64,000 nt of DNA from Klebsiella aerogenes KCTC 2190 (GTDB lineage Bacteria; Pseudomonadota; Gammaproteobacteria; Enterobacterales; Enterobacteriaceae). The notes below the pieces were generated by a model. It had not been told where the DNA came from. It made no database searches and saw nothing but the letters and a program-made list of their open reading frames with translations. The stretch spans positions 4,092,001 to 4,156,000 of the forward strand of contig NC_015663.1 in the NCBI RefSeq assembly GCF_000215745.1, given 5' to 3'. This document shows positions 1 to 64,000 of this stretch, piece after piece (within the stretch, counting starts at the first letter, position 1; every line of letters starts with the position of its first letter). Both the position numbers and the translations under genes were made by a program.

Positions 1-1
1 G

Positions 2-505
2 CTGTGGGTCTATCTGGCATCGCTAGCCTTTATGTTTCTGTGCCTCGCTGCCTTATATGAAAGCTGGTCGATCCCCATTGCCGTGATGTTGATTATCCCG
101 TTGGGCATCATTGGCGCGATCAGCGCTTCGTTGCTCGCCGGTTATGAAAATGATATTTATTTCCAAGTGGGGATGTTAACAACAATGGGCCTTTCGGCCA
201 AAAATGCGATCCTGATCGTCGAATTCGGGCTATCGCAGTTTCAGCAAGGAAAAAGCCTGACGGAAGCCGCACTGGAAGGCGCACGGCTGCGCTTGCGTCC
301 GATTATTATGACCTCACTCGCATTTGTTGTCGGCGTGATCCCTCTGGTACTCTCTGCAGGTGCCGGCGCTGCCAGCCAACAAGAAATTGGGACGGCGGTG
401 ATTGGCGGCATGCTTTCAGGGACGCTACTGACGTTGCTTTTCGTTCCACTATTTTTCCTGCTAGTGCAGCAAGGAATTATGCGACTGAAAAGTCGCAAAC
501 AGTAA
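2..505 (+). CDS. RND multidrug efflux permease, C-terminal fragment (AcrB family)
   Basis: This is the last 167 codons of an inner-membrane RND pump; the reading frame is open to the left edge, so the gene begins outside the window. AcrB-type hallmarks are visible: LCLAALYESWSIP near the start, then GLSAKNAILIVEF, then LEGARLRLRPIIMTSLAF, the conserved tail of the second transmembrane half. Several hydrophobic helices are evident and the protein ends in a short basic tail (LKSRKQ). Pumps of this family use the proton gradient to export drugs, bile salts and dyes through a periplasmic adaptor and an outer-membrane channel. A TetR gene follows 11 bp downstream on the same strand and may be its regulator. 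Which RND pump this is (AcrB, AcrD, EefB or another) cannot be told from the fragment. Confidence 0.93.
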   Translation: MWVYLASLAFMFLCLAALYESWSIPIAVMLIIPLGIIGAISASLLAGYENDIYFQVGMLTTMGLSAKNAILIVEFGLSQFQQGKSLTEAALEGARLRLRPIIMTSLAFVVGVIPLVLSAGAGAASQQEIGTAVIGGMLSGTLLTLLFVPLFFLLVQQGIMRLKSRKQ

Positions 506-516
506 GGACTCAATTG

Positions 517-1134
517 ATGGTCAATCAACGCGGGCGGCCGATGAAAGCTCGCCCTCGCATTTTGCAAACCGCGCGTGAGCTGTTTCTCCAGCACGGACTG
601 GACGTGTCTTTGGATACCATCGCCGCCGAAGCGGGCGCCACGCGTCCGACGCTGTACAGCCATTTTCCCGGTGGTAAAGATGCGCTGCTACTGGAGACTT
701 TTGCGTTTCTGAATGACACAATGCAGCCCCCCCTACGCCAGCTTTTACAGGAACGTCAGCAGGATTTTCCCGCGCTGCTGCACGGATTTGCAAACGTTGT
801 GCAGCAGCACTTCTATGCCCCTGAGAACATCCATTTTCAGCGCTTACTGATCCAGGTTCTCGTGCAGAAACCCGAGCTATATGTCACGCTTGAGCAACGG
901 CCCTCCGGTCGCGTACTGCAGGCACTCAGCGAGATCCTTGCGCAAAAACGAGACGAGGGACTGTTGACCATCAACGACCCGGAACTGCAGGCAACAGCGT
1001 TTCTCGGCGCAATTATGGGTTACCCGCTGCCTGGGGCGCTCATTGCACAAAAAGCAATAGATCCAAAAAGGCTGGAGCAACTTGCCGACTGCGCAATTGA
1101 GGGGTTTCTCAAAGCATGGGGGTACAAGCCGTAA
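517..1134 (+). CDS. TetR/AcrR family transcriptional regulator
   Basis: This is a 205-residue DNA-binding regulator. The N-terminal part has the TetR helix-turn-helix pattern (RILQTARELFLQHGLDVSL, then IAAEAGATRPTLYSHFPGGKDALL), followed by a helical ligand-binding domain. The ATG at 517 lies 9 nt after an AAGG Shine-Dalgarno; a TTG just before it at 514 is a less likely start. It sits directly behind an RND efflux permease in the same direction, so it is probably co-transcribed with it. That is unusual, since most efflux TetR repressors are divergent from their pump. By family it is expected to repress the pump and be released by a pump substrate; this is inference from position. A strong hairpin terminator follows. 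Confidence 0.9.
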   Translation: MVNQRGRPMKARPRILQTARELFLQHGLDVSLDTIAAEAGATRPTLYSHFPGGKDALLLETFAFLNDTMQPPLRQLLQERQQDFPALLHGFANVVQQHFYAPENIHFQRLLIQVLVQKPELYVTLEQRPSGRVLQALSEILAQKRDEGLLTINDPELQATAFLGAIMGYPLPGALIAQKAIDPKRLEQLADCAIEGFLKAWGYKP

Positions 1135-1154
1135 TGCTTTGCCACAACTATCTG

Positions 1155-1193
1155 AAAAAACAAGGAGAATACCTGAGGTACTCTCCTTGTTTT
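1155..1193. terminator. Bidirectional intrinsic terminator
   Basis: A perfect 9-bp inverted repeat (ACAAGGAGA / TCTCCTTGT) contains an inner TACCT/AGGTA arm. It is flanked by A6 on the left and TTTT on the right, so it can work in both directions. It lies between the convergent TetR gene and the membrane-anchored gene at 1202-1678. Confidence 0.85.
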
Positions 1194-1201
1194 ATAGGTG
1201 G

Positions 1202-1678
1202 TTAATCACCCCGACATATATAGGTGGGATAATGTCGGTCCTGGATCAGCCACACCGATGGCGAAACCTCGGAGATGGTCAGATAGTAACGCGCGGTCGG
1301 ATTAGCGAAGCTTCCCCATTGCGCATCCGGCGTGTTGTCATTGTGCCTGCGCCAGGTTTTGGTGTAGCTCAATACCACCACTTTATCATCCTCCCGCCGC
1401 GACCAGATAAAATCGACGTCTCTGTCGACGATCATGCTCTGGCCATTTGCCCAGGCGGCCCCTTTATAGGCTGTCAGACCAGTGCCGTCGCGGTGAAAAT
1501 AGAACTGAGCAACGGTATTAACCCGCACTTCACTGGCCTTACCTTCGTTGCGCGTAAAATTAAACACTGTACTGCAGGCCAGTACATCCCGCTTACCAAC
1601 ACCGGTGGAACAATAATAAAGCGCCAGTGCACCACCTAACAGAAAAATGCTGAGGCCGCCGATGAGTTTAATTTTCAT
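1202..1678 (-). CDS. Membrane-anchored periplasmic protein, candidate ToxS-like partner of the adjacent regulator
   Basis: This is a 158-residue protein I do not recognise by family. It has a short cytoplasmic start (MKIK), one hydrophobic segment at about residues 5-24, and a periplasmic-type remainder with Cys residues near the start (YYCSTG, LACSTVF) and at the very end (YICRGD). There is no DNA-binding motif. Its ATG overlaps the stop of the ToxR-like regulator by ATGA, so the two are translationally coupled. One-TM regulator plus overlapping one-TM periplasmic protein is the layout of ToxR/ToxS and TcpP/TcpH, where the second protein stabilises or tunes the first. The functional call is inference from layout; sequence similarity to ToxS was not recognised. 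Confidence 0.75.
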   Translation of the reverse strand: MKIKLIGGLSIFLLGGALALYYCSTGVGKRDVLACSTVFNFTRNEGKASEVRVNTVAQFYFHRDGTGLTAYKGAAWANGQSMIVDRDVDFIWSRREDDKVVVLSYTKTWRRHNDNTPDAQWGSFANPTARYYLTISEVSPSVWLIQDRHYPTYICRGD

Positions 1679-2430
1679 TTCTCAGCCCCACTTTTATAAC
1701 GAATGGTTTTACACAAGCTGTCTTTATTGACCGGGCATGCACCGATAAACACTTCATCCGCTGCGACGAGGGAAAAACGAGCGCTGAAATAATAGACACT
1801 GTACTCTTCTCGCTGGCACGCCACATTGTTTTTATCCAGCAGTGCGGCTAATTTCGATAACACTAGCGGTCGCCCATGATCGTTAATAAGCCAGACGCTA
1901 CATTTTGCAATTTTTTGCTCAACAGCCTTTAGCCTTATCGGCGTTGTTATATTCTGCTGTTGGCGAATAATTATGCCAATACCGAATACTGACGCTAATA
2001 ATGCCGTGAATATCAGCCACCATTTCAGACGTGGTGGTTGCTTCCTCTTTTCAGCTTTTTGAAGCTGGGGTTGGGGTGCGCTGGTGTCAATGTTTTGCGC
2101 AGGTTGAAAAATAACATCCGCATCAAACCGAAAACCATATCGCGGTATGGTTACAATCAATTCATGATGTTCTCCCAACGCCTGGAAACTTTTGCGTAAC
2201 TCACTTATCGCTTTGTTGAGATTATTTCCCGAAGGCGTAAAACCAAATTCCTGCCATACGCGGGTAATCAACTCCTCACGGCTAAGTTCGCTTCCTTTAT
2301 GACGAATAAATTCCTGTAACAGACGCACGGCCGGTGCCGAAAGCGTTAATACGGATTCAGGTTGTCCAACAACACTAACTGTGTGAGCTTCAGGATCAAA
2401 TAACAACGAATTGTTGCATATAAAAAACAT
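1675..2430 (-). CDS. ToxR/CadC-type membrane-bound winged-helix transcriptional regulator
   Basis: This is a 251-residue one-component regulator. Residues 1-100 form an OmpR/PhoB-like winged helix (SAPAVRLLQEFIRHKGSELSR, then GNNLNKAISELRKSF and TIPRYGFRF). A variable linker follows, then a transmembrane helix at about 137-155 (WLIFTALLASVFGIGIII) and a periplasmic domain with four Cys that could form disulfides. Proteins of this type bind DNA from the membrane and sense periplasmic signals such as pH, bile or lysine. It is divergent from the fimbrial operon across 300 bp, which makes that operon its obvious candidate target. The downstream gene overlaps it by 4 nt and may encode a ToxS-like helper. 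A GAGAG Shine-Dalgarno lies 7 nt before the start. Confidence 0.88.
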   Translation of the reverse strand: MFFICNNSLLFDPEAHTVSVVGQPESVLTLSAPAVRLLQEFIRHKGSELSREELITRVWQEFGFTPSGNNLNKAISELRKSFQALGEHHELIVTIPRYGFRFDADVIFQPAQNIDTSAPQPQLQKAEKRKQPPRLKWWLIFTALLASVFGIGIIIRQQQNITTPIRLKAVEQKIAKCSVWLINDHGRPLVLSKLAALLDKNNVACQREEYSVYYFSARFSLVAADEVFIGACPVNKDSLCKTIRYKSGAEK

Positions 2431-2730
2431 ATTTCACTCTCATCTGTTGCCGCTTGCTTTTAATCCTTGTAACAGCAGGCAAGAAAGCCCTTCTGAATTA
2501 GCTTGTTTTTTCATCAGTGGGAATTTTCTTAAGCCTCTTAGGATTTGGCATTTTCTTTTAACTATACAACTTTAAAGCCTGGAATGCAGGATAAAAAACT
2601 GTATTTTTTGAGTTAACTAATACAAATTTTCACAACCTGCTGTTCCGGTTAAAGTTTCCCTGTCCTGAAGCGATACGAAAGCAGACGGTGTCGTGGTGTT
2701 AAAGTCGTACATGAACTCAGAGCAGGCAGA
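2431..2730. promoter_or_regulatory. AT-rich divergent control region between the ToxR-like regulator and the fimbrial operon
   Basis: No gene is seen in these 300 bp. The stretch is markedly more AT-rich than its flanks (A/T tracts around 2510-2640), as expected for H-NS-sensitive fimbrial promoters. It must hold the promoters of both the minus-strand regulator and the plus-strand fimbrial operon. I could not assign -35/-10 boxes or a regulator operator with confidence. Confidence 0.5.
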
Positions 2731-3480
2731 ATGAATGTGAAAGTAAAAAACAGAGCAAACAAGTCCACTGCGCTTTATCTCGCTGCCCTGTCGATGTCAT
2801 TTTTCGCAGAAATGACACAGGCCAATATGAGCGTTTACCCGATGGAACTTAACGTCGACAGTTCCGGGACGGCCCAAATCAGAGTGGCCTCTAAAAGCGA
2901 TGATATTCAGTTCATTCGGGTGAGGCAAAAGAAAATTCTTAATCCGGGTACGCCACAGGAAAAAGAAGTTGAGATGGCAGCGTGGAAAGACGGAGGCGTG
3001 GTCGTTACCCCTGAAAAATTCGCTTTAGCGGCAGGCGCTTTACGTATCGTAAGGCTGGTTTCTCTGACGCCGCCAGAAAAAGAGAGTACCTGGCGCGTTT
3101 ATTTTGAAGGGGTAAAACAGCCGGATAGTATTCTGCCTGCAGCATCCGCGGGAACGCCGGCTTCGGCCAAACTCGGCGTTAACGTTATCTGGGGAGCATT
3201 GGTTCATTTGGCGCCGGAAAAGCCGGTGGTTTCTCTGCGAATAAATCCCGCAGCAGGAACTTTAAAAAATGATGGCACGTTGCGAGTACCGCTGAAAGAA
3301 ATTGGCGTATGCGATACAAGCGATAAATGCCGATGGATTAGAGAAGATGCAACTATTTATCCGGATACTGAGCGAAAATTAAAGTCACTCACTCAGAATC
3401 ACGGCCAGAAATATAAATTCCGCTATTTCAACTGGATTAATAAAACAGCTGAAGAAGCAGACTTGCCCGTCGTGCAATAA
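2731..3480 (+). CDS. Periplasmic fimbrial chaperone of CS1/CFA-I type (alpha-fimbriae)
   Basis: This is a 249-residue protein with a signal peptide (hydrophobic about 15-30, cleavage probably after the TQA at 30-32). It then has a PapD-like immunoglobulin fold: MSVYPMELN at the first strand, IRVRQKKI, and ALRIVRLVSLTPPEKESTWRVYFEG carrying the conserved strand that docks subunits. The family caps pilin subunits in the periplasm and hands them to the usher. Being first in a chaperone-pilin-usher-adhesin order matches the CS1 class (CfaA/CooB/TcfA). Two Cys (VCDTSDKCRW) may form a disulfide. It is the first gene of the operon, 76 bp before the pilin gene. Confidence 0.88.
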   Translation: MNVKVKNRANKSTALYLAALSMSFFAEMTQANMSVYPMELNVDSSGTAQIRVASKSDDIQFIRVRQKKILNPGTPQEKEVEMAAWKDGGVVVTPEKFALAAGALRIVRLVSLTPPEKESTWRVYFEGVKQPDSILPAASAGTPASAKLGVNVIWGALVHLAPEKPVVSLRINPAAGTLKNDGTLRVPLKEIGVCDTSDKCRWIREDATIYPDTERKLKSLTQNHGQKYKFRYFNWINKTAEEADLPVVQ

Positions 3481-3556
3481 CACGACATCACTGTCAAAAC
3501 CACATGTGGTTTGTTTAAAGAGCTAATGGAGCTCGTTTATAAATATGGAGATATCA

Positions 3557-4063
3557 ATGAAGAAGTATATTAAACCTCTGATGATCGTTGCTGCGATGTC
3601 TACTGCGTTCAGCGCAATGGCTATTCAGAAGGATATTACGGTTAATGCCAACGTCGATTCCCAGTTGGATATGACCCAGGCCGATAATACGCCGTTACCT
3701 GCCAGCATCGATATGCAATATCTGCCGGGCCGTGGGCTGGAAAGCTACCGTCTCAATACCAAAATCTGGTCGAACTCAGCCACCAGCAACGTCAAAGTCC
3801 GTCTGGTTAGCGCAGCGAATCTGACCAATGAAGATGGCGCCGAGACGGTACCGATGACCGTAAAACTGGGTGATAAAACCCTGAACACTACCGATGCAGA
3901 ATTTACCGGCAGCGAGCTGTTCCCGGGCAGCGTTGAAAACGGTTCTGCGGTCCTGCCGCTGACCATCTCTCAGACCACAAAAGGCATTCTGAAAACCGGT
4001 CAGTACAGCGGCGTGGTGAGTCTGATGCTGACTCAGGCGACCACCGCGGAAGGCGGCGCGTAA
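3557..4063 (+). CDS. Major fimbrial subunit, CS1/CFA-I pilin family
   Basis: This is a 168-residue secreted pilin. I take the ATG at 3557, with a GGAG Shine-Dalgarno 6 nt upstream, over the ATG at 3545, because it opens a typical signal peptide (MKKYIKPLMIVAAMSTAFSA) cleaved at about AMA-IQKDI. The mature start (KDITVNANVDSQLDMTQAD) and the end (GQYSGVVSLMLTQ) closely follow CFA/I CfaB and CS1 CooA, including the donor-strand region at the N-terminus. There are no cysteines, as in alpha-fimbrial pilins. It polymerises through donor-strand exchange into the pilus shaft. A perfect 12-bp hairpin lies just downstream and probably favours pilin over usher expression. Confidence 0.92.
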   Translation: MKKYIKPLMIVAAMSTAFSAMAIQKDITVNANVDSQLDMTQADNTPLPASIDMQYLPGRGLESYRLNTKIWSNSATSNVKVRLVSAANLTNEDGAETVPMTVKLGDKTLNTTDAEFTGSELFPGSVENGSAVLPLTISQTTKGILKTGQYSGVVSLMLTQATTAEGGA

Positions 4064-4086
4064 CCCCACAATACGTATAAGGAAGT

Positions 4087-4114
4087 ACATCAGAGGGCGC
4101 CTGCCCTCTGATGT
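4087..4114 (+). promoter_or_regulatory. Perfect hairpin between pilin and usher genes
   Basis: ACATCAGAGGGC and GCCCTCTGATGT pair as a 12-bp stem with a 4-nt loop, with no T tract after it. It sits in the 74-bp gap between the pilin stop and the usher start. It could act as an mRNA-stabilising 3' end for the abundant pilin message or as a partial attenuator of usher transcription. It is not a canonical terminator. Confidence 0.75.
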
Positions 4115-4137
4115 CAGGATGACGTCGAGGCTCGTTC

Positions 4138-6855
4138 ATGGCTTTTCACAGAAATGCTCTTCTTTTTGTCGTTTTGTTACCTGCTTCCGTTCAATTAGCC
4201 AGCGCCACTATCGTCGTACCTGCGGGTTTTGAAGATCTGGCGAAAACGCAGCGCCTGTGGACAGAAGTCAGTCTGTATGGCGCGTCGCTTGGCCTGTTTG
4301 AAGCCGATATCACGCTTGAAACGGTAACCTTTGTGGCGCCGGAAACGCTCATCGCGGCAATTAAGCGTCAGTTCAACGATGATCCTGCCTTGATCGCCTC
4401 TGTGACCGCCGCCCTTTCCTCTCCGCTTGCGCGTAACGGCAATCTCGCCTGCAGCAGCAATGGTTCCGCGGCGGGTTGCGATTTTATCGACACCAAAAGC
4501 GTGGCCCTGATTTATGACGAGAATAACGCCCGTATTAACCTGTTTTTCGACAGGCGGTATCTACCGAAACAAACGGCGGAAAATCAGTGGTATCAGCCTA
4601 CGCGCAATACTGAGAACGCGCTGATCCACCAGCAAAATATCAACTTCGTGGCCGATGAAGACTATCAGTCGATGACCGTGCAGGGAAACGGCGCGCTGGC
4701 CATGACTGAGAATGGGTATTTTAACCTCGACTGGACCTGGCTTGGGCAGCGCTCTCGCCATCAACAGCAGCAGGAGATCACGGTCAATAATGCCTGGTTC
4801 CGTCAGGATCTGTGGCATGAATATTACGTTCAGTTAGGTGAAATGGATACGCGCGATCTCTTCAGCGCGGCCGGCGGCAATATCAACCTCAGCCAGCTAC
4901 CGCTTGGAAAAATTCGCGGTCTGCGTACCGGCTCGACGCGAGCGTGGATCAACCCCGTTCAGCAGTCCAGTGGAACGCCCATTACCGTGCTGCTTTCCCA
5001 TGACGCGCGTATCGATGCGCGCCGAGGCAATCAGCTGCTGGCCAGTTTTTATCTTAATGCCGGGGCGCAAACCCTGGATACCCGTTCGTTTCCGGACGGG
5101 AGCTATACCGTGACGCTGGCGATTTATGAAAACAACCGCCTGACCCGTACCGAGCAGGTTCCGTTTACCCGCACCGGCATCACGCCATTCGACCGCGTCG
5201 AGTGGTTTATGCAGGCCGGTGAAACCGATAACGACGATATGAGCGACGAACGCAGCGCCGTGGCGCAAGCGGGCATTCGCCTGCCTGTAACTTCTACGCT
5301 GGCGATCACCAGCGGCGCAACGGTGAAAAAGAACCAGCGTTTTGTGGAGAGCGCGGTCGACTGGAGTCGCGGTTTCAATACCGGCCCCATTGATGGGGTA
5401 CTCAGCACACGCTTTAGCTACCTTTATGGCAGCCAGGGCCAACGCGGCAATATCCAGCAAATCAGCTATAACGATGGCTTTTCACTGAGCTTCTATCGTA
5501 ACGCCTTATCGGCTGATAACTGTGATTCCAGCAGTACAGGCTTTGACGCGGTGAATGGTTGCTACAGAAGTCTCTCGGTGATGTTCTCCGTTCCGGTCGG
5601 CTCGTGGTATGCCAACCTCGGTTATTCCGATAACCGCAATGAAGGCCGTTATGTCTCACGGCGTGAATTACCGAATAGTGACGATCGGCACGACAATGGT
5701 TTGCCCTGGGAATCGGTGTATATGACCCGCTCCCGTTCGCAGGCGTGGCAGGCCGGACTGAGCAACGCGTTCAGCACCCGCGGGTTGAATATCAACAGCA
5801 GCATAAACCTGTTTATGCGTAACGACCATTCTGGAGATGGCAAGGATAAAGGCGGCTTCCTCAGCGTAAGCCTGTCGCTGGCACATAATCGTCAGGGCGA
5901 TGCCTCCAGCTACACCTCCGTGGGGGCCACGTGGCAACAGCAGAAGCATGAAAAAAATCAGCTCAACTATAACGTCGCGCATAACTGGTACACCGATGCG
6001 CGCGGTGAAAACGAATATGGTCTTAACGCATCCGGGATTAATAGCGACTCGCTAAATACTTCGGCCTATACCCGTCAGGGCGGTCGATTTGGTAACGGAA
6101 GTTTGACCGTCAGCGATTCGTGGGATCGCCAGGATCATCGCCACCGGTTCAGCAGCAGCGGTAACTACAGTTCTACGCTGGCGCTATCTCGTTCTGGCCT
6201 GTGGTTTGGCCGCTGGGGTGACGGACGCCCGGCATCAGCCATTGCGGTCAACGTCGCAACGCCGGAAGCGTCACCTGATTCCCGCATTGCCGTTTCGCTT
6301 GATAACAGCGGTAGCGCCGATATCCCGGCAAACGCCCGCGCGTTGTTCGCCCTGCCCGGCTATCAGCAAACCACGCTGACTATTAATGAGTCGACGGACA
6401 TTTCCCACGGCGCCAACAGTGAAATTACGCAGGGGTCGGGAAGCAGAACGGTATTTATGGTGCCTGGAAAAATGCTGCACAGAGAGGTGCAAACCACCAC
6501 GCGTTATACCTGGCTTGGCCAGTTGACCGATGAACAACATACGCCGTTTATCGGCGGCATGCCGCTTAACGTCAGCGGCTGGAGCGATTTAGGTAATGGC
6601 GGCTTTAGTGCGGAAAGCGACAGCCTGATCCAGTCGCTCTACCTGGTGAAACAACAGCAGTTTTACCAGTGCGCGCTGAAGGTGAAGACCATGCGAGACG
6701 TCGTGCGCTATGTCGGCACGGTGACCTGCGAAGAACTGACTTATTCCGCGTTACCGGAAACCGTGCAGCAGCAGGCGCAACTGCTGCTGGCTGGCCGTAC
6801 GCCGGCGGTCAGCCCAACGGCGATGAATAACTCTACACTCTCTACAGGAAAATGA
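4138..6855 (+). CDS. Outer-membrane fimbrial usher, CS1/CFA-I type
   Basis: This is a 905-residue outer-membrane assembly platform, near the expected size for CfaC/CooC/TcfC. A signal peptide covers about 1-24 (cleaved near ASA-TIVVP). Then come an N-terminal chaperone-binding domain with a Cys pair (LACSSNGSAAGCDF), a long beta-barrel rich in aromatic and polar strands (about 180-700), and C-terminal periplasmic domains with the Cys-containing FYQCALKVKTMRDVV and VGTVTCEE. The usher accepts chaperone-subunit complexes and threads the growing pilus to the surface. A GAGG Shine-Dalgarno lies 7 nt before the ATG. The adhesin gene follows with one intervening base, so the two are translationally coupled. 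Confidence 0.93.
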   Translation: MAFHRNALLFVVLLPASVQLASATIVVPAGFEDLAKTQRLWTEVSLYGASLGLFEADITLETVTFVAPETLIAAIKRQFNDDPALIASVTAALSSPLARNGNLACSSNGSAAGCDFIDTKSVALIYDENNARINLFFDRRYLPKQTAENQWYQPTRNTENALIHQQNINFVADEDYQSMTVQGNGALAMTENGYFNLDWTWLGQRSRHQQQQEITVNNAWFRQDLWHEYYVQLGEMDTRDLFSAAGGNINLSQLPLGKIRGLRTGSTRAWINPVQQSSGTPITVLLSHDARIDARRGNQLLASFYLNAGAQTLDTRSFPDGSYTVTLAIYENNRLTRTEQVPFTRTGITPFDRVEWFMQAGETDNDDMSDERSAVAQAGIRLPVTSTLAITSGATVKKNQRFVESAVDWSRGFNTGPIDGVLSTRFSYLYGSQGQRGNIQQISYNDGFSLSFYRNALSADNCDSSSTGFDAVNGCYRSLSVMFSVPVGSWYANLGYSDNRNEGRYVSRRELPNSDDRHDNGLPWESVYMTRSRSQAWQAGLSNAFSTRGLNINSSINLFMRNDHSGDGKDKGGFLSVSLSLAHNRQGDASSYTSVGATWQQQKHEKNQLNYNVAHNWYTDARGENEYGLNASGINSDSLNTSAYTRQGGRFGNGSLTVSDSWDRQDHRHRFSSSGNYSSTLALSRSGLWFGRWGDGRPASAIAVNVATPEASPDSRIAVSLDNSGSADIPANARALFALPGYQQTTLTINESTDISHGANSEITQGSGSRTVFMVPGKMLHREVQTTTRYTWLGQLTDEQHTPFIGGMPLNVSGWSDLGNGGFSAESDSLIQSLYLVKQQQFYQCALKVKTMRDVVRYVGTVTCEELTYSALPETVQQQAQLLLAGRTPAVSPTAMNNSTLSTGK

Positions 6856-6856
6856 T

Positions 6857-8014
6857 GTGATAACGCGTCTTTTGATTTTACTGCTTGCCTGCATCTGTTT
6901 TACCGAGGCTCAGGCCGCTAGTCCTGCCGGCAGAAATACCAGCGTGGCGTTTGCCTTCGATCGCCAGTCTCCTCCTGCCCGCCTGGATATCTGGCTGCAC
7001 GAGTCCGGCGGTTATGATCCCAACGATCCGCAAAAATGGGGACGAAATACCCTGACCTGCCAGTCGCGTACCGATACAACCTATGGCGCCTGCATGACTG
7101 CGCCGGTATGGTTTTCGGCGAACCCGGCCGCGCCCTATCCGATAAACCTGCGTTTTACCCACGCAATAACCAACAAAACGGTGGATGTAAAAGTCTATGG
7201 CGAACACCGTATGTTCATCAATAACAAAACCTTTATTTTCGCCAGTTACGTAACGGGCGGTACAGTAGATTTGTCAGCCTGGAACAGTGCGCCCTATTTT
7301 GATTTTTACATCGTCCGTAGCGAATTAAACAAACTCAATCAGGCCGGGATCTGGACGGCCACGCTGAGGCAAGATTTGCGCGAATGGGGAAGCGCCAACT
7401 GCGGCGGCGACTTTAATAACGTCAACATTGGCTGCCCAGGCTACCTCACCCTTGCTAAGTGGCAAGCAAACCTGCGTGTTGAGGTGGTCGATCCGGGCAA
7501 TCAGCAGATTTATTTACCGGCATTTCCGCACTCCACGCCGGTGGTGAACCTCAACCTCACCAATTTCCCGGGCAGACCCGGCGGCAGTGAAATTAAGGGC
7601 GAAAACTCGCTGGATATGTGCCTCTATGATGGCAATAACAGCACCAGTACGCGGGCATTTCTGCGCTTTGAAGACGATGGGCTTGACGCGACCGGGCGTG
7701 CCGAAGGGGCGTTTTCTATCCGGCGACGGGGAGGCAGCCAGACGGACCCAAGAGATCGTCTCGATTATCAGGTGCTGGTGACCAACCCGACCACCGGCGC
7801 AACTGAAGTTGCCGCTAACGGCAAAACGTTGACCTGGGAGGGTACCAACAATCGCGGCTATTTGCGTCAGGTTGTGCTGCCGGGCGGCCGCGAAAGCGTG
7901 TTATGCATCCCGGCCCCCATTATCCTGAAAACGCCCGCCTTTGCCGCCAGCAGCAAAAACGCGGGTGACTATACCGGTACGTTACGCGTTATCTATACCC
8001 CCAGTACGTTATAA
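6857..8014 (+). CDS. Fimbrial tip adhesin/minor subunit, CS1/CFA-I type (CfaE/CooD/TcfD-like)
   Basis: This is a 385-residue secreted protein starting with GTG, 1 nt after the usher stop. The signal peptide is MITRLLILLLACICFTEAQA. The size matches CfaE/CooD (about 360 residues), which have an N-terminal receptor-binding domain and a C-terminal pilin domain. Paired Cys in the N-half (LTCQSRTDTTYGACM; NCGGDFNNVNIGCPG) suggest disulfide-stabilised adhesin loops. The tail (GDYTGTLRVIYTPSTL) resembles the last strand of the pilin (GQYSGVVSLML), as expected for a subunit that donates or receives a strand. It should sit at the tip, start assembly at the usher and bind a host or surface ligand, which is unknown. 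Confidence 0.85.
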   Translation: MITRLLILLLACICFTEAQAASPAGRNTSVAFAFDRQSPPARLDIWLHESGGYDPNDPQKWGRNTLTCQSRTDTTYGACMTAPVWFSANPAAPYPINLRFTHAITNKTVDVKVYGEHRMFINNKTFIFASYVTGGTVDLSAWNSAPYFDFYIVRSELNKLNQAGIWTATLRQDLREWGSANCGGDFNNVNIGCPGYLTLAKWQANLRVEVVDPGNQQIYLPAFPHSTPVVNLNLTNFPGRPGGSEIKGENSLDMCLYDGNNSTSTRAFLRFEDDGLDATGRAEGAFSIRRRGGSQTDPRDRLDYQVLVTNPTTGATEVAANGKTLTWEGTNNRGYLRQVVLPGGRESVLCIPAPIILKTPAFAASSKNAGDYTGTLRVIYTPSTL

Positions 8015-8024
8015 AGAGGCCACT

Positions 8025-8576
8025 GTGAGTTACGTTGTTCTTGATAATAATCGCTTTTATGCGGAGGGGCTGCGCTACGCCCTCCTCCGTCGTAACGTTA
8101 TGATGGAAGTGCATAGCGGCACGGTGCAGTGGCAGCCCTTACTGTTAGAGAGCACGACGTTGGTTATTCGCTGCCGTTTCTCTATCACTGGCACGCATCA
8201 GTCGCTGGTTGATATTTTGCTTACCCTGGAAGCCCATGGCTGGCGAGGAACGGGCTATCTGGTGTGTAATGAAAAAAGCTGGGGGCTGGCCACCTATCTG
8301 CGCAAGCGTTTTGAAACCTTAACGTTGCATATCATCGATGACCGGATCTCCGTGGCGGATGCCGCCTGGCTGTTATCTAAAGAGCCAAGGCGGATCCGCA
8401 CCCTGCGCTGCTGCCTGACCGAGATGGAATTTAACGTCCTCGACAGGCTGGTTAAGGGGCAGTCGGTAAGATATGTCGCGCATATGACGAAGATGAGTGA
8501 AAAACAGGTCTCGACCTATAAATGTAACGCCCTGAAGAAACTCAATGCCAATAATCTTCTACAGCTTCTGGTGTAA
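8025..8576 (+). CDS. LuxR-type helix-turn-helix regulator linked to the fimbrial operon
   Basis: This is a 183-residue protein. The GTG at 8025, 6 nt after an AAGAGG Shine-Dalgarno and 10 bp after the adhesin stop, is better than an upstream ATG inside the adhesin gene. The C-terminal third is a LuxR/FixJ helix-turn-helix (TEMEFNVLDRLVKGQSVRYVAHM, then SEKQVSTYKCNALKKL). The N-terminal part resembles a degenerate receiver-like domain (VVLDNNRFYAEGLRYALL) without a clear phospho-acceptor. As the last gene of the operon it probably feeds back on fimbrial expression, like other fimbria-linked LuxR proteins. Its last 18 bp overlap the convergent LysR gene. Confidence 0.85.
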   Translation: MSYVVLDNNRFYAEGLRYALLRRNVMMEVHSGTVQWQPLLLESTTLVIRCRFSITGTHQSLVDILLTLEAHGWRGTGYLVCNEKSWGLATYLRKRFETLTLHIIDDRISVADAAWLLSKEPRRIRTLRCCLTEMEFNVLDRLVKGQSVRYVAHMTKMSEKQVSTYKCNALKKLNANNLLQLLV

Positions 8577-9482
8577 CGACTTGTCCACGCGGCATATCGC
8601 CAAAATTTTCTCTCTGAGCCAGCGGTGAGCGGGATCGCGTTCCATTCTCGGGTGCCACATTTGCGAGACGGTAATCCGCCGGCTTTTAAAAGGCAGCTCA
8701 AAAAGATGTACCTGCTCCATGACCTGCTGATTGACTAAATAGAGAGCGGGGATCATGGCGATAAGATCCGATTGCAGCGCCACGGACAGGGCGGTCGGAA
8801 ATCCGGGGACGACGCTGGCGATTTTGCGTTTCATTCCGAGCTCGGCCAGCACATCATCGACGGACCCGTGCAGCGTACCTTCTGGTGAGGCCACCACATG
8901 ACCCCAGGCGACATAATCCGCCACGGTTATCTCTCTCAGGGCGGCCAGCGGGTGCCCCTTACGCACCACCCCCACAAACCGATCTTCAAATAGCCGTTGC
9001 AGTCGTATTTCAGGCCCCATATTGCTCTGGACGCCAATCTCCAGATCGACCAGCCCTTCCCGTAGATAGCGTGACGTTTTTTCGGGCTTAGGCGCAAAGC
9101 GTAGACAGACATTGGGCGCGGCTTCGGCTACTGCCGCAATGAGCGAAGGGCCAAACGCCACCACAAAACCATCGTTTGCCCTGATGGTGAAAAGACGCTC
9201 CAGATTTTGTACGTTGAGCGCTTCGGCCGCTGGCTGCAGCACCGCCTTCGCCTCGAAGACCGCGCGACGGGCACGATCGCGGGTCGCCTCCGCCCACGGC
9301 GTCAGCACCATGTTACGCCCGGCGCGAACCAATATCTGATCCCCGGTGACGTCGCGTAACCGGCTTAGCGTGCGGCTCATGGCTGACGTACTGAGATTCA
9401 AACGACGTGCCGCGCCCGCCACGCTGGCTTCGTTCAGTAATACATCGAGTGCAATCAATAAATTAAAATCGGGGTCTGACAT
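8559..9482 (-). CDS. LysR-family transcriptional regulator
   Basis: This is a 307-residue LysR regulator. I start it at the ATG at 9482, with a CAGGAG Shine-Dalgarno about 8 nt upstream, which gives the usual beginning MSDPDFNLLIALDVLL; a further ATG at 9524 would add 14 atypical residues. The N-terminal winged helix reads EASVAGAARRLNLSTSAMSRTLSRLRDVTGD. The remainder is a periplasmic-binding-like effector domain. It is divergent from an MFS exporter gene and is its likely regulator. LysR proteins normally bind between the divergent genes, here 9483-9612. The inducer is unknown. Confidence 0.9.
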   Translation of the reverse strand: MSDPDFNLLIALDVLLNEASVAGAARRLNLSTSAMSRTLSRLRDVTGDQILVRAGRNMVLTPWAEATRDRARRAVFEAKAVLQPAAEALNVQNLERLFTIRANDGFVVAFGPSLIAAVAEAAPNVCLRFAPKPEKTSRYLREGLVDLEIGVQSNMGPEIRLQRLFEDRFVGVVRKGHPLAALREITVADYVAWGHVVASPEGTLHGSVDDVLAELGMKRKIASVVPGFPTALSVALQSDLIAMIPALYLVNQQVMEQVHLFELPFKSRRITVSQMWHPRMERDPAHRWLREKILAICRVDKSLHQKL

Positions 9483-9612
9483 GACCACAACTCCTGGAAC
9501 ATTCAGATAAGGCGTTTCATGCAACTATAGAGTGTAAATGGTGCGCCTTCCGCCCGGTAAAAGCCATCTTTATAGTTTCGTCATCCAGATATTCTCTGCA
9601 GGAGACAACACG

Positions 9613-11001
9613 ATGACACTATTTTCCAGCCAACCTGGCGATGACGGCCTGCCAGGCCCGGCGCGAGCGCGGGTTATGGCCGCGGTAATGACCACCACCT
9701 TAATGGGCGTCTTTGATGGCACTATGGTAAACATTGCTCTGCCGTCGATGGCGCAGGAACTACAGGCGTCAGCCAGTACCGCCGTCTGGTTCGCCAACGG
9801 GTATCTGCTGGCGGCGGCGATGACGCTGGCGATATTCGCCGCGCTGGCTGCGCGCTTCGGCTACCGCCCGGTGTTTCTGGCCGGACTGACGACATTTATT
9901 CTGGCATCAGCAGGTTGCGCGCTGGCGACGACGCCTGAGCTGCTCATCGGCATGCGGGTGCTGCAGGGGATCGGCGGTGCGGCAACGCTCAGTATCGCGC
10001 CCGCCATATTGCGCTCCGTTTTTCCGGCGCGACTGCTGGGGCGTATTCTCGGGATACACGCCCTGCTTATCGCTTCAAGCTCCGCCATCGGGCCGGTACT
10101 GGGCGGCACGATCCTGCATACTTTGAGCTGGCAATGGCTGTTTGCAATAAACGTGCTCCCCGGTACCGTCGCCTTAGTGCTGGCGGTGAGAGCGCTCCCG
10201 CGGCCGACAGTTGACAGGCAAGCCGCTTTCGATACTCCCGGAGCGATATTGTCGGCGCTGCTATTGGGTTCAACGATCATGGCGGCGAATAGCATGCAGA
10301 GCGCTTCGCAGCATATCGATAGTCTGTACTGGACGTTGCTCGCAGCGATAAGCGGCACCGCCTTTATCTGGCGCATCCGGCAGACGGACAACCCGCTGCT
10401 GCCGCCTGCGATGTTTAAAAATGAACGCTTTACCCTTTCGGCCTTTACGTCGCTGATCGCCTTCGTAAGCCAGGGGATCACTTTTATTGCCCTGCCGTTC
10501 CTGTTCCAGAACGAGTATGGCTATAGCCCGGTGCTCTCGGCGCTGCTGTTTACTCCGTGGCCATTAGGGATAGTGCTGATCGCACCGCACGCCGGCCGCT
10601 GGGCGGACTCAATCTCCGCTCCGCTCATCTCGACGCTGGGACTGATGATTTTTGTCGCGGGTTTAATCCTTCTGGCGATGCTGCCCGCTACGCCCGCCGC
10701 GTGGGATATCTGCCTGCGGAGCCTGGTATGCGGTATTGGCTTTGGCTGCTTCCAGAGCCCGAATAACCGGGAAATGCTGTCAAACGTGAGTCGCGAACAG
10801 GCGAGCTATGCCTCGGGCGTTTTATCCATCATGCGCACGTTCGGGCAGTGTCTGGGAGCCGCCGTGATGGGCGTACTGTTGGCAAAAGACGAAAGCGCCG
10901 TTCATCTTGCGCTGTGGATCGCCGCCGCGGCCTCGGCGTTGTCGGTGGCCGTTAGCGCCAGCCGACTGCGGAGAATAGCTTTTCCTGCGGGAGCGGAATA
11001 A
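9613..11001 (+). CDS. MFS exporter of the DHA2 (EmrB/QacA-like) family
   Basis: This is a 462-residue inner-membrane protein with about 14 hydrophobic segments. The ATG at 9613 has a GGAG Shine-Dalgarno 8 nt upstream; an in-frame GTG at 9538 is less likely. Family motifs are visible: MGVFDGTMVNIALPSM in TM1 (acid residue in the first helix), GYRPVFLAG after TM2, IGMRVLQGIGGAATL (motif B with Arg), and ASSSAIGPVLGGTILHTLSWQWLFAINV (motif C plus the start of TM6). Members export drugs, dyes or metabolites by proton antiport. There is no adaptor (EmrA) gene beside it, so it may act alone. The divergent LysR gene suggests ligand-induced expression. The substrate cannot be predicted. Confidence 0.9.
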   Translation: MTLFSSQPGDDGLPGPARARVMAAVMTTTLMGVFDGTMVNIALPSMAQELQASASTAVWFANGYLLAAAMTLAIFAALAARFGYRPVFLAGLTTFILASAGCALATTPELLIGMRVLQGIGGAATLSIAPAILRSVFPARLLGRILGIHALLIASSSAIGPVLGGTILHTLSWQWLFAINVLPGTVALVLAVRALPRPTVDRQAAFDTPGAILSALLLGSTIMAANSMQSASQHIDSLYWTLLAAISGTAFIWRIRQTDNPLLPPAMFKNERFTLSAFTSLIAFVSQGITFIALPFLFQNEYGYSPVLSALLFTPWPLGIVLIAPHAGRWADSISAPLISTLGLMIFVAGLILLAMLPATPAAWDICLRSLVCGIGFGCFQSPNNREMLSNVSREQASYASGVLSIMRTFGQCLGAAVMGVLLAKDESAVHLALWIAAAASALSVAVSASRLRRIAFPAGAE

Positions 11002-11007
11002 GTTTGC

Positions 11008-11034
11008 GGCGCATCCCCGAAAAGAGGATGCGCC
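11008..11034. terminator. Hairpin between convergent MFS and hpxK genes
   Basis: GGCGCATCC and GGATGCGCC form a 9-bp stem around a 9-nt loop in the 43-bp gap between two convergent genes. There is no clear T tract, so termination would be weak or Rho-assisted. Confidence 0.55.
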
Positions 11035-11044
11035 CGTTAGTGAT

Positions 11045-12271
11045 TTACCCGGCAAGTTTTATCACCGCCCGGCTGAAGGCATCAATTGCCAGTTCGACAT
11101 CGGCTTCGCTGACCGATTCCGCCGGATGGTGACTAATTCCCCCTTTGCAGCGCACAAACAGCATCCCCACCGGCCAGCGCTCCGCGATAGCAATCGCGTC
11201 ATGTCCGGCGCCGCTTGGCAGCGTCAACGCCGTGCCCTGTACCTCGCATAGCGCTTCGGCAATCACCGACTGTAATCGCGGATCGCAGGCGGTTGCCGCA
11301 ATGCGGTAGAACTCCTCAGCGGCAAACTGCAGGCCGCGACGCCCGGCAATCTCTGCGGCTGCCGCCAGCAATGAACCCAGTAATGCATCCAGCGGCTGAT
11401 CCTGCGGACCGCGGATATCCAGAGTCAACGCGACTTCGCCGGGGATCACATTGACCGCTGCCGGCGAGCAGCGCAATGTCCCGACGGTGGCGACCAGGTT
11501 GCCTCCCTGCTGGCGCGTCGTGCTCTCAATATACAGCATCCACTCCGCGGCGGCGGCAAGCGCGTCCCGGCGCTGGTCCATCGGCACCGTGCCGGCATGA
11601 CCCGCCTCGCCGGTAAAACAGCAATTGAGGCGCCGCGCGCCGTTGATCGCCTCGACCACGCCGAGTGCCGAACCGGCCTGTTCCAGCCTCGGCCCCTGCT
11701 CGATATGCAGTTCGAGATAGGCGGTAAAATCTTCCGCCGGGCGCGAGGCTGAATGGACGCGTGATGGATCCAATCCGGCGTTGACCATCGCCTGCGCCAG
11801 GCTAATGCCTTCGGCATCGCGTTGGGCCAGCCAGGTTTGCGGCCAGCTTCCCGTCAGACCCTTGCTGCCCAATAGCGTGATACCAAAGCGTGTTCCTTCT
11901 TCATCGCAGAAGCCGACGATTTCGATGGCCTGCGCCAGGCGGCGCGCCTGATTATGTAAGCTCTGCACCACTTCAATGGCAGCTAACACCCCCAACATGC
12001 CATCATATCGCCCGGCGTTGCGTACCGTATCGAGATGCGATCCGAGCAAAATCGCCGGCGCCCCTTCTTCTCTACCTTCATAGCGCCCACAAATATTACC
12101 GACGCTGTCCTGCCAGACAATCATGCCTGCCTGGCGCATCCAGTGGGCAACCTGCTGATTAGCGTCGAGATGCTGTGGCGAAAGGTAAACCCGCGTCAGG
12201 CCTTCCGGCGTTTCGCTTATCGCCGCTAATCTCTCAGCCCGCGCCATCACTCGCGCTGCGGCCAGGTTCAT
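11045..12271 (-). CDS. hpxK: Allantoate amidohydrolase HpxK (M20 metallohydrolase)
   Basis: This is a 408-residue cytoplasmic enzyme that splits allantoate to (S)-ureidoglycine, ammonia and CO2. Metal-site motifs of the M20/AllC family are present: GSHLDTVRNAGRYDGMLGV, FCDEEGTRFG, LELHIEQGP and the late LPSGAGHDA. The ATG at 12271 overlaps the hpxJ stop by ATGA; an apparent longer frame upstream lies inside hpxJ. Its length matches bacterial allantoate amidohydrolases (about 410). It is the last gene of the hpxFGHIJK operon and supplies the substrate for HpxJ. A carbamoyl-amino-acid hydrolase would look similar, but the neighbours settle the role. Confidence 0.93.
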   Translation of the reverse strand: MNLAAARVMARAERLAAISETPEGLTRVYLSPQHLDANQQVAHWMRQAGMIVWQDSVGNICGRYEGREEGAPAILLGSHLDTVRNAGRYDGMLGVLAAIEVVQSLHNQARRLAQAIEIVGFCDEEGTRFGITLLGSKGLTGSWPQTWLAQRDAEGISLAQAMVNAGLDPSRVHSASRPAEDFTAYLELHIEQGPRLEQAGSALGVVEAINGARRLNCCFTGEAGHAGTVPMDQRRDALAAAAEWMLYIESTTRQQGGNLVATVGTLRCSPAAVNVIPGEVALTLDIRGPQDQPLDALLGSLLAAAAEIAGRRGLQFAAEEFYRIAATACDPRLQSVIAEALCEVQGTALTLPSGAGHDAIAIAERWPVGMLFVRCKGGISHHPAESVSEADVELAIDAFSRAVIKLAG

Positions 12272-13509
12272 AGCGGTTTCTCGCTGCGATAATGATCCCA
12301 CGCCGCCTGCATGGCTGCCCCCTGCGTGGTGGGGAATTTCAGGTAATTGAGTACCGACTCCAGCGCGCTGAGGGTGGTCATGACGCAATCTTTGCGTGCG
12401 TTGTAACCCATCGTGCCTATACGCCACACTTTGCCGTGCAGCGGGCCAAATGAGGTACCAATTTCAATAGCGAAATCTTGCAGCATCAGTTGGCGTACTT
12501 GGTCGCCATTAATGCCCTGTGGGATGATCACGCCCAGTACGTTATTCATTTTGTGTTGCTGGTCGCCAAAGATTTCCAGACCCATCGCCTGAATACCTTT
12601 CACCAGCGCGTCGCCGTGCAGTTTGTGGCGGGCAATACCGTTATCAAGCCCTTCCTCAAGAATCAGACGCGCGCATTCGCGGGCGGCGAACAGCGCGGAT
12701 GTCGCTTCCGTATGATGGTTAAGCCGTTCTGGCCCCCAGTAATCCATCACCATCCCGAGATCGAAATAGTTGGAGTAAACCATCTCATCGACGCCATCAA
12801 GGTGTTCGGCGGTACGGATCCCCTGCTCAACGCATTTACGTCGACGGATAGCCTCTTCCATCCGCGGGCTCAGGGTAATGGGCGAGGTGCCGGAGGGGCC
12901 GCCGAGGCACTTTTGCATCCCCGCCGATACCGCATCCAGCCCCCAGGCATCGGTCTCCAGCGCATTGCCGCCCAATGAGGCGGTGGCGTCGGTATAAAAC
13001 AGCACATCATAACGACGGCAGATCTCGCCCAGCTCCGCCAGCGGCTGCAGCATGGTGGTCGAGGTGTCTCCCTGCACCGTCAGCAGCATACGTGGACGCA
13101 CCCGTTTGATCGCATCTTCAATCTGCTCGGGAGAGAACACTTCACCCCACGGCACCTCAATGGTATGCACTTCCGCCCGGCAGCGGCGGGCGATTTCACA
13201 TAACAGATGGCCAAAGCGGCCAAATACCGGCACCAGCACTTTGTCGCCGGGGCGGATCGCGGAGATCAGAATGGCTTCAATCCCCGCCCGTGAGGTGCCA
13301 TCCACCAGCATGGTCCAGCGGTTGCTGGTGCGGAATACCCCGCGGTATAACGCCATGACTTCGTTCATATAGTGCGTCATAGCCGGATCGTATTGGCCGA
13401 TAAGCTGGCTGGACATGGCGCGCAGGACGCGCGGGTCGGCGTTGATCGGCCCCGGCCCCATCAGCAGGCGATGCGGAGGATTGATTGGTGAAAATTGAGC
13501 GATATCCAT
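12268..13509 (-). CDS. hpxJ: (S)-ureidoglycine-glyoxylate aminotransferase HpxJ
   Basis: This is a 413-residue class V PLP aminotransferase. It moves the amino group of (S)-ureidoglycine to glyoxylate, giving oxalurate and glycine. The fold-type I signature is complete: GTSRAGIEAIL, YTDATASLGG (Asp contacting the PLP ring) and the Schiff-base lysine K200 in SAGMQKCLGGPSG. The length matches the characterised K. pneumoniae enzyme as I recall it. It lies between the ABC importer genes and hpxK in one operon, 14 bp after hpxI. Serine- or alanine-glyoxylate aminotransferase is the nearest alternative, but the purine context decides. Confidence 0.93.
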   Translation of the reverse strand: MDIAQFSPINPPHRLLMGPGPINADPRVLRAMSSQLIGQYDPAMTHYMNEVMALYRGVFRTSNRWTMLVDGTSRAGIEAILISAIRPGDKVLVPVFGRFGHLLCEIARRCRAEVHTIEVPWGEVFSPEQIEDAIKRVRPRMLLTVQGDTSTTMLQPLAELGEICRRYDVLFYTDATASLGGNALETDAWGLDAVSAGMQKCLGGPSGTSPITLSPRMEEAIRRRKCVEQGIRTAEHLDGVDEMVYSNYFDLGMVMDYWGPERLNHHTEATSALFAARECARLILEEGLDNGIARHKLHGDALVKGIQAMGLEIFGDQQHKMNNVLGVIIPQGINGDQVRQLMLQDFAIEIGTSFGPLHGKVWRIGTMGYNARKDCVMTTLSALESVLNYLKFPTTQGAAMQAAWDHYRSEKPL

Positions 13510-13523
13510 CGTAGATTCCTTTA

Positions 13524-14261
13524 TTAATTCAGTCCGCGCACGGAGGAGATAAATTGTTTGAGTTCATTGGTTTGCGGCTGGCTGAACAGCGTTTTGCTGT
13601 CGCCCTGCTCCCAGACTCGACCCTGGTGCATAAACACCACCCGGTCGCCGACTTCACGGGCAAAATTCATTTCATGGGTAACCAGAATCAGCGTCATTCC
13701 TTCCGCGGCCAGCTGTTCCAGCACTTTGAGCACCTCGCCCACCAGTTCCGGATCCAGCGCGGAGGTGATTTCGTCACAGAGTAAAACTTTTGGCGACATC
13801 GCCAGCGCGCGGGCGATAGCGACCCGCTGCTGTTGACCGCCGGAAAGGCTGGAGGGATAGAAATCCAGCCGATCGCCAAGCCCGACTTTAACCAGCATTT
13901 GCTGCGCCAGTTCGCGGCACTCGGCGGGCTTTTTTTTCAATACCCGCCGCGGCGCCAGCATCACGTTTTCCAGCGCCGTCATATGCGGGAATAAATTGAA
14001 GTTCTGGAATACCATGCCAACGGAGCGGCTAATCTCCCGCGCCTGCGAATCGCTGTCGGTAATGGTCATGCCACCGAGCTTAATACTGCCTTCCTGGTAC
14101 CCCTCCAGCCCGTTAATGCAGCGCAATAAGGTGCTTTTCCCCGAGCCGCTTCGGCCGATGATGGAGATCACCTCGCCCATATTGATATCGAGATCGACCC
14201 CCTTCAGCACGTGATTATCGCCGTAGAATTTCTGCACCTGATTAATGGTGATGAGCGGCAT
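13524..14261 (-). CDS. hpxI: ABC transporter ATP-binding protein HpxI (polar amino-acid type)
   Basis: This is a 245-residue ATPase of the PAAT family. Walker A GRSGSGKSTLL, Q-loop, signature LSGGQQQRVAIARAL, Walker B VLLCDEITSALD and the switch His (LVTHEMNFA) are all intact. It energises import by the membrane pair encoded just upstream. Its start overlaps the end of hpxH by 20 bp. The family normally carries glutamine, histidine or similar amino acids; in this operon the cargo is more likely a ureide such as allantoate or oxalurate, but this is inference. Confidence 0.92.
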   Translation of the reverse strand: MPLITINQVQKFYGDNHVLKGVDLDINMGEVISIIGRSGSGKSTLLRCINGLEGYQEGSIKLGGMTITDSDSQAREISRSVGMVFQNFNLFPHMTALENVMLAPRRVLKKKPAECRELAQQMLVKVGLGDRLDFYPSSLSGGQQQRVAIARALAMSPKVLLCDEITSALDPELVGEVLKVLEQLAAEGMTLILVTHEMNFAREVGDRVVFMHQGRVWEQGDSKTLFSQPQTNELKQFISSVRGLN

Positions 14262-14901
14262 TGAATTTATTCTCCAGATAGCGGCTGTAACGGGACAGCG
14301 GATAACACAAGATGAAGTAGCCCAGCGCGACCAGCGCGAAAACCTTAAACGGCTGATACGTCACGTTGGTGAGCATGGTGCCAGCCTTGGTGAGCTCGAC
14401 GAAACCGATAATCGACGCCAGCGCGGTGCCCTTTATTACCTGTACGGCGAAACCCACGGTGGGAGCGATGGCGATACGCACCGCCTGCGGCGCCACCACG
14501 CGACATAACGTCTGGGTGAAATTTAATCCCAGGCAACGCGATGCCTCCCACTGTCCTTTCGGCAAGGCCCGAATACTGCCGTACCAGATATCCAGCAAAA
14601 AGGCGCTGGTATAGAGGGTCAGCGCCAGCGCGGCGGCGGTCCATGGCGACACATCGATCCCGAATAACGCCACGCCGAAAAAGGCGAGAAACAGCTGCAT
14701 CAGCAATGGCGTCCCCTGAAATAGCTCGATATAGCCGCGAATGAGGCGCTGCACCCACAATTTACCCCGCAGGCGCAGCAGCAACAGCGGTAATGTCACC
14801 AGCGCGCCGCCAATAAAGGCCGTCAGCGATAGCAGCACGGTCCAGCGTCCGGCCAGCAGCAGGTTGCGTACGATGTCCCAGTCGGTAAAGGTTGTTATCA
14901 T
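14242..14901 (-). CDS. hpxH: ABC transporter permease HpxH (amino-acid/ureide type)
   Basis: This is a 219-residue inner-membrane permease with about five transmembrane helices and the HisM-type motif FQGTPLLMQLFLAFFGVAL near residues 65-85. The coupling loop reads GQWEASRCLGLNFTQTLCRVVAPQAVRIA. The ATG at 14901 overlaps the stop of hpxG by ATGA, so this start is preferred over one 6 codons upstream. It should pair with HpxG as a heterodimeric channel above HpxI. Confidence 0.92.
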   Translation of the reverse strand: MITTFTDWDIVRNLLLAGRWTVLLSLTAFIGGALVTLPLLLLRLRGKLWVQRLIRGYIELFQGTPLLMQLFLAFFGVALFGIDVSPWTAAALALTLYTSAFLLDIWYGSIRALPKGQWEASRCLGLNFTQTLCRVVAPQAVRIAIAPTVGFAVQVIKGTALASIIGFVELTKAGTMLTNVTYQPFKVFALVALGYFILCYPLSRYSRYLENKFNAAHHH

Positions 14902-15563
14902 GCCTGTACCCTCAGCCATCTACGTCCAGCCGCCATTAGCAGCTGGCGCATCGCTATCGATAACGCTAAATAGAGACCGGTCGTCACCAGATACACCTCG
15001 AAGCTCAAAAACGTTCGCGACTGAATTAAGTTGGCGGCAAAGGTCAGCTCTTCATAAGAGACCTGTGATACCACCGACGATCCGAGCATTACGATAATGC
15101 ACTGGCTCACCAGCGCCGGGTAAATACGCTGCAACGCCGGCGGTAAAACCACCTGAATAAAGGTCTGACTCCGGCTGAGCCCCAGTACCCGGCCGGCCTC
15201 CCACTGTCCTTTTGGCGTCACCTGGATCCCGGCGCGGACGATCTCCGTACTGTAGGCGCCCAGGTTGACGATCATCGCCAGCAGAGCCGCTTCGCCCGCC
15301 GTCATCTTCAACCCCAGATTCGGCAGGCCGAAGACAATAAAGAACAGTTGAACCACGAACGGCGTATTGCGGATAACCTCAACGTAAGCCCCCCATATCC
15401 GACTCAGCCAGCTTGCCCGCCCGCTACGCAGAGCGGCACCGATGATCCCGATAGCCAGGCCGCCGAGCGTGGCCAGCGCGGTGAGTTGGATAGTGACCCA
15501 GAGTCCCGCCACGAGCTCCGGCCAATAGGGCCAGAGCGCGGAAAAATGTAATTGCTCCGTCAT
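14898..15563 (-). CDS. hpxG: ABC transporter permease HpxG (amino-acid/ureide type)
   Basis: This is a 221-residue permease, a paralogue of the next gene. It has the same architecture: an RNTPFVVQLFFIVFGLP segment and the EAA-type coupling loop GQWEAGRVLGLSRSQTFIQVVLPPALQRI that docks on the ATPase. It lies 9 bp after hpxF and overlaps hpxH by 4 nt. Together hpxF, G, H and I make a complete importer. Confidence 0.92.
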   Translation of the reverse strand: MTEQLHFSALWPYWPELVAGLWVTIQLTALATLGGLAIGIIGAALRSGRASWLSRIWGAYVEVIRNTPFVVQLFFIVFGLPNLGLKMTAGEAALLAMIVNLGAYSTEIVRAGIQVTPKGQWEAGRVLGLSRSQTFIQVVLPPALQRIYPALVSQCIIVMLGSSVVSQVSYEELTFAANLIQSRTFLSFEVYLVTTGLYLALSIAMRQLLMAAGRRWLRVQA

Positions 15564-15572
15564 CGCCGTACC

Positions 15573-16364
15573 TTAAGCGGCAAAGTCGCTGGGCAACGGC
15601 GCTTTCAGCCACTGCTGTGATAACGTATTGAGGGTGCCGTCCTTAATGCCCTGCGCGATTAAGGCGTTCACCTTTTCCTTCAGCGCCGGTTCATTTTTTT
15701 TCAGGCCAATCACGCACGGTGAATCCTTAAGCATAAAGTTGGCGACCGGGGCTTTCGCCGGGTTTTGCCGTGAGATAGCCGCCACCACCAGATTACCCGT
15801 CGCCACATATTGCACCTGACCAGAAAGCCAGGCCGACAGCGTGGTGTTGTTATCTTCGTAACGCTTAATCTGCGCCGCTTTCGGCGCAATGCTGGTCAGC
15901 ACCATATCTTCCACCGCGCCGCGGGTCACGCCGATGCTCTTACCGCTCAGTTCGGCTGCGTCTTTCAGGGCAGCTCCCTGCGGGCCGAAGACGCCAAGGA
16001 AAAACGGCGCGTAGGGTTGGCTGAAATCAATGACCTTTTCCCGCTCGGCGTTCTTACCCAGGCTTGAGATCACCAGATCCACTTTATCGGTCTGCAGATA
16101 CGGTACCCGGTTGGCGCTGCTCACCGGAACCAGCTGCAGTTTTAGCTTCATCTGCTTTGCCAGATAGCGGGCCATATCAATGTCATACCCCTGTGGCTGG
16201 AGATCGGTGCCGACAGAACCAAACGGCGGGAAATCCTGGGGAACGGCGACGCGGATCACGCCGCGTTTTTCAATATCCTGGAGTTGGTCCGCGTGTGCGG
16301 CGGTGATTTGTGTCAACAGACAAGCGGCCCCGGTCAGCGCAATCAGCAGTTTTTTCATCATCAT
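15573..16364 (-). CDS. hpxF: Periplasmic solute-binding protein HpxF (SBP family 3)
   Basis: This is a 263-residue secreted binding protein. The signal peptide is residues 1-25 (MMMKKLLIALTGAACLLTQI, cleaved at about AHA-D). The mature protein has the family-3 pattern: GVIRVAVPQDFPPFGSVG, PQGYDIDMARYLAKQMKLKL, VDLVISSLGKNAEREKVIDFSQPY, and a late KNEPALKEKVN. It is the first gene of hpxFGHIJK. The ligand is unassigned; the operon suggests a purine-degradation ureide. Three ATGs open the frame and the first is used here. A sigma-54 promoter about 47 bp upstream places it under nitrogen control. Confidence 0.92.
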   Translation of the reverse strand: MMMKKLLIALTGAACLLTQITAAHADQLQDIEKRGVIRVAVPQDFPPFGSVGTDLQPQGYDIDMARYLAKQMKLKLQLVPVSSANRVPYLQTDKVDLVISSLGKNAEREKVIDFSQPYAPFFLGVFGPQGAALKDAAELSGKSIGVTRGAVEDMVLTSIAPKAAQIKRYEDNNTTLSAWLSGQVQYVATGNLVVAAISRQNPAKAPVANFMLKDSPCVIGLKKNEPALKEKVNALIAQGIKDGTLNTLSQQWLKAPLPSDFAA

Positions 16365-16410
16365 TACCCGTTACGTTAGTATGAAACAAAAGATTCTTTA
16401 AATAAACTTC

Positions 16411-16426
16411 TGCAACTAATGTGCCA
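16411..16426 (-). promoter_or_regulatory. Sigma-54 promoter of hpxFGHIJK
   Basis: Read on the minus strand this is TGGCACATTAGTTGCA. It matches the RpoN consensus TGGCAC-N5-TTGCA exactly, with the invariant GG-N10-GC spacing. The transcription start should fall near 16400, giving a leader of about 35 nt before hpxF. The candidate NtrC sites upstream support it. This agrees with the reported nitrogen control of the operon. Confidence 0.9.
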
Positions 16427-16532
16427 GATACGGACAAAAGAAATTTGCGCTGCCTAATCGGCTTTTAGCGAGAAATGACGCGAATATTAACCATGACGGT
16501 AAGAAGAGTCGCCCTTCTCCTTACCGCACTTT

Positions 16533-16566
16533 GGCACCAAAAAGGTGCAAAGCACCAGACTGGCTC
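16533..16566 (-). promoter_or_regulatory. Tandem NtrC enhancer sites for hpxF
   Basis: GCACCAAAAAGGTGC (16534-16548) is a near-perfect NtrC palindrome (GCACC-N5-GGTGC). A second, weaker copy, GCACCAGACTGGCTC (16552-16566), starts 18 bp further upstream. The sites centre about 140-160 bp before the expected hpxF start, a normal position for RpoN enhancers. They sit immediately after the end of hpxU. Confidence 0.8.
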
Positions 16567-16570
16567 CCCA

Positions 16571-17410
16571 TTATCGTTGTTCAAGCTCATCCAGTTGCTG
16601 GTATAACGTGGCGATGTCATGAATGCGCGGGCGACCGCTATCGAGAATTTCATGTAGCAAGGCGTTCGCCAGCAGGTTGATAAGACTATTGGCCGACGCG
16701 TAGCTGTCGAAAGCCGAAACGCTGTCCAGCGGAGCGCTGAGCCGCCAGCACGCCAGCGGAAACAGGCTATGCGCCTGCGGCTCGCAAATTAGCAGCTGCG
16801 GAACTCCCCGCTGTTGCAGTTGCTGCATCAGGGGACGAATAATCCGCGGCCGACGGCGAAACGCCATCACCACCACGATATCTTCTTCGCACAAATCGAC
16901 CAGCTCTTCACTTAGGCTTTGCCCCGGTTGCGGCAGCACCACCACTTGCCCACGCGCCTGAAGCAACTGCTGGCGCAAATGCAGCGCCAGCGGCCAGGAG
17001 TTTCGCATGCCAATAATGACGACGCGCCTGGCCTTGACCAGTGCGTTAATGGCTTCGGCAAACTGCCGGGCATCCAGCGCGTTTACCCACTGCGTCAGGT
17101 TTGCCATCTCTTGTTTATAATGCCGCGCCAGCAGCGTATTACCCTGCACCGCCTCGCGATGATCGGTCAACGGCATCCCGCTCTGGCGTAACGTGCGCAG
17201 CTCATCGCGCATATCGCGATACTTTTCATATCCCAGCCGTTTAAACAGACGGCTTACTGTCGCTTTTGATACCCCGCTCAGTTGGGCCAGCTCGGCGCTG
17301 TTGTAGCTAATCAGGTCATCAAAGTGGTCGACAATGAAATCCGCCACCCGCTGCTCCTGGGGTGACAACGACGCATATTGCGCCTTCAGCCGTTCATCGA
17401 GTTGTTCCAT
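16571..17410 (-). CDS. hpxU: MurR/RpiR-family transcriptional regulator HpxU
   Basis: This is a 279-residue regulator. The N-terminal HTH_6 domain (LSPQEQRVADFIVDHFDDLI, then SAELAQLSGVSKATVSRLFKRLGYE) is followed by a SIS sugar-isomerase-like effector domain (ARRVVIIGMRNSWPLALHLRQQL). RpiR proteins respond to phosphorylated sugars or small metabolites; the ligand here is probably an oxalurate-branch intermediate (inference). It is divergent from hpxWXYZ and lies upstream of hpxF in the same direction. An 11-bp motif TGAAACAAAAG occurs before both hpxU and hpxF and is a possible operator. The symbol follows the usual Klebsiella naming from memory. Confidence 0.88.
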   Translation of the reverse strand: MEQLDERLKAQYASLSPQEQRVADFIVDHFDDLISYNSAELAQLSGVSKATVSRLFKRLGYEKYRDMRDELRTLRQSGMPLTDHREAVQGNTLLARHYKQEMANLTQWVNALDARQFAEAINALVKARRVVIIGMRNSWPLALHLRQQLLQARGQVVVLPQPGQSLSEELVDLCEEDIVVVMAFRRRPRIIRPLMQQLQQRGVPQLLICEPQAHSLFPLACWRLSAPLDSVSAFDSYASANSLINLLANALLHEILDSGRPRIHDIATLYQQLDELEQR

Positions 17411-17423
17411 AGCGCCTCTGTAA

Positions 17424-17434
17424 CTTTTGTTTCA
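17424..17434 (-). promoter_or_regulatory. TGAAACAAAAG motif before hpxU (second copy before hpxF)
   Basis: This 11-bp string, on the minus strand here, recurs exactly at 16382-16392 on the plus strand, between the hpxF sigma-54 promoter and hpxF. Its TGAAAC core recurs once more in the palindrome before hpxW. It is a candidate HpxU half-operator; no data are known to me. Confidence 0.4.
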
Positions 17435-17503
17435 CTGAACTATACCGCTAACACCCTTCACAATGCATGCCACAATGAGAAAAGACAAACGACCGCCGCA
17501 TCA

Positions 17504-17521
17504 TTGAAACTTTCTTTTCAA
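17504..17521 (+). promoter_or_regulatory. Inverted repeat TTGAAA-N6-TTTCAA before hpxW
   Basis: A perfect 6-bp palindrome with a 6-nt spacer ends 2 bp before the -24 element of the hpxW sigma-54 promoter. It has the look of an RpiR-type operator and would let HpxU modulate hpxWXYZ. The binding protein is inference. Confidence 0.5.
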
Positions 17522-17523
17522 AG

Positions 17524-17539
17524 TGGAACAGCTTTTGCA
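17524..17539 (+). promoter_or_regulatory. Sigma-54 promoter of hpxWXYZ
   Basis: TGGAACAGCTTTTGCA has the GG-N10-GC geometry and the -12 TTGCA box of RpoN promoters. Transcription should start near 17550, about 38 nt before the hpxW ATG. I found no clear NtrC palindrome in the 100 bp upstream, so the activator site may lie further away. Confidence 0.82.
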
Positions 17540-17588
17540 CGGACAGCGTTTGCAGCAGTGGCTGCATGATTCGTTACGAGGATAATTT

Positions 17589-19172
17589 ATGCAGAGTCAT
17601 TTCTCGACCCAGGGGATGGCGGTCGCCCCCCATCATCTGGCTAGCCAAAGCGCGCTGTCCGTGCTGCGCGAAGGCGGAAACGCAATAGAAGCGATGGTCG
17701 CCGCCGCCGCGACCATCGCGGTGGTCTATCCGCATATGAATGGTTTAGGCGGCGATGGGTTCTGGCTGATCGTGCCGCCGCAGGGCGCTCCGATCGCCAT
17801 TGACGCCAGCGGCGCCGCTGGTTCACTGGCGACGCCGGAAGCCTATGCCGGGCTAACGCACATCCCGCATCGCGGCCCGCAATCCGCCCTGACCGTCGCT
17901 GGCACCGTTAGCGGCTGGGATGAGGCGCTGAAAGTTTCATCCTCGCTGACCGGTAAATCACTACCGCTTTCGCGTCTGTTACAGGACGCGATCGGCTATG
18001 CCGATAACGGTATTCCGGTGACCGCCTCGCAAGCCAGCGCCACCGCTGGAAAGTTAGATGAACTTCAGCGCCAGCCGGGCTTCGCTGAGACCTTTCTGGT
18101 CAATGGCCGCCCTCCGCAAAGCGGCAGCCGCTTTTGTCAGCCTGCGCTGGCCTCCACGCTAAAACGGCTGGTTGCGGAAGGGCTTGATAGTTTCTATCGC
18201 GGCTCTCTGGCGGAGCAACTGGCGGACGGCATGGCCCGTTACGGCCTGCCTATTACGCTTGACGATCTGCGCCAGCATCGCGCGCGCTGCCCGCAACCAC
18301 TGCGGTTACAGCATCAACACGGTGAGTTATGGAACCTGGCGCCGCCGACACAGGGGCTGGTATCGCTGGCCATCCTCGGCATCACTGACCGGCTGGCGAT
18401 GGAGCAGGCCGACGATGCGCAGACCATCCACCGTATCGTGGAAGCGACAAAACTGGCCTTCAGCCTGCGAGATAAACATATTACCGACCCGCTGCATCTG
18501 GACGTGGATATTCAAAGCCTGCTGTCCCCGCAGGCGTTACAACCGCTGGCGGAGAAGATCGACGACCAGCGCGCCGCGCCATGGGGCGCAGGCAAAGGCC
18601 CCGGCGATACCGTCTGGATGGGCGTGATGGACAGTAGCGGGCTGGCGGTCTCCTTTATCCAGAGTATCTACCATGAGTTTGGCAGCGGCGTGGTGCTTCC
18701 GGACAGCGGTATTGTCTGGCAAAACCGCGGTGCGTCGTTCAGCCTCGACCCGGTGCATTTGCTCGCTCTGGCGCCGGGCAAGCAACCCTTCCATACCCTT
18801 AATCCCGCCGCCGCACGCCTGAACGATGGGCGGGTGATGGTTTATGGTTCTATGGGCGGCGACGGGCAGCCGCAAACGCAGGCGGCGCTGTTCACCCGCT
18901 ATATCCTGCAGAACGTCCCGCTTCAGGAGAGTATTTCTCGTCCGCGTTGGCTGCTTGGGCGCACCTGGGGACAGACCTCGGACTCACTAAAAGTAGAAGG
19001 CCGCTTTGCGCCGCAAACCCTCGCCCGGCTCAGGGAACTGGGGCATGAGGTTGAGGTACTGGCCGACTTCAGCGAGGCCATGGGACATGCCGGGGCCATT
19101 GTCCGCCATCCTGACGGCCTGTTTGAAGGCGCGTCTGACCCGCGCAGTAACGGCGCCGCCGCTGGCTATTAG
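17589..19172 (+). CDS. hpxW: Oxamate amidohydrolase HpxW (gamma-glutamyltransferase-like Ntn hydrolase)
   Basis: This is a 527-residue precursor that hydrolyses oxamate to oxalate and ammonia, the last nitrogen-releasing step of this pathway. It has the gamma-glutamyltransferase fold: N-terminal VAPHHLASQSALSVLREGGNAIEAMVAA-type segment, GLGGDGFWL, and the self-cleavage site at GPGDTVWMGVMD, where Thr341 is the likely N-terminal nucleophile after processing. Late motifs YHEFGSGVVLP and MGGDGQPQTQ are also typical. There is no signal peptide, unlike periplasmic GGT, so it should be cytoplasmic. It is first in hpxWXYZ, 10 bp before hpxX, with an ACGAGGA Shine-Dalgarno 6 nt before the ATG. Confidence 0.93.
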   Translation: MQSHFSTQGMAVAPHHLASQSALSVLREGGNAIEAMVAAAATIAVVYPHMNGLGGDGFWLIVPPQGAPIAIDASGAAGSLATPEAYAGLTHIPHRGPQSALTVAGTVSGWDEALKVSSSLTGKSLPLSRLLQDAIGYADNGIPVTASQASATAGKLDELQRQPGFAETFLVNGRPPQSGSRFCQPALASTLKRLVAEGLDSFYRGSLAEQLADGMARYGLPITLDDLRQHRARCPQPLRLQHQHGELWNLAPPTQGLVSLAILGITDRLAMEQADDAQTIHRIVEATKLAFSLRDKHITDPLHLDVDIQSLLSPQALQPLAEKIDDQRAAPWGAGKGPGDTVWMGVMDSSGLAVSFIQSIYHEFGSGVVLPDSGIVWQNRGASFSLDPVHLLALAPGKQPFHTLNPAAARLNDGRVMVYGSMGGDGQPQTQAALFTRYILQNVPLQESISRPRWLLGRTWGQTSDSLKVEGRFAPQTLARLRELGHEVEVLADFSEAMGHAGAIVRHPDGLFEGASDPRSNGAAAGY

Positions 19173-19182
19173 GAGGAGAAGC

Positions 19183-19371
19183 ATGAAAAAAACCGAAAAA
19201 GAGTGGCGCGACTGGCTTCTTCAGATGGAACAGATCCTCGCCCTGGAACTGGATGAATCGCGCCGCGCTGAGCTGCTGGCGCAATTTCGCCGCATTGCCG
19301 ATATGGCTGAACCGCTGATGGCCTATCCGCTCGATCAGCGTCTGGAAATCGCCGGAGTGTATAAAGCATGA
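19183..19371 (+). CDS. hpxX: Small oxalurate-branch protein HpxX (DUF4089/AtzG-like)
   Basis: This is a 62-residue acidic helical protein (MKKTEKEWRDWLLQMEQILA start). The ATG at 19183 follows a strong GGAGGAG Shine-Dalgarno. Its end (AEPLMAYPLDQRLEIAGVYKA) fits the DUF4089 pattern. Homologues such as AtzG form a tight complex with the neighbouring amidase (AtzE), much as GatC does with GatA, and are needed for its stability. It overlaps hpxY by ATGA, which fits a 1:1 subunit. It has no catalytic motif of its own. Confidence 0.88.
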   Translation: MKKTEKEWRDWLLQMEQILALELDESRRAELLAQFRRIADMAEPLMAYPLDQRLEIAGVYKA

Positions 19372-20765
19372 AGCTACATAAGATGACCATTGCCGACATT
19401 CAGCAGTCGCTGAGTCGCGGTGAATTTAGCGCCAGAGAGCTGGCTCGCCAGACGCTTGATGATATTGCGCAAAGTAACCCGCGGCTCAATGCCTGGACGA
19501 CTGTCACCGGGAAACGGATGCTCGACGAAGCGGACGCCATTGATGCCCTACGGCGCACGAATCAGCCGCTGCCTGCGCTGGCAGGCATTCCCTACGCGGT
19601 CAAAAATCTGTTTGATGTCGCGGGAGAAACCACCCTCGCCGGCGCCCAACTGTTCAGCAATAACCCGCCTGCCCGCGTCGATAGCTGGGCGGTAAGTCAA
19701 ATCCAAAGCGCAGGCGGCCTGCTCAGCGGGATGCTGAATATGGACGCCTATGCTTACGGTTTTACCACGGAAAACAGCCACTATGGCGCGACGCGCAATC
19801 CGCACGATCTTAACCGCATTGCCGGCGGCTCCTCCGGCGGCTCAGCGGCGGCGGTCGCCGCCGGGCTGGTTACTTTCTCGCTCGGTAGCGACACCAATGG
19901 TTCAATCCGCGTTCCGGCATCCCTGAGCGGGATTTTTGGTCTCAAGCCAACCTTTGGCCGCCTGTCGCGTACCGGCAGCCACCCTTTTGTTCCCAGCCTC
20001 GATCATATTGGTCCGTTTGCTCGTACGGTAGAGGATTTAGCCACAGTCTACGATGTTCTGCAGGGGCGAGACGTCAACGACGGGTTTCAGGCCGAACGCG
20101 GCGTCGCCCCAGCTACGCCGCATCTGCGATATGGCCTCCAGGGGCTGCGTTGCGCGGTTTTAGGCGGCTATTTCAGCCGCTGGTGCGATGACGATGCCCG
20201 CGCGGCGGTGGCTCGCGTCGCCCGCTATCTCGAAGCCTCTGAAGAGTTTCTCTTCCCCGAGGCGGAGCTGGCGCGCGCTTCTGCTTTTATCATTAGCGCT
20301 TCTGAAGGCGGAAGCCAGTATCTGCCAGCCTTACGGCGTGAGCCGGAGCGCTTTGAACCGCACTCGCGCGAACGTCTGCTGGCGGGAGCGATGATTCCTT
20401 CCGCCTGGTACCTGCAGGCGCAGCGCTTTCGTCGCCACGCTCAGCAGCAAGTCGCGTCGCTATTCACCCATGCCGACGTGCTCATCGCCCCGGCAACACC
20501 GTGCAGCGCCACGCTTATTGGCGAGCAGACGATGGAGATCAACGGCGAGTCTTTACCGATACGCGCCAGCATGGGCATGCTTACTCAACCAATCTCCTTT
20601 ATCGGTCTGCCGGTGGTGACCGTCCCGCTACGTACCGCGACGGGGCTGCCTGTCGGGGTGCAGTTAATTGCCGCGCCGTTTAATGAACAGGCCTGTCTGC
20701 GCGCCGCCTATGCGCTGGAAGCGATGGGAATAACCGATTCCCGCCCGGTGGAGATAGCCGCATGA
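19368..20765 (+). CDS. hpxY: AtzE-family amidohydrolase HpxY (amidase-signature enzyme)
   Basis: This is a 465-residue amidase-signature protein. The Ser-cisSer-Lys triad is readable: Lys in GIPYAVKNLFDVAG, cis-Ser in GGSSGGSAAAVAAGL, and the nucleophile Ser in SDTNGSIRVPASLSGIFGLKPT. It resembles AtzE (1-carboxybiuret hydrolase) and GatA. In this operon it is expected to act on oxalurate or a product of it, with HpxX as its small partner. It overlaps hpxX and hpxZ by 4 nt on each side. The exact substrate is not settled to my knowledge. Confidence 0.9.
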   Translation: MKLHKMTIADIQQSLSRGEFSARELARQTLDDIAQSNPRLNAWTTVTGKRMLDEADAIDALRRTNQPLPALAGIPYAVKNLFDVAGETTLAGAQLFSNNPPARVDSWAVSQIQSAGGLLSGMLNMDAYAYGFTTENSHYGATRNPHDLNRIAGGSSGGSAAAVAAGLVTFSLGSDTNGSIRVPASLSGIFGLKPTFGRLSRTGSHPFVPSLDHIGPFARTVEDLATVYDVLQGRDVNDGFQAERGVAPATPHLRYGLQGLRCAVLGGYFSRWCDDDARAAVARVARYLEASEEFLFPEAELARASAFIISASEGGSQYLPALRREPERFEPHSRERLLAGAMIPSAWYLQAQRFRRHAQQQVASLFTHADVLIAPATPCSATLIGEQTMEINGESLPIRASMGMLTQPISFIGLPVVTVPLRTATGLPVGVQLIAAPFNEQACLRAAYALEAMGITDSRPVEIAA

Positions 20766-21151
20766 TCGCATCGCAAGAAATCAACCTTCCGCAAGTGGTC
20801 GCCGAAGTTACGGCGGCCTTTTATCGCTATGAACAGGCGCTGGTGAGTAACGATATCGCAGTGCTGGATGCGTTGTTCTGGCACGATACGCGCACGGTTC
20901 GCCTCGGCGCCGGGGAGAATCTTTATGGTATTGATGAGATCCGCGCCTTCCGCGCCGCGCGCCCCGCCGCAGGGCTTGCGCGGGAGTTACGCCATACGGT
21001 GATCACAACCTATGGAGAGGATTATGCGGTATGCAGTACCGAGTTCACCCGTGAAGGCAGCGAACGTATCGGCCGTCAGCAACAAACCTGGGTTCGGTTT
21101 GCCTGTGGCTGGCGTATCGTTGCCGCACAGGTTAGTTTGATGGGACATTGA
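20762..21151 (+). CDS. hpxZ: Oxalurate-branch protein HpxZ (DUF3225/AtzH-like, SnoaL fold)
   Basis: This is a 129-residue protein of the SnoaL/NTF2-like cone fold (AAFYRYEQALVSNDIAVLDALFWHDTRTVRLGAGENLYG). The homologue AtzH acts on 1,3-dicarboxyurea beside AtzE/AtzG in cyanurate breakdown, so HpxZ probably handles a carbamate or ureide by-product of HpxY. It is the last gene of hpxWXYZ and overlaps hpxY by ATGA. REP repeats follow it. Confidence 0.88.
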   Translation: MIASQEINLPQVVAEVTAAFYRYEQALVSNDIAVLDALFWHDTRTVRLGAGENLYGIDEIRAFRAARPAAGLARELRHTVITTYGEDYAVCSTEFTREGSERIGRQQQTWVRFACGWRIVAAQVSLMGH

Positions 21152-21168
21152 TGCCGTTGTTTGTCGTC

Positions 21169-21350
21169 CCCTGCTTGCGCTGCGCTTAGCAGGGCTACCA
21201 AATCGCATTGTGCTGTAGCCCCGGTAAGCGGCAGCGCCACCGGGGATTTTGAGATCGCTAGCACCAGTAGTGTCAGTCATCATGGTGAATAAATTAAAGG
21301 CAGGCCGCACGGACCGTAGGTCGGGTAAGGCGTTAGCCGCCACCCGACAA
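21169..21350. repeat. REP/BIME-type palindromic repeats
   Basis: Three REP-like units lie between the convergent hpxZ and hpxB genes. 21169-21198 is a minus-oriented copy (CCCTGC...GCAGGG then CTAC), 21215-21247 a plus-oriented copy (GTAGCCCCGGTAAG...CACCGGGG), and 21316-21349 a diverged plus copy (GTAGGTCGGGTAAGG...CACCCGAC). The head-to-head arrangement of the first two is a BIME. Such units stabilise 3' mRNA ends and bind gyrase or the REP-associated transposase in enterobacteria. Nothing else is seen in this gap. Confidence 0.85.
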
Positions 21351-21373
21351 ATAACGGCGCAATGGACCTGCCG

Positions 21374-22306
21374 CTATGGCTGGTACGGATGCACCTGCCG
21401 CCAGTGGTCGGCAATCTGCTGGCGGGTACAAATCCACACGCGCTCATGCTGCTGCACGTAATCGAGAAAACGTTGCAGAGCGCGAAAGCGTCCAGGGCGG
21501 CCCAGCAACCGGCAGTGCATGCCGATAGACATCATTTTCGGCGACGTTTCACCTTCCGCGTACAGCACATCAAAGCTGTCTTTCAGATAGGTATAAAACT
21601 GTTCAGCGGTATTAAACCCCTGAGCGGTGGCAAAGCGCATATCGTTGGCATCGAGCGTGTAAGGCACGATGAGATGCGGTTTACGTTGCCCGTCGGCGCA
21701 AGGCACCTCCGTCCAGAACGGCAAATCATCGCCATAATAGTCACTGTCGTAATCAAACCCGCCATGTTCCACCACCAGTTGCCGGGTGTTAGGGCTATCG
21801 CGCCCGGTATACCAGCCGGTGGGCGGTTTGCCAAACAGGTCGGTCAGCACCTGCACCGCTTTATGCAGATGGTCACGCTCCTGTTCAATCGCCATATGCT
21901 GATAGTGGATCCAACGCCACCCGTGGCTGACCACATCGTAGTTGGCCGCTTTGATCGCCGCGACGATATCCGGATGACGCGCCAACGCCATCGCCACGCC
22001 AAATACCGTCAGCGGTAACCCCCGCTCCTGAAAGGCATGATGGATACGCCAGAAACCCGCGCGGCTGCCATATTCATACAATGAGTCCATCGACATATGG
22101 CGATCGGGATAGCTGGCAGCGCCAATGATATCGGAGAGAAACTGTTCAGAACCCGCATCGCCGTGCAGGACGTGATTCTCGGCGCCTTCTTCGTAATTAA
22201 GCACAAACTGCACCGCGATACGCGCCTGGTTTGGCCACTGCGCGTGCGGCGGTTTTCCCGCGTAGCCGCGCAAATCGCGCGGATATAATTCTGCTGCAGG
22301 TATCAT
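21374..22306 (-). CDS. hpxB: Allantoinase HpxB (PuuE type, polysaccharide-deacetylase fold)
   Basis: This is a 310-residue enzyme that opens allantoin to allantoate. It is of the PuuE class, unrelated to the amidohydrolase AllB: YPRDLRGYAGKPPHAQWP and IAVQFVLNYEEGAENHVLHGD near the start, then YDVVSHGWRWIHYQ and HGGFDYDSDYYGDDLPF. The ATG at 22306 has an AAGGGG Shine-Dalgarno 6 nt upstream; an ATG 5 codons earlier (22321) abuts the hpxA stop and has none. PuuE enzymes act on one allantoin enantiomer and need no metal, which explains the racemase next door. It is the last gene of hpxSAB. Confidence 0.93.
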   Translation of the reverse strand: MIPAAELYPRDLRGYAGKPPHAQWPNQARIAVQFVLNYEEGAENHVLHGDAGSEQFLSDIIGAASYPDRHMSMDSLYEYGSRAGFWRIHHAFQERGLPLTVFGVAMALARHPDIVAAIKAANYDVVSHGWRWIHYQHMAIEQERDHLHKAVQVLTDLFGKPPTGWYTGRDSPNTRQLVVEHGGFDYDSDYYGDDLPFWTEVPCADGQRKPHLIVPYTLDANDMRFATAQGFNTAEQFYTYLKDSFDVLYAEGETSPKMMSIGMHCRLLGRPGRFRALQRFLDYVQQHERVWICTRQQIADHWRQVHPYQP

Positions 22307-22321
22307 CTCCCACCCCTTCAT

Positions 22322-23062
22322 TTAATCATTAAACACGGCAAATTTACCGCTAAGCGTTTTACGTTCCGGATAAGCTAAATCGCCGTGCTTGCTGGTTGTC
22401 AGGCCTAGCGACACCAGAGATTCGACCATCTTCACCGCCGCGCTGACGCCATCAATAACGGGTACCTGAAGTTCCCGGGTCAGTTGCTGCGCCAGGGTCG
22501 CCATGCCGCCGCAGCCCAGCACGATAGCGCCGCAGCCATCCTCCTGTAGCGCCTGAATACAGCGGGCGCGTACTTTTTCCTGCGCCACGCCGCTGCCATC
22601 TTCCAGCGCCAACACCGGTAGATCGATCGCATGCAGACCGGCGCAATGCTCATGGAAACCATACTGATGTAGCAGATGGCGAGCGATAATCAGCGTGCGC
22701 GGCAAGGTAGTGACCACCGAGAAGCGGGTAGCGACCAGCGTCGCCATATGCATCGCCGCTTCGGCAATACCAATAACCGGCCCCTGGGCCAGTTCACGGG
22801 CGGCAAGTAACCCCGGATCGCCAAAACAGGCGATAACGTGCCCGGAAACGCCCTGCTGCCGCCCGGCTTTAATCTGCTCCAGCACGCCGACGGCGGCGAT
22901 GGCTTCGTCAAAATGCCCTTCAATCGACGGCACGCCGTCTGGTGGACAGACCGCGACAATATCGGTTCCTGGCGACGCCGCGGCGCGGGCCGCCTCGGCG
23001 ATAGTTTGCGTCATACCGGGATCGGTATTGGGATTGATGACTTGTATACAGATGGTGGACAT
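22322..23062 (-). CDS. hpxA: Allantoin racemase HpxA
   Basis: This is a 246-residue member of the Asp/Glu/hydantoin racemase family. The two catalytic cysteines, C79 in HVIACFGDPGL and C184 in IVLGCGGM, are both present at the positions I recall for the K. pneumoniae enzyme. It interconverts (S)- and (R)-allantoin so that HpxB can consume the pool. Its start codon shares one base with the hpxS stop (TAATG), so translation is coupled. The first codons contain the string TTGTATACA (23043-23050 region), which resembles the HpxS operator core. Confidence 0.93.
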   Translation of the reverse strand: MSTICIQVINPNTDPGMTQTIAEAARAAASPGTDIVAVCPPDGVPSIEGHFDEAIAAVGVLEQIKAGRQQGVSGHVIACFGDPGLLAARELAQGPVIGIAEAAMHMATLVATRFSVVTTLPRTLIIARHLLHQYGFHEHCAGLHAIDLPVLALEDGSGVAQEKVRARCIQALQEDGCGAIVLGCGGMATLAQQLTRELQVPVIDGVSAAVKMVESLVSLGLTTSKHGDLAYPERKTLSGKFAVFND

Positions 23063-23778
23063 TACCGCTCCTTATAGCCGGCAAACAGCCGGGCGAAATC
23101 GGGGACTGACTCCCCCGTGCGGGAAAAACATAAACTGGCGACGATGTGTTCAAAGTGATGGTTGAGCGCCTCGGTCAGCGCGGTCAGCGCTTTTTCGCGT
23201 AACAGGCCGACAAGGCGCTCGTGGTCATCGCAGCGGCACCCTTGCCGCCACGGCGCGCCCCAGGCGGCAATCACCAGCGATGAGCGTTGACTGAGCCGGG
23301 TGACCATCTCCGTTAGCACCTGGTTGCCGGAAATGGCCTGTAACTGAATATGAAAATTAGCGGAATGGCGGATAGCGGCCGGGCCATCATAGGCCTCATG
23401 CGCCAGTTGCTCCTGCTGAATAATGGCTTCCAGCGCCGCCAGATGCGGAGGCTGGCAGCGTTGAAGTACATCCGGCAGATTCGCTACTTCCAGTAGCGCA
23501 CGGGTGCGGAATATTTCCCGTGCCTCGTCAACCGTCGGACTGGCGACCTGTGCACCACGTTTGGGCGTTAATGTCACCATTTGCACAGCGGCGAGTCGTT
23601 GCAGCGCTTTGCGTACTCCTGTGCGGCTGACGCCGAACACCTCCGCCAGCGCCTCTTCCGGCAATTTGCTGCCAGGCAGCAGTTGTTGCTCGACAATCGC
23701 GGTCAGCAAGGCCTCGTAGATAGACTCATCCTTGTCATGCAGTCCGGCTGCGGCCTGCAGCGGATTTTCATTGCCCAT
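23062..23778 (-). CDS. hpxS: GntR-family (FadR/FCD) regulator HpxS
   Basis: This is a 238-residue regulator. The winged helix at about 20-85 reads ESIYEALLTAIVEQQLLPGSKLPE, then EALAEVFGVSRTGVRKALQRLAAVQMV, followed by an all-helical FCD ligand domain. It heads the hpxSAB operon and is published as sensing allantoin, repressing without it and activating with it together with NAC. Two GTATAC-centred sites and a NAC box lie upstream at 23811-23842. It is divergent from hpxC. Confidence 0.93.
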   Translation of the reverse strand: MGNENPLQAAAGLHDKDESIYEALLTAIVEQQLLPGSKLPEEALAEVFGVSRTGVRKALQRLAAVQMVTLTPKRGAQVASPTVDEAREIFRTRALLEVANLPDVLQRCQPPHLAALEAIIQQEQLAHEAYDGPAAIRHSANFHIQLQAISGNQVLTEMVTRLSQRSSLVIAAWGAPWRQGCRCDDHERLVGLLREKALTALTEALNHHFEHIVASLCFSRTGESVPDFARLFAGYKER

Positions 23779-23810
23779 TGGTCTACTCCACTTTCCATTT
23801 TGATATCAAA

Positions 23811-23842
23811 TCGTATACATAAAATAAATATTTTGTATACAA
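23811..23842 (-). promoter_or_regulatory. HpxS operators S1 and S2 with an interposed NAC site (hpxSAB promoter)
   Basis: TCGTATACAT (23811-23820) and TTGTATACAA (23833-23842) are palindromic GTATAC-centred sites spaced 22 bp apart, two helical turns. ATA-AATATT-TTGTAT (23824-23838) fits the NAC consensus ATA-N6-TNGTAT exactly, lying between the two and overlapping the second. This is the arrangement published for K. pneumoniae hpxSAB, with S1 over the -10 and S2 over the -35. TTGTAT as -35 and TATACG as -10 (minus strand) are plausible, 19 bp apart. Confidence 0.85.
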
Positions 23843-23854
23843 GATTAACCATTC

Positions 23855-23870
23855 TGGCCTGAATCCTGCA
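23855..23870 (+). promoter_or_regulatory. Possible sigma-54 promoter of hpxC
   Basis: TGGCCTGAATCCTGCA keeps the GG-N10-GC spacing and a TGCA -12 end, but the -24 box is TGGCCT rather than TGGCAC. It lies 51 bp before the hpxC ATG. No NtrC palindrome was found nearby, so this is only a candidate. Confidence 0.45.
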
Positions 23871-23921
23871 ACGCCTTCCGCTATCAACGGCACAACGTTT
23901 GTCTTCAGAGGAGCAGGATCC

Positions 23922-25418
23922 ATGCCAAATACACAAAACACGCATCAGCTCAACGCCGGAGACCCGGCATCAGGCTACAGCCCGCGTCTTTGCAACGAGG
24001 ATCTGGCGCCGACGCGCGAGCAAAACTGGAACTGGTACAACATTTTTTCTTTCTGGATGTCGGACGTGCATAGCATGGGCGGCTATGTGGTGGCGGCGAG
24101 TTTCTTTACGCTGGGTCTGGCGAGCTGGCAGGTACTTATCTGCCTGTTGGCCGGAATTGTTATCGTCCAGCTTTGCGCCAATCTGGTGGCCAAACCCAGC
24201 CAGATTGCCGGCGTGCCCTATGCGGTCATCTGCCGTCAGGCGTTCGGCGTCTTCGGCGCCAATATTCCAGCGGTGATACGCGGGCTGATTGCTTTCGCCT
24301 GGTACGGGATCCAAACTTATCTGGCTGCGAACGCCTTAATGCTGGTGCTGCTGAAGTTCTGGCCCTCGCTGGCGGCAATGACGCAAACGTCATTGCTGGG
24401 TCTTTCATCGCTTGGCTGGATCTGTTTCGCCACCATGTGGCTGTTGCAGGCGATGGTGTTCTGGCACGGCATGAGCGCGATTAAGCGCTTTATTGATATC
24501 GCCGGCCCGGCGGTATATGTGGTGATGCTGGCGCTGGCGGGCTGGATTGTATACAAGACAGGGCTCGACGGTATCTCCTTTACCCTCGCCAGTAAGACGC
24601 TGACCGCCGGTGAGCAAAGCTGGCAGATGATCACCGCCACCGCGCTGGTGGTCTCCTACTTCTCCGGTCCGCTGCTTAATTTTGGCGATTTCTCCCGTTA
24701 TGCCAGAAGCATGGGCGAAATTCGCCGCGGCAACCGCTGGGGGCTGCCGTTTAACTTCCTGCTGTTCTCGGTAGTGACCGTAGTAATCGTCTCCGGGACG
24801 CAATCTTTATTTGGCCGGATGATCACCGACCCGATTGAAACGGTGAGCCATGTGGGTAACGATCTGGCGGTGGCCATCGGCCTGCTGACCATGATCACCG
24901 CCACTATTGGCATCAATATTGTCGCCAACTTCGTCTCGCCGGCATTTGATTTTTCCAACTGCGCGCCGCAAAAAATCAGCTTCCGCACCGGCGGGATGAT
25001 TGCCGCCGTCGGCTCGATACTGCTCACCCCGTGGAATCTGTTTAACTCCCCAGAACTTATCCACTACACCCTGGATGTATTGGGAGCGTTTATCGGGCCG
25101 TTGTTCGGCATTCTGCTGGTTGATTTCTATTTGATTAAACGCGGACAGGTATCGATCGACGATCTTTTCGATGATACCCCTAAAGGCAAATACTGGTACC
25201 GCAACGGCTTTAACCCGAAGGCCATCGCCGCGCTGCTGCCCTCGGTGGCGGTCGGCCTGATTATCAGCTTTATTCCCGCTCTGCATGAGGTGGCCAATTT
25301 TAGCTGGTTCATCGGCGTGCTGTTAAGCGGCAGCCTGTATCGCTGGATTGCCCGCGACGAGCGGCAGGCCGCTTCCTCCGCCCGCTTTACCCCCGGCGCG
25401 CTGGCGCAGAAAGAATAA
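23922..25418 (+). CDS. hpxC: Allantoin permease HpxC (NCS1 family)
   Basis: This is a 498-residue inner-membrane transporter with about 12 hydrophobic helices. It has NCS1 landmarks: NEDLAPTREQNWNWYNIFSFWMSDVHS in the first helix region, a PYAVICRQAFGVFGANIPAVIRG segment, GPLLNFGDFSRYA and NIVANFVSPAFDFSN. NCS1 proteins import nucleobases, hydantoins or allantoin using Na+ or H+. It is divergent from hpxSAB and followed by guaD. Published work treats it as its own transcription unit not induced by allantoin. The coding sequence contains an exact TTGTATACAAGA copy of the S2 operator core (24547-24558). Confidence 0.92.
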   Translation: MPNTQNTHQLNAGDPASGYSPRLCNEDLAPTREQNWNWYNIFSFWMSDVHSMGGYVVAASFFTLGLASWQVLICLLAGIVIVQLCANLVAKPSQIAGVPYAVICRQAFGVFGANIPAVIRGLIAFAWYGIQTYLAANALMLVLLKFWPSLAAMTQTSLLGLSSLGWICFATMWLLQAMVFWHGMSAIKRFIDIAGPAVYVVMLALAGWIVYKTGLDGISFTLASKTLTAGEQSWQMITATALVVSYFSGPLLNFGDFSRYARSMGEIRRGNRWGLPFNFLLFSVVTVVIVSGTQSLFGRMITDPIETVSHVGNDLAVAIGLLTMITATIGINIVANFVSPAFDFSNCAPQKISFRTGGMIAAVGSILLTPWNLFNSPELIHYTLDVLGAFIGPLFGILLVDFYLIKRGQVSIDDLFDDTPKGKYWYRNGFNPKAIAALLPSVAVGLIISFIPALHEVANFSWFIGVLLSGSLYRWIARDERQAASSARFTPGALAQKE

Positions 25419-25426
25419 TCCCACCC

Positions 25427-25448
25427 GGCCGCGGTGCCTTCCGCGGCC
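25427..25448 (+). terminator. Palindromic hairpin after hpxC
   Basis: GGCCGCGG-TGCCTT-CCGCGGCC is a perfect 8-bp GC-rich stem with a 6-nt loop, 8 bp after the hpxC stop and just before the guaD sigma-54 promoter. It lacks a T tract. It probably separates the two transcription units, possibly with Rho. Confidence 0.6.
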
Positions 25449-25451
25449 TCC

Positions 25452-25467
25452 TGGCATTAAATTTGCA
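25452..25467 (+). promoter_or_regulatory. Sigma-54 promoter of guaD
   Basis: TGGCATTAAATTTGCA has the GG-N10-GC spacing and a perfect TTGCA -12 box. The expected start near 25479 leaves a leader of about 34 nt. Published work on K. pneumoniae reports guaD under NtrC control, which this supports. Confidence 0.85.
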
Positions 25468-25512
25468 CATATTTGCGCAATAGCTATCAACCTACTTATA
25501 TAAGGCGGCAAC

Positions 25513-26826
25513 ATGCTGGAATACCACACCGCGCTACGCGGTGCGTTTTTTGATATTAGCCAACCCGCCGCCAGCGCTGACGATATCGCCCGCTACGCGC
25601 GATATATTGATGATGGCGTGCTCTTTATTTACGCCGGGAAGATTCAGGCGCTACTGCCATGGCAGGAAGGCGAAGCATTACTCGATCCACATAAAGGCTA
25701 TCGCGATCTGCGCGGTAAACTGCTGCTGCCGGGGTTTGTCGACGCCCATATTCATTATCCTCAAACCGAAATGATCGGCGCCTTTGGCGAACAGCTGCTG
25801 GAATGGCTGACCACTTATACCTTCCCGGTGGAAAGCCAGTTTGCCGATGAACGGTACGCGGCAGATATCGCCCGTTTTTTTGTCAACCAGTTGCTCAGCC
25901 ATGGCACCACCACCGCGCTGGTGTTTTGTACGCTTCATCCGGCGTCCGTGGAGGCCCTGTTTACCGAGGCGTTGCGCCTGAACATGCGCCTGCTGGCCGG
26001 TAAGGTGATGATGGATCGCCATACGCCGGAGTATTTAACCGAAACCGCCGAACAGAGCTATCGCCAGACCCGCGAACTGATCCAGCGCTGGCACAAGCGA
26101 GGCCGTCTGGGCTACGCTATTACGCCGCGTTTTGCTCCCACTTCCACACCGGAACTACTACAAGCAGTTCAGCGGCTGCGGGAGGAGTTTCCTGATACCT
26201 GGCTGCATACCCATCTCAGTGAAAACCTTAATGAAGTCGCGTGGGTAAAGCAGTTATGGCCGGAGCATGAGCACTATCTTGATGTTTATCATCACTATCA
26301 ATTGACCGGAGCGCGCAGCATCTTCGCCCACGGGATCCATCTGGCGGAGAAAGAGTGGCGGTGTCTGCATGAGACCGGTTCGGCAATCGCCTTTTGCCCG
26401 ACGTCAAACCTGTTTTTAGGTAGCGGGCTATTTCGCCTGCCCGCCAGCTGGCAACATCAGGTCCGGATCGGCATCGGCAGCGATGTTGGCGCCGGGACCA
26501 CCTTCAGCCTACTGCGCACCCTCGGCGAGGCCTATAAAGTGGCGCAGCTACAGAGCTATCGCCTGCGCGCCAGCGAAGCGTTTTATCATGCGACGTTGGG
26601 CGGCGCGCACGCGTTACGCCTGGATGACAAAATTGGTAATTTCCAGTCGGGAAAAGAGGCCGATTTGGTGGTTATCGACCCGGCGGTGACGCCGCTACAA
26701 AAGCTGCGCGGCGCACGCTGTCATGATGTCTATGAGCAGCTGTTCGTATTGATGACCTTAGGCGATGAACGAAACATTAGTGAGACCTGGGTCAATGGCC
26801 AACAGGTATGGTGTAACGAAGGCTGA
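25513..26826 (+). CDS. guaD: Guanine deaminase GuaD
   Basis: This is a 437-residue zinc amidohydrolase that deaminates guanine to xanthine and ammonia, feeding the HpxDE step. The family sites are present: the metal HxH in PGFVDAHIHYPQ, TWLHTHLSEN, FAHGIHLAEKEW and the late SDVGAGTTFSLLRTL with the metal Asp. The PGxxDxHxH start and the length fit bacterial GuaD (about 430-440). An AAGGCGG Shine-Dalgarno precedes the ATG. It is transcribed alone and convergent to hpxPQT. Confidence 0.94.
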   Translation: MLEYHTALRGAFFDISQPAASADDIARYARYIDDGVLFIYAGKIQALLPWQEGEALLDPHKGYRDLRGKLLLPGFVDAHIHYPQTEMIGAFGEQLLEWLTTYTFPVESQFADERYAADIARFFVNQLLSHGTTTALVFCTLHPASVEALFTEALRLNMRLLAGKVMMDRHTPEYLTETAEQSYRQTRELIQRWHKRGRLGYAITPRFAPTSTPELLQAVQRLREEFPDTWLHTHLSENLNEVAWVKQLWPEHEHYLDVYHHYQLTGARSIFAHGIHLAEKEWRCLHETGSAIAFCPTSNLFLGSGLFRLPASWQHQVRIGIGSDVGAGTTFSLLRTLGEAYKVAQLQSYRLRASEAFYHATLGGAHALRLDDKIGNFQSGKEADLVVIDPAVTPLQKLRGARCHDVYEQLFVLMTLGDERNISETWVNGQQVWCNEG

Positions 26827-26829
26827 ACC

Positions 26830-26860
26830 GCTGCCCGGCGCTTTATTCTGACCGGGCGGC
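26830..26860. terminator. Hairpin between convergent guaD and hpxT
   Basis: GCTGCCCGG and CCGGGCGGC pair (with one G-T) around a loop containing CTTTATTCT in the 43-bp convergent gap. It has no T tract on either side, so its strength is uncertain. Confidence 0.55.
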
Positions 26861-26869
26861 GGACTCAAC

Positions 26870-27196
26870 TTAACTTCCGCGATAGGTCGACCAGCCGCCG
26901 GGGGCAATTAAAAACGGCAGATGAAAATGGTCTTTGTCCTCGGCGGTGATCATAAAATCGATCTGCGCCTGCCGGTACAGGGTCTGACGACCATCGCGCG
27001 CAAACCACGATTGCAGTTCGGCCACCAACTGATAGTTGCCGGGACGCAGTTGTCCCGTCGCCAGCTCTCCCAGGCGGCCATGGCTGTCCGTCACGCCTGA
27101 CGCCAGGCTGCGCCCTTCGCATAACAGGGTAACCACCACGCCTTGTGCAGGCTTGCCGGTAGAAATATCAAGAATATGGGTGCTCAGGGTGATCAT
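26870..27196 (-). CDS. hpxT: 5-hydroxyisourate hydrolase HpxT (transthyretin-like)
   Basis: This is a 108-residue transthyretin-related enzyme that hydrolyses 5-hydroxyisourate to OHCU. It starts LSTHILDISTGKPAQGVVVTL and ends exactly in the diagnostic YRGS tetrapeptide; the HFHLPFLIAPGGWSTYRGS region carries the active-site His. There is no signal peptide, so this is the cytoplasmic form. It overlaps hpxQ by ATGA and is last in hpxPQT. Confidence 0.94.
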   Translation of the reverse strand: MITLSTHILDISTGKPAQGVVVTLLCEGRSLASGVTDSHGRLGELATGQLRPGNYQLVAELQSWFARDGRQTLYRQAQIDFMITAEDKDHFHLPFLIAPGGWSTYRGS

Positions 27197-27693
27197 TCGC
27201 TAATAACTCCCGCCAGTCTGAGTAAGGTGATTTCACGTAATTGTTCCAGTGCCGCTTCAATTTCCTGCGCGTCATTATTCGTCAGCCGTTGGGTCAGCGC
27301 CTGCAGGATCTCGGCGGCGCTGCGCCCTTTGGCGCGGATCAGAAACACGCGGTCAAAGCGGGCTTCGTAACGGGCGTTCCCTTCTTTCAGCGCCCGGGCG
27401 GTAGCGGCATCGTCGGCATTAACCTCCGCCTGCTCCTGGCGAGACAGCGCGGCATGCGCTTCCCCGCCCGTCGGCTTTTCCCCGATCCGCGGGTGGGCAC
27501 TGAGCGCCCGCGCCAGCTCTGCCTCTCCCCAGTGCTGCATCAGTTGTTGTGCGCGATCCGTTAAGGCCGTCAGTGTGGCATAGGGCCGCTCCAGCGCCAG
27601 CGCTTCGCGCCAGGCGGGGAGCGCCACGCAGGGTTCAAGCTGGCGAATGGCTTCCGCCTGCGGCAACTGATTAAAGTGGTTGAGTGTTATCAT
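27193..27693 (-). CDS. hpxQ: OHCU decarboxylase HpxQ
   Basis: This is a 166-residue helical enzyme that decarboxylates OHCU (2-oxo-4-hydroxy-4-carboxy-5-ureidoimidazoline) to (S)-allantoin. Starting at the second of two adjacent ATGs (27693) puts the catalytic His at residue 67 (LSAHPRIGEK) and Glu at 87 (SRQEQAE), the numbering I recall for this family, and leaves 5 nt to the AAGGAG Shine-Dalgarno. The conserved GNARYEARFDRVFLIRAKGRSAAEIL follows. It overlaps the hpxP end by 23 bp and hpxT by 4. Confidence 0.93.
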   Translation of the reverse strand: MITLNHFNQLPQAEAIRQLEPCVALPAWREALALERPYATLTALTDRAQQLMQHWGEAELARALSAHPRIGEKPTGGEAHAALSRQEQAEVNADDAATARALKEGNARYEARFDRVFLIRAKGRSAAEILQALTQRLTNNDAQEIEAALEQLREITLLRLAGVISE

Positions 27694-29053
27694 CATTGCT
27701 CCTTGCCGCTGCCGTCATGGCGGCTTTCTCTTGCGGAATAATCAGATTCAGTACAATCGCCACCAGCCCGCCGCTGGTGGCCGCAGATCCAAACAGGTTA
27801 CCGATGATGGGCGGGAAATGGGCAAGGAAAGCGGGAACCGCCTCAATGCCGAGGCCAAAACCAAATGCCAGGCCAACAATCAGCATATCGCGGCGGGTTA
27901 GCGGGTTCTGGGTGATAATGCGGATCCCGGCCGCCACGACACAGCCAAACATGACCATCGTCGCGCCGCCTAACACCGGCGTGGGGATCTGGCGTAGGAT
28001 CTCGCCGAATGGCGGAAACAGCCCAAGCAGAATCAGCAATACGCCAATATAACGCCCGACATAGCGGCTGGCGACGCCGGTCATCTGGATGACGCCGTTA
28101 TTCTGTGCGAAGGTGGTATTGGGAAACGCGCAGATCGCCGCGGCGATCAGGCAGCTAATGCCATCCGCGAGGATCCCGCCTTTCAGGCGCGAACGAAACG
28201 CGCCGTCATCGATGGCCTGTTTTGAGATCAGGCAGTTGGCGGTTAAATCGCCGACGGCTTCAAGAATGCAAACCAGCGATACCAGCGCGACCGGTAAAAA
28301 TATGGCGCTATTAAACTGAAAGCCAAAAGGAAATATCGCCGGCAGACGAAACCAGCTATCGCCGATCGGCGCCAGATGAAATTTTCCGCTCAATGCGGCG
28401 GCGATACAGCCCACCGCCATGCCGATGACCACCGACGATAAACGCAGCCAGCGGTTTTTCGCGCAGCTCAGCACCACGATAATCCCTAACGTTATGCCGC
28501 CCAATGCGATATTGCCCGGGCTGGCGAAATCCTTCGCGTGCTCGCCGCCGCTCCAGTTAATAATACTGACCTTTATCAGGCTAATGCCGATCAGCGCAAT
28601 GACGCTGCCGGTAATAATCGGGGTAAAAAGTTTTTTCAGCGGTTCGATAAAGCGGCTGACGACGACCGGTACCAGCGCGGCAACAACGTTGACGCCAAAC
28701 AGCATGGCCATAATGTCCTGCGGGCCGCCTCCCTGCGCTTTCACCCACATGCCGCCGGCAATCGCTACGCCGAGAAAAGCGAAGCTGGTGCCCTGCATAC
28801 AGATCATCCCCGCACCGATCCCCCAGACGCGGTTAGCCTGCAGAAAGGTGCCAATCCCGGAAGCCATTAGCGACATACTAATTAAATATGGCAGCCATTC
28901 GCCAAGCCCCAGCGCGGCGCCAATAATCAGCGGCGGCGTAATAATGCCGACCAGCCCTGCCAGCACGTGCTGTAAGGCGCTAAAAAAAGCCGGCAGCGGC
29001 GGGATGCGCTGCTCCAGGTCATAAAGCAGGTTGCTGTTCTTTTCATCAGACAT
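27671..29053 (-). CDS. hpxP: Purine permease HpxP (NCS2/NAT family)
   Basis: This is a 460-residue inner-membrane transporter with about 14 helices of the nucleobase-ascorbate family. The signature QNNGVIQMTGVASRYVGRY (QNNG-type NAT motif) is near residues 320-340. It is likely to import hypoxanthine, xanthine or urate with protons. I choose the ATG at 29053, which gives MSDEKNSNLLYDLEQRIPPL, over an ATG at 29110 that has a good Shine-Dalgarno. A possible sigma-54 promoter at 29094-29109 overlaps that upstream start and would leave it out of the message. It is first in hpxPQT. Confidence 0.92.
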   Translation of the reverse strand: MSDEKNSNLLYDLEQRIPPLPAFFSALQHVLAGLVGIITPPLIIGAALGLGEWLPYLISMSLMASGIGTFLQANRVWGIGAGMICMQGTSFAFLGVAIAGGMWVKAQGGGPQDIMAMLFGVNVVAALVPVVVSRFIEPLKKLFTPIITGSVIALIGISLIKVSIINWSGGEHAKDFASPGNIALGGITLGIIVVLSCAKNRWLRLSSVVIGMAVGCIAAALSGKFHLAPIGDSWFRLPAIFPFGFQFNSAIFLPVALVSLVCILEAVGDLTANCLISKQAIDDGAFRSRLKGGILADGISCLIAAAICAFPNTTFAQNNGVIQMTGVASRYVGRYIGVLLILLGLFPPFGEILRQIPTPVLGGATMVMFGCVVAAGIRIITQNPLTRRDMLIVGLAFGFGLGIEAVPAFLAHFPPIIGNLFGSAATSGGLVAIVLNLIIPQEKAAMTAAARSNDDNTQPL

Positions 29054-29093
29054 GGGGTCACCGTCTCGTCGTGGATAAGCGTTCACGATGTAG

Positions 29094-29109
29094 TGCACAA
29101 AGCAGGCCA
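29094..29109 (-). promoter_or_regulatory. Candidate sigma-54 promoter of hpxPQT
   Basis: On the minus strand TGGCCTGCTTTGTGCA keeps GG-N10-GC and a TGCA end, but it deviates at CAC of the -24 box and in the -12 box. A start near 29082 would leave about 30 nt before the hpxP ATG at 29053. Confidence 0.5.
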
Positions 29110-29228
29110 CATTGCTTATTCCCTCTATCTTTATCCACGTAACAATCGCTTTATCTTTTATTCATCAGTGAAATAGCTAAATTAAAGAGCGAGTATTCTG
29201 TAACGATCGTTGGCGCGGGGCGCTGAAA

Positions 29229-29254
29229 CTTTTGATTCCTTAATTCATCAAAAG
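29229..29254. promoter_or_regulatory. Inverted repeat CTTTTGAT-N10-ATCAAAAG
   Basis: An 8-bp perfect inverted repeat with a 10-nt spacer lies mid-way between hpxP and hpxO, in an otherwise AT-rich stretch. A third half-copy (CTTTGATTC) starts 5 bp on. Its symmetry suggests a dimeric regulator site; HpxR or another factor is possible but unproven. Confidence 0.5.
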
Positions 29255-29412
29255 AAATCTTTGATTCATAAAAAGGCAACATAATCGCAACTTTGCCCTC
29301 CTTTGGTGCACCTCCCCGCCATCACCCGTCCGTTTTCCGCTGATTTCGCAGGTTCTGCTACCTGGTATGCAAATTGCTGAACCCCTTAAACAACACACCT
29401 AAGGGGAAGACA

Positions 29413-30567
29413 ATGAAAGCAATCGTGATTGGCGCGGGAATCGGCGGGTTGAGCGCCGCGGTGGCGCTACGTAATGCAGGCATCGCTTGCGAAGTGTTCG
29501 AAGCGGTAAAAGAGATTAAGCCGGTTGGCGCCGCGATCTCTATCTGGCCCAACGGCGTCAAGTGTATGAACCGCCTGGGGATGGGCGAGATCATCGACGC
29601 TTATGGCGGCCCGATGCATTATCTGGCGTATAAGGAGTATCAACACGGGGAAACGCTCACACGGTTCAGTCTCGCGCCGCTGGTTGAACGTACGCAGGGC
29701 CGCCCTTCGCCAGTGTCGCGAACGGAACTTCAGCGTGAGATGCTTGATTTCTGGGGGCGTGAGCAGGTGCAGTTCGGCAAGCGGGTCACCCGCGTGGAAG
29801 AGCATACCGACGGCGTCACCGTCTGGTTTACCGATGGTAGCGAGGCGCACGGCGATATGGTCATCGCCGCCGACGGCAGCCATTCGGCACTGCGGCCATA
29901 TGTGCTCGGCTATACGCCGGAACGCCGCTATGCTGGTTACGTCAACTGGAATGGTCTGGTCGACATTGATGAGTCCATTGCCCCCGCCGATCAGTGGACG
30001 ACGTTTGTCGGCGAAGGGAAACGCGTGTCGCTGATGCCGGTGGCGGGCGGACGCTTCTACTTCTTCTTCGATGTACCGTTGCCGGCCGGGTTAGCGGAAG
30101 ATCGCCTCACCCTGCGCGACGATTTAACCCGCTACTTCGCCGGCTGGGCGCCGCCGGTGCAAAAGCTTATCGCCGTACTCGACCCGCAGACTACCAACCG
30201 GATAGAAATTCACGATATTGAACCTTTTGATAAGCTGGTGCGTGGCAAGGTGGCGCTACTGGGCGATGCCGGGCACAGCACCACGCCGGATATCGGCCAG
30301 GGCGGCTGTGCGGCGATGGAGGACGCGGTCGTGCTGGGTAATGTACTGCGCGGCAATAGCGATATTGTCACCGCGCTGCGCCAGTACGAAGCATTGCGTT
30401 GTGAAAGGGTGCGTGACCTGGTGCTCAAAGCGCGTAAACGCTGTGATATCACCCACGGTAAGGATATGGCGTTAACCAAAGCCTGGTATCAGGAACTGAA
30501 AACGGAAACCGGCGAGCGTATTATCAACGGCTTGTGTGAAACCATTCAGGGCGGGCCATTAGGCTGA
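29413..30567 (+). CDS. hpxO: FAD-dependent urate hydroxylase HpxO
   Basis: This is a 384-residue flavoprotein monooxygenase that hydroxylates urate to 5-hydroxyisourate with NADH and O2, replacing classical uricase. The N-terminal Rossmann motif is VIGAGIGGLSAAVALRNAG, the mid DG motif VIAADGSHSALR, and the C-terminal flavin motif LLGDAGHSTTPDIGQGGCAAMEDA. The ATG at 29413, with an AAGGGGAAG Shine-Dalgarno, gives the 384-residue length I recall for the crystallised K. pneumoniae protein. It is divergent from hpxPQT. Its last 22 bp overlap the convergent hpxR. Confidence 0.95.
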   Translation: MKAIVIGAGIGGLSAAVALRNAGIACEVFEAVKEIKPVGAAISIWPNGVKCMNRLGMGEIIDAYGGPMHYLAYKEYQHGETLTRFSLAPLVERTQGRPSPVSRTELQREMLDFWGREQVQFGKRVTRVEEHTDGVTVWFTDGSEAHGDMVIAADGSHSALRPYVLGYTPERRYAGYVNWNGLVDIDESIAPADQWTTFVGEGKRVSLMPVAGGRFYFFFDVPLPAGLAEDRLTLRDDLTRYFAGWAPPVQKLIAVLDPQTTNRIEIHDIEPFDKLVRGKVALLGDAGHSTTPDIGQGGCAAMEDAVVLGNVLRGNSDIVTALRQYEALRCERVRDLVLKARKRCDITHGKDMALTKAWYQELKTETGERIINGLCETIQGGPLG

Positions 30568-31481
30568 GAGTGAGCGGCGCTACGCATCTCCTCCATCACC
30601 AGCGTTAGTTTTTGAATCGCCATTTGCGCCGGACGAGATAGCTGGCGCGATGGCGCGGTGCATAGCGCCAGAGTCAAAGGTCGTAGCAGCTTATTACGTA
30701 GCGGCACAAACGCCAGCGAACCGTTGTTTACCTCGTCCTGCACGTCCAGCAGGCTCAGGACCGTCACCCCGCCGCCTTTAAGCACCAGCGATTTAATCAG
30801 ACGAATATCATTGCAGCTAACGGTGTTGGGCGGCGAAAAATCATAATGGCGATAGAGCATTGCCACCCGGTCATGCACTATTAACGGCGCGCCGGGAATA
30901 ATATGCCGTTCATCGCTAAGTTCCCCCAGCGAGATCGCGGGCGCGGTGGCAAAAGGATGGTGCGGATGCAGTACCACCCCGACTTCCATTTCAATAAACG
31001 CCAGTACGTTGAGACCCGCCTGACCTTCAGGATCGAGGATCAGACCAAAATCGACATCGGCCTGACGCACTCTGTCGCTGATGCTCTGGCTATCGGCGAC
31101 CTGCAACATCAGTTCCAGCCACTCGCACTGGTTGATAATCTCTGCCAGCGCCGCGGCAAAACTCCCTTCGGCCAGCGCCTGCACCATACCGACATTCACC
31201 GTTCCGCGTTTTAGCCCCTGCAGTTCATCAAATTTCTGTTGGGTCACGCGAAACTCTTTTTGCCAGCGCAGCAGATTGTCATACAACAGCTCGCCTGCGG
31301 TGGTCATCCGCAAACCTTCCGGCAGCCGTTCAAACAGCGGCGTGCCGAAGGACGCTTCAGCCTGCAGTATCTGGCGGTTAATCGCCGAAGCCGAAATATG
31401 CAGTTTTTCCGCCGCCCGGCGCAGGCTGCCGCTGCGGGCCACTTCCATAAAATAATGCGCAAAGCGCGAGAAAGGACTCAT
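30546..31481 (-). CDS. hpxR: LysR-family regulator HpxR of hypoxanthine oxidation
   Basis: This is a 311-residue LysR protein. The helix-turn-helix (GSLRRAAEKLHISASAINRQILQAEASFGTPLFERLPEGLRMTTAG, residues about 17-62) is followed by the usual effector-binding domain. Published work has HpxR activating hpxDE in response to hypoxanthine. The gene is divergent from hpxDE across 125 bp, where its site must lie. The coding end overlaps hpxO on the other strand by 22 bp, so opposing transcription could interfere. Confidence 0.93.
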   Translation of the reverse strand: MSPFSRFAHYFMEVARSGSLRRAAEKLHISASAINRQILQAEASFGTPLFERLPEGLRMTTAGELLYDNLLRWQKEFRVTQQKFDELQGLKRGTVNVGMVQALAEGSFAAALAEIINQCEWLELMLQVADSQSISDRVRQADVDFGLILDPEGQAGLNVLAFIEMEVGVVLHPHHPFATAPAISLGELSDERHIIPGAPLIVHDRVAMLYRHYDFSPPNTVSCNDIRLIKSLVLKGGGVTVLSLLDVQDEVNNGSLAFVPLRNKLLRPLTLALCTAPSRQLSRPAQMAIQKLTLVMEEMRSAAHSQPNGPP

Positions 31482-31606
31482 CGGTTACCTGTACTGATTT
31501 TTGCAACGGATAGCTGAATTAATGCTGATGGATGTCAACACCCTACTATGGCAACAATAAACTCACAACAATTAAACAATCAACTTAGCCATCAGGAAGC
31601 AAGACG
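31482..31606. promoter_or_regulatory. hpxR-hpxDE divergent promoter region
   Basis: This is a 125-bp AT-rich gap that must contain the HpxR-dependent hpxDE promoter. No GG-N10-GC sigma-54 match and no NAC consensus were found here, so nitrogen input may be indirect or use a diverged site. An AGGAAG Shine-Dalgarno precedes hpxD. Confidence 0.5.
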
Positions 31607-32644
31607 ATGAACAGACAACCGCTCGCGCCCCCCGCGCATTGCACCTTTGAACCCCAGGACTGGCTGCGGCTGGCAAAATGCTGGCATCCGGTGGCGCGCA
31701 GCGCTGATATCGGCCCGCAACCGGTGAAAGCCACCCTGCTGGATGAAAAACTGGTTATCTATCGCCTGCACGAACGAGTCGTAGTCGCCCGCGATGTCTG
31801 TCCCCACCGCGGGGTACCATTGACGTTAGGTTTTCATGACGAAGAAGGTATCATTTGCCCTTATCACGGCCTGCGCTTTGGGGAAGATGGCCGCTGTAAC
31901 CGAATCCCCTCCAGCCCAAATCAGCCGATACCGGCGAAATTAAATCTGACCTGCTACGCGGCGGAAGAACACTATGGTCTGGTGTGGGTGTGTCTCGATT
32001 ATGATGCTGACAATCCCCCGCGGTTACCGACCATGCCGCACTGGGCAGACGACGGATTCCAGCAACTGACCTGCCCGGCGTTTGAGGTCAATGGCTTTGC
32101 AGGCCGTCAGGTTGAAGGGTTTCTTGATGTGGCGCATTTTGCGTGGATCCATACCGACACCTTCGCCGATGCGGAGAATCAACAGGTTCCTGACTACCTG
32201 CCTGAGGAAACGGAAAACGGGTTTGTCGTCGACTACTGGAGTACGGTCGGCAATTATCCGGCAAGCGCCGGTTACCGGGCTCCGGAGGGATTTCAATGGC
32301 TGCGTCGCTTTGAGATGCATTTGCCCTTTACCGCCACCCTGACGATTCATTTTCCCGGTGAGGCCCGGCTGGTTATTATGAATGCCGCCTCGCCCGTCTC
32401 ATCACGGGTCACGCGGATGTTTGCTCCAATCGCCCGCAATTTCGATCTGCATGTGCCGGTGGAGGAGGTCTACGCCTTCAACCTTCGCGTTTTTGAAGAA
32501 GACCGGCTGATGGTCGAGAGCCAGCGCCCGGAGACGCTACCTCTGGATCTTACCCTGGAAGCACATATTCCAGCCGACCGTAGCTCAATTGCCTACCGTC
32601 GCGGCTTGAAGCGGCTGGGTTTCGGTGAGTTTTTCCTGGTCTGA
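31607..32644 (+). CDS. hpxD: Rieske oxygenase HpxD, molybdenum-free (hypo)xanthine hydroxylase
   Basis: This is a 345-residue terminal oxygenase. The Rieske [2Fe-2S] ligands are C65 and H67 (DVCPHRGV) and C84 and H87 (IICPYHGLRFG). The mononuclear-iron ligands are H177 and H182 in FLDVAHFAWIHTDTF. It resembles phthalate and vanillate oxygenases. With HpxE it hydroxylates hypoxanthine to xanthine to urate, a job done by a molybdoenzyme in most organisms. It is followed at 15 bp by hpxE, its electron donor. Confidence 0.95.
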   Translation: MNRQPLAPPAHCTFEPQDWLRLAKCWHPVARSADIGPQPVKATLLDEKLVIYRLHERVVVARDVCPHRGVPLTLGFHDEEGIICPYHGLRFGEDGRCNRIPSSPNQPIPAKLNLTCYAAEEHYGLVWVCLDYDADNPPRLPTMPHWADDGFQQLTCPAFEVNGFAGRQVEGFLDVAHFAWIHTDTFADAENQQVPDYLPEETENGFVVDYWSTVGNYPASAGYRAPEGFQWLRRFEMHLPFTATLTIHFPGEARLVIMNAASPVSSRVTRMFAPIARNFDLHVPVEEVYAFNLRVFEEDRLMVESQRPETLPLDLTLEAHIPADRSSIAYRRGLKRLGFGEFFLV

Positions 32645-32659
32645 GCAAGGAGTTATACG

Positions 32660-33628
32660 ATGAGAACTCTAATTGAGGTGGTTGTCGATGGTCTCTGGCG
32701 TGAAGGAGAACATAATCTGGCGGTCAGGCTGGTGACGCCTGACGGCGACCCATTACCCGCATGGCAGCCCGGCGCCCATATCGATCTGCATCTGGCGAAC
32801 GGCGTGACCCGTCAGTACTCACTCACCGGCAGCCACCGCAGGCTGGAACGTTATCTGATTTGCGTGGCGCGATCGGCAGAATCGCGCGGCGGTTCGCGCT
32901 ACATCCATGAGACGCTGCGACCGGGTCAGAGGCTGATGATTTCGCTACCACGAAACCAATTTGCCCTGCAGACGGCGCGACACGTCACCCTGATGGCCGC
33001 CGGGATTGGCATTACGCCGCTGTATAGCATGGCGCGGGCGTTAGCGGCGCAAGGAAAGCCATTTACCTTGCATTATTACCTCAAGCGCCTTGAAAACGGC
33101 GCCCTGGTAGCCGCGATTGCCCGCAAGCTGGCACCTGAAAACGTGAGGATTTATAGCTCAGCTGAAGGCGAGAGCCCACGAGAAAATTTGCCAGGAAGGT
33201 TGAGCGTTCCTCACCGTGAGGATCGGCTTTACCTGTGTGGTCCGGCGGGATTTATGGCCGCCGTGCGCCAGGCGGCGGCGATACAAGGCTGGCAGGCTGA
33301 GCAGATCCATGAGGAGGCGTTTCAGGCGTCAATGCCCGCCAACGACGTTCGGCAGGAAGAGACGTTTACGGTAACGCTCGCCTCTTCTGGCCAGTGCTGG
33401 CCTGTCGCCGCCAATCAAACCATCGTGCAGGTATTACAGGAAAATGGTGTGGCAGTGCCACTCTCCTGTGAGATGGGTATTTGCGGCGCCTGTCTGACCA
33501 GGGTGGTCGAGGGAGAGGTGGATCATCGTGATACGGTGCAGTCAGCAGCAGAAAAATGCGCCATCGTGCAGCATGTCGCGCTGTGCTGCTCCCGCAGCCG
33601 CAGCACGAATTTGCTTATTGATTTATAA
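32660..33628 (+). CDS. hpxE: HpxE reductase of the (hypo)xanthine hydroxylase
   Basis: This is a 322-residue phthalate-dioxygenase-reductase type flavoprotein. It has an FMN-binding barrel (RQYSLTGSHRRLERYLICVAR), an NAD domain (LMAAGIGITPLYSMARAL, then LYLCGPAGFMAAVR), and a C-terminal plant-type [2Fe-2S] domain with C270, C275, C278 (SCEMGICGACLTR) and C309/C310. It passes electrons from NADH to HpxD. An AAGGAG Shine-Dalgarno precedes the ATG. A hairpin terminator follows directly, closing the purine cluster. Confidence 0.95.
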   Translation: MRTLIEVVVDGLWREGEHNLAVRLVTPDGDPLPAWQPGAHIDLHLANGVTRQYSLTGSHRRLERYLICVARSAESRGGSRYIHETLRPGQRLMISLPRNQFALQTARHVTLMAAGIGITPLYSMARALAAQGKPFTLHYYLKRLENGALVAAIARKLAPENVRIYSSAEGESPRENLPGRLSVPHREDRLYLCGPAGFMAAVRQAAAIQGWQAEQIHEEAFQASMPANDVRQEETFTVTLASSGQCWPVAANQTIVQVLQENGVAVPLSCEMGICGACLTRVVEGEVDHRDTVQSAAEKCAIVQHVALCCSRSRSTNLLIDL

Positions 33629-33633
33629 AATAA

Positions 33634-33652
33634 GGCCAGGCTAAAACTGGCC
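33634..33652. terminator. Terminator between hpxE and the membrane protein gene
   Basis: GGCCAG-CTAAAA-containing loop-CTGGCC forms a 6-bp stem in the 39-bp gap between the convergent hpxE and the gene ending at 33668. A T-rich CCCTTTTC lies further on. Confidence 0.6.
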
Positions 33653-33667
33653 TGTTGCCGCCCTTTT

Positions 33668-34270
33668 CTAACGTGAAGCGCGGCGCAGCGTCTGGCGCTG
33701 AATATTAAGCTGTTTTCGCCAGACCCTGTTATGTAGATAAAGGGCGTTTGCACGGTAAAAAGTCTGGCTATTAATGCATCGGATACCGCCTAAAATGAAT
33801 ACAAACCCCAGCACGGCGCTAATGAGAAATCCTGGTTTTAGTCCGGCGCCGAATAATGCCCCCAGGCAAACAGAAAGAAAATAAACAATCGCAACCAGAC
33901 CGCTAAAAGCCATCAAAGCCAGTGATAATTTAAGCGCCAGAAAATTGCCTCTGGCAACGAAGTACATCGTCAGTACCATTATCAGACTATAAATTAGCGA
34001 TACAGGCACAATCGCCGCCATCACGGCATACTGCGGCAGCCCAAATAGCTCGAACACCGCCAACCAGAGATAAGGTTGAGCCAGGGCAAAAGCGAACATG
34101 CTCAGAATCATAGCCCCTACCAGCGGTATTCCTGACATATGCCAGCCGACCGGAATACCCATCCGGTCTTTTAATCTGTCTTTAAGCTTTTCAAGCTGCT
34201 GCGGATCGTTAGTGTCCATTTTTCGAGAAACAACGGCACTTAAAATAAGGTTTCTGGTAATATATTTCAT
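33668..34270 (-). CDS. Polytopic membrane protein, candidate immunity protein of the adjacent toxin
   Basis: This is a 200-residue protein I do not recognise. The first 45 residues are charged and cytoplasmic (DPQQLEKLKDRLKDRMG), then about four transmembrane helices fill 45-165, and the tail is basic (RVWRKQLNIQRQTLRRASR). It starts 8 bp after the gene at 34279-35253, whose product has a glycine/alanine-rich hydrophobic core. A toxin with membrane-inserting segments followed by a multi-TM protein fits a pore-forming effector and its inner-membrane immunity protein. The tail layout (INSQTFYRANALYLHNR) loosely resembles that of the membrane protein at 38192-38779. Function is inference. Confidence 0.7.
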   Translation of the reverse strand: MKYITRNLILSAVVSRKMDTNDPQQLEKLKDRLKDRMGIPVGWHMSGIPLVGAMILSMFAFALAQPYLWLAVFELFGLPQYAVMAAIVPVSLIYSLIMVLTMYFVARGNFLALKLSLALMAFSGLVAIVYFLSVCLGALFGAGLKPGFLISAVLGFVFILGGIRCINSQTFYRANALYLHNRVWRKQLNIQRQTLRRASR

Positions 34271-34278
34271 GATTATTA

Positions 34279-35253
34279 TTAATGAGTTCCCAACAAGGAG
34301 AATGACTGAATAAGGCCAATGGCATATTGTGTTGAGGCCCTCATATTTTGCGGATTACGGATTGTTCCAGTCATGGCGCTACCCGCAAATGCGGAGGTAT
34401 TCACTACCGCCGTGGTTAATTCACGTTGTAAGCTTCTCTGTAAGGCATCAGAAGGAAAGCGTTTGGGATAAAACCCTGCACGCATAGCGGCTTTAATTCC
34501 TGTATTCGATATTCCAGGGTTTTGCGCACGAATAATTTCTTCCGTAATTCGGCGACGTTCCGCACGGTTTAGCCCTTTAAGCCAGGTTATCACATTCGTT
34601 GAAGTGCTAGCTTTCATCATCTTATATGTTTCTATCGTGCTTCTCAGCCCAGCTCCGGCACCCGCAAGCGAAACAATATCTAATGCGGTACTTGTTGCCA
34701 CATACCATGATTCGCTGTCGAGCCATGTGACTACATCATCATGATCTGTTGCAATCAGGGTAATACGACCTAAACCAATAAAACATTGCGCGACTGTAGC
34801 TACCGTTCCCGCAGTAATAATCGCAGCAACAACACCGGATGCCCCTGCGGTTATTGGAACGGCGGCACCTGCGCCGACAGCCAAAACTCCCGTTACGACA
34901 GCCGCACCGCATGAAATAGCCGTTGAGGTGATCTCGTTTGCCAGGGATGGCGTCTGAATCGTATGATTTAGTGCTTTGGTGGCATTATATGCCGAAGGTT
35001 GAGCATTTATTCGGGTAACGATAACGTGGGTGACGGTGCTTTTATTTTCCTGAGCAATATTTCTGGACGGTCTAACAAGCCACTGCTGGCTACCGTCAGA
35101 ATAAATAATACCTGCATGGTTAAAATCTCGGGAACAATCCAATTGATTGGCCAGAGCCTTAAAATCAAAATCATTGCCTGAGGTCAGTCCCAGACTCCTT
35201 GCAAAACCATAATCGGGTAAATTGTTTTTTGCAAACTCTCCAGGCATTGTCAT
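34279..35253 (-). CDS. Candidate T6SS effector with hydrophobic glycine/alanine-rich core
   Basis: This is a 324-residue protein of unassigned function. An N-terminal soluble part (about 1-95, with NHAGIIYSDGSQQWLVRPSR) precedes a long apolar stretch at about 105-160 (GAAVVTGVLAVGAGAAVPIT, then VVAAIITAGTVATVAQCFIG). A second apolar patch lies at 190-205 (ALDIVSLAGAGAG), and the C-terminal half is basic and helical (GLNRAERRRITEEIIRAQNPG). There is no signal peptide. This is the shape of pore-forming or membrane-acting T6SS cargo, and a multi-TM candidate immunity gene follows at 8 bp. A GGAGAG Shine-Dalgarno precedes the ATG. No enzyme motif was recognised. Confidence 0.7.
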   Translation of the reverse strand: MTMPGEFAKNNLPDYGFARSLGLTSGNDFDFKALANQLDCSRDFNHAGIIYSDGSQQWLVRPSRNIAQENKSTVTHVIVTRINAQPSAYNATKALNHTIQTPSLANEITSTAISCGAAVVTGVLAVGAGAAVPITAGASGVVAAIITAGTVATVAQCFIGLGRITLIATDHDDVVTWLDSESWYVATSTALDIVSLAGAGAGLRSTIETYKMMKASTSTNVITWLKGLNRAERRRITEEIIRAQNPGISNTGIKAAMRAGFYPKRFPSDALQRSLQRELTTAVVNTSAFAGSAMTGTIRNPQNMRASTQYAIGLIQSFSLLGTH

Positions 35254-35356
35254 TGATTCTCTCCATGCATATGGGCATCTATTTTATGCCCTAAAGGTTA
35301 ATTGCTATAGAAATATAAAAATTCAGGATTATTCCGAATGGACGTTGTTACTCCAC

Positions 35357-36196
35357 TTACCCCATCGCCTGGGACATCAGGCTAAAAAGACGTACATCAT
35401 AGCTGTGGCGGCAAATATCCCCCTTCACCATTGCCAACGGCCGATCCGCCAGCGTGAACCCGTTTTGCCCAAGCCAGTGGGTAAACGATTCATGTTGGCC
35501 TTCCGGGCAATCGAGTCGCACAAACTCGCCGGCGAGCGTCGTCAGAAAACTAGCACATAACGCCTGCGCATGATCGCTTCGGCTGGCCACCACCGGCCCG
35601 ATTACATAGCCTCGGCCCATGCGGCGACAGGCGGCCCAGGCGCAAATCTGCTCCTGGCTATTGCGGATAACGGCAAGGTGCGCGTTGGCCAGCAGCCAGC
35701 GGATAAGACGCTCTCGTTGAGCGCCCCAAGCCTTGCCATCCAACAGAGCTAGCTGTGATATATCGGCGACCGTCGCGGCAGAGATGCCGATGCCCGAAGA
35801 AGCAACGGCAGGTAATGCGTGGGCGTGCCATTGCTGGAGAAATCCTGCCGGACGGAAACCAAACTTACGATATAACGGTTCTCCGGCAGGCGTGGCGTGC
35901 AGTTGGATAGTGCGGCTGCCCAGCCTCTCTAATTGAGCGGCAAAGAGCTTCTTGCCAAGCCCTTTACCCTGCAGCTGTTTAGCCACCAGCACCAGGCCGA
36001 TAGTGGCGTGATGTTGACCCCAGCGCCAGCATAGCGTCGTGCCACAGAGTTCGCCTTCTACTTCCGCCACAATACCCTCACCTAGCGTGAAGGCGCACAG
36101 CCAGTCTTCACGACGATGCGGCCAATCCATCTGCTGGCTAAGCATCAGGCCACCGCTAATATCGGAGGCCCGCATTTTTCTCAACACGATTGCCAT
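35357..36196 (-). CDS. GNAT-family acetyltransferase with tandem domains
   Basis: This is a 279-residue protein. The ATG at 36196 gives the typical start MAIVLRKMRASDISGGL; the longer open frame runs back into the channel gene. The first GNAT domain (1-135) has the acetyl-CoA loop in GLVLVAKQLQGKGLGKKLFAAQLERLG, a fair Q/RxxGxG/A match. The second half (about 150-279) is a degenerate GNAT-like domain (GRGYVIGPVVASRSDHAQALCASFL). It follows the channel gene by 7 bp on the same strand, so they are co-transcribed. The substrate is unknown. Confidence 0.87.
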   Translation of the reverse strand: MAIVLRKMRASDISGGLMLSQQMDWPHRREDWLCAFTLGEGIVAEVEGELCGTTLCWRWGQHHATIGLVLVAKQLQGKGLGKKLFAAQLERLGSRTIQLHATPAGEPLYRKFGFRPAGFLQQWHAHALPAVASSGIGISAATVADISQLALLDGKAWGAQRERLIRWLLANAHLAVIRNSQEQICAWAACRRMGRGYVIGPVVASRSDHAQALCASFLTTLAGEFVRLDCPEGQHESFTHWLGQNGFTLADRPLAMVKGDICRHSYDVRLFSLMSQAMG

Positions 36197-36203
36197 CTCC
36201 CGG

Positions 36204-37460
36204 TCACCCCTCAGTTGGCGGCGGTGAACTGGCGCGGCTGGCGTTTTCCTGCGATAAGCGCCAGAAATCATGCCCGGCGGGATACTGGTAAAGACGCAGT
36301 GAAAACTGCCCGGCCACGGCGGTAATGTATTCAAAAATAGCAGACTGGGTGTTCTCGTAATCCATCCACAGCGTCGAGGAGGTAAAGCAGTAGATTTCCA
36401 GCGGCAGCCCGGACGGCGACGGTTTTAACGTTCGCGCTACGATGTACATATCTTTAATGATATCCGGCCGTTCGGCGAGATAGCTCATCAGGTAATGGCG
36501 AAACAGCGTCAGGTTAGTCAACCCGTTATCAATAAACCAGCGATCCGCGACGCCGCCCGGATCCCGGCCATCCAGTAATTTACTGAGCGGCTCACTCACC
36601 CCACGGATTGCCAGCATCGGGGTTAACATCTCCTGATTCAGGAAGGTTACCGAGTGCTGATCGATATTAATACTGCGCATGATCCTTCGTGCGCCGGACG
36701 AGAACATCGCCTGCCAGTTGGTATACGTTTCTGTAAGGAAATTCTTGGTCGGAATACGCGAAATGGTGTTGTCCCAGTTACGGATAGTAATGGTATGCAG
36801 CGCGATATCCGTCACTTCCCCGCTCAGGTTCTTGTCGGGCATTTCGATCCAGTCGCCCAGTTGCAGGACATCGTTGGACGATAGCTGGACGTTGGCCACC
36901 AGCGACAGCAAGGTATGTTGAAACACTAACATCAGCACCGCCGCGACGGCGCCGAGGCTGGAAATGATAATCACCGGTGATTTATTCGACATCACGGCGA
37001 GGATCATAATCGCGGCCAGAATGTGAACTAAGATTTTGCCTATCTGGATATAGCCTTTGATGGAGTGGTTTTTGCGCTTGGTCTTACGCAGATAAGAGCT
37101 ATTGACGATATCCAGCATTTCGTTGAAGAAGATCGACAGAAAAATAAAAAACAAAATTCCGCAGATGGTATTAATCGCCGTTACCAGCGATGCCGGCATA
37201 TTGGGCATAAACTGCAGAACATAGTAGACGATAATAACCGGAATGAAGTTTGACAGTTTCTCGGCGATACGGCGGTCTTTTTCCAGCGGTACGTCCTGTT
37301 TATGGCTGGCGAAGAACACCTTGCGTATCACTTTAATCAGCAAAAACTTGCACAAAAGATGGGCAAAGATGCCGGAGACGACCAGCAGAATAAGGTTAAA
37401 GCCGATCGCTAATGCCGGATTACTTTCAATAAACGTCAACAGATGATTCAAATACGCCAT
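36204..37460 (-). CDS. MscS-family mechanosensitive channel, YbdG/MscM-like
   Basis: This is a 418-residue inner-membrane protein with four or five N-terminal helices, then the MscS pore helix and beta domain (VIIISSLGAVAAVLMLVFQHTLLSLVANVQL, then DWIEMPDKNLSGEVTDIALHTITIRNWDNTISRIPTKNFL). The TM3 glycine/alanine pattern and the xGxVxxIxLxxTxIR strand are characteristic. The large C-terminal cytoplasmic extension fits YbdG of E. coli, a miniconductance channel that responds to osmotic downshift. It stands upstream of the GNAT gene. Confidence 0.9.
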   Translation of the reverse strand: MAYLNHLLTFIESNPALAIGFNLILLVVSGIFAHLLCKFLLIKVIRKVFFASHKQDVPLEKDRRIAEKLSNFIPVIIVYYVLQFMPNMPASLVTAINTICGILFFIFLSIFFNEMLDIVNSSYLRKTKRKNHSIKGYIQIGKILVHILAAIMILAVMSNKSPVIIISSLGAVAAVLMLVFQHTLLSLVANVQLSSNDVLQLGDWIEMPDKNLSGEVTDIALHTITIRNWDNTISRIPTKNFLTETYTNWQAMFSSGARRIMRSINIDQHSVTFLNQEMLTPMLAIRGVSEPLSKLLDGRDPGGVADRWFIDNGLTNLTLFRHYLMSYLAERPDIIKDMYIVARTLKPSPSGLPLEIYCFTSSTLWMDYENTQSAIFEYITAVAGQFSLRLYQYPAGHDFWRLSQENASRASSPPPTEG

Positions 37461-37684
37461 GCGTTATCGCCTGAATAAATATGCCCTTTTGTATTAGCCC
37501 TTCACTCTCGGCTATTAATACAAAAATTTAACCAATGTGCATCATGACATGTCCAAGCCGGATAAGTCCACGCTTTGCGCGGGTGATCACATTCATTGTA
37601 TAAATATGTTCATTTGCATTAATGATGCTCTGCGCCCACTATTAAGGGGCCCGAAATGAGGACATATCAACTCCAGGAGGAAAC

Positions 37685-38134
37685 ATGTTCAAAGCACTTG
37701 CCGCCATCGTCGCACTCACCGCATCCGCCAGCGTCATGGCGCAAAGCGATGTTACGCTGACTTCACTTGCCAAAGATAATGCGACCAAAGCGTCGTTCAG
37801 CCAGATGGTAAAAGGCCATAAGCTCCCGGCCTGGGTTAACAGCGGTGGTACCGGATCCCCGGCACAAACCGTGAAACTGGGATCTGAATCCTGGCAGGTA
37901 TTAAGCGCCTGTAAACCACACGATTGTGGAAGCGAACGTATCGCCGTGATCTGGTCTGAAAAATCCAAACAGATGGCGGGCGTCTTCTCAGTGGTTGATG
38001 AGAAGACATCGCAAGAAAAACTGACCTGGCTTAACGTCAGCGATGCGCTGTCGATTGATGGCAAAACCGTGTTGTTTGCCGCGCTGAGCGGCAGCCTTGA
38101 AAACCATCCTGACGCGTTTAATTACCCGCAATAA
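37685..38134 (+). CDS. ivy: Inhibitor of vertebrate lysozyme Ivy
   Basis: This is a 149-residue periplasmic protein with a signal peptide (MFKALAAIVALTASASVMA). It inhibits C-type lysozyme. The inhibitory loop CKPHDCGSER, with its disulfide, is intact, as are GHKLPAWV and the C-terminal TVLFAALSGSLENHPDAFNYP, closely matching E. coli Ivy. It protects peptidoglycan from host or predatory lysozyme. It is monocistronic on the plus strand, with a GGAGG Shine-Dalgarno and an AT-rich promoter region at 37461-37684 divergent from the channel gene. Confidence 0.95.
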   Translation: MFKALAAIVALTASASVMAQSDVTLTSLAKDNATKASFSQMVKGHKLPAWVNSGGTGSPAQTVKLGSESWQVLSACKPHDCGSERIAVIWSEKSKQMAGVFSVVDEKTSQEKLTWLNVSDALSIDGKTVLFAALSGSLENHPDAFNYPQ

Positions 38135-38141
38135 ACAAAAT

Positions 38142-38170
38142 CCCTGGCTATCCGTTGATAGTCAGGGGTT
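38142..38170. terminator. Terminator after ivy
   Basis: CCCTGGCTATC and GATAGTCAGGG form an 11-bp stem (one G-T) with a CGTT loop, 7 bp after the ivy stop and before the convergent membrane gene. The T run after it is short. Confidence 0.7.
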
Positions 38171-38191
38171 GCTCACCGCCTTTACCACTCC

Positions 38192-38779
38192 CTATTTGCG
38201 CTGCCGGCGTAGTTTGCCCGCGAGAAGAGCCAACCGATGGCTACGACAATAAATCGTGAACAGCACGAATCCCTGGCGGTTAAATATTAGCCGGCAACAC
38301 AGTAATGCCAGCGCGGCGAATGCCAGCGGCCAGAGGCTTTCACCTGCGCTGACCATCGCTCTCAACGCTTGCGCCGCCGTTGACGCTGAGAGGAGAAGAA
38401 ATAGCGCCAGAAATCCCTTCAGCCCGAGGGTATAACCGCGAGCCAGCAACACGCCGCTGGTCAACAGAAAAATAACCACCACTAGCGCTGGTACAAAGAA
38501 ACTCGCTACCCGTATCGGCGCAGAGAATGGCGGGAGCGTCTGCAAAAATGGTAGCAGATTGAATGCAAAAGCCACTAAGAACAGTGGGAATAGCGCGGCG
38601 ACCGGAAATGGGTTTTGCCGGGGACGTTCGCCAGGTGGACGCGAAAAGTAGCGTTCAAGTTCTGGCGTGGAGTGATTCAGTGAGGTGCCGTCCCGGCGCG
38701 CAATAGCGCGGTCTATCTCCCGGCCATGCTGCAGGAGATCGTAAAAAGGCTTCCCGAGAATGATGTTCAGGTATGGCAT
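38192..38779 (-). CDS. T6SS-linked polytopic membrane protein, possible orphan immunity protein
   Basis: This is a 195-residue protein not recognised by family. A polar N-terminus of about 55 residues is followed by four hydrophobic helices (about 58-160) and a basic tail (RSHRLALLAGKLRRQRK). It lies 14 bp after the PAAR-like gene, where the effector and immunity genes of DUF2169/PAAR-like modules usually stand; no effector gene is present between them. Its general plan matches the candidate immunity protein at 33668-34270. It may be an immunity gene left after effector loss, or itself a membrane-acting cargo. Confidence 0.65.
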   Translation of the reverse strand: MPYLNIILGKPFYDLLQHGREIDRAIARRDGTSLNHSTPELERYFSRPPGERPRQNPFPVAALFPLFLVAFAFNLLPFLQTLPPFSAPIRVASFFVPALVVVIFLLTSGVLLARGYTLGLKGFLALFLLLSASTAAQALRAMVSAGESLWPLAFAALALLCCRLIFNRQGFVLFTIYCRSHRLALLAGKLRRQRK

Positions 38780-38793
38780 CTGGAACGTGTTTC

Positions 38794-39186
38794 CTACGGC
38801 GCCAGCATCAATACCTTGAACTGGCTGGGGACGATGCGCATACCGACCGCATTTGTCGAATTTTGCAGGCTAACGCTGGTTAGACGCGTCGCCGGCGTGC
38901 CTTTTAACAACACGGTAAATGCACCGGTCAGATGACGCGACGGCCCCATCACCGTACCTGACGCCACCCCGGTCGCCACGCCGGGGTTATCGCCGTTGGT
39001 GAGCGGCGTCACCGTCGCCATATTGTGCGCGGGCATGCCCATAAACAGAATATTGAGCGCGTTAGGGATCGCCGTCGGCCCCAGCGCGATGTCCGGATAG
39101 GGAATTGGCGTCGGCGCTGGCATCGGGGTCAGACAGACGTCGGGGAAGGCTAAATCGACACCGAATAGCTGGCAGTTAGCAAACAT
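38794..39186 (-). CDS. PAAR-like spike protein (DUF4150)
   Basis: This is a 130-residue protein. The ATG at 39186 has an AAGGAG Shine-Dalgarno; upstream in-frame sequence belongs to the DUF3540 gene. The sequence opens MFANCQLFGVDLAFPDVCLT and has the Pro-rich PMPAPTPIPYPDIALGP and repeated short beta motifs (GMPAHNMATVTPLTNGD, GVASGTVMGPSRHLTGAFTVLLKG) of DUF4150 tips. These cap the VgrG spike and carry or recruit effectors, often with a DUF2169 adaptor, which is encoded three genes upstream. There is no C-terminal toxin extension here. Confidence 0.88.
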   Translation of the reverse strand: MFANCQLFGVDLAFPDVCLTPMPAPTPIPYPDIALGPTAIPNALNILFMGMPAHNMATVTPLTNGDNPGVATGVASGTVMGPSRHLTGAFTVLLKGTPATRLTSVSLQNSTNAVGMRIVPSQFKVLMLAP

Positions 39187-39196
39187 AATTAGCTCC

Positions 39197-39802
39197 TTAG
39201 CCCATGTGGATCTGTTCTGAATCGACTTTGGTGATCGCTTTTGAGGTGATAACCGTATTGTGCGCATGCAGGCGGGCGTAATCTTCCGCTTTCATATCCA
39301 GCTGCCCGGCGCGCACCTGCTCGGTCTGCCGGGTAGTGCGCAGCAGATTGTGGCTAATTTGCGTCACCGTTTGCCAGACCGATTCGGCGCGTTTGCCAAC
39401 AATACGTGACAGTGTCACCCATGCCGATAGCTTATCGCCGCTGTAGTTCATCTCGCTGATATGGCAGTCCCCCTGCGCGGCATTGACGCACAGCCGCTGA
39501 CCGCTGAGGCTGAGTTCCCCATGGCTTTGAATATGCAGGTCACCCGGTACGCTGAGCTCCGCCTGGCGGCTTTCATCACGCTCCAGCACCGCTAACAGCC
39601 AGATCTGGTTGTCCACGCTGCTGATGAGTACGCGATCCCCAGCCTGCGGCGCGATCAGACAACTGACCGCTCGCCGACAGTGCCAGCCGCGCCCTTCGCT
39701 CTCGACGGTCACGCTACCGTCGGCAAAGCAATGGGTCACCGTGCCGGAAGCCTGCGCCGGCGGCATCACCGCCTGGGCCAGTTTGTGATTAATGGTTGTC
39801 AT
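39197..39802 (-). CDS. DUF3540 family T6SS-associated protein
   Basis: This is a 201-residue protein. The ATG at 39802 has an AAGGAG Shine-Dalgarno 7 nt upstream, better than an ATG 14 codons earlier that overlaps the preceding gene. It has a small beta domain (GTVTHCFADGSVTVESEGRGWHCRRAVSCLI, then GDRVLISSVDNQIWLLAVLERD), then a VgrG/gp5-like repeat stretch (GDLHIQSHGELSLSGQRLCVNA). DUF3540 proteins accompany DUF2169 and PAAR-like DUF4150 genes; the beta repeats suggest a spike-associated adaptor. Function beyond that is not established. Confidence 0.82.
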   Translation of the reverse strand: MTTINHKLAQAVMPPAQASGTVTHCFADGSVTVESEGRGWHCRRAVSCLIAPQAGDRVLISSVDNQIWLLAVLERDESRQAELSVPGDLHIQSHGELSLSGQRLCVNAAQGDCHISEMNYSGDKLSAWVTLSRIVGKRAESVWQTVTQISHNLLRTTRQTEQVRAGQLDMKAEDYARLHAHNTVITSKAITKVDSEQIHMG

Positions 39803-39813
39803 CTGTTGTCTCC

Positions 39814-40884
39814 TTAACAACGGCTGTGGCGCTGGGCGCTCCACGCCTCAGCGGCTAATAACTCTTCATCGTATTCCAGGATCCCCTGGCGGCCAGTAAA
39901 CAGCGCTTCGTCCTGGCGGGCGCGATGCAGTCGGGTGCGGGAAAAGGTCGCACCGCGCAGATCCGCCTGGCGCAGGTCGGCGGCGGAAAAATCGCTCCAC
40001 GTCAGATCGCAGAGCGCGAATCGCGCCCCGGCGGCCTGAACCCGCTGTAAAACGCTCTGGAACAACCTGCTCTGGCTAAAGTCGGCCTGCTCCAGTATCG
40101 CGCCGACAAATATCGCCTGGTCGAACAGGCTGCCGCGACACTGGGCGCCGCGCAGATCGGCCTCCATAAACAGCGCCTGGCTGGCGTTCACCTGATTGAG
40201 TTCTGCTTCACGCAATGACGCGCCTTTGAAATTGCACTGGGTTAGCTGGGCGCCGTTAAACTTCGCGCCGTCCAGCGGACAATCGGTGAACTGGCAACCG
40301 GTAAACCCCTGCCTTGAATAGTCTTTGCCGCGCTGATCGCACTGGAAAAACACCAGCCGGTCGCACTGCATTCCGTCAAGCGCGGTGTCCCGCAAATCGA
40401 TATGGTAAAAGGTGGTCAACAGACCGCGGCTTTGCGCAAAGCTGGCGTGAGTCAGCTCAGCCTCATAAAACACGCTGCGTTCCAGCGTTGAACCGCAAAA
40501 ACGGCTCCTGCTCATCTGGCAACGCATAAACTGGCTGCTTTGCAGCGTCGTCGCCGAGAAATCGCTCTCTTGCAGGTCGCACTGATTAAACACGCAACTA
40601 TCAAGCGCGGTTTCGGCGGCCTGAAGATGGGCCATTTCACACTGATTGAAGGTCGTCTGCTTAAGTTGGGCGCCTTGCAACTGCAGGTTCTGCAGCTGGC
40701 ACTCGGTAAACAGGGCTTCATGCAGATTGGCATTTTGCAGATTAGCGCCGCGTAGCGACACCTCCTGAAACAGACCGCCGGAGAGATCGCAGCCCTGCAG
40801 GTTGATACCATCCAGCGATATTTCATTGAGTGGCTCGCCGTTTTTGATGCGCTGAACGATCTCCTCCGGGCTCAGTATCGTCAT
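39814..40884 (-). CDS. Pentapeptide-repeat protein of the T6SS delivery module
   Basis: This is a 356-residue protein built almost wholly of pentapeptide repeats of the A(D/N)LxX type (GANLQNANLHEALFTECQLQ and on through ADLRQADLRGATFSRTRL), which fold as a right-handed quadrilateral beta-helix. A short non-repeat N-terminus (ILSPEEIVQRIKNGEPLNEI) and C-terminal tail flank it. It overlaps the DUF2169-pentapeptide gene by ATGA. Such proteins sit beside PAAR-like genes and may scaffold the spike; a DNA-mimic role as in MfpA/Qnr is another possibility but less likely here. Confidence 0.88.
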   Translation of the reverse strand: MTILSPEEIVQRIKNGEPLNEISLDGINLQGCDLSGGLFQEVSLRGANLQNANLHEALFTECQLQNLQLQGAQLKQTTFNQCEMAHLQAAETALDSCVFNQCDLQESDFSATTLQSSQFMRCQMSRSRFCGSTLERSVFYEAELTHASFAQSRGLLTTFYHIDLRDTALDGMQCDRLVFFQCDQRGKDYSRQGFTGCQFTDCPLDGAKFNGAQLTQCNFKGASLREAELNQVNASQALFMEADLRGAQCRGSLFDQAIFVGAILEQADFSQSRLFQSVLQRVQAAGARFALCDLTWSDFSAADLRQADLRGATFSRTRLHRARQDEALFTGRQGILEYDEELLAAEAWSAQRHSRC

Positions 40885-43421
40885 ATCACTTCTCCATCGC
40901 GCTTCGGCAGGGTTTTAATGCGTTTGGTCCATGCGCCATCCAGCCGCGTGGTTTTACTGGTAAAGGATTGTGAAAGATCGGCGCGGAACAGATTGGCGCC
41001 TTCGAAATTGGCCCCGGCCAGCTGGCTTTTTTGCAGCAGCGCGCCCATCAGGTTGGCGTCGGTAAAATCGGCTTCGCGAAAATCGGTGCGAACAAACAGA
41101 CTGCCGACCAGATTCGCGCGTATAAAGCTGGCATCGCGACAATCGGCCTCACTCAGATCGCTGTTTTCGATTTTTGCCAGCACAAAGCGCGCGCCCTGTA
41201 ATGGCGTCTGGCGCAAATTGCTCTGCTGCAGCGTCGCGTGGCTGAAGTCGGCGCCGATAAGTGAACTTTCCGACACCGCAGCGCTGGCTAGCCATGTTGC
41301 AGCTCTAAAATCAGCGCGCTCCGCTATGGTCTGCACCAGCGAACAGCTTTCCAGCGTCGCCTGATGGAAAATGGCATGCTCCAGTTCAGATTGTAAAAAC
41401 GAGCATTTGTGCAGCCGCGCGTGGCTGAAATCAGGTTGTGCCAGCGTCAGTTCCATAAAGACACAGCCATCCAGCTCGGCGCGCTGAAAACGGCAGTCAA
41501 TCAGGCTGATTTCCCGAAGGATCAGCGTTTTTAGCGTCGCGTGATCGAAAATGCATTGCGCAAACAGCGCGTTCTGTAGCTGACTATCTTCAAAGCGAGC
41601 GCCGGTGAAGTCGCTTTGATGGCACTCCGCCAGTACCAGGCTGGCGCCGCTAAAATCACAGTTACGCAGCGACGAATGCTGTAGCTCCGTTCTGGCCAGC
41701 ACGGCCCCCTGAAAAGAGGCGTTATCCAGCTGACAGTGGCTGAGGTCCGCGCATTCCAGTAACGCCTTTTCAAAATTGGCGCCGCGAAAATCCATGCCGG
41801 AAAAATCAACGCCGGTCAGATCCATCCCGCTAAAATTGCCGCCCTGCGCCATGGTACGCTCGGCGCGTTGGCGCAGGATCATCGCCAGATCGCCCTTCAG
41901 CCGGACCGCCGGCGGCTGATGCTGCACCGCGGCCAGGTACATCTGATGTAGCGCCTCGCGCGTTTGCGCGCGCTTTTTCTCGCTCAGTTCGTGCTGGTGC
42001 TGATGCAGCATCTCCTGCATCCGGTGCATGGATTCGGGGCCGCGCGGTTGGTTTTCATCGTTATTCAACTGCGGATAGTGCGCCTCCATCTCACGCTTGC
42101 GCTGTTGTGCATCATTCTCCATTTCCTGCGCCTGACGCTCCATGTCGGCGATAAACTCCGGCAGGTCTTCAAGCTTAGGCAACGTGGGTTCGTCGATATC
42201 CGCCAACAGGCTATCGATATCACCGCCGCTGGCTTCAATGGCGGCGCGGTGCTGTTCACGCAGCAGACGGGCGCGGTTTTTCATATTCTCCTGCTGCGGA
42301 CTCGGCGACTGTTCAATTTCATTGTCGATCCACGGGCCGATGGTCTCTTCCGGTATGAGATCCTTTTCGCGGAAGGAGAAGAGCGCGCCCTTCTCTTTAT
42401 CCATTCGCTGGGCCAGTACCTTGCGATAGTGATTAAGCGAACGGGCGGCGCCCTCTTTTTCCAGCGCCGGGATCAGCTGCAGGACGTCGGCGGCATCGTC
42501 TTCATTGATACGAATGTGCCCCTGCCAGATAAGCATCATCTGTTCCCGATGGGGAAAGAACCATACCGTGGTGGCGCGTAAGGCAATTTCTTCAAATAGC
42601 GTTTCATCCGCGCGCTGGCGATGAATAAAACAGCGAGCCTGCCACGGCGGCAGCTGGCCCTCCTGCATTGGTTTCTCAGGATGCATATTCCAGATCCGCC
42701 ATTTCGCCCCTGGCGGCAAGGTATCCCGATCCTCCCACCATTGGTCCGGGCTGGCGGCGTTAAAGACTTTCCAGTCAATATCGCTGGCAAAACCGGGAAA
42801 ATCCTGTTGTAGCCAACTGGCATCATATTTTTTGCCCATACGGCTAAAGCGCCGCGGCCACTGAATATCCAGCGGGCCAAAACTTGCCGGCTGCGGTTTC
42901 TGCTGCGGCGAGCTTACTCTTCCCTCCAGCGGTTCAATATTCGGCAGAGGATGATGTTCGCGCCCCTGCTGTTTTACCGGCGCGACACCAAGCCCGTGCG
43001 GGTTGTCGGCATAATCACCGCCGCCAAAGGCGCGGCTCCAGTCGAGGCGCATTTCGCTAAACGGCTGCGGTCGGGTCATACGTTGCCCCGTCCACTCGCG
43101 ATCGCCGAACACCACCAACGACTTACTCAGTTTGTCGATATCGATGCGCGCCACGCAGGCGCTTTTTTCCTGCTGATGATGGGTATAGGCAAAACCGGTG
43201 GCAAGAAATTCGGCGCGGACTTTAGGGATGGCCATATCCACCACGCCGCCGCTGGTTTGTAGTTCGTCGGCGGCAAGCTGCCACAGTTCCATCTCGGGGC
43301 GCAGCTGGGGGTTTGGCCCCATATCCGCCAACGCCAGCACCGAAACGCCAAGATAATTTTTGCCCTGCCAGCGGAATGGCCGGTTCAGTACGCTCAGGCG
43401 TAAGGGTTTAATGATTTTCAT
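40881..43421 (-). CDS. DUF2169 adaptor fused to a pentapeptide-repeat domain
   Basis: This is an 846-residue protein. Residues 1-310 match DUF2169 (LRLSVLNRPFRWQGKNYLGVS, AFGGGDYADNPHGLG, FNAASPDQWW), the chaperone that loads effectors onto PAAR-like proteins. Residues about 380-510 are charged and helical, probably coiled coil (DMERQAQEMENDAQQRKREM). From about 540 to 830 there are pentapeptide repeats (GMDLTGVDFSGMDFRGANF onward). The fusion ties cargo loading to a beta-helix scaffold. It follows the small-protein array on the same strand, with GC content back to the level of the core locus. Confidence 0.88.
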   Translation of the reverse strand: MKIIKPLRLSVLNRPFRWQGKNYLGVSVLALADMGPNPQLRPEMELWQLAADELQTSGGVVDMAIPKVRAEFLATGFAYTHHQQEKSACVARIDIDKLSKSLVVFGDREWTGQRMTRPQPFSEMRLDWSRAFGGGDYADNPHGLGVAPVKQQGREHHPLPNIEPLEGRVSSPQQKPQPASFGPLDIQWPRRFSRMGKKYDASWLQQDFPGFASDIDWKVFNAASPDQWWEDRDTLPPGAKWRIWNMHPEKPMQEGQLPPWQARCFIHRQRADETLFEEIALRATTVWFFPHREQMMLIWQGHIRINEDDAADVLQLIPALEKEGAARSLNHYRKVLAQRMDKEKGALFSFREKDLIPEETIGPWIDNEIEQSPSPQQENMKNRARLLREQHRAAIEASGGDIDSLLADIDEPTLPKLEDLPEFIADMERQAQEMENDAQQRKREMEAHYPQLNNDENQPRGPESMHRMQEMLHQHQHELSEKKRAQTREALHQMYLAAVQHQPPAVRLKGDLAMILRQRAERTMAQGGNFSGMDLTGVDFSGMDFRGANFEKALLECADLSHCQLDNASFQGAVLARTELQHSSLRNCDFSGASLVLAECHQSDFTGARFEDSQLQNALFAQCIFDHATLKTLILREISLIDCRFQRAELDGCVFMELTLAQPDFSHARLHKCSFLQSELEHAIFHQATLESCSLVQTIAERADFRAATWLASAAVSESSLIGADFSHATLQQSNLRQTPLQGARFVLAKIENSDLSEADCRDASFIRANLVGSLFVRTDFREADFTDANLMGALLQKSQLAGANFEGANLFRADLSQSFTSKTTRLDGAWTKRIKTLPKRDGEVI

Positions 43422-43466
43422 ATAGCCCTAATGCGATAGGTTCTTAAGGGGAATTGATGCTTAGCA

Positions 43467-43838
43467 TCAGACATTACGATAATCGAGGTAGTAGAAATGT
43501 TGTGGGTCGTCCTGGTGAACGCGAATATTGATTAATTGATTCACCTGAACCTCAGATTGGTCTTGCGCGGGGAATATAACGCCGCGGATGCCCTGCAGTT
43601 CTTGCTCATGCCAATGATAACGAAGGGTCAAAATGGCTGAGTAGTGATTATTAATTCGCTGGTCGCGATCGTATTTGATCTGCAGGATGGTGGCCTTAAC
43701 ATTGACACCATTCATTTTCGTTTTTTTATCTTGTCGCGCAGAACGTATATTCTGCATCGCAACCCAGGCCACAAAGAGCAATACTACCAGCGGAATGGCC
43801 CATGCCATGGTTAGCACTATGGTAGAGACGATTTCCAT
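43467..43838 (-). CDS. Small one-TM protein, DUF3592-like (array member 9, type D)
   Basis: This is a 123-residue protein with an N-terminal transmembrane helix (WAIPLVVLLFVAWVAMQNI) and a predicted beta-rich soluble domain (NGVNVKATILQIKYDRDQRINNH). The NG-x-x-V-x-A/V-T-I-L core also occurs in the protein at 50232-50621, so the two are paralogues lying at opposite ends of the VgrG region. It is the last array gene before the DUF2169 gene. Function is unknown; membrane-tethered immunity or periplasmic assembly roles are possible. Confidence 0.75.
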   Translation of the reverse strand: MEIVSTIVLTMAWAIPLVVLLFVAWVAMQNIRSARQDKKTKMNGVNVKATILQIKYDRDQRINNHYSAILTLRYHWHEQELQGIRGVIFPAQDQSEVQVNQLINIRVHQDDPQHFYYLDYRNV

Positions 43839-43857
43839 GTTATCTCCTGATTAGTTC

Positions 43858-44238
43858 TTACAAAAAAAGCGGCCTGTCGTATAGCGCAATTCTCTGCGGG
43901 TTCGCCGGATCGTATTTAATCGTTGTGCCATTACCCGGCTTAAAACGTTCAATGTCGCTGAAATTCAGGGTGTGATTCAGGCTAGCTTGAACTTCCACCT
44001 GCTCGCGGGTCTTAAATTTAAAGGTGATACGATAGATCGGTTTACTTCCGCTCCAGGCGCTGGTCTGGTGTGCGGCAATTATATCCGCGTTGACCGCAAT
44101 GCCGGATTGCAGGACCTCACTGTGGGTGAAACTATCCTTTAAATACGGGTAAAAATCCTGATAAAGAAAACGGGCCATGGGATAGATACCAAACACCAGG
44201 ACAATCAGCCCCATGACGATAAAAAAGAGTATATCCAT
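43858..44238 (-). CDS. Small one-TM protein, type C, second cassette
   Basis: This is a 126-residue protein with one N-terminal helix. The C-terminal two thirds is nearly the same as the protein at 45619-46005: SGIAVNADIIAAHQTSAWSG, then IERFKPGNGTTIKYDPANP and a shared YDRPLFL end. The GxxxxAxI, GNGTTIKYDP and NPxRI pattern is DUF3592-like. It is the fourth gene of the second copy of a four-gene cassette. Function is unknown. Confidence 0.78.
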   Translation of the reverse strand: MDILFFIVMGLIVLVFGIYPMARFLYQDFYPYLKDSFTHSEVLQSGIAVNADIIAAHQTSAWSGSKPIYRITFKFKTREQVEVQASLNHTLNFSDIERFKPGNGTTIKYDPANPQRIALYDRPLFL

Positions 44239-44244
44239 AGTGAA

Positions 44245-44643
44245 TTAACCCACATCACCGATTTGCATAATAGCAATCTTATTGCCGCGTCCTTTCTTAA
44301 CGACAATGGACAGCCCTTTACGTAATAGATGTATTTGTGCTGGTGCAATCAGCGCCTTGGCGCAAAATAATTGAGGCATTTCATCGATGCGAAAATATAT
44401 ATCGAAAAATAGATTATTACCGAGCATTACATTAGTTTGTTGCCAGAATTCAATCCGCGAACTCAGTAAGTCTCCTCGCCAGCGTTCGCGTTTTAAATAG
44501 ATTTTCACTGACTTTAGTTGTAACGATGACTTTCTGAATGTGAAATAGGTGGCCATCATGAATAATATACTTACTGATAAACCAATAATCACGGGTATCA
44601 TTTCCCCTGGAGACATATTGGTGATCCATTTTTCAAATGACAT
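44245..44643 (-). CDS. Small one-TM protein, type B2, second cassette
   Basis: This is a 132-residue protein with one transmembrane helix (EMIPVIIGLSVSILFMMAT) followed by a soluble domain in type B order (VKIYLKRERWRGDLLSSRIEFWQQTN ... LLRKGLSIVVKKGRGNKIAIM). It is the most diverged of the four type B proteins and corresponds in position to the gene at 46074-46451. It stands 6 bp before the type C gene. Function is unknown. Confidence 0.75.
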   Translation of the reverse strand: MSFEKWITNMSPGEMIPVIIGLSVSILFMMATYFTFRKSSLQLKSVKIYLKRERWRGDLLSSRIEFWQQTNVMLGNNLFFDIYFRIDEMPQLFCAKALIAPAQIHLLRKGLSIVVKKGRGNKIAIMQIGDVG

Positions 44644-44735
44644 AATTATCCCTGGTGGGTTTCAGTTCAGGCTTCACAATTCATTATTTTAGGTAAAAAG
44701 ACATCTTGGTTTTCTCACAATATAGAGAGACTCCA

Positions 44736-45083
44736 TCACTCCATCTCCCAAGGTGTTGGTAATAACTCTTTGGGATTATCAGGCATGTAGTAGATGTAAA
44801 TAGTATTGTTTCTCATGATTTTTACCATATTTTGCGGGGAAATATACTGTTTAGCCGTTGCCGTCACCAGACCTGAGTCAGTATTGAAAGATAATTCCAT
44901 TTTAAGTTTAGTGCTCCCTCCGCCACTCGCGCCAATTTTTTCCATGCTTAATATTTTAGCCTCGGTACGAATGCCATTTGCCTTAAACTTATCATAATTG
45001 GAGCCTGAACGATAACAATATAAGAACAAACCAAACAAAATTAAAACGGCTAATATTAATGTTCCCCACATAGAGTCAAACAT
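44736..45083 (-). CDS. Small one-TM protein, type A, second cassette
   Basis: This is a 115-residue protein with a transmembrane helix (TLILAVLILFGLFLYCY), then NGIRTEAKILSMEKIGASGGG, a beta-rich core and YYMPDNPKELLP at the end. It pairs with the 115-residue protein at 46494-46841 (same length, same GxK/RxEAKI, ISPQNMVKI/ITPEEMVKI and YYxPxxP blocks). It is DUF3592-like. Function is unknown. Confidence 0.77.
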   Translation of the reverse strand: MFDSMWGTLILAVLILFGLFLYCYRSGSNYDKFKANGIRTEAKILSMEKIGASGGGSTKLKMELSFNTDSGLVTATAKQYISPQNMVKIMRNNTIYIYYMPDNPKELLPTPWEME

Positions 45084-45188
45084 AATGATCCATTAATGAT
45101 GAAGTTCACCACATATTAGAAATTCTGTGAGTGTTTTTAAGTGGCCACCTAAATGGCCACGAGCATAGAAGTCTAGTGGATACCCTGT

Positions 45189-45578
45189 TTATTCATAATC
45201 CACATCCATAACAGCCATTCGTTTTGGCGGAACGCCCTCATGCTTTATAGTTAATTGAAGCCCCGGTTTTAATTTGGGGATTTCTGAAGCACGTACCACG
45301 GCAGCAGCATTATACTGTTTTGTCGTACCCTCAATGTTCGCCTCAAAGGTAAATACGAAATAATAATCGAAATTATTGGTCGCGTTAGTTTGACGCCAAC
45401 TTACCAGAGATGCGTTTTTTATCTCACCGGGCCAGCGCTCACGGCTTAGCCAGTTTTTTATTTCAGTAAGGTCCCCGCCCTGTCCTTTGAGACTTCGCAG
45501 CGAACCGAACAATAGAAAAAAGCTAAATGCAACCGATGCAATAACAATTAACAAAGAGTGTTGATAAATAAAGTTCAT
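45189..45578 (-). CDS. Small one-TM protein, type B1, second cassette
   Basis: This is a 129-residue protein with one N-terminal helix followed by SLKGQGGDLTEIKNWLSRER, SWRQTNATNNFDYYFVF, KQYNAAAVVRASEIPKLK and EGVPPKRMAVMDV. These blocks match the protein at 47042-47416 almost one for one, which makes it the first gene of the second cassette copy. The W-L-S/A-R-x-x-W-x-G and W-x-Q-T motifs define type B. Function is unknown. Confidence 0.78.
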   Translation of the reverse strand: MNFIYQHSLLIVIASVAFSFFLLFGSLRSLKGQGGDLTEIKNWLSRERWPGEIKNASLVSWRQTNATNNFDYYFVFTFEANIEGTTKQYNAAAVVRASEIPKLKPGLQLTIKHEGVPPKRMAVMDVDYE

Positions 45579-45618
45579 TGTTAGCTCTTTTAGGTTTTAA
45601 ATATAAATAATTGTCACA

Positions 45619-46005
45619 TTATAAAAATAATGGTCTGTCATAAATTGCGATTCGTTTAGGATTTTTAGCGTCGTATTTTATTGTTGTCCCATTGCCGGGT
45701 TTAAATCTCTCAATTTCTTCAAAGCTTAGCCCCATATCAACACTCGCTTCGGTTTCAACACCTTCAAGAGTGTTAAATTTTAAGGTCAAATGGTATATTG
45801 GCTTATTTCCACCCCACATACTAGTTTGATGAGATGCAATAATATCGGCATTTACTGCGATTCCTGTTTTAAGAACAGCGCTTTCAATAAACCCAGCCTT
45901 GATCATAGGGATAACGGAACTACGAAAATTCCGCCCAATAATATAGAGTGCTATAAGGCATGCCACAAGCAGAATATAAAACCATTTTGTATTTAGAAAA
46001 TCCAT
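45619..46005 (-). CDS. Small one-TM protein, type C, first cassette
   Basis: This is a 128-residue protein with one N-terminal helix (FYILLVACLIALYIIGRNF) and a soluble domain GIAVNADIIASHQTSMWGGN, GLSFEEIERFKPGNGTTIKY and RIAIYDRPLFL. It is the closest relative in the window of the gene at 43858-44238. It ends the first cassette copy. Function is unknown. Confidence 0.78.
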   Translation of the reverse strand: MDFLNTKWFYILLVACLIALYIIGRNFRSSVIPMIKAGFIESAVLKTGIAVNADIIASHQTSMWGGNKPIYHLTLKFNTLEGVETEASVDMGLSFEEIERFKPGNGTTIKYDAKNPKRIAIYDRPLFL

Positions 46006-46073
46006 TTAATCAATTCCAGGTCGTGATTTTATAGGTAGAATGAAATATCAAATATTACTGCACCATTACACAT

Positions 46074-46451
46074 TTAATAATTAACGGAAGTAACCGCTAT
46101 CTTTAGAGGCGTGTTATTACTGTACATTACTGATAATAACATTCCTTTCTTTAATTTATGAATATCATCGGGTCTTACAATGCCTTTCGCAATGTATTTT
46201 TTTACAGAACCGTTTATATTTGCATTAAAATAGAAATCATAAATATAATCATTGCCGTACTTTGTTTCTGTCTGACGCCATGATTCTAGCGGAACCTGGA
46301 TTGTTTGACCGGACCACTTATCTCTCGACAACCAGTTTTTAATTGCTGAAACTTCAGTTTTATTCGGTTTGAAGGCAGCAAATGATATACCTAATGCTAT
46401 GATTGTCACCACAATGCCAAAGATAAAAGATGGTTCCGTGATGACATTCAT
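46074..46451 (-). CDS. Small one-TM protein, type B2, first cassette
   Basis: This is a 125-residue protein with one N-terminal helix and the type B pattern AIKNWLSRDKWSGQ, SWRQTETKYGNDYIYDFYF, YIAKGIVRPDDIHKLKKGML and PLKIAVTSV. It lacks the GVPPK block of the B1 proteins. It is third in the first cassette. Function is unknown. Confidence 0.77.
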   Translation of the reverse strand: MNVITEPSFIFGIVVTIIALGISFAAFKPNKTEVSAIKNWLSRDKWSGQTIQVPLESWRQTETKYGNDYIYDFYFNANINGSVKKYIAKGIVRPDDIHKLKKGMLLSVMYSNNTPLKIAVTSVNY

Positions 46452-46493
46452 AGGGTTGCATCCGTGCTGTTAACAAAAACTATCATCAATAGT

Positions 46494-46841
46494 TTACTCC
46501 ATATCTCCAGGAACAAGGTAGACTTTTTCAGGGGCACCTGGGAGGTAATATAAAAAAACTGTATTTTTCCTACCAATTTTAACCATTTCTTCCGGAGTTA
46601 TAAAGCGACGAGCATATGTGACGACAATTCCATCGGGAGTCATAAATTCCAATTCAAACTTAAATTTCATATTTCCGGTGCCAGAGGTACTTATATGTTG
46701 TTTACTAATGATTTTAGCTTCAACTTTAATGCCTTCCTTACGAAACTTCTCATCATTATTTCCTGACTTCATTATACTGTATAAGAACCACCCCAAAACT
46801 AAAATGGTTATAAAGATAGACCACATTGTTGAATTTGACAT
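46494..46841 (-). CDS. Small one-TM protein, type A, first cassette
   Basis: This is a 115-residue protein with one N-terminal helix (WSIFITILVLGWFLYSI), then EGIKVEAKIISKQHISTSGTGN, RRFITPEEMVKIGRKNTVFL and YYLPGAPEKVYLV. It has the same length and block order as the protein at 44736-45083. DUF3592-like. The 200 bp before it (46842-47041) hold no gene that I can support. Confidence 0.77.
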   Translation of the reverse strand: MSNSTMWSIFITILVLGWFLYSIMKSGNNDEKFRKEGIKVEAKIISKQHISTSGTGNMKFKFELEFMTPDGIVVTYARRFITPEEMVKIGRKNTVFLYYLPGAPEKVYLVPGDME

Positions 46842-47041
46842 CGTAAAATCTTACATTAAGTGAACCATTGATGGCTGTCTTATTTTAAATGCTAAAAATT
46901 GAGAAATCGTTAGGTTCTGGATTGATTATTTATTACCAGCTAAAACCAATGGAAAGGAAACGCAGCATTTGGAGGCCGTTTCTATGCCATGTTCCCTATC
47001 AAAGGGTAAAGCAGCAATTATATGTCGTGCATCGACTAGTA

Positions 47042-47416
47042 CTAGCCTACGCTCATGACTGCTGTTTTTTTTGGGGGTACTCCCTGGTATTTGAACATTA
47101 CAGGCATATCCTTTTTTAATTTAATGACTTCAGAGGTCTTTAACACAGTTGCTGCTTTATATGTTTGAGCTTCACCACTCAAATTAGACTCGATAGTAAA
47201 AATATAGAAATGGTCAAAATTATTGGTAGTTGATGTTTGTTTCCATTCTTTTAATTTTCCTGTTGCTAATTCGCCGTTCCAGTTGTCTCTTGCAACCCAA
47301 TTTCTTATTTCACTAAAATCTTCCTTCTGTCCCTTTAATCCTCTGAGACAGATGAAGATGAATATCAACATTACACCTAACGCAATAGGTCCTGAGTGTT
47401 CAGAAAGGAAATTCAT
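47042..47416 (-). CDS. Small one-TM protein, type B1, first cassette
   Basis: This is a 124-residue protein with one N-terminal helix (PIALGVMLIFIFICLRG) and the blocks GLKGQKEDFSEIRNWVARDN, EWKQTSTTNNFDHFYIF, TYKAATVLKTSEVIKLKK and QGVPPKKTAVMSV. It is the first gene after vgrG (9 bp) and the first of the duplicated array. Position right behind a VgrG suggests a link to that spike's cargo, for instance as immunity. Function is unknown. Confidence 0.78.
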   Translation of the reverse strand: MNFLSEHSGPIALGVMLIFIFICLRGLKGQKEDFSEIRNWVARDNWNGELATGKLKEWKQTSTTNNFDHFYIFTIESNLSGEAQTYKAATVLKTSEVIKLKKDMPVMFKYQGVPPKKTAVMSVG

Positions 47417-47425
47417 ATATACCTC

Positions 47426-49822
47426 TTACATAAACATGTGGATAAAACCAATAACTACATTCTGCAATGAAGATTCTATTTTTGTTAGAGATCTAGTTAC
47501 ATTCATTGGAGAGTGGACAATACTTGCTAATGACGTTGGCATGTTTAATGGTGTCCAACTAAACGATGCACCATTCACAGATGTGCTAAGTCCGTTGAAG
47601 GAGTGTGTTGTGCCATTTAATGATACACTTATTCCCTTGTTAGTGAACAACCCCTCAGGGGAAACAATTTCTACTTTAGTATCGCTTTTTATAGATATTT
47701 TTAATGGTGAGTTAATAGATATTTTGCCTTGAACCGTTTCATTAAGTTCACCCAGGATATTTCTAGCAACATTCCCTTTAACGTCTACTATTTGATTATT
47801 ATCCACGGTAAGTTTGTCAATACCTTGGATATGCGTTACAACCCCTTTTTTGTATGTCACTCTGGTGGCAGCGGAAACTGCGCTTGTAGAGGCTGCTGCC
47901 AAATAATCTGTTGCGTAGAGCTTGGTCCCTGGTGCAGCCATAATCTGCCCAGCGGTATTTTTAATATCAAAAGGTATATTGGGAACTGCACTTTCTGTAC
48001 CTTTGGCATCGACAACCTGACCAAAGATAACATCTGGCGTTTCGTACATTATCTTCGATGCCGCCAAAGTGCTAACCGTATCACCGCTTTCGGTTACCAC
48101 ATTGCCGGTATAACTATTACTTGAATAACCCGTAACCGATTTTGTTTCACTATCGACAATGCTTTCATTACGTCCATTAGCCGTGATAGCGATGGTTTGC
48201 CCGGCATTAAAGGTTTGCGTATCGTGGCCTACCACACTAGTGGAACGCGTATTTAGATGTGAATAGATCGTTTGCTGATGAACAACTTCATTGTGCATCC
48301 CTTCAACAGACACGTTCATATTTTTTTCAGAATGCAAATCGACGGACTCTTCACCAAGCTTATCTTCAAAAAACAGGTAACTGGCATTGTCCTGATTCCC
48401 ATCCTTACTCCGCGTCATAAAGCCCATCCGGGTGGCGTCGCCGGGGAGATCCCATGGCGGCATGCTGGCTTCATTATACACACGTCCGGTGACGATCGGG
48501 CGGTCAGGATCGCCGTTGATAAAATCAATGACCACTTCATCGCCGACGCGGGGAATTTGCACGCCGCCAAAGCCCTGGCCTGCCCAGGCGCTCGACACGC
48601 GAACCCAGCAGGAGCTGGTGTCATCGCCTTTGGCATGGCGGTCCCAGTGAAACTTCACTTTGATGCGGCCATACCTGTCGGTCCAGATGCTTTCCCCTTC
48701 AGGCCCGACAACTTTCGCCGTCTGCGGGCCATAGGTTCGCGGCCAGTCGGTTACCTGCGCCGGGCGATAGACTACCGAAGAGGGGATCACTCTAAAATGG
48801 ATTTGGTGCGAGATATCGCTATTGCCGCCGCTGGCGTAGCTGTTCTCTTCAAACAAGTAATCTGCGGCGGTCGTCAAATATTCGCCATTATCGCTAAAGA
48901 ATGGCGCATTAGTTAGGGTAAACGTTGCGCCGGGAGCGATGCCTACCGCGGTGGCGGACGCCTGGATCTGCTGATGTTCAACCTGCCAGCGCTCCTGGCG
49001 GATACGCGCGTAGAATTCACCGTGTCCGTGATCGACAAACCGCCCCGGCCAGTCGTACACGTCGATACTGCCCGGCGAGGGCGATGCCGGGTTCTGCCGC
49101 GCCTGAAACAGCCAGGCGTTAGGTTTACGGAAATCATAGTCATCGAGGCTGTAAATCCCCGGCGTCACGCTATCTTCCAGCGCCCACTGACCGATCCCCT
49201 CTTCAGTGGTAATACCGCCCGATGCCGTCTGGTGGTAGGGAATGGTTTCATAGCCGCTTACCGGTTGATGCTGGGTGGCTGAATCGGTCAGAACCATCGT
49301 ATGTTTACCCGCCTCGTGACGGAAATGGTAGGCAATCCCCTCCAGCTCCATCAGGCGGCTGATAAAGGCGAAACTACTTTCCTGATACTGGACGCAGTAA
49401 TCCCAGACGCGGTAACTGCCGTTCAGCTTATCCTCAACGTTGACCTGGTATTCACTCAGCAACGTATTGATGATCTGCGGTACCGTCTGCCCCTGGAATA
49501 TACGCAGGTTGCGGTCGCGTTTCATCGGCCATAAGTCGGGTTCAACGATCAGTTGGTAAGCGGCGTAGCGGATACCGCTCAGTTCAACGGCGCTCACCGC
49601 CACGCGGGTAATTTTACCGTTGAAATAACGCGAACTCAGCGCGTTTTGCGTCGGAATGGTCACGGTGACCGGCTGGCCAAGCAGCTTGCTGCGATCCAGA
49701 CGCGCATCGCTGCCAAGCAGCGTTAAGCTGAGCTCGAACATTTCCGACATGGCTTCATGTCCGCTGAGTTTCCAGAAAAGCAGCCCCTCAACGGGGAGCT
49801 GAACGGTGATCCTGTTAGACAT
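47426..49822 (-). CDS. vgrG: VgrG/TssI spike protein with long variable C-terminal region
   Basis: This is a 798-residue T6SS spike. The ATG at 49822 gives the typical MSNRITVQLPVEGLLFWKLSG; an ATG 13 codons upstream is less likely. The gp27-like part covers about 1-380, and the gp5 OB fold follows (RIKVKFHWDRHAKGDDTSSCWVRVSSAWAG, then GDEVVIDFINGDPDRPIVTGRVYN). After that come the needle repeats and about 250 residues of variable beta-repeat sequence (VVGHDTQTF ... ISIKSDTKVEIVSPEG). Base composition drops to AT-rich from roughly 48350 downward, so the last third looks exchanged. The C-terminus (NVVIGFIHMFM) has no known enzyme motif. It probably specifies the cargo encoded downstream. Confidence 0.94.
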   Translation of the reverse strand: MSNRITVQLPVEGLLFWKLSGHEAMSEMFELSLTLLGSDARLDRSKLLGQPVTVTIPTQNALSSRYFNGKITRVAVSAVELSGIRYAAYQLIVEPDLWPMKRDRNLRIFQGQTVPQIINTLLSEYQVNVEDKLNGSYRVWDYCVQYQESSFAFISRLMELEGIAYHFRHEAGKHTMVLTDSATQHQPVSGYETIPYHQTASGGITTEEGIGQWALEDSVTPGIYSLDDYDFRKPNAWLFQARQNPASPSPGSIDVYDWPGRFVDHGHGEFYARIRQERWQVEHQQIQASATAVGIAPGATFTLTNAPFFSDNGEYLTTAADYLFEENSYASGGNSDISHQIHFRVIPSSVVYRPAQVTDWPRTYGPQTAKVVGPEGESIWTDRYGRIKVKFHWDRHAKGDDTSSCWVRVSSAWAGQGFGGVQIPRVGDEVVIDFINGDPDRPIVTGRVYNEASMPPWDLPGDATRMGFMTRSKDGNQDNASYLFFEDKLGEESVDLHSEKNMNVSVEGMHNEVVHQQTIYSHLNTRSTSVVGHDTQTFNAGQTIAITANGRNESIVDSETKSVTGYSSNSYTGNVVTESGDTVSTLAASKIMYETPDVIFGQVVDAKGTESAVPNIPFDIKNTAGQIMAAPGTKLYATDYLAAASTSAVSAATRVTYKKGVVTHIQGIDKLTVDNNQIVDVKGNVARNILGELNETVQGKISINSPLKISIKSDTKVEIVSPEGLFTNKGISVSLNGTTHSFNGLSTSVNGASFSWTPLNMPTSLASIVHSPMNVTRSLTKIESSLQNVVIGFIHMFM

Positions 49823-49860
49823 AATATTATTCCATTCAGGGGGATACAGTTTGTGCAGCA

Positions 49861-50235
49861 CTAGCTGCGCGTTAACAGTGGGTTCGGCAGATCGACCAGC
49901 ACCTGTTGCGGGTCAAGGCGCAAGTAGCGTAACGGAATCGGCTTTCCCGGTTGAAAGTTTTGGATACGCGTAATATCAATAACGATATCCCGCTGACCGG
50001 TCAGCAATTCACCTTTTTCGTTAACGTAATTAAAATCGACGCTAATATTAATAAACCCGGAATTACCGCCCGAGCGGCTTCTCACATTTGTGATGGTGCC
50101 AGACACCGCAACGCCATCATTGTGGATAGCCGCTTTGAGTTTTTTATTTTTCGCATCGCGAATCAGCAATGACGCAAAAATATAAATAAACAGTAGGACC
50201 ACGGCCAGAACGATTACGTTAGTAAAAATATTCAT
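49861..50235 (-). CDS. Small one-TM protein, DUF3592-like, upstream of vgrG
   Basis: This is a 124-residue protein with an N-terminal helix (VIVLAVVLLFIYIFASLLI) and a soluble beta domain (NDGVAVSGTITNVRSRSGGNSG ... FQPGKPIPLRYLRLDPQQVLV). The pattern is that of the DUF3592-like array beyond vgrG. It overlaps the previous small gene by ATGA and stands 38 bp before vgrG. Unlike the array, its base composition matches the core locus. Function is unknown. Confidence 0.77.
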   Translation of the reverse strand: MNIFTNVIVLAVVLLFIYIFASLLIRDAKNKKLKAAIHNDGVAVSGTITNVRSRSGGNSGFINISVDFNYVNEKGELLTGQRDIVIDITRIQNFQPGKPIPLRYLRLDPQQVLVDLPNPLLTRS

Positions 50236-50621
50236 CTTCCACTCGTCAGTTTTGGCTTATCGTTAATATCTCTTACAAACACAATGGCGTTATCTTTTGG
50301 CTCGAGTTTTGCTTCATAAGTCACTCCGACCTGCCAGGCATCGAGGGTAATGAGCAAAACCGTTTCCTGGTGCTTTTCCACAAGCCACGTTTTTCCATTA
50401 TTTAAATCCTGTACCCGCAGATCCATATCAATGACAGGATTGTTGTTGATAAATAATCCGGTTTGCCGCATTGCGAGTATCGTAACCTGGATATCGTTCC
50501 CGTTTTCGATAATCCGCTGCTCCCGCCGTTGCGAGTTTTTTACTATGCGGTTGGCAAGGTAAAAGCTGATGAAAATAATAACCAGCGTCAATACTGCGTT
50601 GATAATCCAGCCTGGCGTCAT
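50232..50621 (-). CDS. Small one-TM protein between ppkA and vgrG (type D)
   Basis: This is a 129-residue protein with an N-terminal helix (INAVLTLVIIFISFYLANRI) and a soluble domain ENGNDIQVTILAMRQTGLFI, similar to the NGVNVKATILQIK block of the protein at 43467-43838. It lies 78 bp after ppkA. That related genes stand both before and after vgrG suggests the array grew from a core-locus gene. Function is unknown. Confidence 0.75.
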   Translation of the reverse strand: MTPGWIINAVLTLVIIFISFYLANRIVKNSQRREQRIIENGNDIQVTILAMRQTGLFINNNPVIDMDLRVQDLNNGKTWLVEKHQETVLLITLDAWQVGVTYEAKLEPKDNAIVFVRDINDKPKLTSGR

Positions 50622-50699
50622 TAAACACTCCTTGTTGACCAGTGATTAGCCACCCGCCGTGCATTTCTGGCGGGTGGATTTCGCTCTCAATTGCGCCAT

Positions 50700-52136
50700 C
50701 TAGCTCGATGGATTAATAAGCCAGGTTCCCGGTTTGGCGATATCCAGCGTCTGCTCGCGGGTTTGTCCATTACCCTGCAGGGTAATTTCATAATGTCCCG
50801 GCGCCAGTTTCAGCGAGGCGAAGCCGTTTGTGGCCGGTTGCGTATTATGTGGTTCGCCATTGAGTTTGAGCTTTTCCCCTTCCCGCATGCGCACGTAAAC
50901 CTGAGCAACAGGCGCCGCCGCGGCGGCAGGTTTGCTCTCTTGAACAGCAACGGGCGGAGCGGTCTGCGCGTTAGCGGTCTGCGTTGTTACCGGCGGCGTA
51001 ACCGCCGCTGGCGGCTGGGTGCTGGCGCTCTGTGCTGGTTGCGCCTCGCTGCCGCCGCCGCTGAACAGCATACCGCCGGCAATAATGCCGACCAATACGC
51101 CTGCGGCGACCATCCCCGGAACCTTATAGCGCCGCCAGTCTGTCGCGGCGGGCTCCTGTTCTTCCTCTTCGACCAGCGCCAGCATGGTGCCGGTTTTTTT
51201 GACCGACAAGACGTCATCGATACTGGACACCGGCATTTCAATCAGCTCGGCGAACGCGTCGATTGACTGGGGACGATCTTCCACCCGCAGCGCCAGAGCT
51301 TTATCTACCGCCTGTAGCAGCGGCAGCGAGTAACCCGCCGGCTTCAGTTCCGCCAGCGGCTGATAGTTGTCCTGAATACTCCGCACCACGCTCACCGGCG
51401 GCGGTGAACCCACGATCAGCGTATGCAGCACAGCGCCGACGGCATAAATATCGGTCCAGGCGCCCTGTTCGCTGTCATTATCGTCGGTATACTGCTCGAT
51501 AGGCGCATAACCCGGGCGCAGCATAGTTTCGGTTTCGTCGGAGAGATTACCGATGGTCCGGCGCGCCGAACCGAAATCGAGTAGCACCGGCAGGCCGTTA
51601 TCCTGGATCTGGATATTTTCCGGTGAGATATCACGGTGCAAATAGCCGGCGTCGTGAATGGTTTTAATGGCGCCGAATAGCATCGGCAGCATCCGGCGGA
51701 TCCATGCCTCATCGATGAGGTTTGGCTGCTGTTCGCGCAGGCGGCTCAAGGTGGTGCCGCTATAAAACAGCGTGCCCATATAGGCGGTGTCGTTCTGAAC
51801 CCAAAAGCGCAGCACGTGCAGCAAGTTGGGATGATTAAAGCGCGCCAGCAGCCGCGCCTCCTGGATAAAGCTGTTTAATCCGGCTGAGAACGCTTTGCTG
51901 AAGCGCTCGCTACGCAGTACCAGGGTCATATCTTCGTTACGTACCGCCAGCGACGAAGGCATAAACTCTTTTATCGCGATGGTACGTTCCAGCTGATGGT
52001 CCCAGGCGCGATACACAATGCCGAAACCGCCGCCGCCAATCACTTCCTTTATTTCAAATTCGTTAAAACGATACCCGACCGGCAGCGCGTTCAGGACAGT
52101 CCGATTGTTTTCGTGATCCGTCATCTTAAGACTCAC
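50700..52136 (-). CDS. ppkA: T6SS serine/threonine protein kinase PpkA
   Basis: This is a 478-residue membrane kinase. The N-terminal Hanks-type domain (about 20-290) has the G-loop IGGGGFGIVYRA, the catalytic Lys in IAIKEFMP, HRDISPENIQI and DFGSARRT. A transmembrane helix at about 345-365 (GMVAAGVLVGIIAGGMLF) leads to an Ala/Pro/Gln-rich linker and a small periplasmic PEGA-like domain (LKLNGEPHNTQPATNGFASLKLAPGHYEITL). With PppA and the FHA protein it forms the post-translational switch that triggers T6SS assembly. It lies 12 bp after clpV. Confidence 0.93.
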   Translation of the reverse strand: MSLKMTDHENNRTVLNALPVGYRFNEFEIKEVIGGGGFGIVYRAWDHQLERTIAIKEFMPSSLAVRNEDMTLVLRSERFSKAFSAGLNSFIQEARLLARFNHPNLLHVLRFWVQNDTAYMGTLFYSGTTLSRLREQQPNLIDEAWIRRMLPMLFGAIKTIHDAGYLHRDISPENIQIQDNGLPVLLDFGSARRTIGNLSDETETMLRPGYAPIEQYTDDNDSEQGAWTDIYAVGAVLHTLIVGSPPPVSVVRSIQDNYQPLAELKPAGYSLPLLQAVDKALALRVEDRPQSIDAFAELIEMPVSSIDDVLSVKKTGTMLALVEEEEQEPAATDWRRYKVPGMVAAGVLVGIIAGGMLFSGGGSEAQPAQSASTQPPAAVTPPVTTQTANAQTAPPVAVQESKPAAAAAPVAQVYVRMREGEKLKLNGEPHNTQPATNGFASLKLAPGHYEITLQGNGQTREQTLDIAKPGTWLINPSS

Positions 52137-52148
52137 TTTCTGATGGTG

Positions 52149-54761
52149 TTACGCGGCAAATTGACAATGAAACTCGCCTTGCGCATAGCTGATGCGCAGT
52201 TGCGTAAACTGCTCATCGTTACGGTTGGCGGTTAACAGAATTTGGCTCATCTGCGGCAGCAGCGTGTTGGTCAGAATCGCATCGACCATACGCCCGCCGG
52301 ATTCCACTTCGGTACAACGCTGAACCACCTGCTCGACGACGCTGTCGTCAATCTCGCAGACAATGTTGTGATTGTCCTGCAGACGGCGCTGAATACGCGC
52401 CAGCTGCAGACGCACGATTTGCCCCAGCATCGCATCGCTCAGCGGGTAGTACGGCACCACCAACAGGCGGCCAAGCAGTGCTGGCGGGAAGACCTGTAAC
52501 AGCGGCTGACGCAGCGCGCCGCTCAGCGCTTCCGGCTCGGGCATCAGATCCGGATCGGCGCACATAGCGCTAATCAGCTCGGTACCGACGTTAGACGTTA
52601 AGATAATGATTGTATTGCGGAAATCGATATGGCGGCCTTCACCGTCTTCCATCCAGCCTTTATCAAACACCTGGAAGAAAATTTCGTGCACGTCCGGATG
52701 CGCCTTCTCGATTTCATCCAGCAGCACCACGCTATACGGGCGGCGTCGTACCGCTTCAGTCAGCACCCCGCCTTCGCCGTAACCCACGTAACCCGGTGGC
52801 GCGCCCTTCAGGGTCGAGACGGTATGCGCCTCCTGGAACTCACTCATGTTGATGGTGATAACGTTCTGTTCGCCGCCGTACAGCGCTTCCGCCAGCGCCA
52901 GCGCGGTTTCGGTCTTACCCACGCCGGATGGCCCGCAAAGCATAAAGACGCCGACCGGCTTATTGGGATCGTCGAGCCGCGCGCGTGAGGTGCGAACACG
53001 TTTGGCGATCAGATCCAGCCCGTGGCGTTGGCCAATCACTCGCTGGTTGAGCGTGTCGGCCAGGCTCAGTACGGCGTCAATTTCATTTTTGACCATCCGC
53101 CCCAGCGGAATGCCGGTCCAGTCAGCGACCACCGCCGCCACCACGTTCTCATCTACCGCCGCGAACAGCAGCGGCATCTCACCCTGCAGGGTTTTTAGCG
53201 CCAGCTGTTTTTCATTAAGCGTCTGGCGCAGCGCCGGCTCGGCGTCGTCATCAGCCTCCTGCAATTGCGCGCGCAACGCGATGACTTCATCAACCAACGC
53301 GCGTTCCTGCTCCCAGCGACGACTCAAGGTATCGCGTTCGGTTTCCTGCTGCTGACGCGCCTGCTTGAGTTGCTCAATGCGCTGAGCATCGCCAATCGCC
53401 ACCCGGTTCTCGCGTTGGGCAATCTCCAGTTCCACATCCAGGGCGGCAATGCGCTGCAGGCAATCTTCCAACTGCGGCGGCGGCGCGCTTTGGCTGACGG
53501 CGACGCGGGCGCAGGCGGTATCCAGCAACGCGACCGCTTTATCCGGCAACTGCCGCGCGGGAATATAACGATGCGACAGCTTCACCGCCGCGTTAACCGC
53601 TTCATCAAGCAGCAGCACCCGATGGTGTTTCTCCAGCGGCGATACAGTACTGCGCAGCATCAGCAACGCTTTCTCTTCATCCGGCTCGTGGACTTGCACC
53701 GTCTGGAAACGGCGGGTCAGCGCCGGATCTTTTTCAATATATTTTTTGTACTCCGCCCAGGTGGTCGCGCCGATGGTGCGTAACTGTCCGCGCGCCAGCG
53801 CCGGTTTCAGCAGGTTCGCCGCATCGCCGGTGCCCTGCTGGCCGCCTGCGCCAATCAGGGTGTGGATCTCGTCGATAAACAGCACGATCGGCGTCGGGCT
53901 GGATTGCACTTCGTTAATTAACGCCTGAAGACGGGCTTCAAATTCGCCTTTCATGCCCGCACCGGCCTGCAGCATGCCGATGTCCAGCAGCCACAGCTCA
54001 ATATTACGCAACGGCTGCGGGACATCGCCTGCGGCGATCCGCCGCGCCAGCCCCTCCACCACCGCGGTTTTACCGACGCCAGCCTCCCCGGTCAGCAGCG
54101 GGTTGTTCTGCCTGCGCCGCATCAGGATATCCACCATCTGGCGGATCTCTTCATCGCGGCCAACCACCGGATCGATTTTGCCCTCCTGCGCCCGCAGCGT
54201 CAGGTTCTGTCCGTACTGGGCCAGCGTACCCTGCGCCGTCGGCGTCGCGCTCGTGTTGGCCGCCTCCACCGCCGCCTGCTGGCTCTCTTTACTGGCGGCC
54301 AGCAGCGTCTCAAAGCTCTCGCTCAAGGCATCGACATTGATTTTGCTAAACTGCGGCGAAATGCCTTTCAGAACGTTAGCCAGATTCCAGGTTTTCAGCA
54401 GCCCTATTAACAAATGGCCGCCGCGGATGCGGTTGACGCCATATTTCAGCGAGCCATAAACCCACGCGCGTTCGACGGCGCTATCGATATGCTCAGAAAG
54501 GTCGGAGACCGAACTGGCGCCGCGCGGCAGCGCATCCAGGGCCGCGATGATATCGCGGGTCAGCGCCTGCTCATCAAGGGCGAAATGGCGGATAATGTGT
54601 TGCAGATCGCCGTCCTGCTGCTGCATCAGCTGATGCAGCCAGTGCACCAGCTCAACGTAAGGGTTGCCGCGCAGTTTACAAAAGGCGGTTGCGCTTTCCA
54701 GCGAGGTAAACAACAGCGTATCCAGTTTGCCGAAGAGTACGGCACGGCTGATTTCTGACAT
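52149..54761 (-). CDS. tssH: T6SS AAA+ ATPase ClpV (TssH)
   Basis: This is an 870-residue ClpB-class unfoldase that recycles contracted TssB/TssC sheaths. I start at the ATG at 54761 (MSEISRAVLFGKLDTLLFTS), seven codons inside the longest frame, as in the family. There is an N-domain (1-160), the first AAA with GEAGVGKTAVVEGLA and LFIDEIHTLIGAGG, a middle coiled coil (RIEQLKQARQQQETERDTLS), and the second AAA with GPSGVGKTETALALAE and VVLLDEIEKAHPDVHEIFFQ. Both Walker pairs are intact. Its sheath substrates are not encoded in the window. Confidence 0.95.
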   Translation of the reverse strand: MSEISRAVLFGKLDTLLFTSLESATAFCKLRGNPYVELVHWLHQLMQQQDGDLQHIIRHFALDEQALTRDIIAALDALPRGASSVSDLSEHIDSAVERAWVYGSLKYGVNRIRGGHLLIGLLKTWNLANVLKGISPQFSKINVDALSESFETLLAASKESQQAAVEAANTSATPTAQGTLAQYGQNLTLRAQEGKIDPVVGRDEEIRQMVDILMRRRQNNPLLTGEAGVGKTAVVEGLARRIAAGDVPQPLRNIELWLLDIGMLQAGAGMKGEFEARLQALINEVQSSPTPIVLFIDEIHTLIGAGGQQGTGDAANLLKPALARGQLRTIGATTWAEYKKYIEKDPALTRRFQTVQVHEPDEEKALLMLRSTVSPLEKHHRVLLLDEAVNAAVKLSHRYIPARQLPDKAVALLDTACARVAVSQSAPPPQLEDCLQRIAALDVELEIAQRENRVAIGDAQRIEQLKQARQQQETERDTLSRRWEQERALVDEVIALRAQLQEADDDAEPALRQTLNEKQLALKTLQGEMPLLFAAVDENVVAAVVADWTGIPLGRMVKNEIDAVLSLADTLNQRVIGQRHGLDLIAKRVRTSRARLDDPNKPVGVFMLCGPSGVGKTETALALAEALYGGEQNVITINMSEFQEAHTVSTLKGAPPGYVGYGEGGVLTEAVRRRPYSVVLLDEIEKAHPDVHEIFFQVFDKGWMEDGEGRHIDFRNTIIILTSNVGTELISAMCADPDLMPEPEALSGALRQPLLQVFPPALLGRLLVVPYYPLSDAMLGQIVRLQLARIQRRLQDNHNIVCEIDDSVVEQVVQRCTEVESGGRMVDAILTNTLLPQMSQILLTANRNDEQFTQLRISYAQGEFHCQFAA

Positions 54762-54810
54762 GTTCGGTTCCATTGATAACATTAATAAAGGTGTCAGAGT
54801 GCAGACGACA

Positions 54811-55854
54811 TCAAGCGTCGCTCTGCTCCACGCTAAACACTAAATCGCCACGCGGCGCGGGGGCTGGCTGGTGGCCAAGCCAGGTGCTGTAACCCAGTTT
54901 GCCGTCGCCGCTGAGGACCGTACCGGGTATTTCATCGCCGCGGATAAGTACCCTGACATCCCATGCATATTCGATCCCAAGATACTGGCGGATCCAGTCG
55001 CGTAATTCGTTTACCGCGTTTTCGCCCGGCAGAAAACGGGCGTATTCGGCGGCGCTAAGCGGGCCGATTTCAAGGCGGAATTTATGCTGAACATCGCGTA
55101 CCGCGACGCCGAGAAACGCCGAGACGCCCAGGCGAGGTAAACGCCTTCCCGCCCCCAGTTGCGCTTGTTCTCGCGAGGTCAGCGGCATCCATTGCGGCAC
55201 GTTGCTGATAATGTTGACCGGGACTTTGAAGTAATTTCGCAGGATCTTCTCCAGCCCTTCCGGATCCCGACCATGGCGGCTGAGATGGCCTGCGTGGGTG
55301 AAACGCGCATGCGGGCTCAGGTCGCCCTTCTCCAGTTGCCCCGGCTGGCCCATGCCGATGAGTGAGGCGAGATAGCGCTCAAAGCGGCGGTTGTCCGCAC
55401 GGTCTAACGATACCGTTGGCTGCGCGTCGGCCCAGGCGCGGTAGAACAGCAGCGTCAGGCGGTGATGAAAGAGATCGGCAAAAGCGCTCAGGCTGTCGTC
55501 CTGATGATGATGAATACGCTCGCGGGCGTATTCGGTCATATGAACCGGCAGCGGGCCATTGGGGCCGAACAGACCGAAGCTGAGAATCGATATCTCATGC
55601 ACCGCGCTATTTGCCCGTTTTTGCGCGCTGGCCAGCGTCGCGGGGGCAAACCCCATTGATGGCGTTTGCCCGATGCGCAGCGATTCGAATTTCGGCAGCG
55701 GCGCGCGCCCAAGCGGATAACGTTCGCCCCCTTGCGCGTCAATGCGGCGCAGCAGATGAAAAAGGTCGTAGCGCCAGGGCGCGGCGGTAACCTCGCGCCA
55801 GAAAACGTCCGCCAGCGGCGTCAGGCGATGAATGGTAGCCAACGTGTCACTCAT
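54811..55854 (-). CDS. tssG: T6SS baseplate subunit TssG
   Basis: This is a 347-residue wedge component (ImpH/VasB). Typical blocks are WRYDLFHLLRRIDAQGGERY, FESLRIGQTPSMGFAPATL, LSFGLFGPNGPLPVHMTEYA and FADLFHHRLTLLFYRAWADAQPTV. TssG binds two TssF and one TssE in the wedge. Its start overlaps the tssF stop by ATGA. Confidence 0.95.
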   Translation of the reverse strand: MSDTLATIHRLTPLADVFWREVTAAPWRYDLFHLLRRIDAQGGERYPLGRAPLPKFESLRIGQTPSMGFAPATLASAQKRANSAVHEISILSFGLFGPNGPLPVHMTEYARERIHHHQDDSLSAFADLFHHRLTLLFYRAWADAQPTVSLDRADNRRFERYLASLIGMGQPGQLEKGDLSPHARFTHAGHLSRHGRDPEGLEKILRNYFKVPVNIISNVPQWMPLTSREQAQLGAGRRLPRLGVSAFLGVAVRDVQHKFRLEIGPLSAAEYARFLPGENAVNELRDWIRQYLGIEYAWDVRVLIRGDEIPGTVLSGDGKLGYSTWLGHQPAPAPRGDLVFSVEQSDA

Positions 55855-57722
55855 ATCAGCGCCCTTTTCCCCATTCGCGGCGCCCAGTAACCGATTTCGC
55901 CGCGCTGCTGGCTACATAAGGTGAATTCGGTAAAGCTGTTGAGCGACACCAGCCGGGCAAAGACCCGTTCCAGTACGCTGCCAAACAGCCACGGGCTGGC
56001 GCCGGAAAAAGCGCGCTCGTCAACGGTCAAGGTAATGCCGATACCGCGGGCGAAGACGATCGGCCCCGGCTCCGGCACCCGGCGATGAACTGGCTCCAGC
56101 ACGCAGTGGCGTACCCCTTCGATTTGGCGGGCCACGGCGGTCTCCGCCAGCCCGGCATACAGCCCAAGCAACTGGCGCAGCGCTGCTGCGCCTTCGCCAT
56201 TTTCACCGTCCATCAGGCTGAGATAGTTCATCTGCAGCTGGCTTATCAGCCGCCAGGTGCTGAGCCCTTCCGCCAGCGCCGGTCGCGGCGGCGTCGGGCC
56301 GCTACGCATTTTCAATGTTTTTACCGGTAGCGAATCCGCCAGCACGAATTGCCCCAGCTCCTGTTGTAGCATCAACGGTAGGTCGCGGCTGGTGCACAGC
56401 ACCTCGGCGGTGATGTAACGCAGATCTTCCTGCCACGGCGCATGCTGCTCATCGACCAGTGAGACAAAGGTCTCAGAGCCGGTATAGCCGGTACGCGTGC
56501 CATAGCGCAGCGCGTGTTCGGAAAGCACCCGCTGTTCGCGGCGCAGTGAAAAATAAGCGCCGTAATCTCCGGCATCCTTGCTCCATGAACTCCAGAATGG
56601 ACGGAACTCGCGATCGTCGCGGTGGCCATCAGCGCTGCCGTGAATTTTACTCACCGAATAGATTTCGTAGTCCAGCGGGCGGATGTTATCGACCACCAGA
56701 TGGTATTCATGTTGGCTGTCGCTCAACGACTGGCGGGCGGCGATTTTCGGAAACAGGTTAATCACCGGCGTGCAGTGCAACGCGAAGTGGTTAGCTTCCA
56801 CCACTTGTTCCAGCCGGTCGTCGGTTTTATCCAGCAGAATAATGATATCGAAGGATTTTTCTTCCTTGCACTGGCCAATTAACTTGCTGAGGCCGTTAAT
56901 ACTGATAAAGCGGAAGCGCGCCGGGAAGGCAAAGTATTCGTGCAGCAACCGGTAGCCGTCAAAATTGCGAAGATCTTCCGGTAGCAGCGCCTGATTGGCG
57001 GCGAAACCCTCTTGTTGGATAGCCTCTTCGCTCAGCGAAAAACGTAGCGGATCGCGCCCGGTGGTCTGGCACACCACCCCGACCTGGTGGGCAAGAATCA
57101 GCTCCAGCAGGCGCAGCGCCTCAATATCCGGGCCGCTTAAGAAAAACGCCAGCCGGTCAAAGGTCAGATGGCCAAGATGTTGAGCCCCTTCACAGCTTAT
57201 ACGCAGGCGCAAAGCGCTGACGGCGCCGCGCTGGCTGAGCCCAAGCGCGGCCAGCGGCACATCGGCGGGGATGCCGCCAAGTTCGGCTTTCTCAATACGC
57301 AGCGGCAACAGCGTGACATCGTGCGCGGTAGTGTAACTACAGGTGACGCCATTTTTCTTCAATACCTGGCTGTCCATCATCGTACCGCGCGGCACCACGA
57401 AACCTTTACTCAGATCGCCTTTATTGATGTCCGGCTGCAGTTCGGCTATCGCCATCGACGGCGTAGGCGCCAGATAATTGGGCGCGATCATCTCCAGCAG
57501 ACGTTGTGAAAAGCGCGGGAATTCGGCGTCCATTTTTAGCTGCACGCGGGAAGTCAGAAAGGCGAACCCCTCCATCATCCGCTCAACGTAAGGATCGGCG
57601 ACCTCAATACCGCGCATGCCCAACCTGCCGGCAACCTTCGGATAGCGTTCGGCGAATTCAGCGCCCATCTCACGCAGATAGGCCAGCTCGCGGTTGTAAT
57701 ATTCAAGCAGTTTGCCTTCCAT
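55851..57722 (-). CDS. tssF: T6SS baseplate subunit TssF
   Basis: This is a 623-residue wedge component (ImpG/VasA) of normal length. It starts LLEYYNRELAYLREMGAEFAERYPKVAGRLGM and has YVERMMEGFAFLTSRVQLKMDAEFPRFSQRLL, both family signatures. A later VNLFPKIA block and the GIGITLTVDERAFSGASPWLFGSVLERVFA end are also typical. It is tightly packed between tssE (2 bp) and tssG (overlap). Confidence 0.95.
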   Translation of the reverse strand: MEGKLLEYYNRELAYLREMGAEFAERYPKVAGRLGMRGIEVADPYVERMMEGFAFLTSRVQLKMDAEFPRFSQRLLEMIAPNYLAPTPSMAIAELQPDINKGDLSKGFVVPRGTMMDSQVLKKNGVTCSYTTAHDVTLLPLRIEKAELGGIPADVPLAALGLSQRGAVSALRLRISCEGAQHLGHLTFDRLAFFLSGPDIEALRLLELILAHQVGVVCQTTGRDPLRFSLSEEAIQQEGFAANQALLPEDLRNFDGYRLLHEYFAFPARFRFISINGLSKLIGQCKEEKSFDIIILLDKTDDRLEQVVEANHFALHCTPVINLFPKIAARQSLSDSQHEYHLVVDNIRPLDYEIYSVSKIHGSADGHRDDREFRPFWSSWSKDAGDYGAYFSLRREQRVLSEHALRYGTRTGYTGSETFVSLVDEQHAPWQEDLRYITAEVLCTSRDLPLMLQQELGQFVLADSLPVKTLKMRSGPTPPRPALAEGLSTWRLISQLQMNYLSLMDGENGEGAAALRQLLGLYAGLAETAVARQIEGVRHCVLEPVHRRVPEPGPIVFARGIGITLTVDERAFSGASPWLFGSVLERVFARLVSLNSFTEFTLCSQQRGEIGYWAPRMGKRALI

Positions 57723-57724
57723 TG

Positions 57725-58288
57725 TTACCCCGCGTCTTTCAATTCAAAGTGGCCATTTTCGAGATCCACATCGGTACGGAACAGAAACTCTAATGGATAC
57801 GGTACGCACCACAGCCGCCCTTTGATTTCAATCGACAGGACGTTATGTAAATCCAGTGACTGGGTATCAGAAATACAGCGGACCTGCAGCCCCTGCGGCA
57901 GAATGCGCGGCTCGAAGCTGATAATCGCCTCGGTAAGTTTGCGCTGAATATCCTGCCACTCAATATCCGACATCCGTTTCCCGGCCAGCGGCGCGACGCC
58001 GAAATTAACCACCGAACGGCGCACGTGCGCCAGCGCGGCCAACGCCTGCGGATCGTCATGATTGATGGTATTAAACAGCCACTGCAGATCGCGCAGCACG
58101 TGACGGCGCAGCGTACTGTGGGTGATCAGGTTGCTGTTAAGCGGCTCTGATTTTTTCTGCGGCTGATTATCGGTCAGGCGGTCGAGCAGCGACGGCTGCA
58201 TCTTATCGCGGGCGCCAATGGTCTCTTGTTTGCTACGCGCCTGCCAGCCGCTGCGCAGCGCGTCACCGTCGCGTACCGGTTTGTTCAT
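57725..58288 (-). CDS. tssE: T6SS baseplate subunit TssE (gp25-like)
   Basis: This is a 187-residue protein of the gpW/gp25 lysozyme-like baseplate family: LLDRLTDNQ, a central HVLRDLQWLFNTINHDDPQALAALAHVRRSVVNFGV block and EFLFRTDVDLENGHFEL at the end. The N-terminal extension of about 30 residues is somewhat longer than usual. TssE starts sheath assembly on the wedge. It overlaps tagJ by ATGA. Confidence 0.93.
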   Translation of the reverse strand: MNKPVRDGDALRSGWQARSKQETIGARDKMQPSLLDRLTDNQPQKKSEPLNSNLITHSTLRRHVLRDLQWLFNTINHDDPQALAALAHVRRSVVNFGVAPLAGKRMSDIEWQDIQRKLTEAIISFEPRILPQGLQVRCISDTQSLDLHNVLSIEIKGRLWCVPYPLEFLFRTDVDLENGHFELKDAG

Positions 58289-59079
58289 GCAAAACTCACC
58301 ACGTCGAGAGAGAGAATCGGGAATTCATCGCTATCGTTAAGCCACACTTTCTGTCCGTGGCCCTGATAGAGCGATCCTTCGTCGTCCAGCGGCTGCCACT
58401 CGGTGGCGCGGCCCAACTGGAAGCGGGCTTCCGCCTGCGGCGTGACAGGGTAACGCGCGGGGATCTGACACACCTGCTCGCTTCCATCGGTCAGGCGCAC
58501 CAGAGCGTGGCGCCACACCAGATCGGTGACGCTCGCCGGGGCCTGAAAACGAATTTCGGCGATAGCGGCGAACGGCAGCCAGCAATACCGGCCATTGACG
58601 ATAAGTTCGCAAACCGGGCCCAGACGCGCGTCGCCGTCCATCAACCAGTGAAAAGCGACCGCGGGGGTATCCGTCTGATTGAGATTACCAGGATTAAGGG
58701 GCGCCTGTTCAAAGGCGGCCAGCCGCTGTCGCTGGGCGGTTTCTGAATCGGAACAAAGCGCGGAGGCCAGCGCAGACAGCCACGGCCACTGGCTGTCCGG
58801 CATCTGCGGGCGGGCGCTGCCGGCAAATACCGCATCGCGCTGCTGCTCGCCCTGAATGCTCTGTTCCAGCAGGGTGACCGTTGGCTGGGCCTGCGGCTTC
58901 AGCGCCAGCCAGCTTTTTAGCTGCGCCAACGCGCGCGTCCAGTTACCGCTCAGGCATAGAAACTGAACGAACGCCGCACGTAAATCGGCATCGGCGGGAC
59001 GGCTTTTGATCTCGCTTTCCAGGCGTTGCAGCGCCGCGCCGACGCTTTCGCCAGCCAGCTGTTGATATAGCGTGTTCAT
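58285..59079 (-). CDS. tagJ: T6SS accessory protein TagJ (ImpE family)
   Basis: This is a 264-residue cytoplasmic protein. An N-terminal TPR-like half (SEIKSRPADADLRAAFVQFLCLSGNWTRALAQLKSW) leads to an ImpE-type beta half (FELIVNGRYCWLPF-like CELIVNGRYCWLPFAAI and DLVWRHALVRLTDG). In P. aeruginosa TagJ binds the sheath protein TssB and modulates ClpV recycling. It stands 9 bp after the periplasmic gene and overlaps tssE. Confidence 0.9.
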   Translation of the reverse strand: MNTLYQQLAGESVGAALQRLESEIKSRPADADLRAAFVQFLCLSGNWTRALAQLKSWLALKPQAQPTVTLLEQSIQGEQQRDAVFAGSARPQMPDSQWPWLSALASALCSDSETAQRQRLAAFEQAPLNPGNLNQTDTPAVAFHWLMDGDARLGPVCELIVNGRYCWLPFAAIAEIRFQAPASVTDLVWRHALVRLTDGSEQVCQIPARYPVTPQAEARFQLGRATEWQPLDDEGSLYQGHGQKVWLNDSDEFPILSLDVVSFA

Positions 59080-59088
59080 CGTCGCTCC

Positions 59089-60072
59089 TTAGTTTGCCGC
59101 GCGCCATGCGCCGGCCGCCGGGTTACGCAGCAGCGGGTGCAGGCCGTCGATAAGCACAACGTTGAGTTTAATATCCGGCGCCAGCCACGGCGTCCAGACG
59201 CTACGCGCCGCCTCTATCCGCGCCTGTAGACGCGACGGATCGTTGGCCAGTTCCTGGGACATTTCGATAGCCAGCGTGCCGGTCATCTGCCAACCGTTTT
59301 GCCCGGCGACATAGGGCAGGATCATCCAGCTTTGTTGAGCGTTTTCATTGCTGACTACCATGCGTTGATTATTGACCGCGGTGATCAGAAGTTTATTGGG
59401 GTCAGCGGCGGCATTGAGACCCAGGACCGGGAAACCATGTACGAAGGTCACGGTGCTCTGCTTTTCTTTACCGTTAACGGATTGAGTGATGACGGTGCGA
59501 CCGCTCAGCCAGCCGCCCTTTTCGCAACTACCGGATTCAACGGCGGGGATGAATAAGGCGGCGGCGTTTTCCTGCCAGAAGGTGCGCAGTCGACAGCCGC
59601 CCTGCAATGTGAACTCCTGCCACGGCGTGCGGTCGGCGGCGGGAGACAGTTTTTCCGCCTTCTCTTCCGGCGGCAGCCAGGCTGGCGCGACGGGCTTTTC
59701 CGCCGCCACGGCGGTCTCGGCGGGCGCGACTTTTACCGCCCATTTTTTGTTTTTCGCCGCGCTCCCCTGGGCGATATGCCCATTGTTAGCGTCAACCAGC
59801 GTCCAGTTCAGCTGCTGTAAACGCGAACACTGATGCTCCATTAACGCGCCGACGCGCGGCAGGAAGTTATCCAGTATCTTGACGTTCTTATTGCCATTGG
59901 CGACGATGCGTAGCGCCACTTCATTAGCGCACCAGCTCTGCGCGGTATTGCCCTTGATGTTATCGATCCAGACATCCAGTTTTTGCGAAGGCGATTGCAC
60001 GATACGGTAGTTTTCCGCCTGCGCGACGCCGGTGGCGGCAAATAGTGCCGCACCCAATATCCAATGTTTCAT
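59089..60072 (-). CDS. T6SS-associated secreted protein of unknown function
   Basis: This is a 327-residue protein with a clear signal peptide (MKHWILGAALFAATGVAQA-ENY). The first part (IVQSPSQKLDVWIDNIKGNTAQSWCANEVALRI) has several Cys, followed by an Ala/Pro-rich linker and a C-terminal domain (GGCRLRTFWQENAAALFIPAVESGSCEKGGWLSG). It lies between pppA and tagJ in a tight operon, so it should have a role in the same machine from the periplasm, for example sensing or anchoring near the PpkA periplasmic domain. No family could be named with certainty. Confidence 0.8.
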   Translation of the reverse strand: MKHWILGAALFAATGVAQAENYRIVQSPSQKLDVWIDNIKGNTAQSWCANEVALRIVANGNKNVKILDNFLPRVGALMEHQCSRLQQLNWTLVDANNGHIAQGSAAKNKKWAVKVAPAETAVAAEKPVAPAWLPPEEKAEKLSPAADRTPWQEFTLQGGCRLRTFWQENAAALFIPAVESGSCEKGGWLSGRTVITQSVNGKEKQSTVTFVHGFPVLGLNAAADPNKLLITAVNNQRMVVSNENAQQSWMILPYVAGQNGWQMTGTLAIEMSQELANDPSRLQARIEAARSVWTPWLAPDIKLNVVLIDGLHPLLRNPAAGAWRAAN

Positions 60073-60093
60073 AAAAATCCTTCTTAGCCTGTC

Positions 60094-60888
60094 TCAATCC
60101 CGCAGGGGGAAAAATTGCGCGGCGTCGGCCAGCGAGTGCAGCAGCGTCGCCTCTTCCGGACTGCCCATCCATACCGCGACGGCGCTGTAGTTGTCCTGCG
60201 AGGCCTGGTCGCCGTCATTGTTTCTCTGAAGATACTGATTCATCAGGGTTAACCACTCCTGCGGGGTGTTGACCATCTGCAGGGAGGATTTCATCTGCTC
60301 TTCGCCGACGCCGTGCCAGAAACCGTCGGTACAGAGCAAAAAGGCATCGCCATCTTCTACCGGCACCACATCGCTATAGCTGGCTTCCGCACCGTCGCTG
60401 GCCATGCCTAACGCCCGGTACAGCAGGTTGCTGTTAATATCGTCGGTCTGATGTCCGGCATCTTTCATCTGTTGGACCAGACTGTGGTCAGTGGTGACGT
60501 GGTACAGCCAGCCGCGGCGAAACAGGTATAACCGGCTATCACCGGCGTGGGCCCAATAGGCCAGCTTATAATCGCGATCGATAAACAGGCTCACCAGCGT
60601 GGTGCCCATTCGCCGATAATCCGGCGTCGCCTGCTGTTGCTGGAGAATGGCGCCGTTGGCCTGCTGTACATACTGGCGAATGGTCTGGGCGTTCAGATGA
60701 TTATCGCCGTCAAACCGATCCAGAATAGCGTTGCGCGCCAGTTCCGCCGCCACCTCGCCGCCGGGCAACCCGGCAATGCCGTCGCAGACCACAAAGCAGG
60801 CGGAGCGCTCACCCACGCATTCGCCGGTCTGATCCTGATTGCTGGCGCGCGTTCCCTGGCGGGAAAGAGAAGCCGTGGTAATGTCCAT
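60094..60888 (-). CDS. pppA: T6SS serine/threonine phosphatase PppA (PP2C family)
   Basis: This is a 264-residue PP2C phosphatase. Metal-binding motifs are intact: GTRASNQDQTGEC, VVCDGIAGLPGGEVAAELA, WAHAGDSRLYLFR, FLLCTDGFWHGVGEE and QDNYSAVAVW. It reverses PpkA phosphorylation of the FHA protein and so turns the T6SS off. Its start shares one base with the FHA gene stop (TAATG). Confidence 0.93.
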   Translation of the reverse strand: MDITTASLSRQGTRASNQDQTGECVGERSACFVVCDGIAGLPGGEVAAELARNAILDRFDGDNHLNAQTIRQYVQQANGAILQQQQATPDYRRMGTTLVSLFIDRDYKLAYWAHAGDSRLYLFRRGWLYHVTTDHSLVQQMKDAGHQTDDINSNLLYRALGMASDGAEASYSDVVPVEDGDAFLLCTDGFWHGVGEEQMKSSLQMVNTPQEWLTLMNQYLQRNNDGDQASQDNYSAVAVWMGSPEEATLLHSLADAAQFFPLRD

Positions 60889-62615
60889 TATTCTTCCGAT
60901 CCGCTCTGTGAGTCTTTGTACTGATTCACTTCCATGTCATAGGCATAGAGGAACGCTTCGCCAAACAGGGTGTGGAAATCGTCTTCAATTTCCCCGGCGG
61001 TTTCGCCGTAGGTACGGACAAAATAGTCCCATAACGCCGCTTTGCGGCTGGCCGGAAGCGCCAGGCGCGAAGTATGGCCATCGCGCTTAGCCTCTTCTTC
61101 CAGCTGCTCGGGATTAAAGGACTGCAGCATCGCGGCAATAATGGCGCGGATCCCCGAGATCATCCCTAACTGATGGGCCTGCAGGTCAATCAACGCATCG
61201 CGTACCGATTTTTTCGGCGGCATAAAGCCCGGCATCCGCGCGCCGAACATCTGCATCAGCACGGTTTTCCCGGAAGGCAACAGCTTGAACGGGTTATTGG
61301 CGTCGTCCAGTACCATGGTCATATCGGCTTTGACGCCGCGTTTGAGGATCGAACGCGAAGAGAGCAGCGCGACGGTTCCCTGCGAGAACATGCTCAGCAT
61401 TTGACCAAGCTGCCGCATATTCTCTTTGTCGAACTGCGGCACCGGCTGCATATCGCCGAGCCCCATGCCTTCCAGTAAGGCTTCCAGTAGCTCTCCCTGC
61501 AGCACTTCGCCGTTACCCGGCTGCGGCGTGCTGGTCGCCTGATGTTCATGACGTACGGGATCGATACGCAAGCGCCCTTTTGGCGTCTGGGCGGCTTGCC
61601 GCGCCACGGCCTGCGGCGTCGGTAAGGTTATTTCCGGCGCTTCTTCACGCGCTGCCGCGGGCGGCTCCTGCGGCGGCTGGGCCATCAATAATGGCGAATC
61701 AAAAGCGGCATCAGGTTCGTCGGCAACCGTTTTAGCAGGCTCTTCGTTGCTGAAGGCATCTACCGATGTCAGCGGCGCGCCGCCCATTAGCCCCAGCGGA
61801 TCGTCATGACGCGCGGTTTTGGCGCTAGCGTCGCCGCCAAAGAGCGCCAGCGGATCCAATTCTGCCTGCGGCTCATCGGCGACAGGCTGAGCCGGTTTTT
61901 CAACTGGTGGCACCAGCGTCGTTGGCGTAACGTCGGCAAAAATACTGTCGCGATCAAATGGGGTGTCATCGGCAAACAGGTCGTCCGTCGCCACCGGCGG
62001 GCGCTCAAACAGAGGTTCACTATCAGCGAACATCGCCAGCGGATCTTCCGGATTACGTTCGGCAGGCTTCGGCTCGGCGAAGGGATTAGGCGCATTATCG
62101 GCCTGCGGCTTAGCCCGGCTGCTGGAGATGCTGTCGGCAATCGAGAATTCCTGCATCAGGCTATCCCAGATTTCTGATGGTACCGCGGTTGGCGCGGCTT
62201 CCGCCACGGTGGGCGCTGCGGATGGCGCGGGTGTCGACGGTTTCGCTGTGACAGGCGGCTGACCGCTCGCCGCCATCCGGCTTATCGGTTGGCTATCCTG
62301 CAACAGATCGCTGACTTCGATGCGATAGTCGTCAATAGCGAGGATATCGCCATCCTGGAGTTCAACCTGACGCCCCCGCTCCAGCGGGATCTCGTTGAGT
62401 ACCACCCGCGTCACGTTGCCGCGATTGGTAATTTTGCACTCGCCGTCTGCCGCCACGTGAACGATGGCCTGCAGGCGAGAAATGGCGCGGTCGTCATCCG
62501 GCAGCACCAGGTTATTGTCCGTGCCGCGCCCAATGGTACCGCCCGGCGCGTAAAAGTCACAGCTGCCCTGCGGGGGCTGATGACCGGCTTTGGTCGAAAT
62601 AATCGTGAATCGCAT
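60888..62615 (-). CDS. tagH: T6SS FHA-domain protein (TagH/Fha)
   Basis: This is a 575-residue regulatory scaffold. The N-terminal FHA domain (about 20-100) carries GTIGRGTDNNLVLPDDDRAISRLQAIV, with the phosphothreonine-binding Arg and Ser. A long acidic, Pro- and Ala-rich linker (120-350) with repeated DPLALF-type motifs follows. The C-terminal ImpI/VasC domain comes last (LLEALLEGMGLGD ... GMISGIRAIIAAMLQSFNPEQLEEEA). When phosphorylated by PpkA it promotes assembly. It is the first core T6SS gene of this run, about 120 bp after the small membrane genes. Confidence 0.93.
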   Translation of the reverse strand: MRFTIISTKAGHQPPQGSCDFYAPGGTIGRGTDNNLVLPDDDRAISRLQAIVHVAADGECKITNRGNVTRVVLNEIPLERGRQVELQDGDILAIDDYRIEVSDLLQDSQPISRMAASGQPPVTAKPSTPAPSAAPTVAEAAPTAVPSEIWDSLMQEFSIADSISSSRAKPQADNAPNPFAEPKPAERNPEDPLAMFADSEPLFERPPVATDDLFADDTPFDRDSIFADVTPTTLVPPVEKPAQPVADEPQAELDPLALFGGDASAKTARHDDPLGLMGGAPLTSVDAFSNEEPAKTVADEPDAAFDSPLLMAQPPQEPPAAAREEAPEITLPTPQAVARQAAQTPKGRLRIDPVRHEHQATSTPQPGNGEVLQGELLEALLEGMGLGDMQPVPQFDKENMRQLGQMLSMFSQGTVALLSSRSILKRGVKADMTMVLDDANNPFKLLPSGKTVLMQMFGARMPGFMPPKKSVRDALIDLQAHQLGMISGIRAIIAAMLQSFNPEQLEEEAKRDGHTSRLALPASRKAALWDYFVRTYGETAGEIEDDFHTLFGEAFLYAYDMEVNQYKDSQSGSEE

Positions 62616-62734
62616 AGCCTATTCCTGCTGATATGATTGGCGCACAAACGCTGCCGCTCTCGGAATAAGAACGGCGGCGTTTACGGGCGAGTTATTGAGT
62701 CATTTAGAAAAAAAAGAGAAGTAAATTTAGCGAA

Positions 62735-63157
62735 CTAATTATCGCCCAGCAAGGCCAGAATGAACATCACCGTAAATAAAAATAACATTAACCAAGTCAG
62801 GCGCTGAAAATTCTGTAGCAAGGAAATGTCATAATATTCTCTGACTAACTGACTCGCCCCAGACTTAAGCCAACCGCCCCCTTTTCTTTTTATCTTTTTC
62901 TCCTTAAGAATTGCGGCCATTAATGATGCTCGAAAACCGAAACCGGGTAACCCCAGCTTTTCATATAAATAATAATCCTGGTAATCAAGAAAACCGTTCC
63001 GCCGTAATAATTCGAAAGCGCCAGCTAATTCCTGATCGTGTTTTTTATAATAATCATGATAGATAATCAACATTACAAATACTGCAACAAACAAAAATGA
63101 AGAAATGATGAGGTGATAACTAACAATAGACATTTTAGTTAACGCATAAGCGTCCAT
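62735..63157 (-). CDS. Two-TM membrane protein, candidate immunity protein (second paralogue)
   Basis: This is a 140-residue protein with helices at about 13-33 (YHLIISSFLFVAVFVMLIIY) and 117-136 (LTWLMLFLFTVMFILALLG) around a cytoplasmic middle: LLRRNGFLDYQDYYLYEKLG, then LPGFGFRASLMAAIL. The middle matches the preceding gene (LLVQEGLLSTQDYEFWQRLG). It overlaps that gene by 19 bp and has no good Shine-Dalgarno, so it may depend on coupling. Standing after a glycine-rich membrane-type effector end, it is a likely immunity protein. The region is AT-rich compared with the FHA gene. Confidence 0.7.
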   Translation of the reverse strand: MDAYALTKMSIVSYHLIISSFLFVAVFVMLIIYHDYYKKHDQELAGAFELLRRNGFLDYQDYYLYEKLGLPGFGFRASLMAAILKEKKIKRKGGGWLKSGASQLVREYYDISLLQNFQRLTWLMLFLFTVMFILALLGDN

Positions 63158-63523
63158 ACCAGAAGCACTAAGAACTCAATAGCCATTATAGTAACGCATT
63201 TATAATAATTACGAATCCAGTCGAGTTCGAAGTTTGCGATGCAACGCTGACCTTCCCTGGCATCCAGTATTTTGGCATTACTCAATTTAACTGGCTTGCC
63301 ATTATGAATTCGTGAAACCATTGCCACGCGAAAACTAAATCCCCAGAATCCTAACCTCTGCCAAAACTCATAATCTTGAGTACTAAGCAGTCCCTCTTGC
63401 ACGAGTAATAGGCATATTGCTTCTACTTGCTTCGTATGGCGACGATAAAATAAAAAGAAAAATAATAGATGTAAAAAAAACAACTACAAGAAGCAAGTAC
63501 AATATATCAAGGTAGTATTTCAA
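63139..63523 (-). pseudogene. Candidate immunity gene (first paralogue), split by a frameshift at a T8 tract
   Basis: The frame from 63483 down encodes 114 residues starting at a poor TTG directly after a TAG, and lacks the beginning of the first membrane helix. A second frame just upstream, from a TTG at 63523, reads LKYYLDILYLLLVVVF, which is the missing start when aligned to the paralogue at 62735-63157. The two frames meet at eight T residues (63473-63480). Seven T would restore one protein of about 127 residues with two TM helices. It could be a real mutation, a phase-variable tract, programmed slippage or a sequencing error. The upstream effector stop is 8 bp before the TTG. Confidence 0.65.
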
Positions 63524-63530
63524 TGTAGTA

Positions 63531-64000
63531 TCAATCCCCACGATAAATTAATCTATTTAATGTATTGCCAATTTCGTCGCCAACGATACTACCAGCCCAA
63601 GAACCTGCTGCCGTAACTACTAATCCACATACAATAGTTCCTACACCATAAGTGGGAACACCAGCCGCTATACAAATAGGTGCTGCAAATGATGCTCCAG
63701 CCATACCGCCACCTATTCCCCCAGCAAACTCACTATATTTTTTGATTGCTACCTGACCACATTCGCTTTCTCGGCCTGCGGTGCAAGCGTGATAGACGTC
63801 ATTGCTGGTGTTCATGAATGATAGACCAAATGCCACCCAGCCCCCCATCTTCATAAAAGCGGCAGCTTTGGCTGCACTGTTCACATAAGTTGCGTAACCG
63901 GGTATTGCCCCAATGCCAACTGTGCTCCATTCATGAACGATAGATTGAGTAGACAATCCAAGTACCCTTTTCATATCGTTATAGTCATTGAATTTAAGGG
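63531..64000 (-). CDS. C-terminal part of a glycine-rich candidate T6SS effector (incomplete)
   Basis: The frame is open to the right edge; the apparent ATG at 63974 has in-frame codons before it (KFNDYND), so the gene starts beyond the window. The visible 156 residues include two Cys-flanked segments (YHACTAGRESECGQ) and three glycine/alanine-rich apolar stretches (GGIGGGMAGASFAAPICIAA, then YGVGTIVCGLVVTAAGSWAG) of glycine-zipper type, ending TLNRLIYRGD. This suits a membrane-inserting toxin tail. Two paralogous two-TM genes follow, as an immunity pair would. The family is not identified. Confidence 0.7.
   Translation of the reverse strand, partial: LKFNDYNDMKRVLGLSTQSIVHEWSTVGIGAIPGYATYVNSAAKAAAFMKMGGWVAFGLSFMNTSNDVYHACTAGRESECGQVAIKKYSEFAGGIGGGMAGASFAAPICIAAGVPTYGVGTIVCGLVVTAAGSWAGSIVGDEIGNTLNRLIYRGD

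Follow-up and report, generated by a model that had tools for sequence, protein, structure and literature searches.

Why is the vgrG gene of a type VI secretion system (T6SS) cluster in Klebsiella aerogenes accompanied by eleven small genes for membrane-anchored proteins, and how did such an array arise? A first-pass annotation had described eight of these genes as a tandemly duplicated four-gene cassette, and had proposed for them an immunity repertoire, an adaptor repertoire or an envelope-stress module. We analyzed the locus within a window of 64,000 nucleotides (G000:C1:4092001-4156000, in a genome of 5,280,350 bases), with a sister species (G004) as reference and loci in other genomes (L numbers) for comparison.

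Organization of the locus

The T6SS cluster lies on the minus strand of the window and, read on that strand, comprises a putative tssF, tssG, a putative clpV, a kinase gene, E, D, vgrG, eight small genes, p1, a DUF2169-pentapeptide gene, a pentapeptide gene, a DUF3540 gene, the PAAR-like DUF4150 gene and a membrane protein gene. All eleven small ORFs were present where the first-pass annotation had placed them, all on the minus strand, and they were AT-rich as described, with a GC content of 0.34-0.47 per gene compared with approximately 0.55-0.61 in the flanks. The array comprises one tailed VgrG, B1a as the first gene behind it and ten more typed genes, two of which lie upstream of vgrG (Table 1).

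The GTG start of vgrG at 49861 overlaps gene D; VgrG is 798 aa long in many database copies, whose start is therefore probably 13 codons downstream. An Ivy-family (lysozyme inhibitor) gene adjoins the end of the T6SS cluster on the plus strand (window 37685-38134), and an Ivy-family gene with 90% identity also adjoins the cluster of G004. No RNA element was found at gathering scores in window positions 36000-56000.

Table 1. Features of the vgrG locus, with window positions and proposed roles
Feature	Position	Strand	Basis
VgrG	47426..49861	-	811 aa from GTG; Pfam Phage_GPD, Phage_base_V, Gp5_trimer_C
Polymorphic C-terminal VgrG tail, class T5, approximately the last 105 codons; proposed toxin	47426..47746	-	Covariation with next gene
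B1a, proposed cognate immunity protein of the resident tail	47042..47416	-	9 nt behind vgrG; T5 tails followed by B-type genes in five other genomes; AF2 model
A2, proposed orphan immunity gene, A type	46494..46841	-	A-type genes behind T6-tailed VgrGs L018, L024, L112
B2a, proposed immunity gene, B type	46074..46451	-	Best match of genes behind T5-tailed VgrGs L027, L106, L111
C2, proposed orphan immunity gene, C type	45619..46005	-	C-type genes behind T7-tailed VgrGs L025, L035, L057, L151 and others; no G004 ortholog
B1b, proposed immunity gene, B type, apart from tail	45189..45578	-	dN/dS 0.051 vs G004
A1, proposed orphan immunity gene, A type	44736..45083	-	64% identity to gene behind T6-tailed VgrG of G034
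B2b, proposed orphan immunity gene, B type, T4 subclass	44245..44643	-	B2b-like genes behind T4-tailed VgrGs L020, L021, L028, L031, L063, L105
C1, proposed orphan immunity gene, C type	43858..44238	-	DUF3592 E 5e-4, below cut-off; dN/dS 0.107
p1, proposed orphan immunity gene, P type	43467..43838	-	p1-like gene behind T9-tailed VgrG L022
D, proposed orphan immunity gene, upstream of vgrG	49861..50235	-	D-type genes behind T8-tailed VgrGs L023, L029, L030, L031, L033, L135
E, proposed orphan immunity gene, upstream of vgrG	50232..50621	-	E-type genes behind T3-tailed VgrGs L017, L095
DUF2169-pentapeptide protein, conserved T6SS partner downstream of array	40881..43421	-	Pfam
PAAR-like protein (DUF4150 / Tox-PAAR-like), little changed across tail classes	38794..39267	-	Pfam

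The C-terminal tail of VgrG is exchanged

Nucleotide identity between the vgrG genes of the window and of G004 was 80-93% and dropped to 38-49% past approximately nucleotide 1500, which bears out the earlier description of an exchanged tail. The window VgrG carries a variable C-terminal extension beyond its conserved core, as evolved VgrGs do. This tail matched no Pfam domain, and its nearly invariant columns included no invariant polar residue of catalytic appearance. Tailed VgrG ends were more hydrophobic than other VgrG ends. The single-chain AF2 model of the tail was poor (mean pLDDT 61.5), and a database search with the tail, word-based and blind to other tail classes in the same species, returned 118 hits, all 99-100% identical.

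A role of the tail as a specificity element for the PAAR-like protein was considered and appears unlikely, because DUF4150 remained 95-98% identical in L017, L019, L021, L147, L209 and L212; in four loci without small genes, the identity of the PAAR-like protein was 62-79%. Two beta-proteobacterial VgrGs (L070 and L077) have hydrophobic ends followed by single-TM genes, and may belong to a remote branch of this system.

The tail class predicts the next gene

Loci were collected by scanning species genomes with the window VgrG (74 loci), with more from a tail-profile search, which gave a match in 49 of 392 family genomes. The window and L017-L165 together yielded 157 VgrG frames, 147 of at least 500 aa and 111 after removal of identical C-termini. 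The tail profile matched 54 of these 111 VgrGs, and in 50 cases the match ended no more than 8 residues short of the C-terminus; the other 61 VgrGs consisted of 57 without a profile match and 4 partial matches. A TM-like gene of 90-160 aa was located within 60 nt behind vgrG in 44 of the 50 tailed VgrGs and in 3 of the 61 others (L070, L077 and L137), a count that is partly circular because the profile was built from 23 tails chosen by eye, 22 of which already had a small gene behind them.

The Mantel test, which is unaffected by this choice, showed a strong correlation between the last 70 VgrG residues and the next protein across the 44 pairs (r 0.889; partial on the core, 0.881). None of 10,000 shuffles reached this value (best shuffle 0.232), and the VgrG core gave r 0.273 against the next protein. 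After thinning of near-identical entries to 41, 35, 28 and 22 rows, r was 0.865, 0.812, 0.768 and 0.732, each reached by 0 of 5,000 shuffles, and the nearest tail was accompanied by the nearest next protein in 26/41, 23/35, 15/28 and 12/22 rows (approximately 1 by chance). Within-class correlations were positive in all five classes tested (0.61-0.90). Along the tail, r was 0.77-0.85 over the last 60 residues and 0.63-0.67 out to residue 105; it was 0.39 for residues 90-120 and lower further from the end.

Clustering at the cut used gave nine tail clusters and nine clusters of putative immunity proteins, with an adjusted Rand index of 0.667 (best of 10,000 shuffles 0.150). Two pairs of tail classes each shared one immunity cluster (X; B) and two tail classes were split over two (D; P), so the pairing is strong without being one to one. 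Types A, B, C, D, E and P each occur elsewhere as the first gene behind a VgrG of a characteristic tail class, and the X type is absent from the window. The gaps from vgrG to the next gene were short (-8 to 17 nt).

Five of the 50 tailed VgrGs (L069, L117, L119, L120 and L122) had no small TM gene behind them, and in L146 a B-type gene behind the tail fell just below the TM threshold. In four genomes of gene-less tails (L127, L128, L131 and L129), a DUF2169 gene directly follows vgrG. These tails suggest that the tail may be an older needle end turned toxic in one branch, or that gene-less tails may be harmless.

The small proteins appear to share one TM helix and an OB-like domain

The sequence blocks named in the first-pass annotation were found in the small proteins: GVPPK and TNNFD in B1, ITPEEMVKI/ISPQNMVKI in A, and GNGTTIKY and YDRPLFL in C. 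No window protein tested reached the gathering score of DUF3592 (PF12158), to which types A, C and D had been likened; all were below the Pfam cut-off, and the nearest, C1, was a weak match only (21.1 bits versus a gathering score of 25.3, E 5e-4). B-family proteins gave 2 stray Pfam matches among 44 members. A weak DUF3592-like frame also occurs elsewhere in the same genome (L002, G000:C1:2909614-2909814).

Type B had been set apart as separate; profile comparison instead joined B to C at 97%. The described architecture of one N-terminal TM helix and a beta domain was supported for B1a by its AF2 model, which consists of a TM helix and an OB-like barrel. Foldseek gave no match to this model at E 1e-3; several OB families were tied, and a DUF2500 structure was among the weak matches. 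The putative immunity types look like one superfamily of single-TM, OB-like proteins.

The array did not grow by duplication of a cassette

By type, the eight genes follow the order B-A-B-C-B-A-B-C, and this double B-A-B-C order is what favors a four-gene cassette duplicated in tandem in this lineage and diverged since. Gene order alone is weak evidence for such an event, because 12 of the 420 possible orders of four B, two A and two C genes are periodic (approximately 3%, by arithmetic). Pairwise BLAST identities between the copies were 44% (B1a/B1b), 42% (A1/A2), 57% (C1/C2) and 29% (B2a/B2b), with B2a nearer to B1b (36%) than to B2b.

Trees of 26 A, 45 B and 24 C proteins did not pair the copies by position. 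Each window copy was nearest to its G004 ortholog, where one exists, then to proteins from other genera, and never to its window twin. The starred clades held A2 in 7 rows without A1, B2b in 13 without B2a, C2 in 12 without C1 and B1b in 3 without B1a; B2a and B2b fell in the same half of the B-family tree, in separate clades. Uneven support and several long branches leave the deep branching order unsure. The G004 orthologs are arranged differently (B1b, A1, A2, B1a, B2a, B2b, C1), with no ortholog of C2 in G004, and no DNA repeat links the copies in the window, where the one reported direct-repeat pair lies between D and E. The trees, the G004 order and the absent repeats thus argue against a recent block duplication, and a duplicated cassette, as first described, is very improbable. 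The best reading is that the array grew by displacement and acquisition.

Most genes without a matching tail are retained under purifying selection

The resident tail belongs to class T5, and B genes follow its relatives elsewhere. The genome contains a single tail match, alongside 11 typed genes in the window. For 8 of these 11 (A1, A2, C1, C2, B2b, p1, D and E), the genome offers no tail of the matching class. As T5-linked B genes, B1b and B2a may be older partners of T5-like tails, and B2a is possibly not a strict orphan because its nearest relatives follow T5 tails.

Ten of the eleven small genes have orthologs in G004. The dN/dS values against these orthologs were 0.14 for p1, 0.11 for C1, 0.39 for B2b, 0.11 for B2a, 0.09 for B1a, 0.15 for A2, 0.14 for A1, 0.05 for B1b, 0.14 for D and 0.08 for E; for comparison, five conserved T6SS genes, the VgrG core among them, gave 0.05-0.10, and the membrane protein gene at 38192 gave 0.23. 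Seven of the eight orphan genes have a G004 ortholog, and these seven are under purifying selection. The tail of G004 itself is of the E-linked class, and its B1a is 85% identical and has no adjacent tail.

Remnants of tails lie beside matching genes in other genomes

Outside VgrG frames of at least 450 aa, we found nine non-redundant tail-like pieces, two pieces of one broken L147 tail being counted as one. Seven of the nine, in four other genomes, were followed by a gene of the matching type. The four remnants in G443 (L147) are broken vgrG pieces in series, each with its own small gene (A at 9 nt, E at 27 nt, C at 12 nt and X at 6 nt). C genes follow remnants in L153 and L118 (18 nt), and a D gene follows the remnant in L019 (159 nt). 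The arrangement in L153, an intact VgrG-X pair with the old tail and its C gene after it, is the one expected from displacement, whereas the L118 unit has decayed where it stood and the L019 locus is likewise decayed, neither being a displaced tail. The exceptions were L158, where a broken VgrG with an expected B type has C as the next typed gene, and L125, with no typed gene near the remnant. No tail remnant was found in the window.

Distribution of the small genes

B-type genes were present in 21 of 392 family genomes (E 1e-5), and all 21 belong to the 49 genomes with a tail match, that of G046 being a weak piece in a 124 aa frame. A T6SS link had been said to fail if homologues were mainly away from T6SS loci, and this is not the distribution observed.

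Six places off the known loci were viewed. L208, L209 and L212 lie at T6SS genes; L208 (1881-9750; G443) holds 14 typed genes (A, B, C, D and X) past a PAAR-like gene, the longest array seen, and the L209 array holds 12. L210 and L211 are degraded copies away from T6SS genes. L207 (6910-8617; G443:C1:3106000-3122000) holds two P and two B genes as a separate islet, and the 16 kb viewed around them contain no T6SS gene; this grouping resembles a stand-alone acquired defence islet. The degraded B-type gene of L211 (6404-7883; G124:C13) lies beside a frame that we presume to be integrase-like, which hints at mobile carriage.

In an order-wide tail search, 9 of 394 genomes matched, 8 of them in this family; the sole match outside it was weak, lay in a 2858 aa frame and was taken as chance. 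A VgrG island in a Serratia strain was 91-98% identical to one in G043, which points to between-family transfer. A tblastn search of 72,556 plasmid records with B1b returned no match at E 1e-5.

Proposed mechanism and alternative readings

We propose that the locus encodes a polymorphic VgrG-tail toxin/immunity system whose array has grown by sequential displacement, and from the sequence evidence we put the probability of this reading at roughly three in four. The interchangeable C-terminal tail of VgrG, approximately 60-105 residues long, would be toxic to target bacteria; insertion into the inner membrane, or its perturbation, is the most likely mode of action. The first gene downstream of vgrG would encode a single-TM, OB-like immunity protein matched to the tail and able to neutralise it. 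Recombination would swap the tail and this first gene as a unit and push the older immunity genes aside; displaced tails would decay, and displaced immunity genes would be kept. In the window, the current pair would be the T5 tail and B1a, the eight genes without a matching tail class would be orphans directed against the tails of relatives, and B1b and B2a would be further B-type genes. Of the three roles first suggested, the immunity repertoire fits the covariation, the remnants and the purifying selection best, and the adaptor and envelope-stress roles do not hold up as well.

The covariation of tail and first gene would also be expected if each small TM protein served as a chaperone or adaptor specific to its tail and staged VgrG at the membrane, the tail then being a docking element and no toxin. 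The gaps of -8 to 17 nt would suit the co-expression of such partners, and VgrG C-terminal TTR domains may bind cargo, according to the accessible part of one report (PMC11148199). This reading is weakened by the eight window genes that lack a matching tail class in the genome, seven of which are nevertheless under purifying selection. In compact loci (L021, L022 and L025), the stretch from vgrG to the DUF2169 gene also holds no further variable gene that could be cargo, and some tailed VgrGs do without a small TM gene. We regard a chaperone or adaptor role as unlikely.

The small TM proteins might themselves be effectors loaded on matching VgrG tails, and the covariation would again follow; T6SS effectors with TM segments exist. 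Long arrays retained without matching tails make little sense if their products are never loaded, and the compact loci offer no separate partner gene for each small gene, so that this reading seems to us quite improbable. A T6SS envelope-stress module unrelated to the tails would accord with the single TM helix, the OB-like domain and the DUF2500 structure among the weak fold matches. It leaves both the tail covariation and the remnants beside matching genes unexplained, and we give it almost no weight.

Relation to known systems

Orphan T6SS immunity arrays formed by displacement are already known from Vibrio cholerae (Kirchberger et al. 2017, PMC5361080); what we propose as new is a short VgrG tail as the putative exchanged effector, with candidate antidotes of one TM helix and an OB-like domain. 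As far as the available text of that study goes, the likeness covers a single effector-immunity pair in current use with retained immunity genes after it, an exchanged vgrG 3' end, same-genome copies that are not mutual closest relatives (A, B and C trees), and orphans that match genes paired with tailed VgrGs elsewhere (A, B, C, D, E and P). Displaced effector 3' ends are a further likeness, seen here in L153 and L147 only and not in the window. The two differ in the exchanged effector, here a short VgrG tail, and in the apparent single-TM, OB-like build of the immunity types.

As in evolved (specialised) VgrG effectors (PMC11148199), the proposed toxin would be a C-terminal extension of VgrG; the variable tail here, however, is shorter than the 120 aa required in that screen, has no Pfam domain and gives no sign of an enzyme. 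Geller et al. (PMC11148199) state there that only extensions of at least 120 aa were kept, after removal of needle-like ends, and their screen probably missed the present tails because of this requirement. The vgrG islands of Pantoea and Erwinia (De Maayer et al. 2011, PMC3235180) resemble the present locus in that the low-GC 3' ends of vgrG vary, as do the low-GC genes that follow, but the main text of that paper does not contain the word immunity, and the extensions named in the parts considered here are enzyme-like.

Immunity genes kept without a toxin, as in L207, recall the stand-alone islets of S. Typhi (PMC7400221) and the Bacteroides AID systems (in PMC12469244), going by the available text of both papers; unlike these, most copies of the small genes here are in T6SS or vgrG loci. 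The main text of the Klebsiella survey PMC12469244 contains neither the word aerogenes nor DUF3592. A literature search, with subscription papers and preprints outside its scope, found no description of this tail/antidote family in the portions of text it covered, and 0 papers combining DUF3592 with type VI secretion.

Implications

The wider proposal concerns minimal T6SS toxins: a trimeric VgrG spike would end in polymorphic, membrane-active tails of 60-105 residues without a separate toxin domain, each neutralised by its own single-TM, OB-like protein, and enterobacterial arrays of up to 14 antidotes would be a record of past tails. Going by sequence data, we judge the odds of this generalization to be about even. 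It would describe a possible toxin class lying below the 120 aa extension cut-off of the published screen (PMC11148199), as given in the accessible part of that paper.

The sequence rule itself is simple: the class of the VgrG tail predicts the kind of gene that comes next. It turns many unannotated Enterobacteriaceae genes into testable toxin-immunity pairs, and it predicts which strain would be protected against which tail. G004, for example, should resist the window tail because it carries a B1a that is 85% identical, despite its own E-linked tail.
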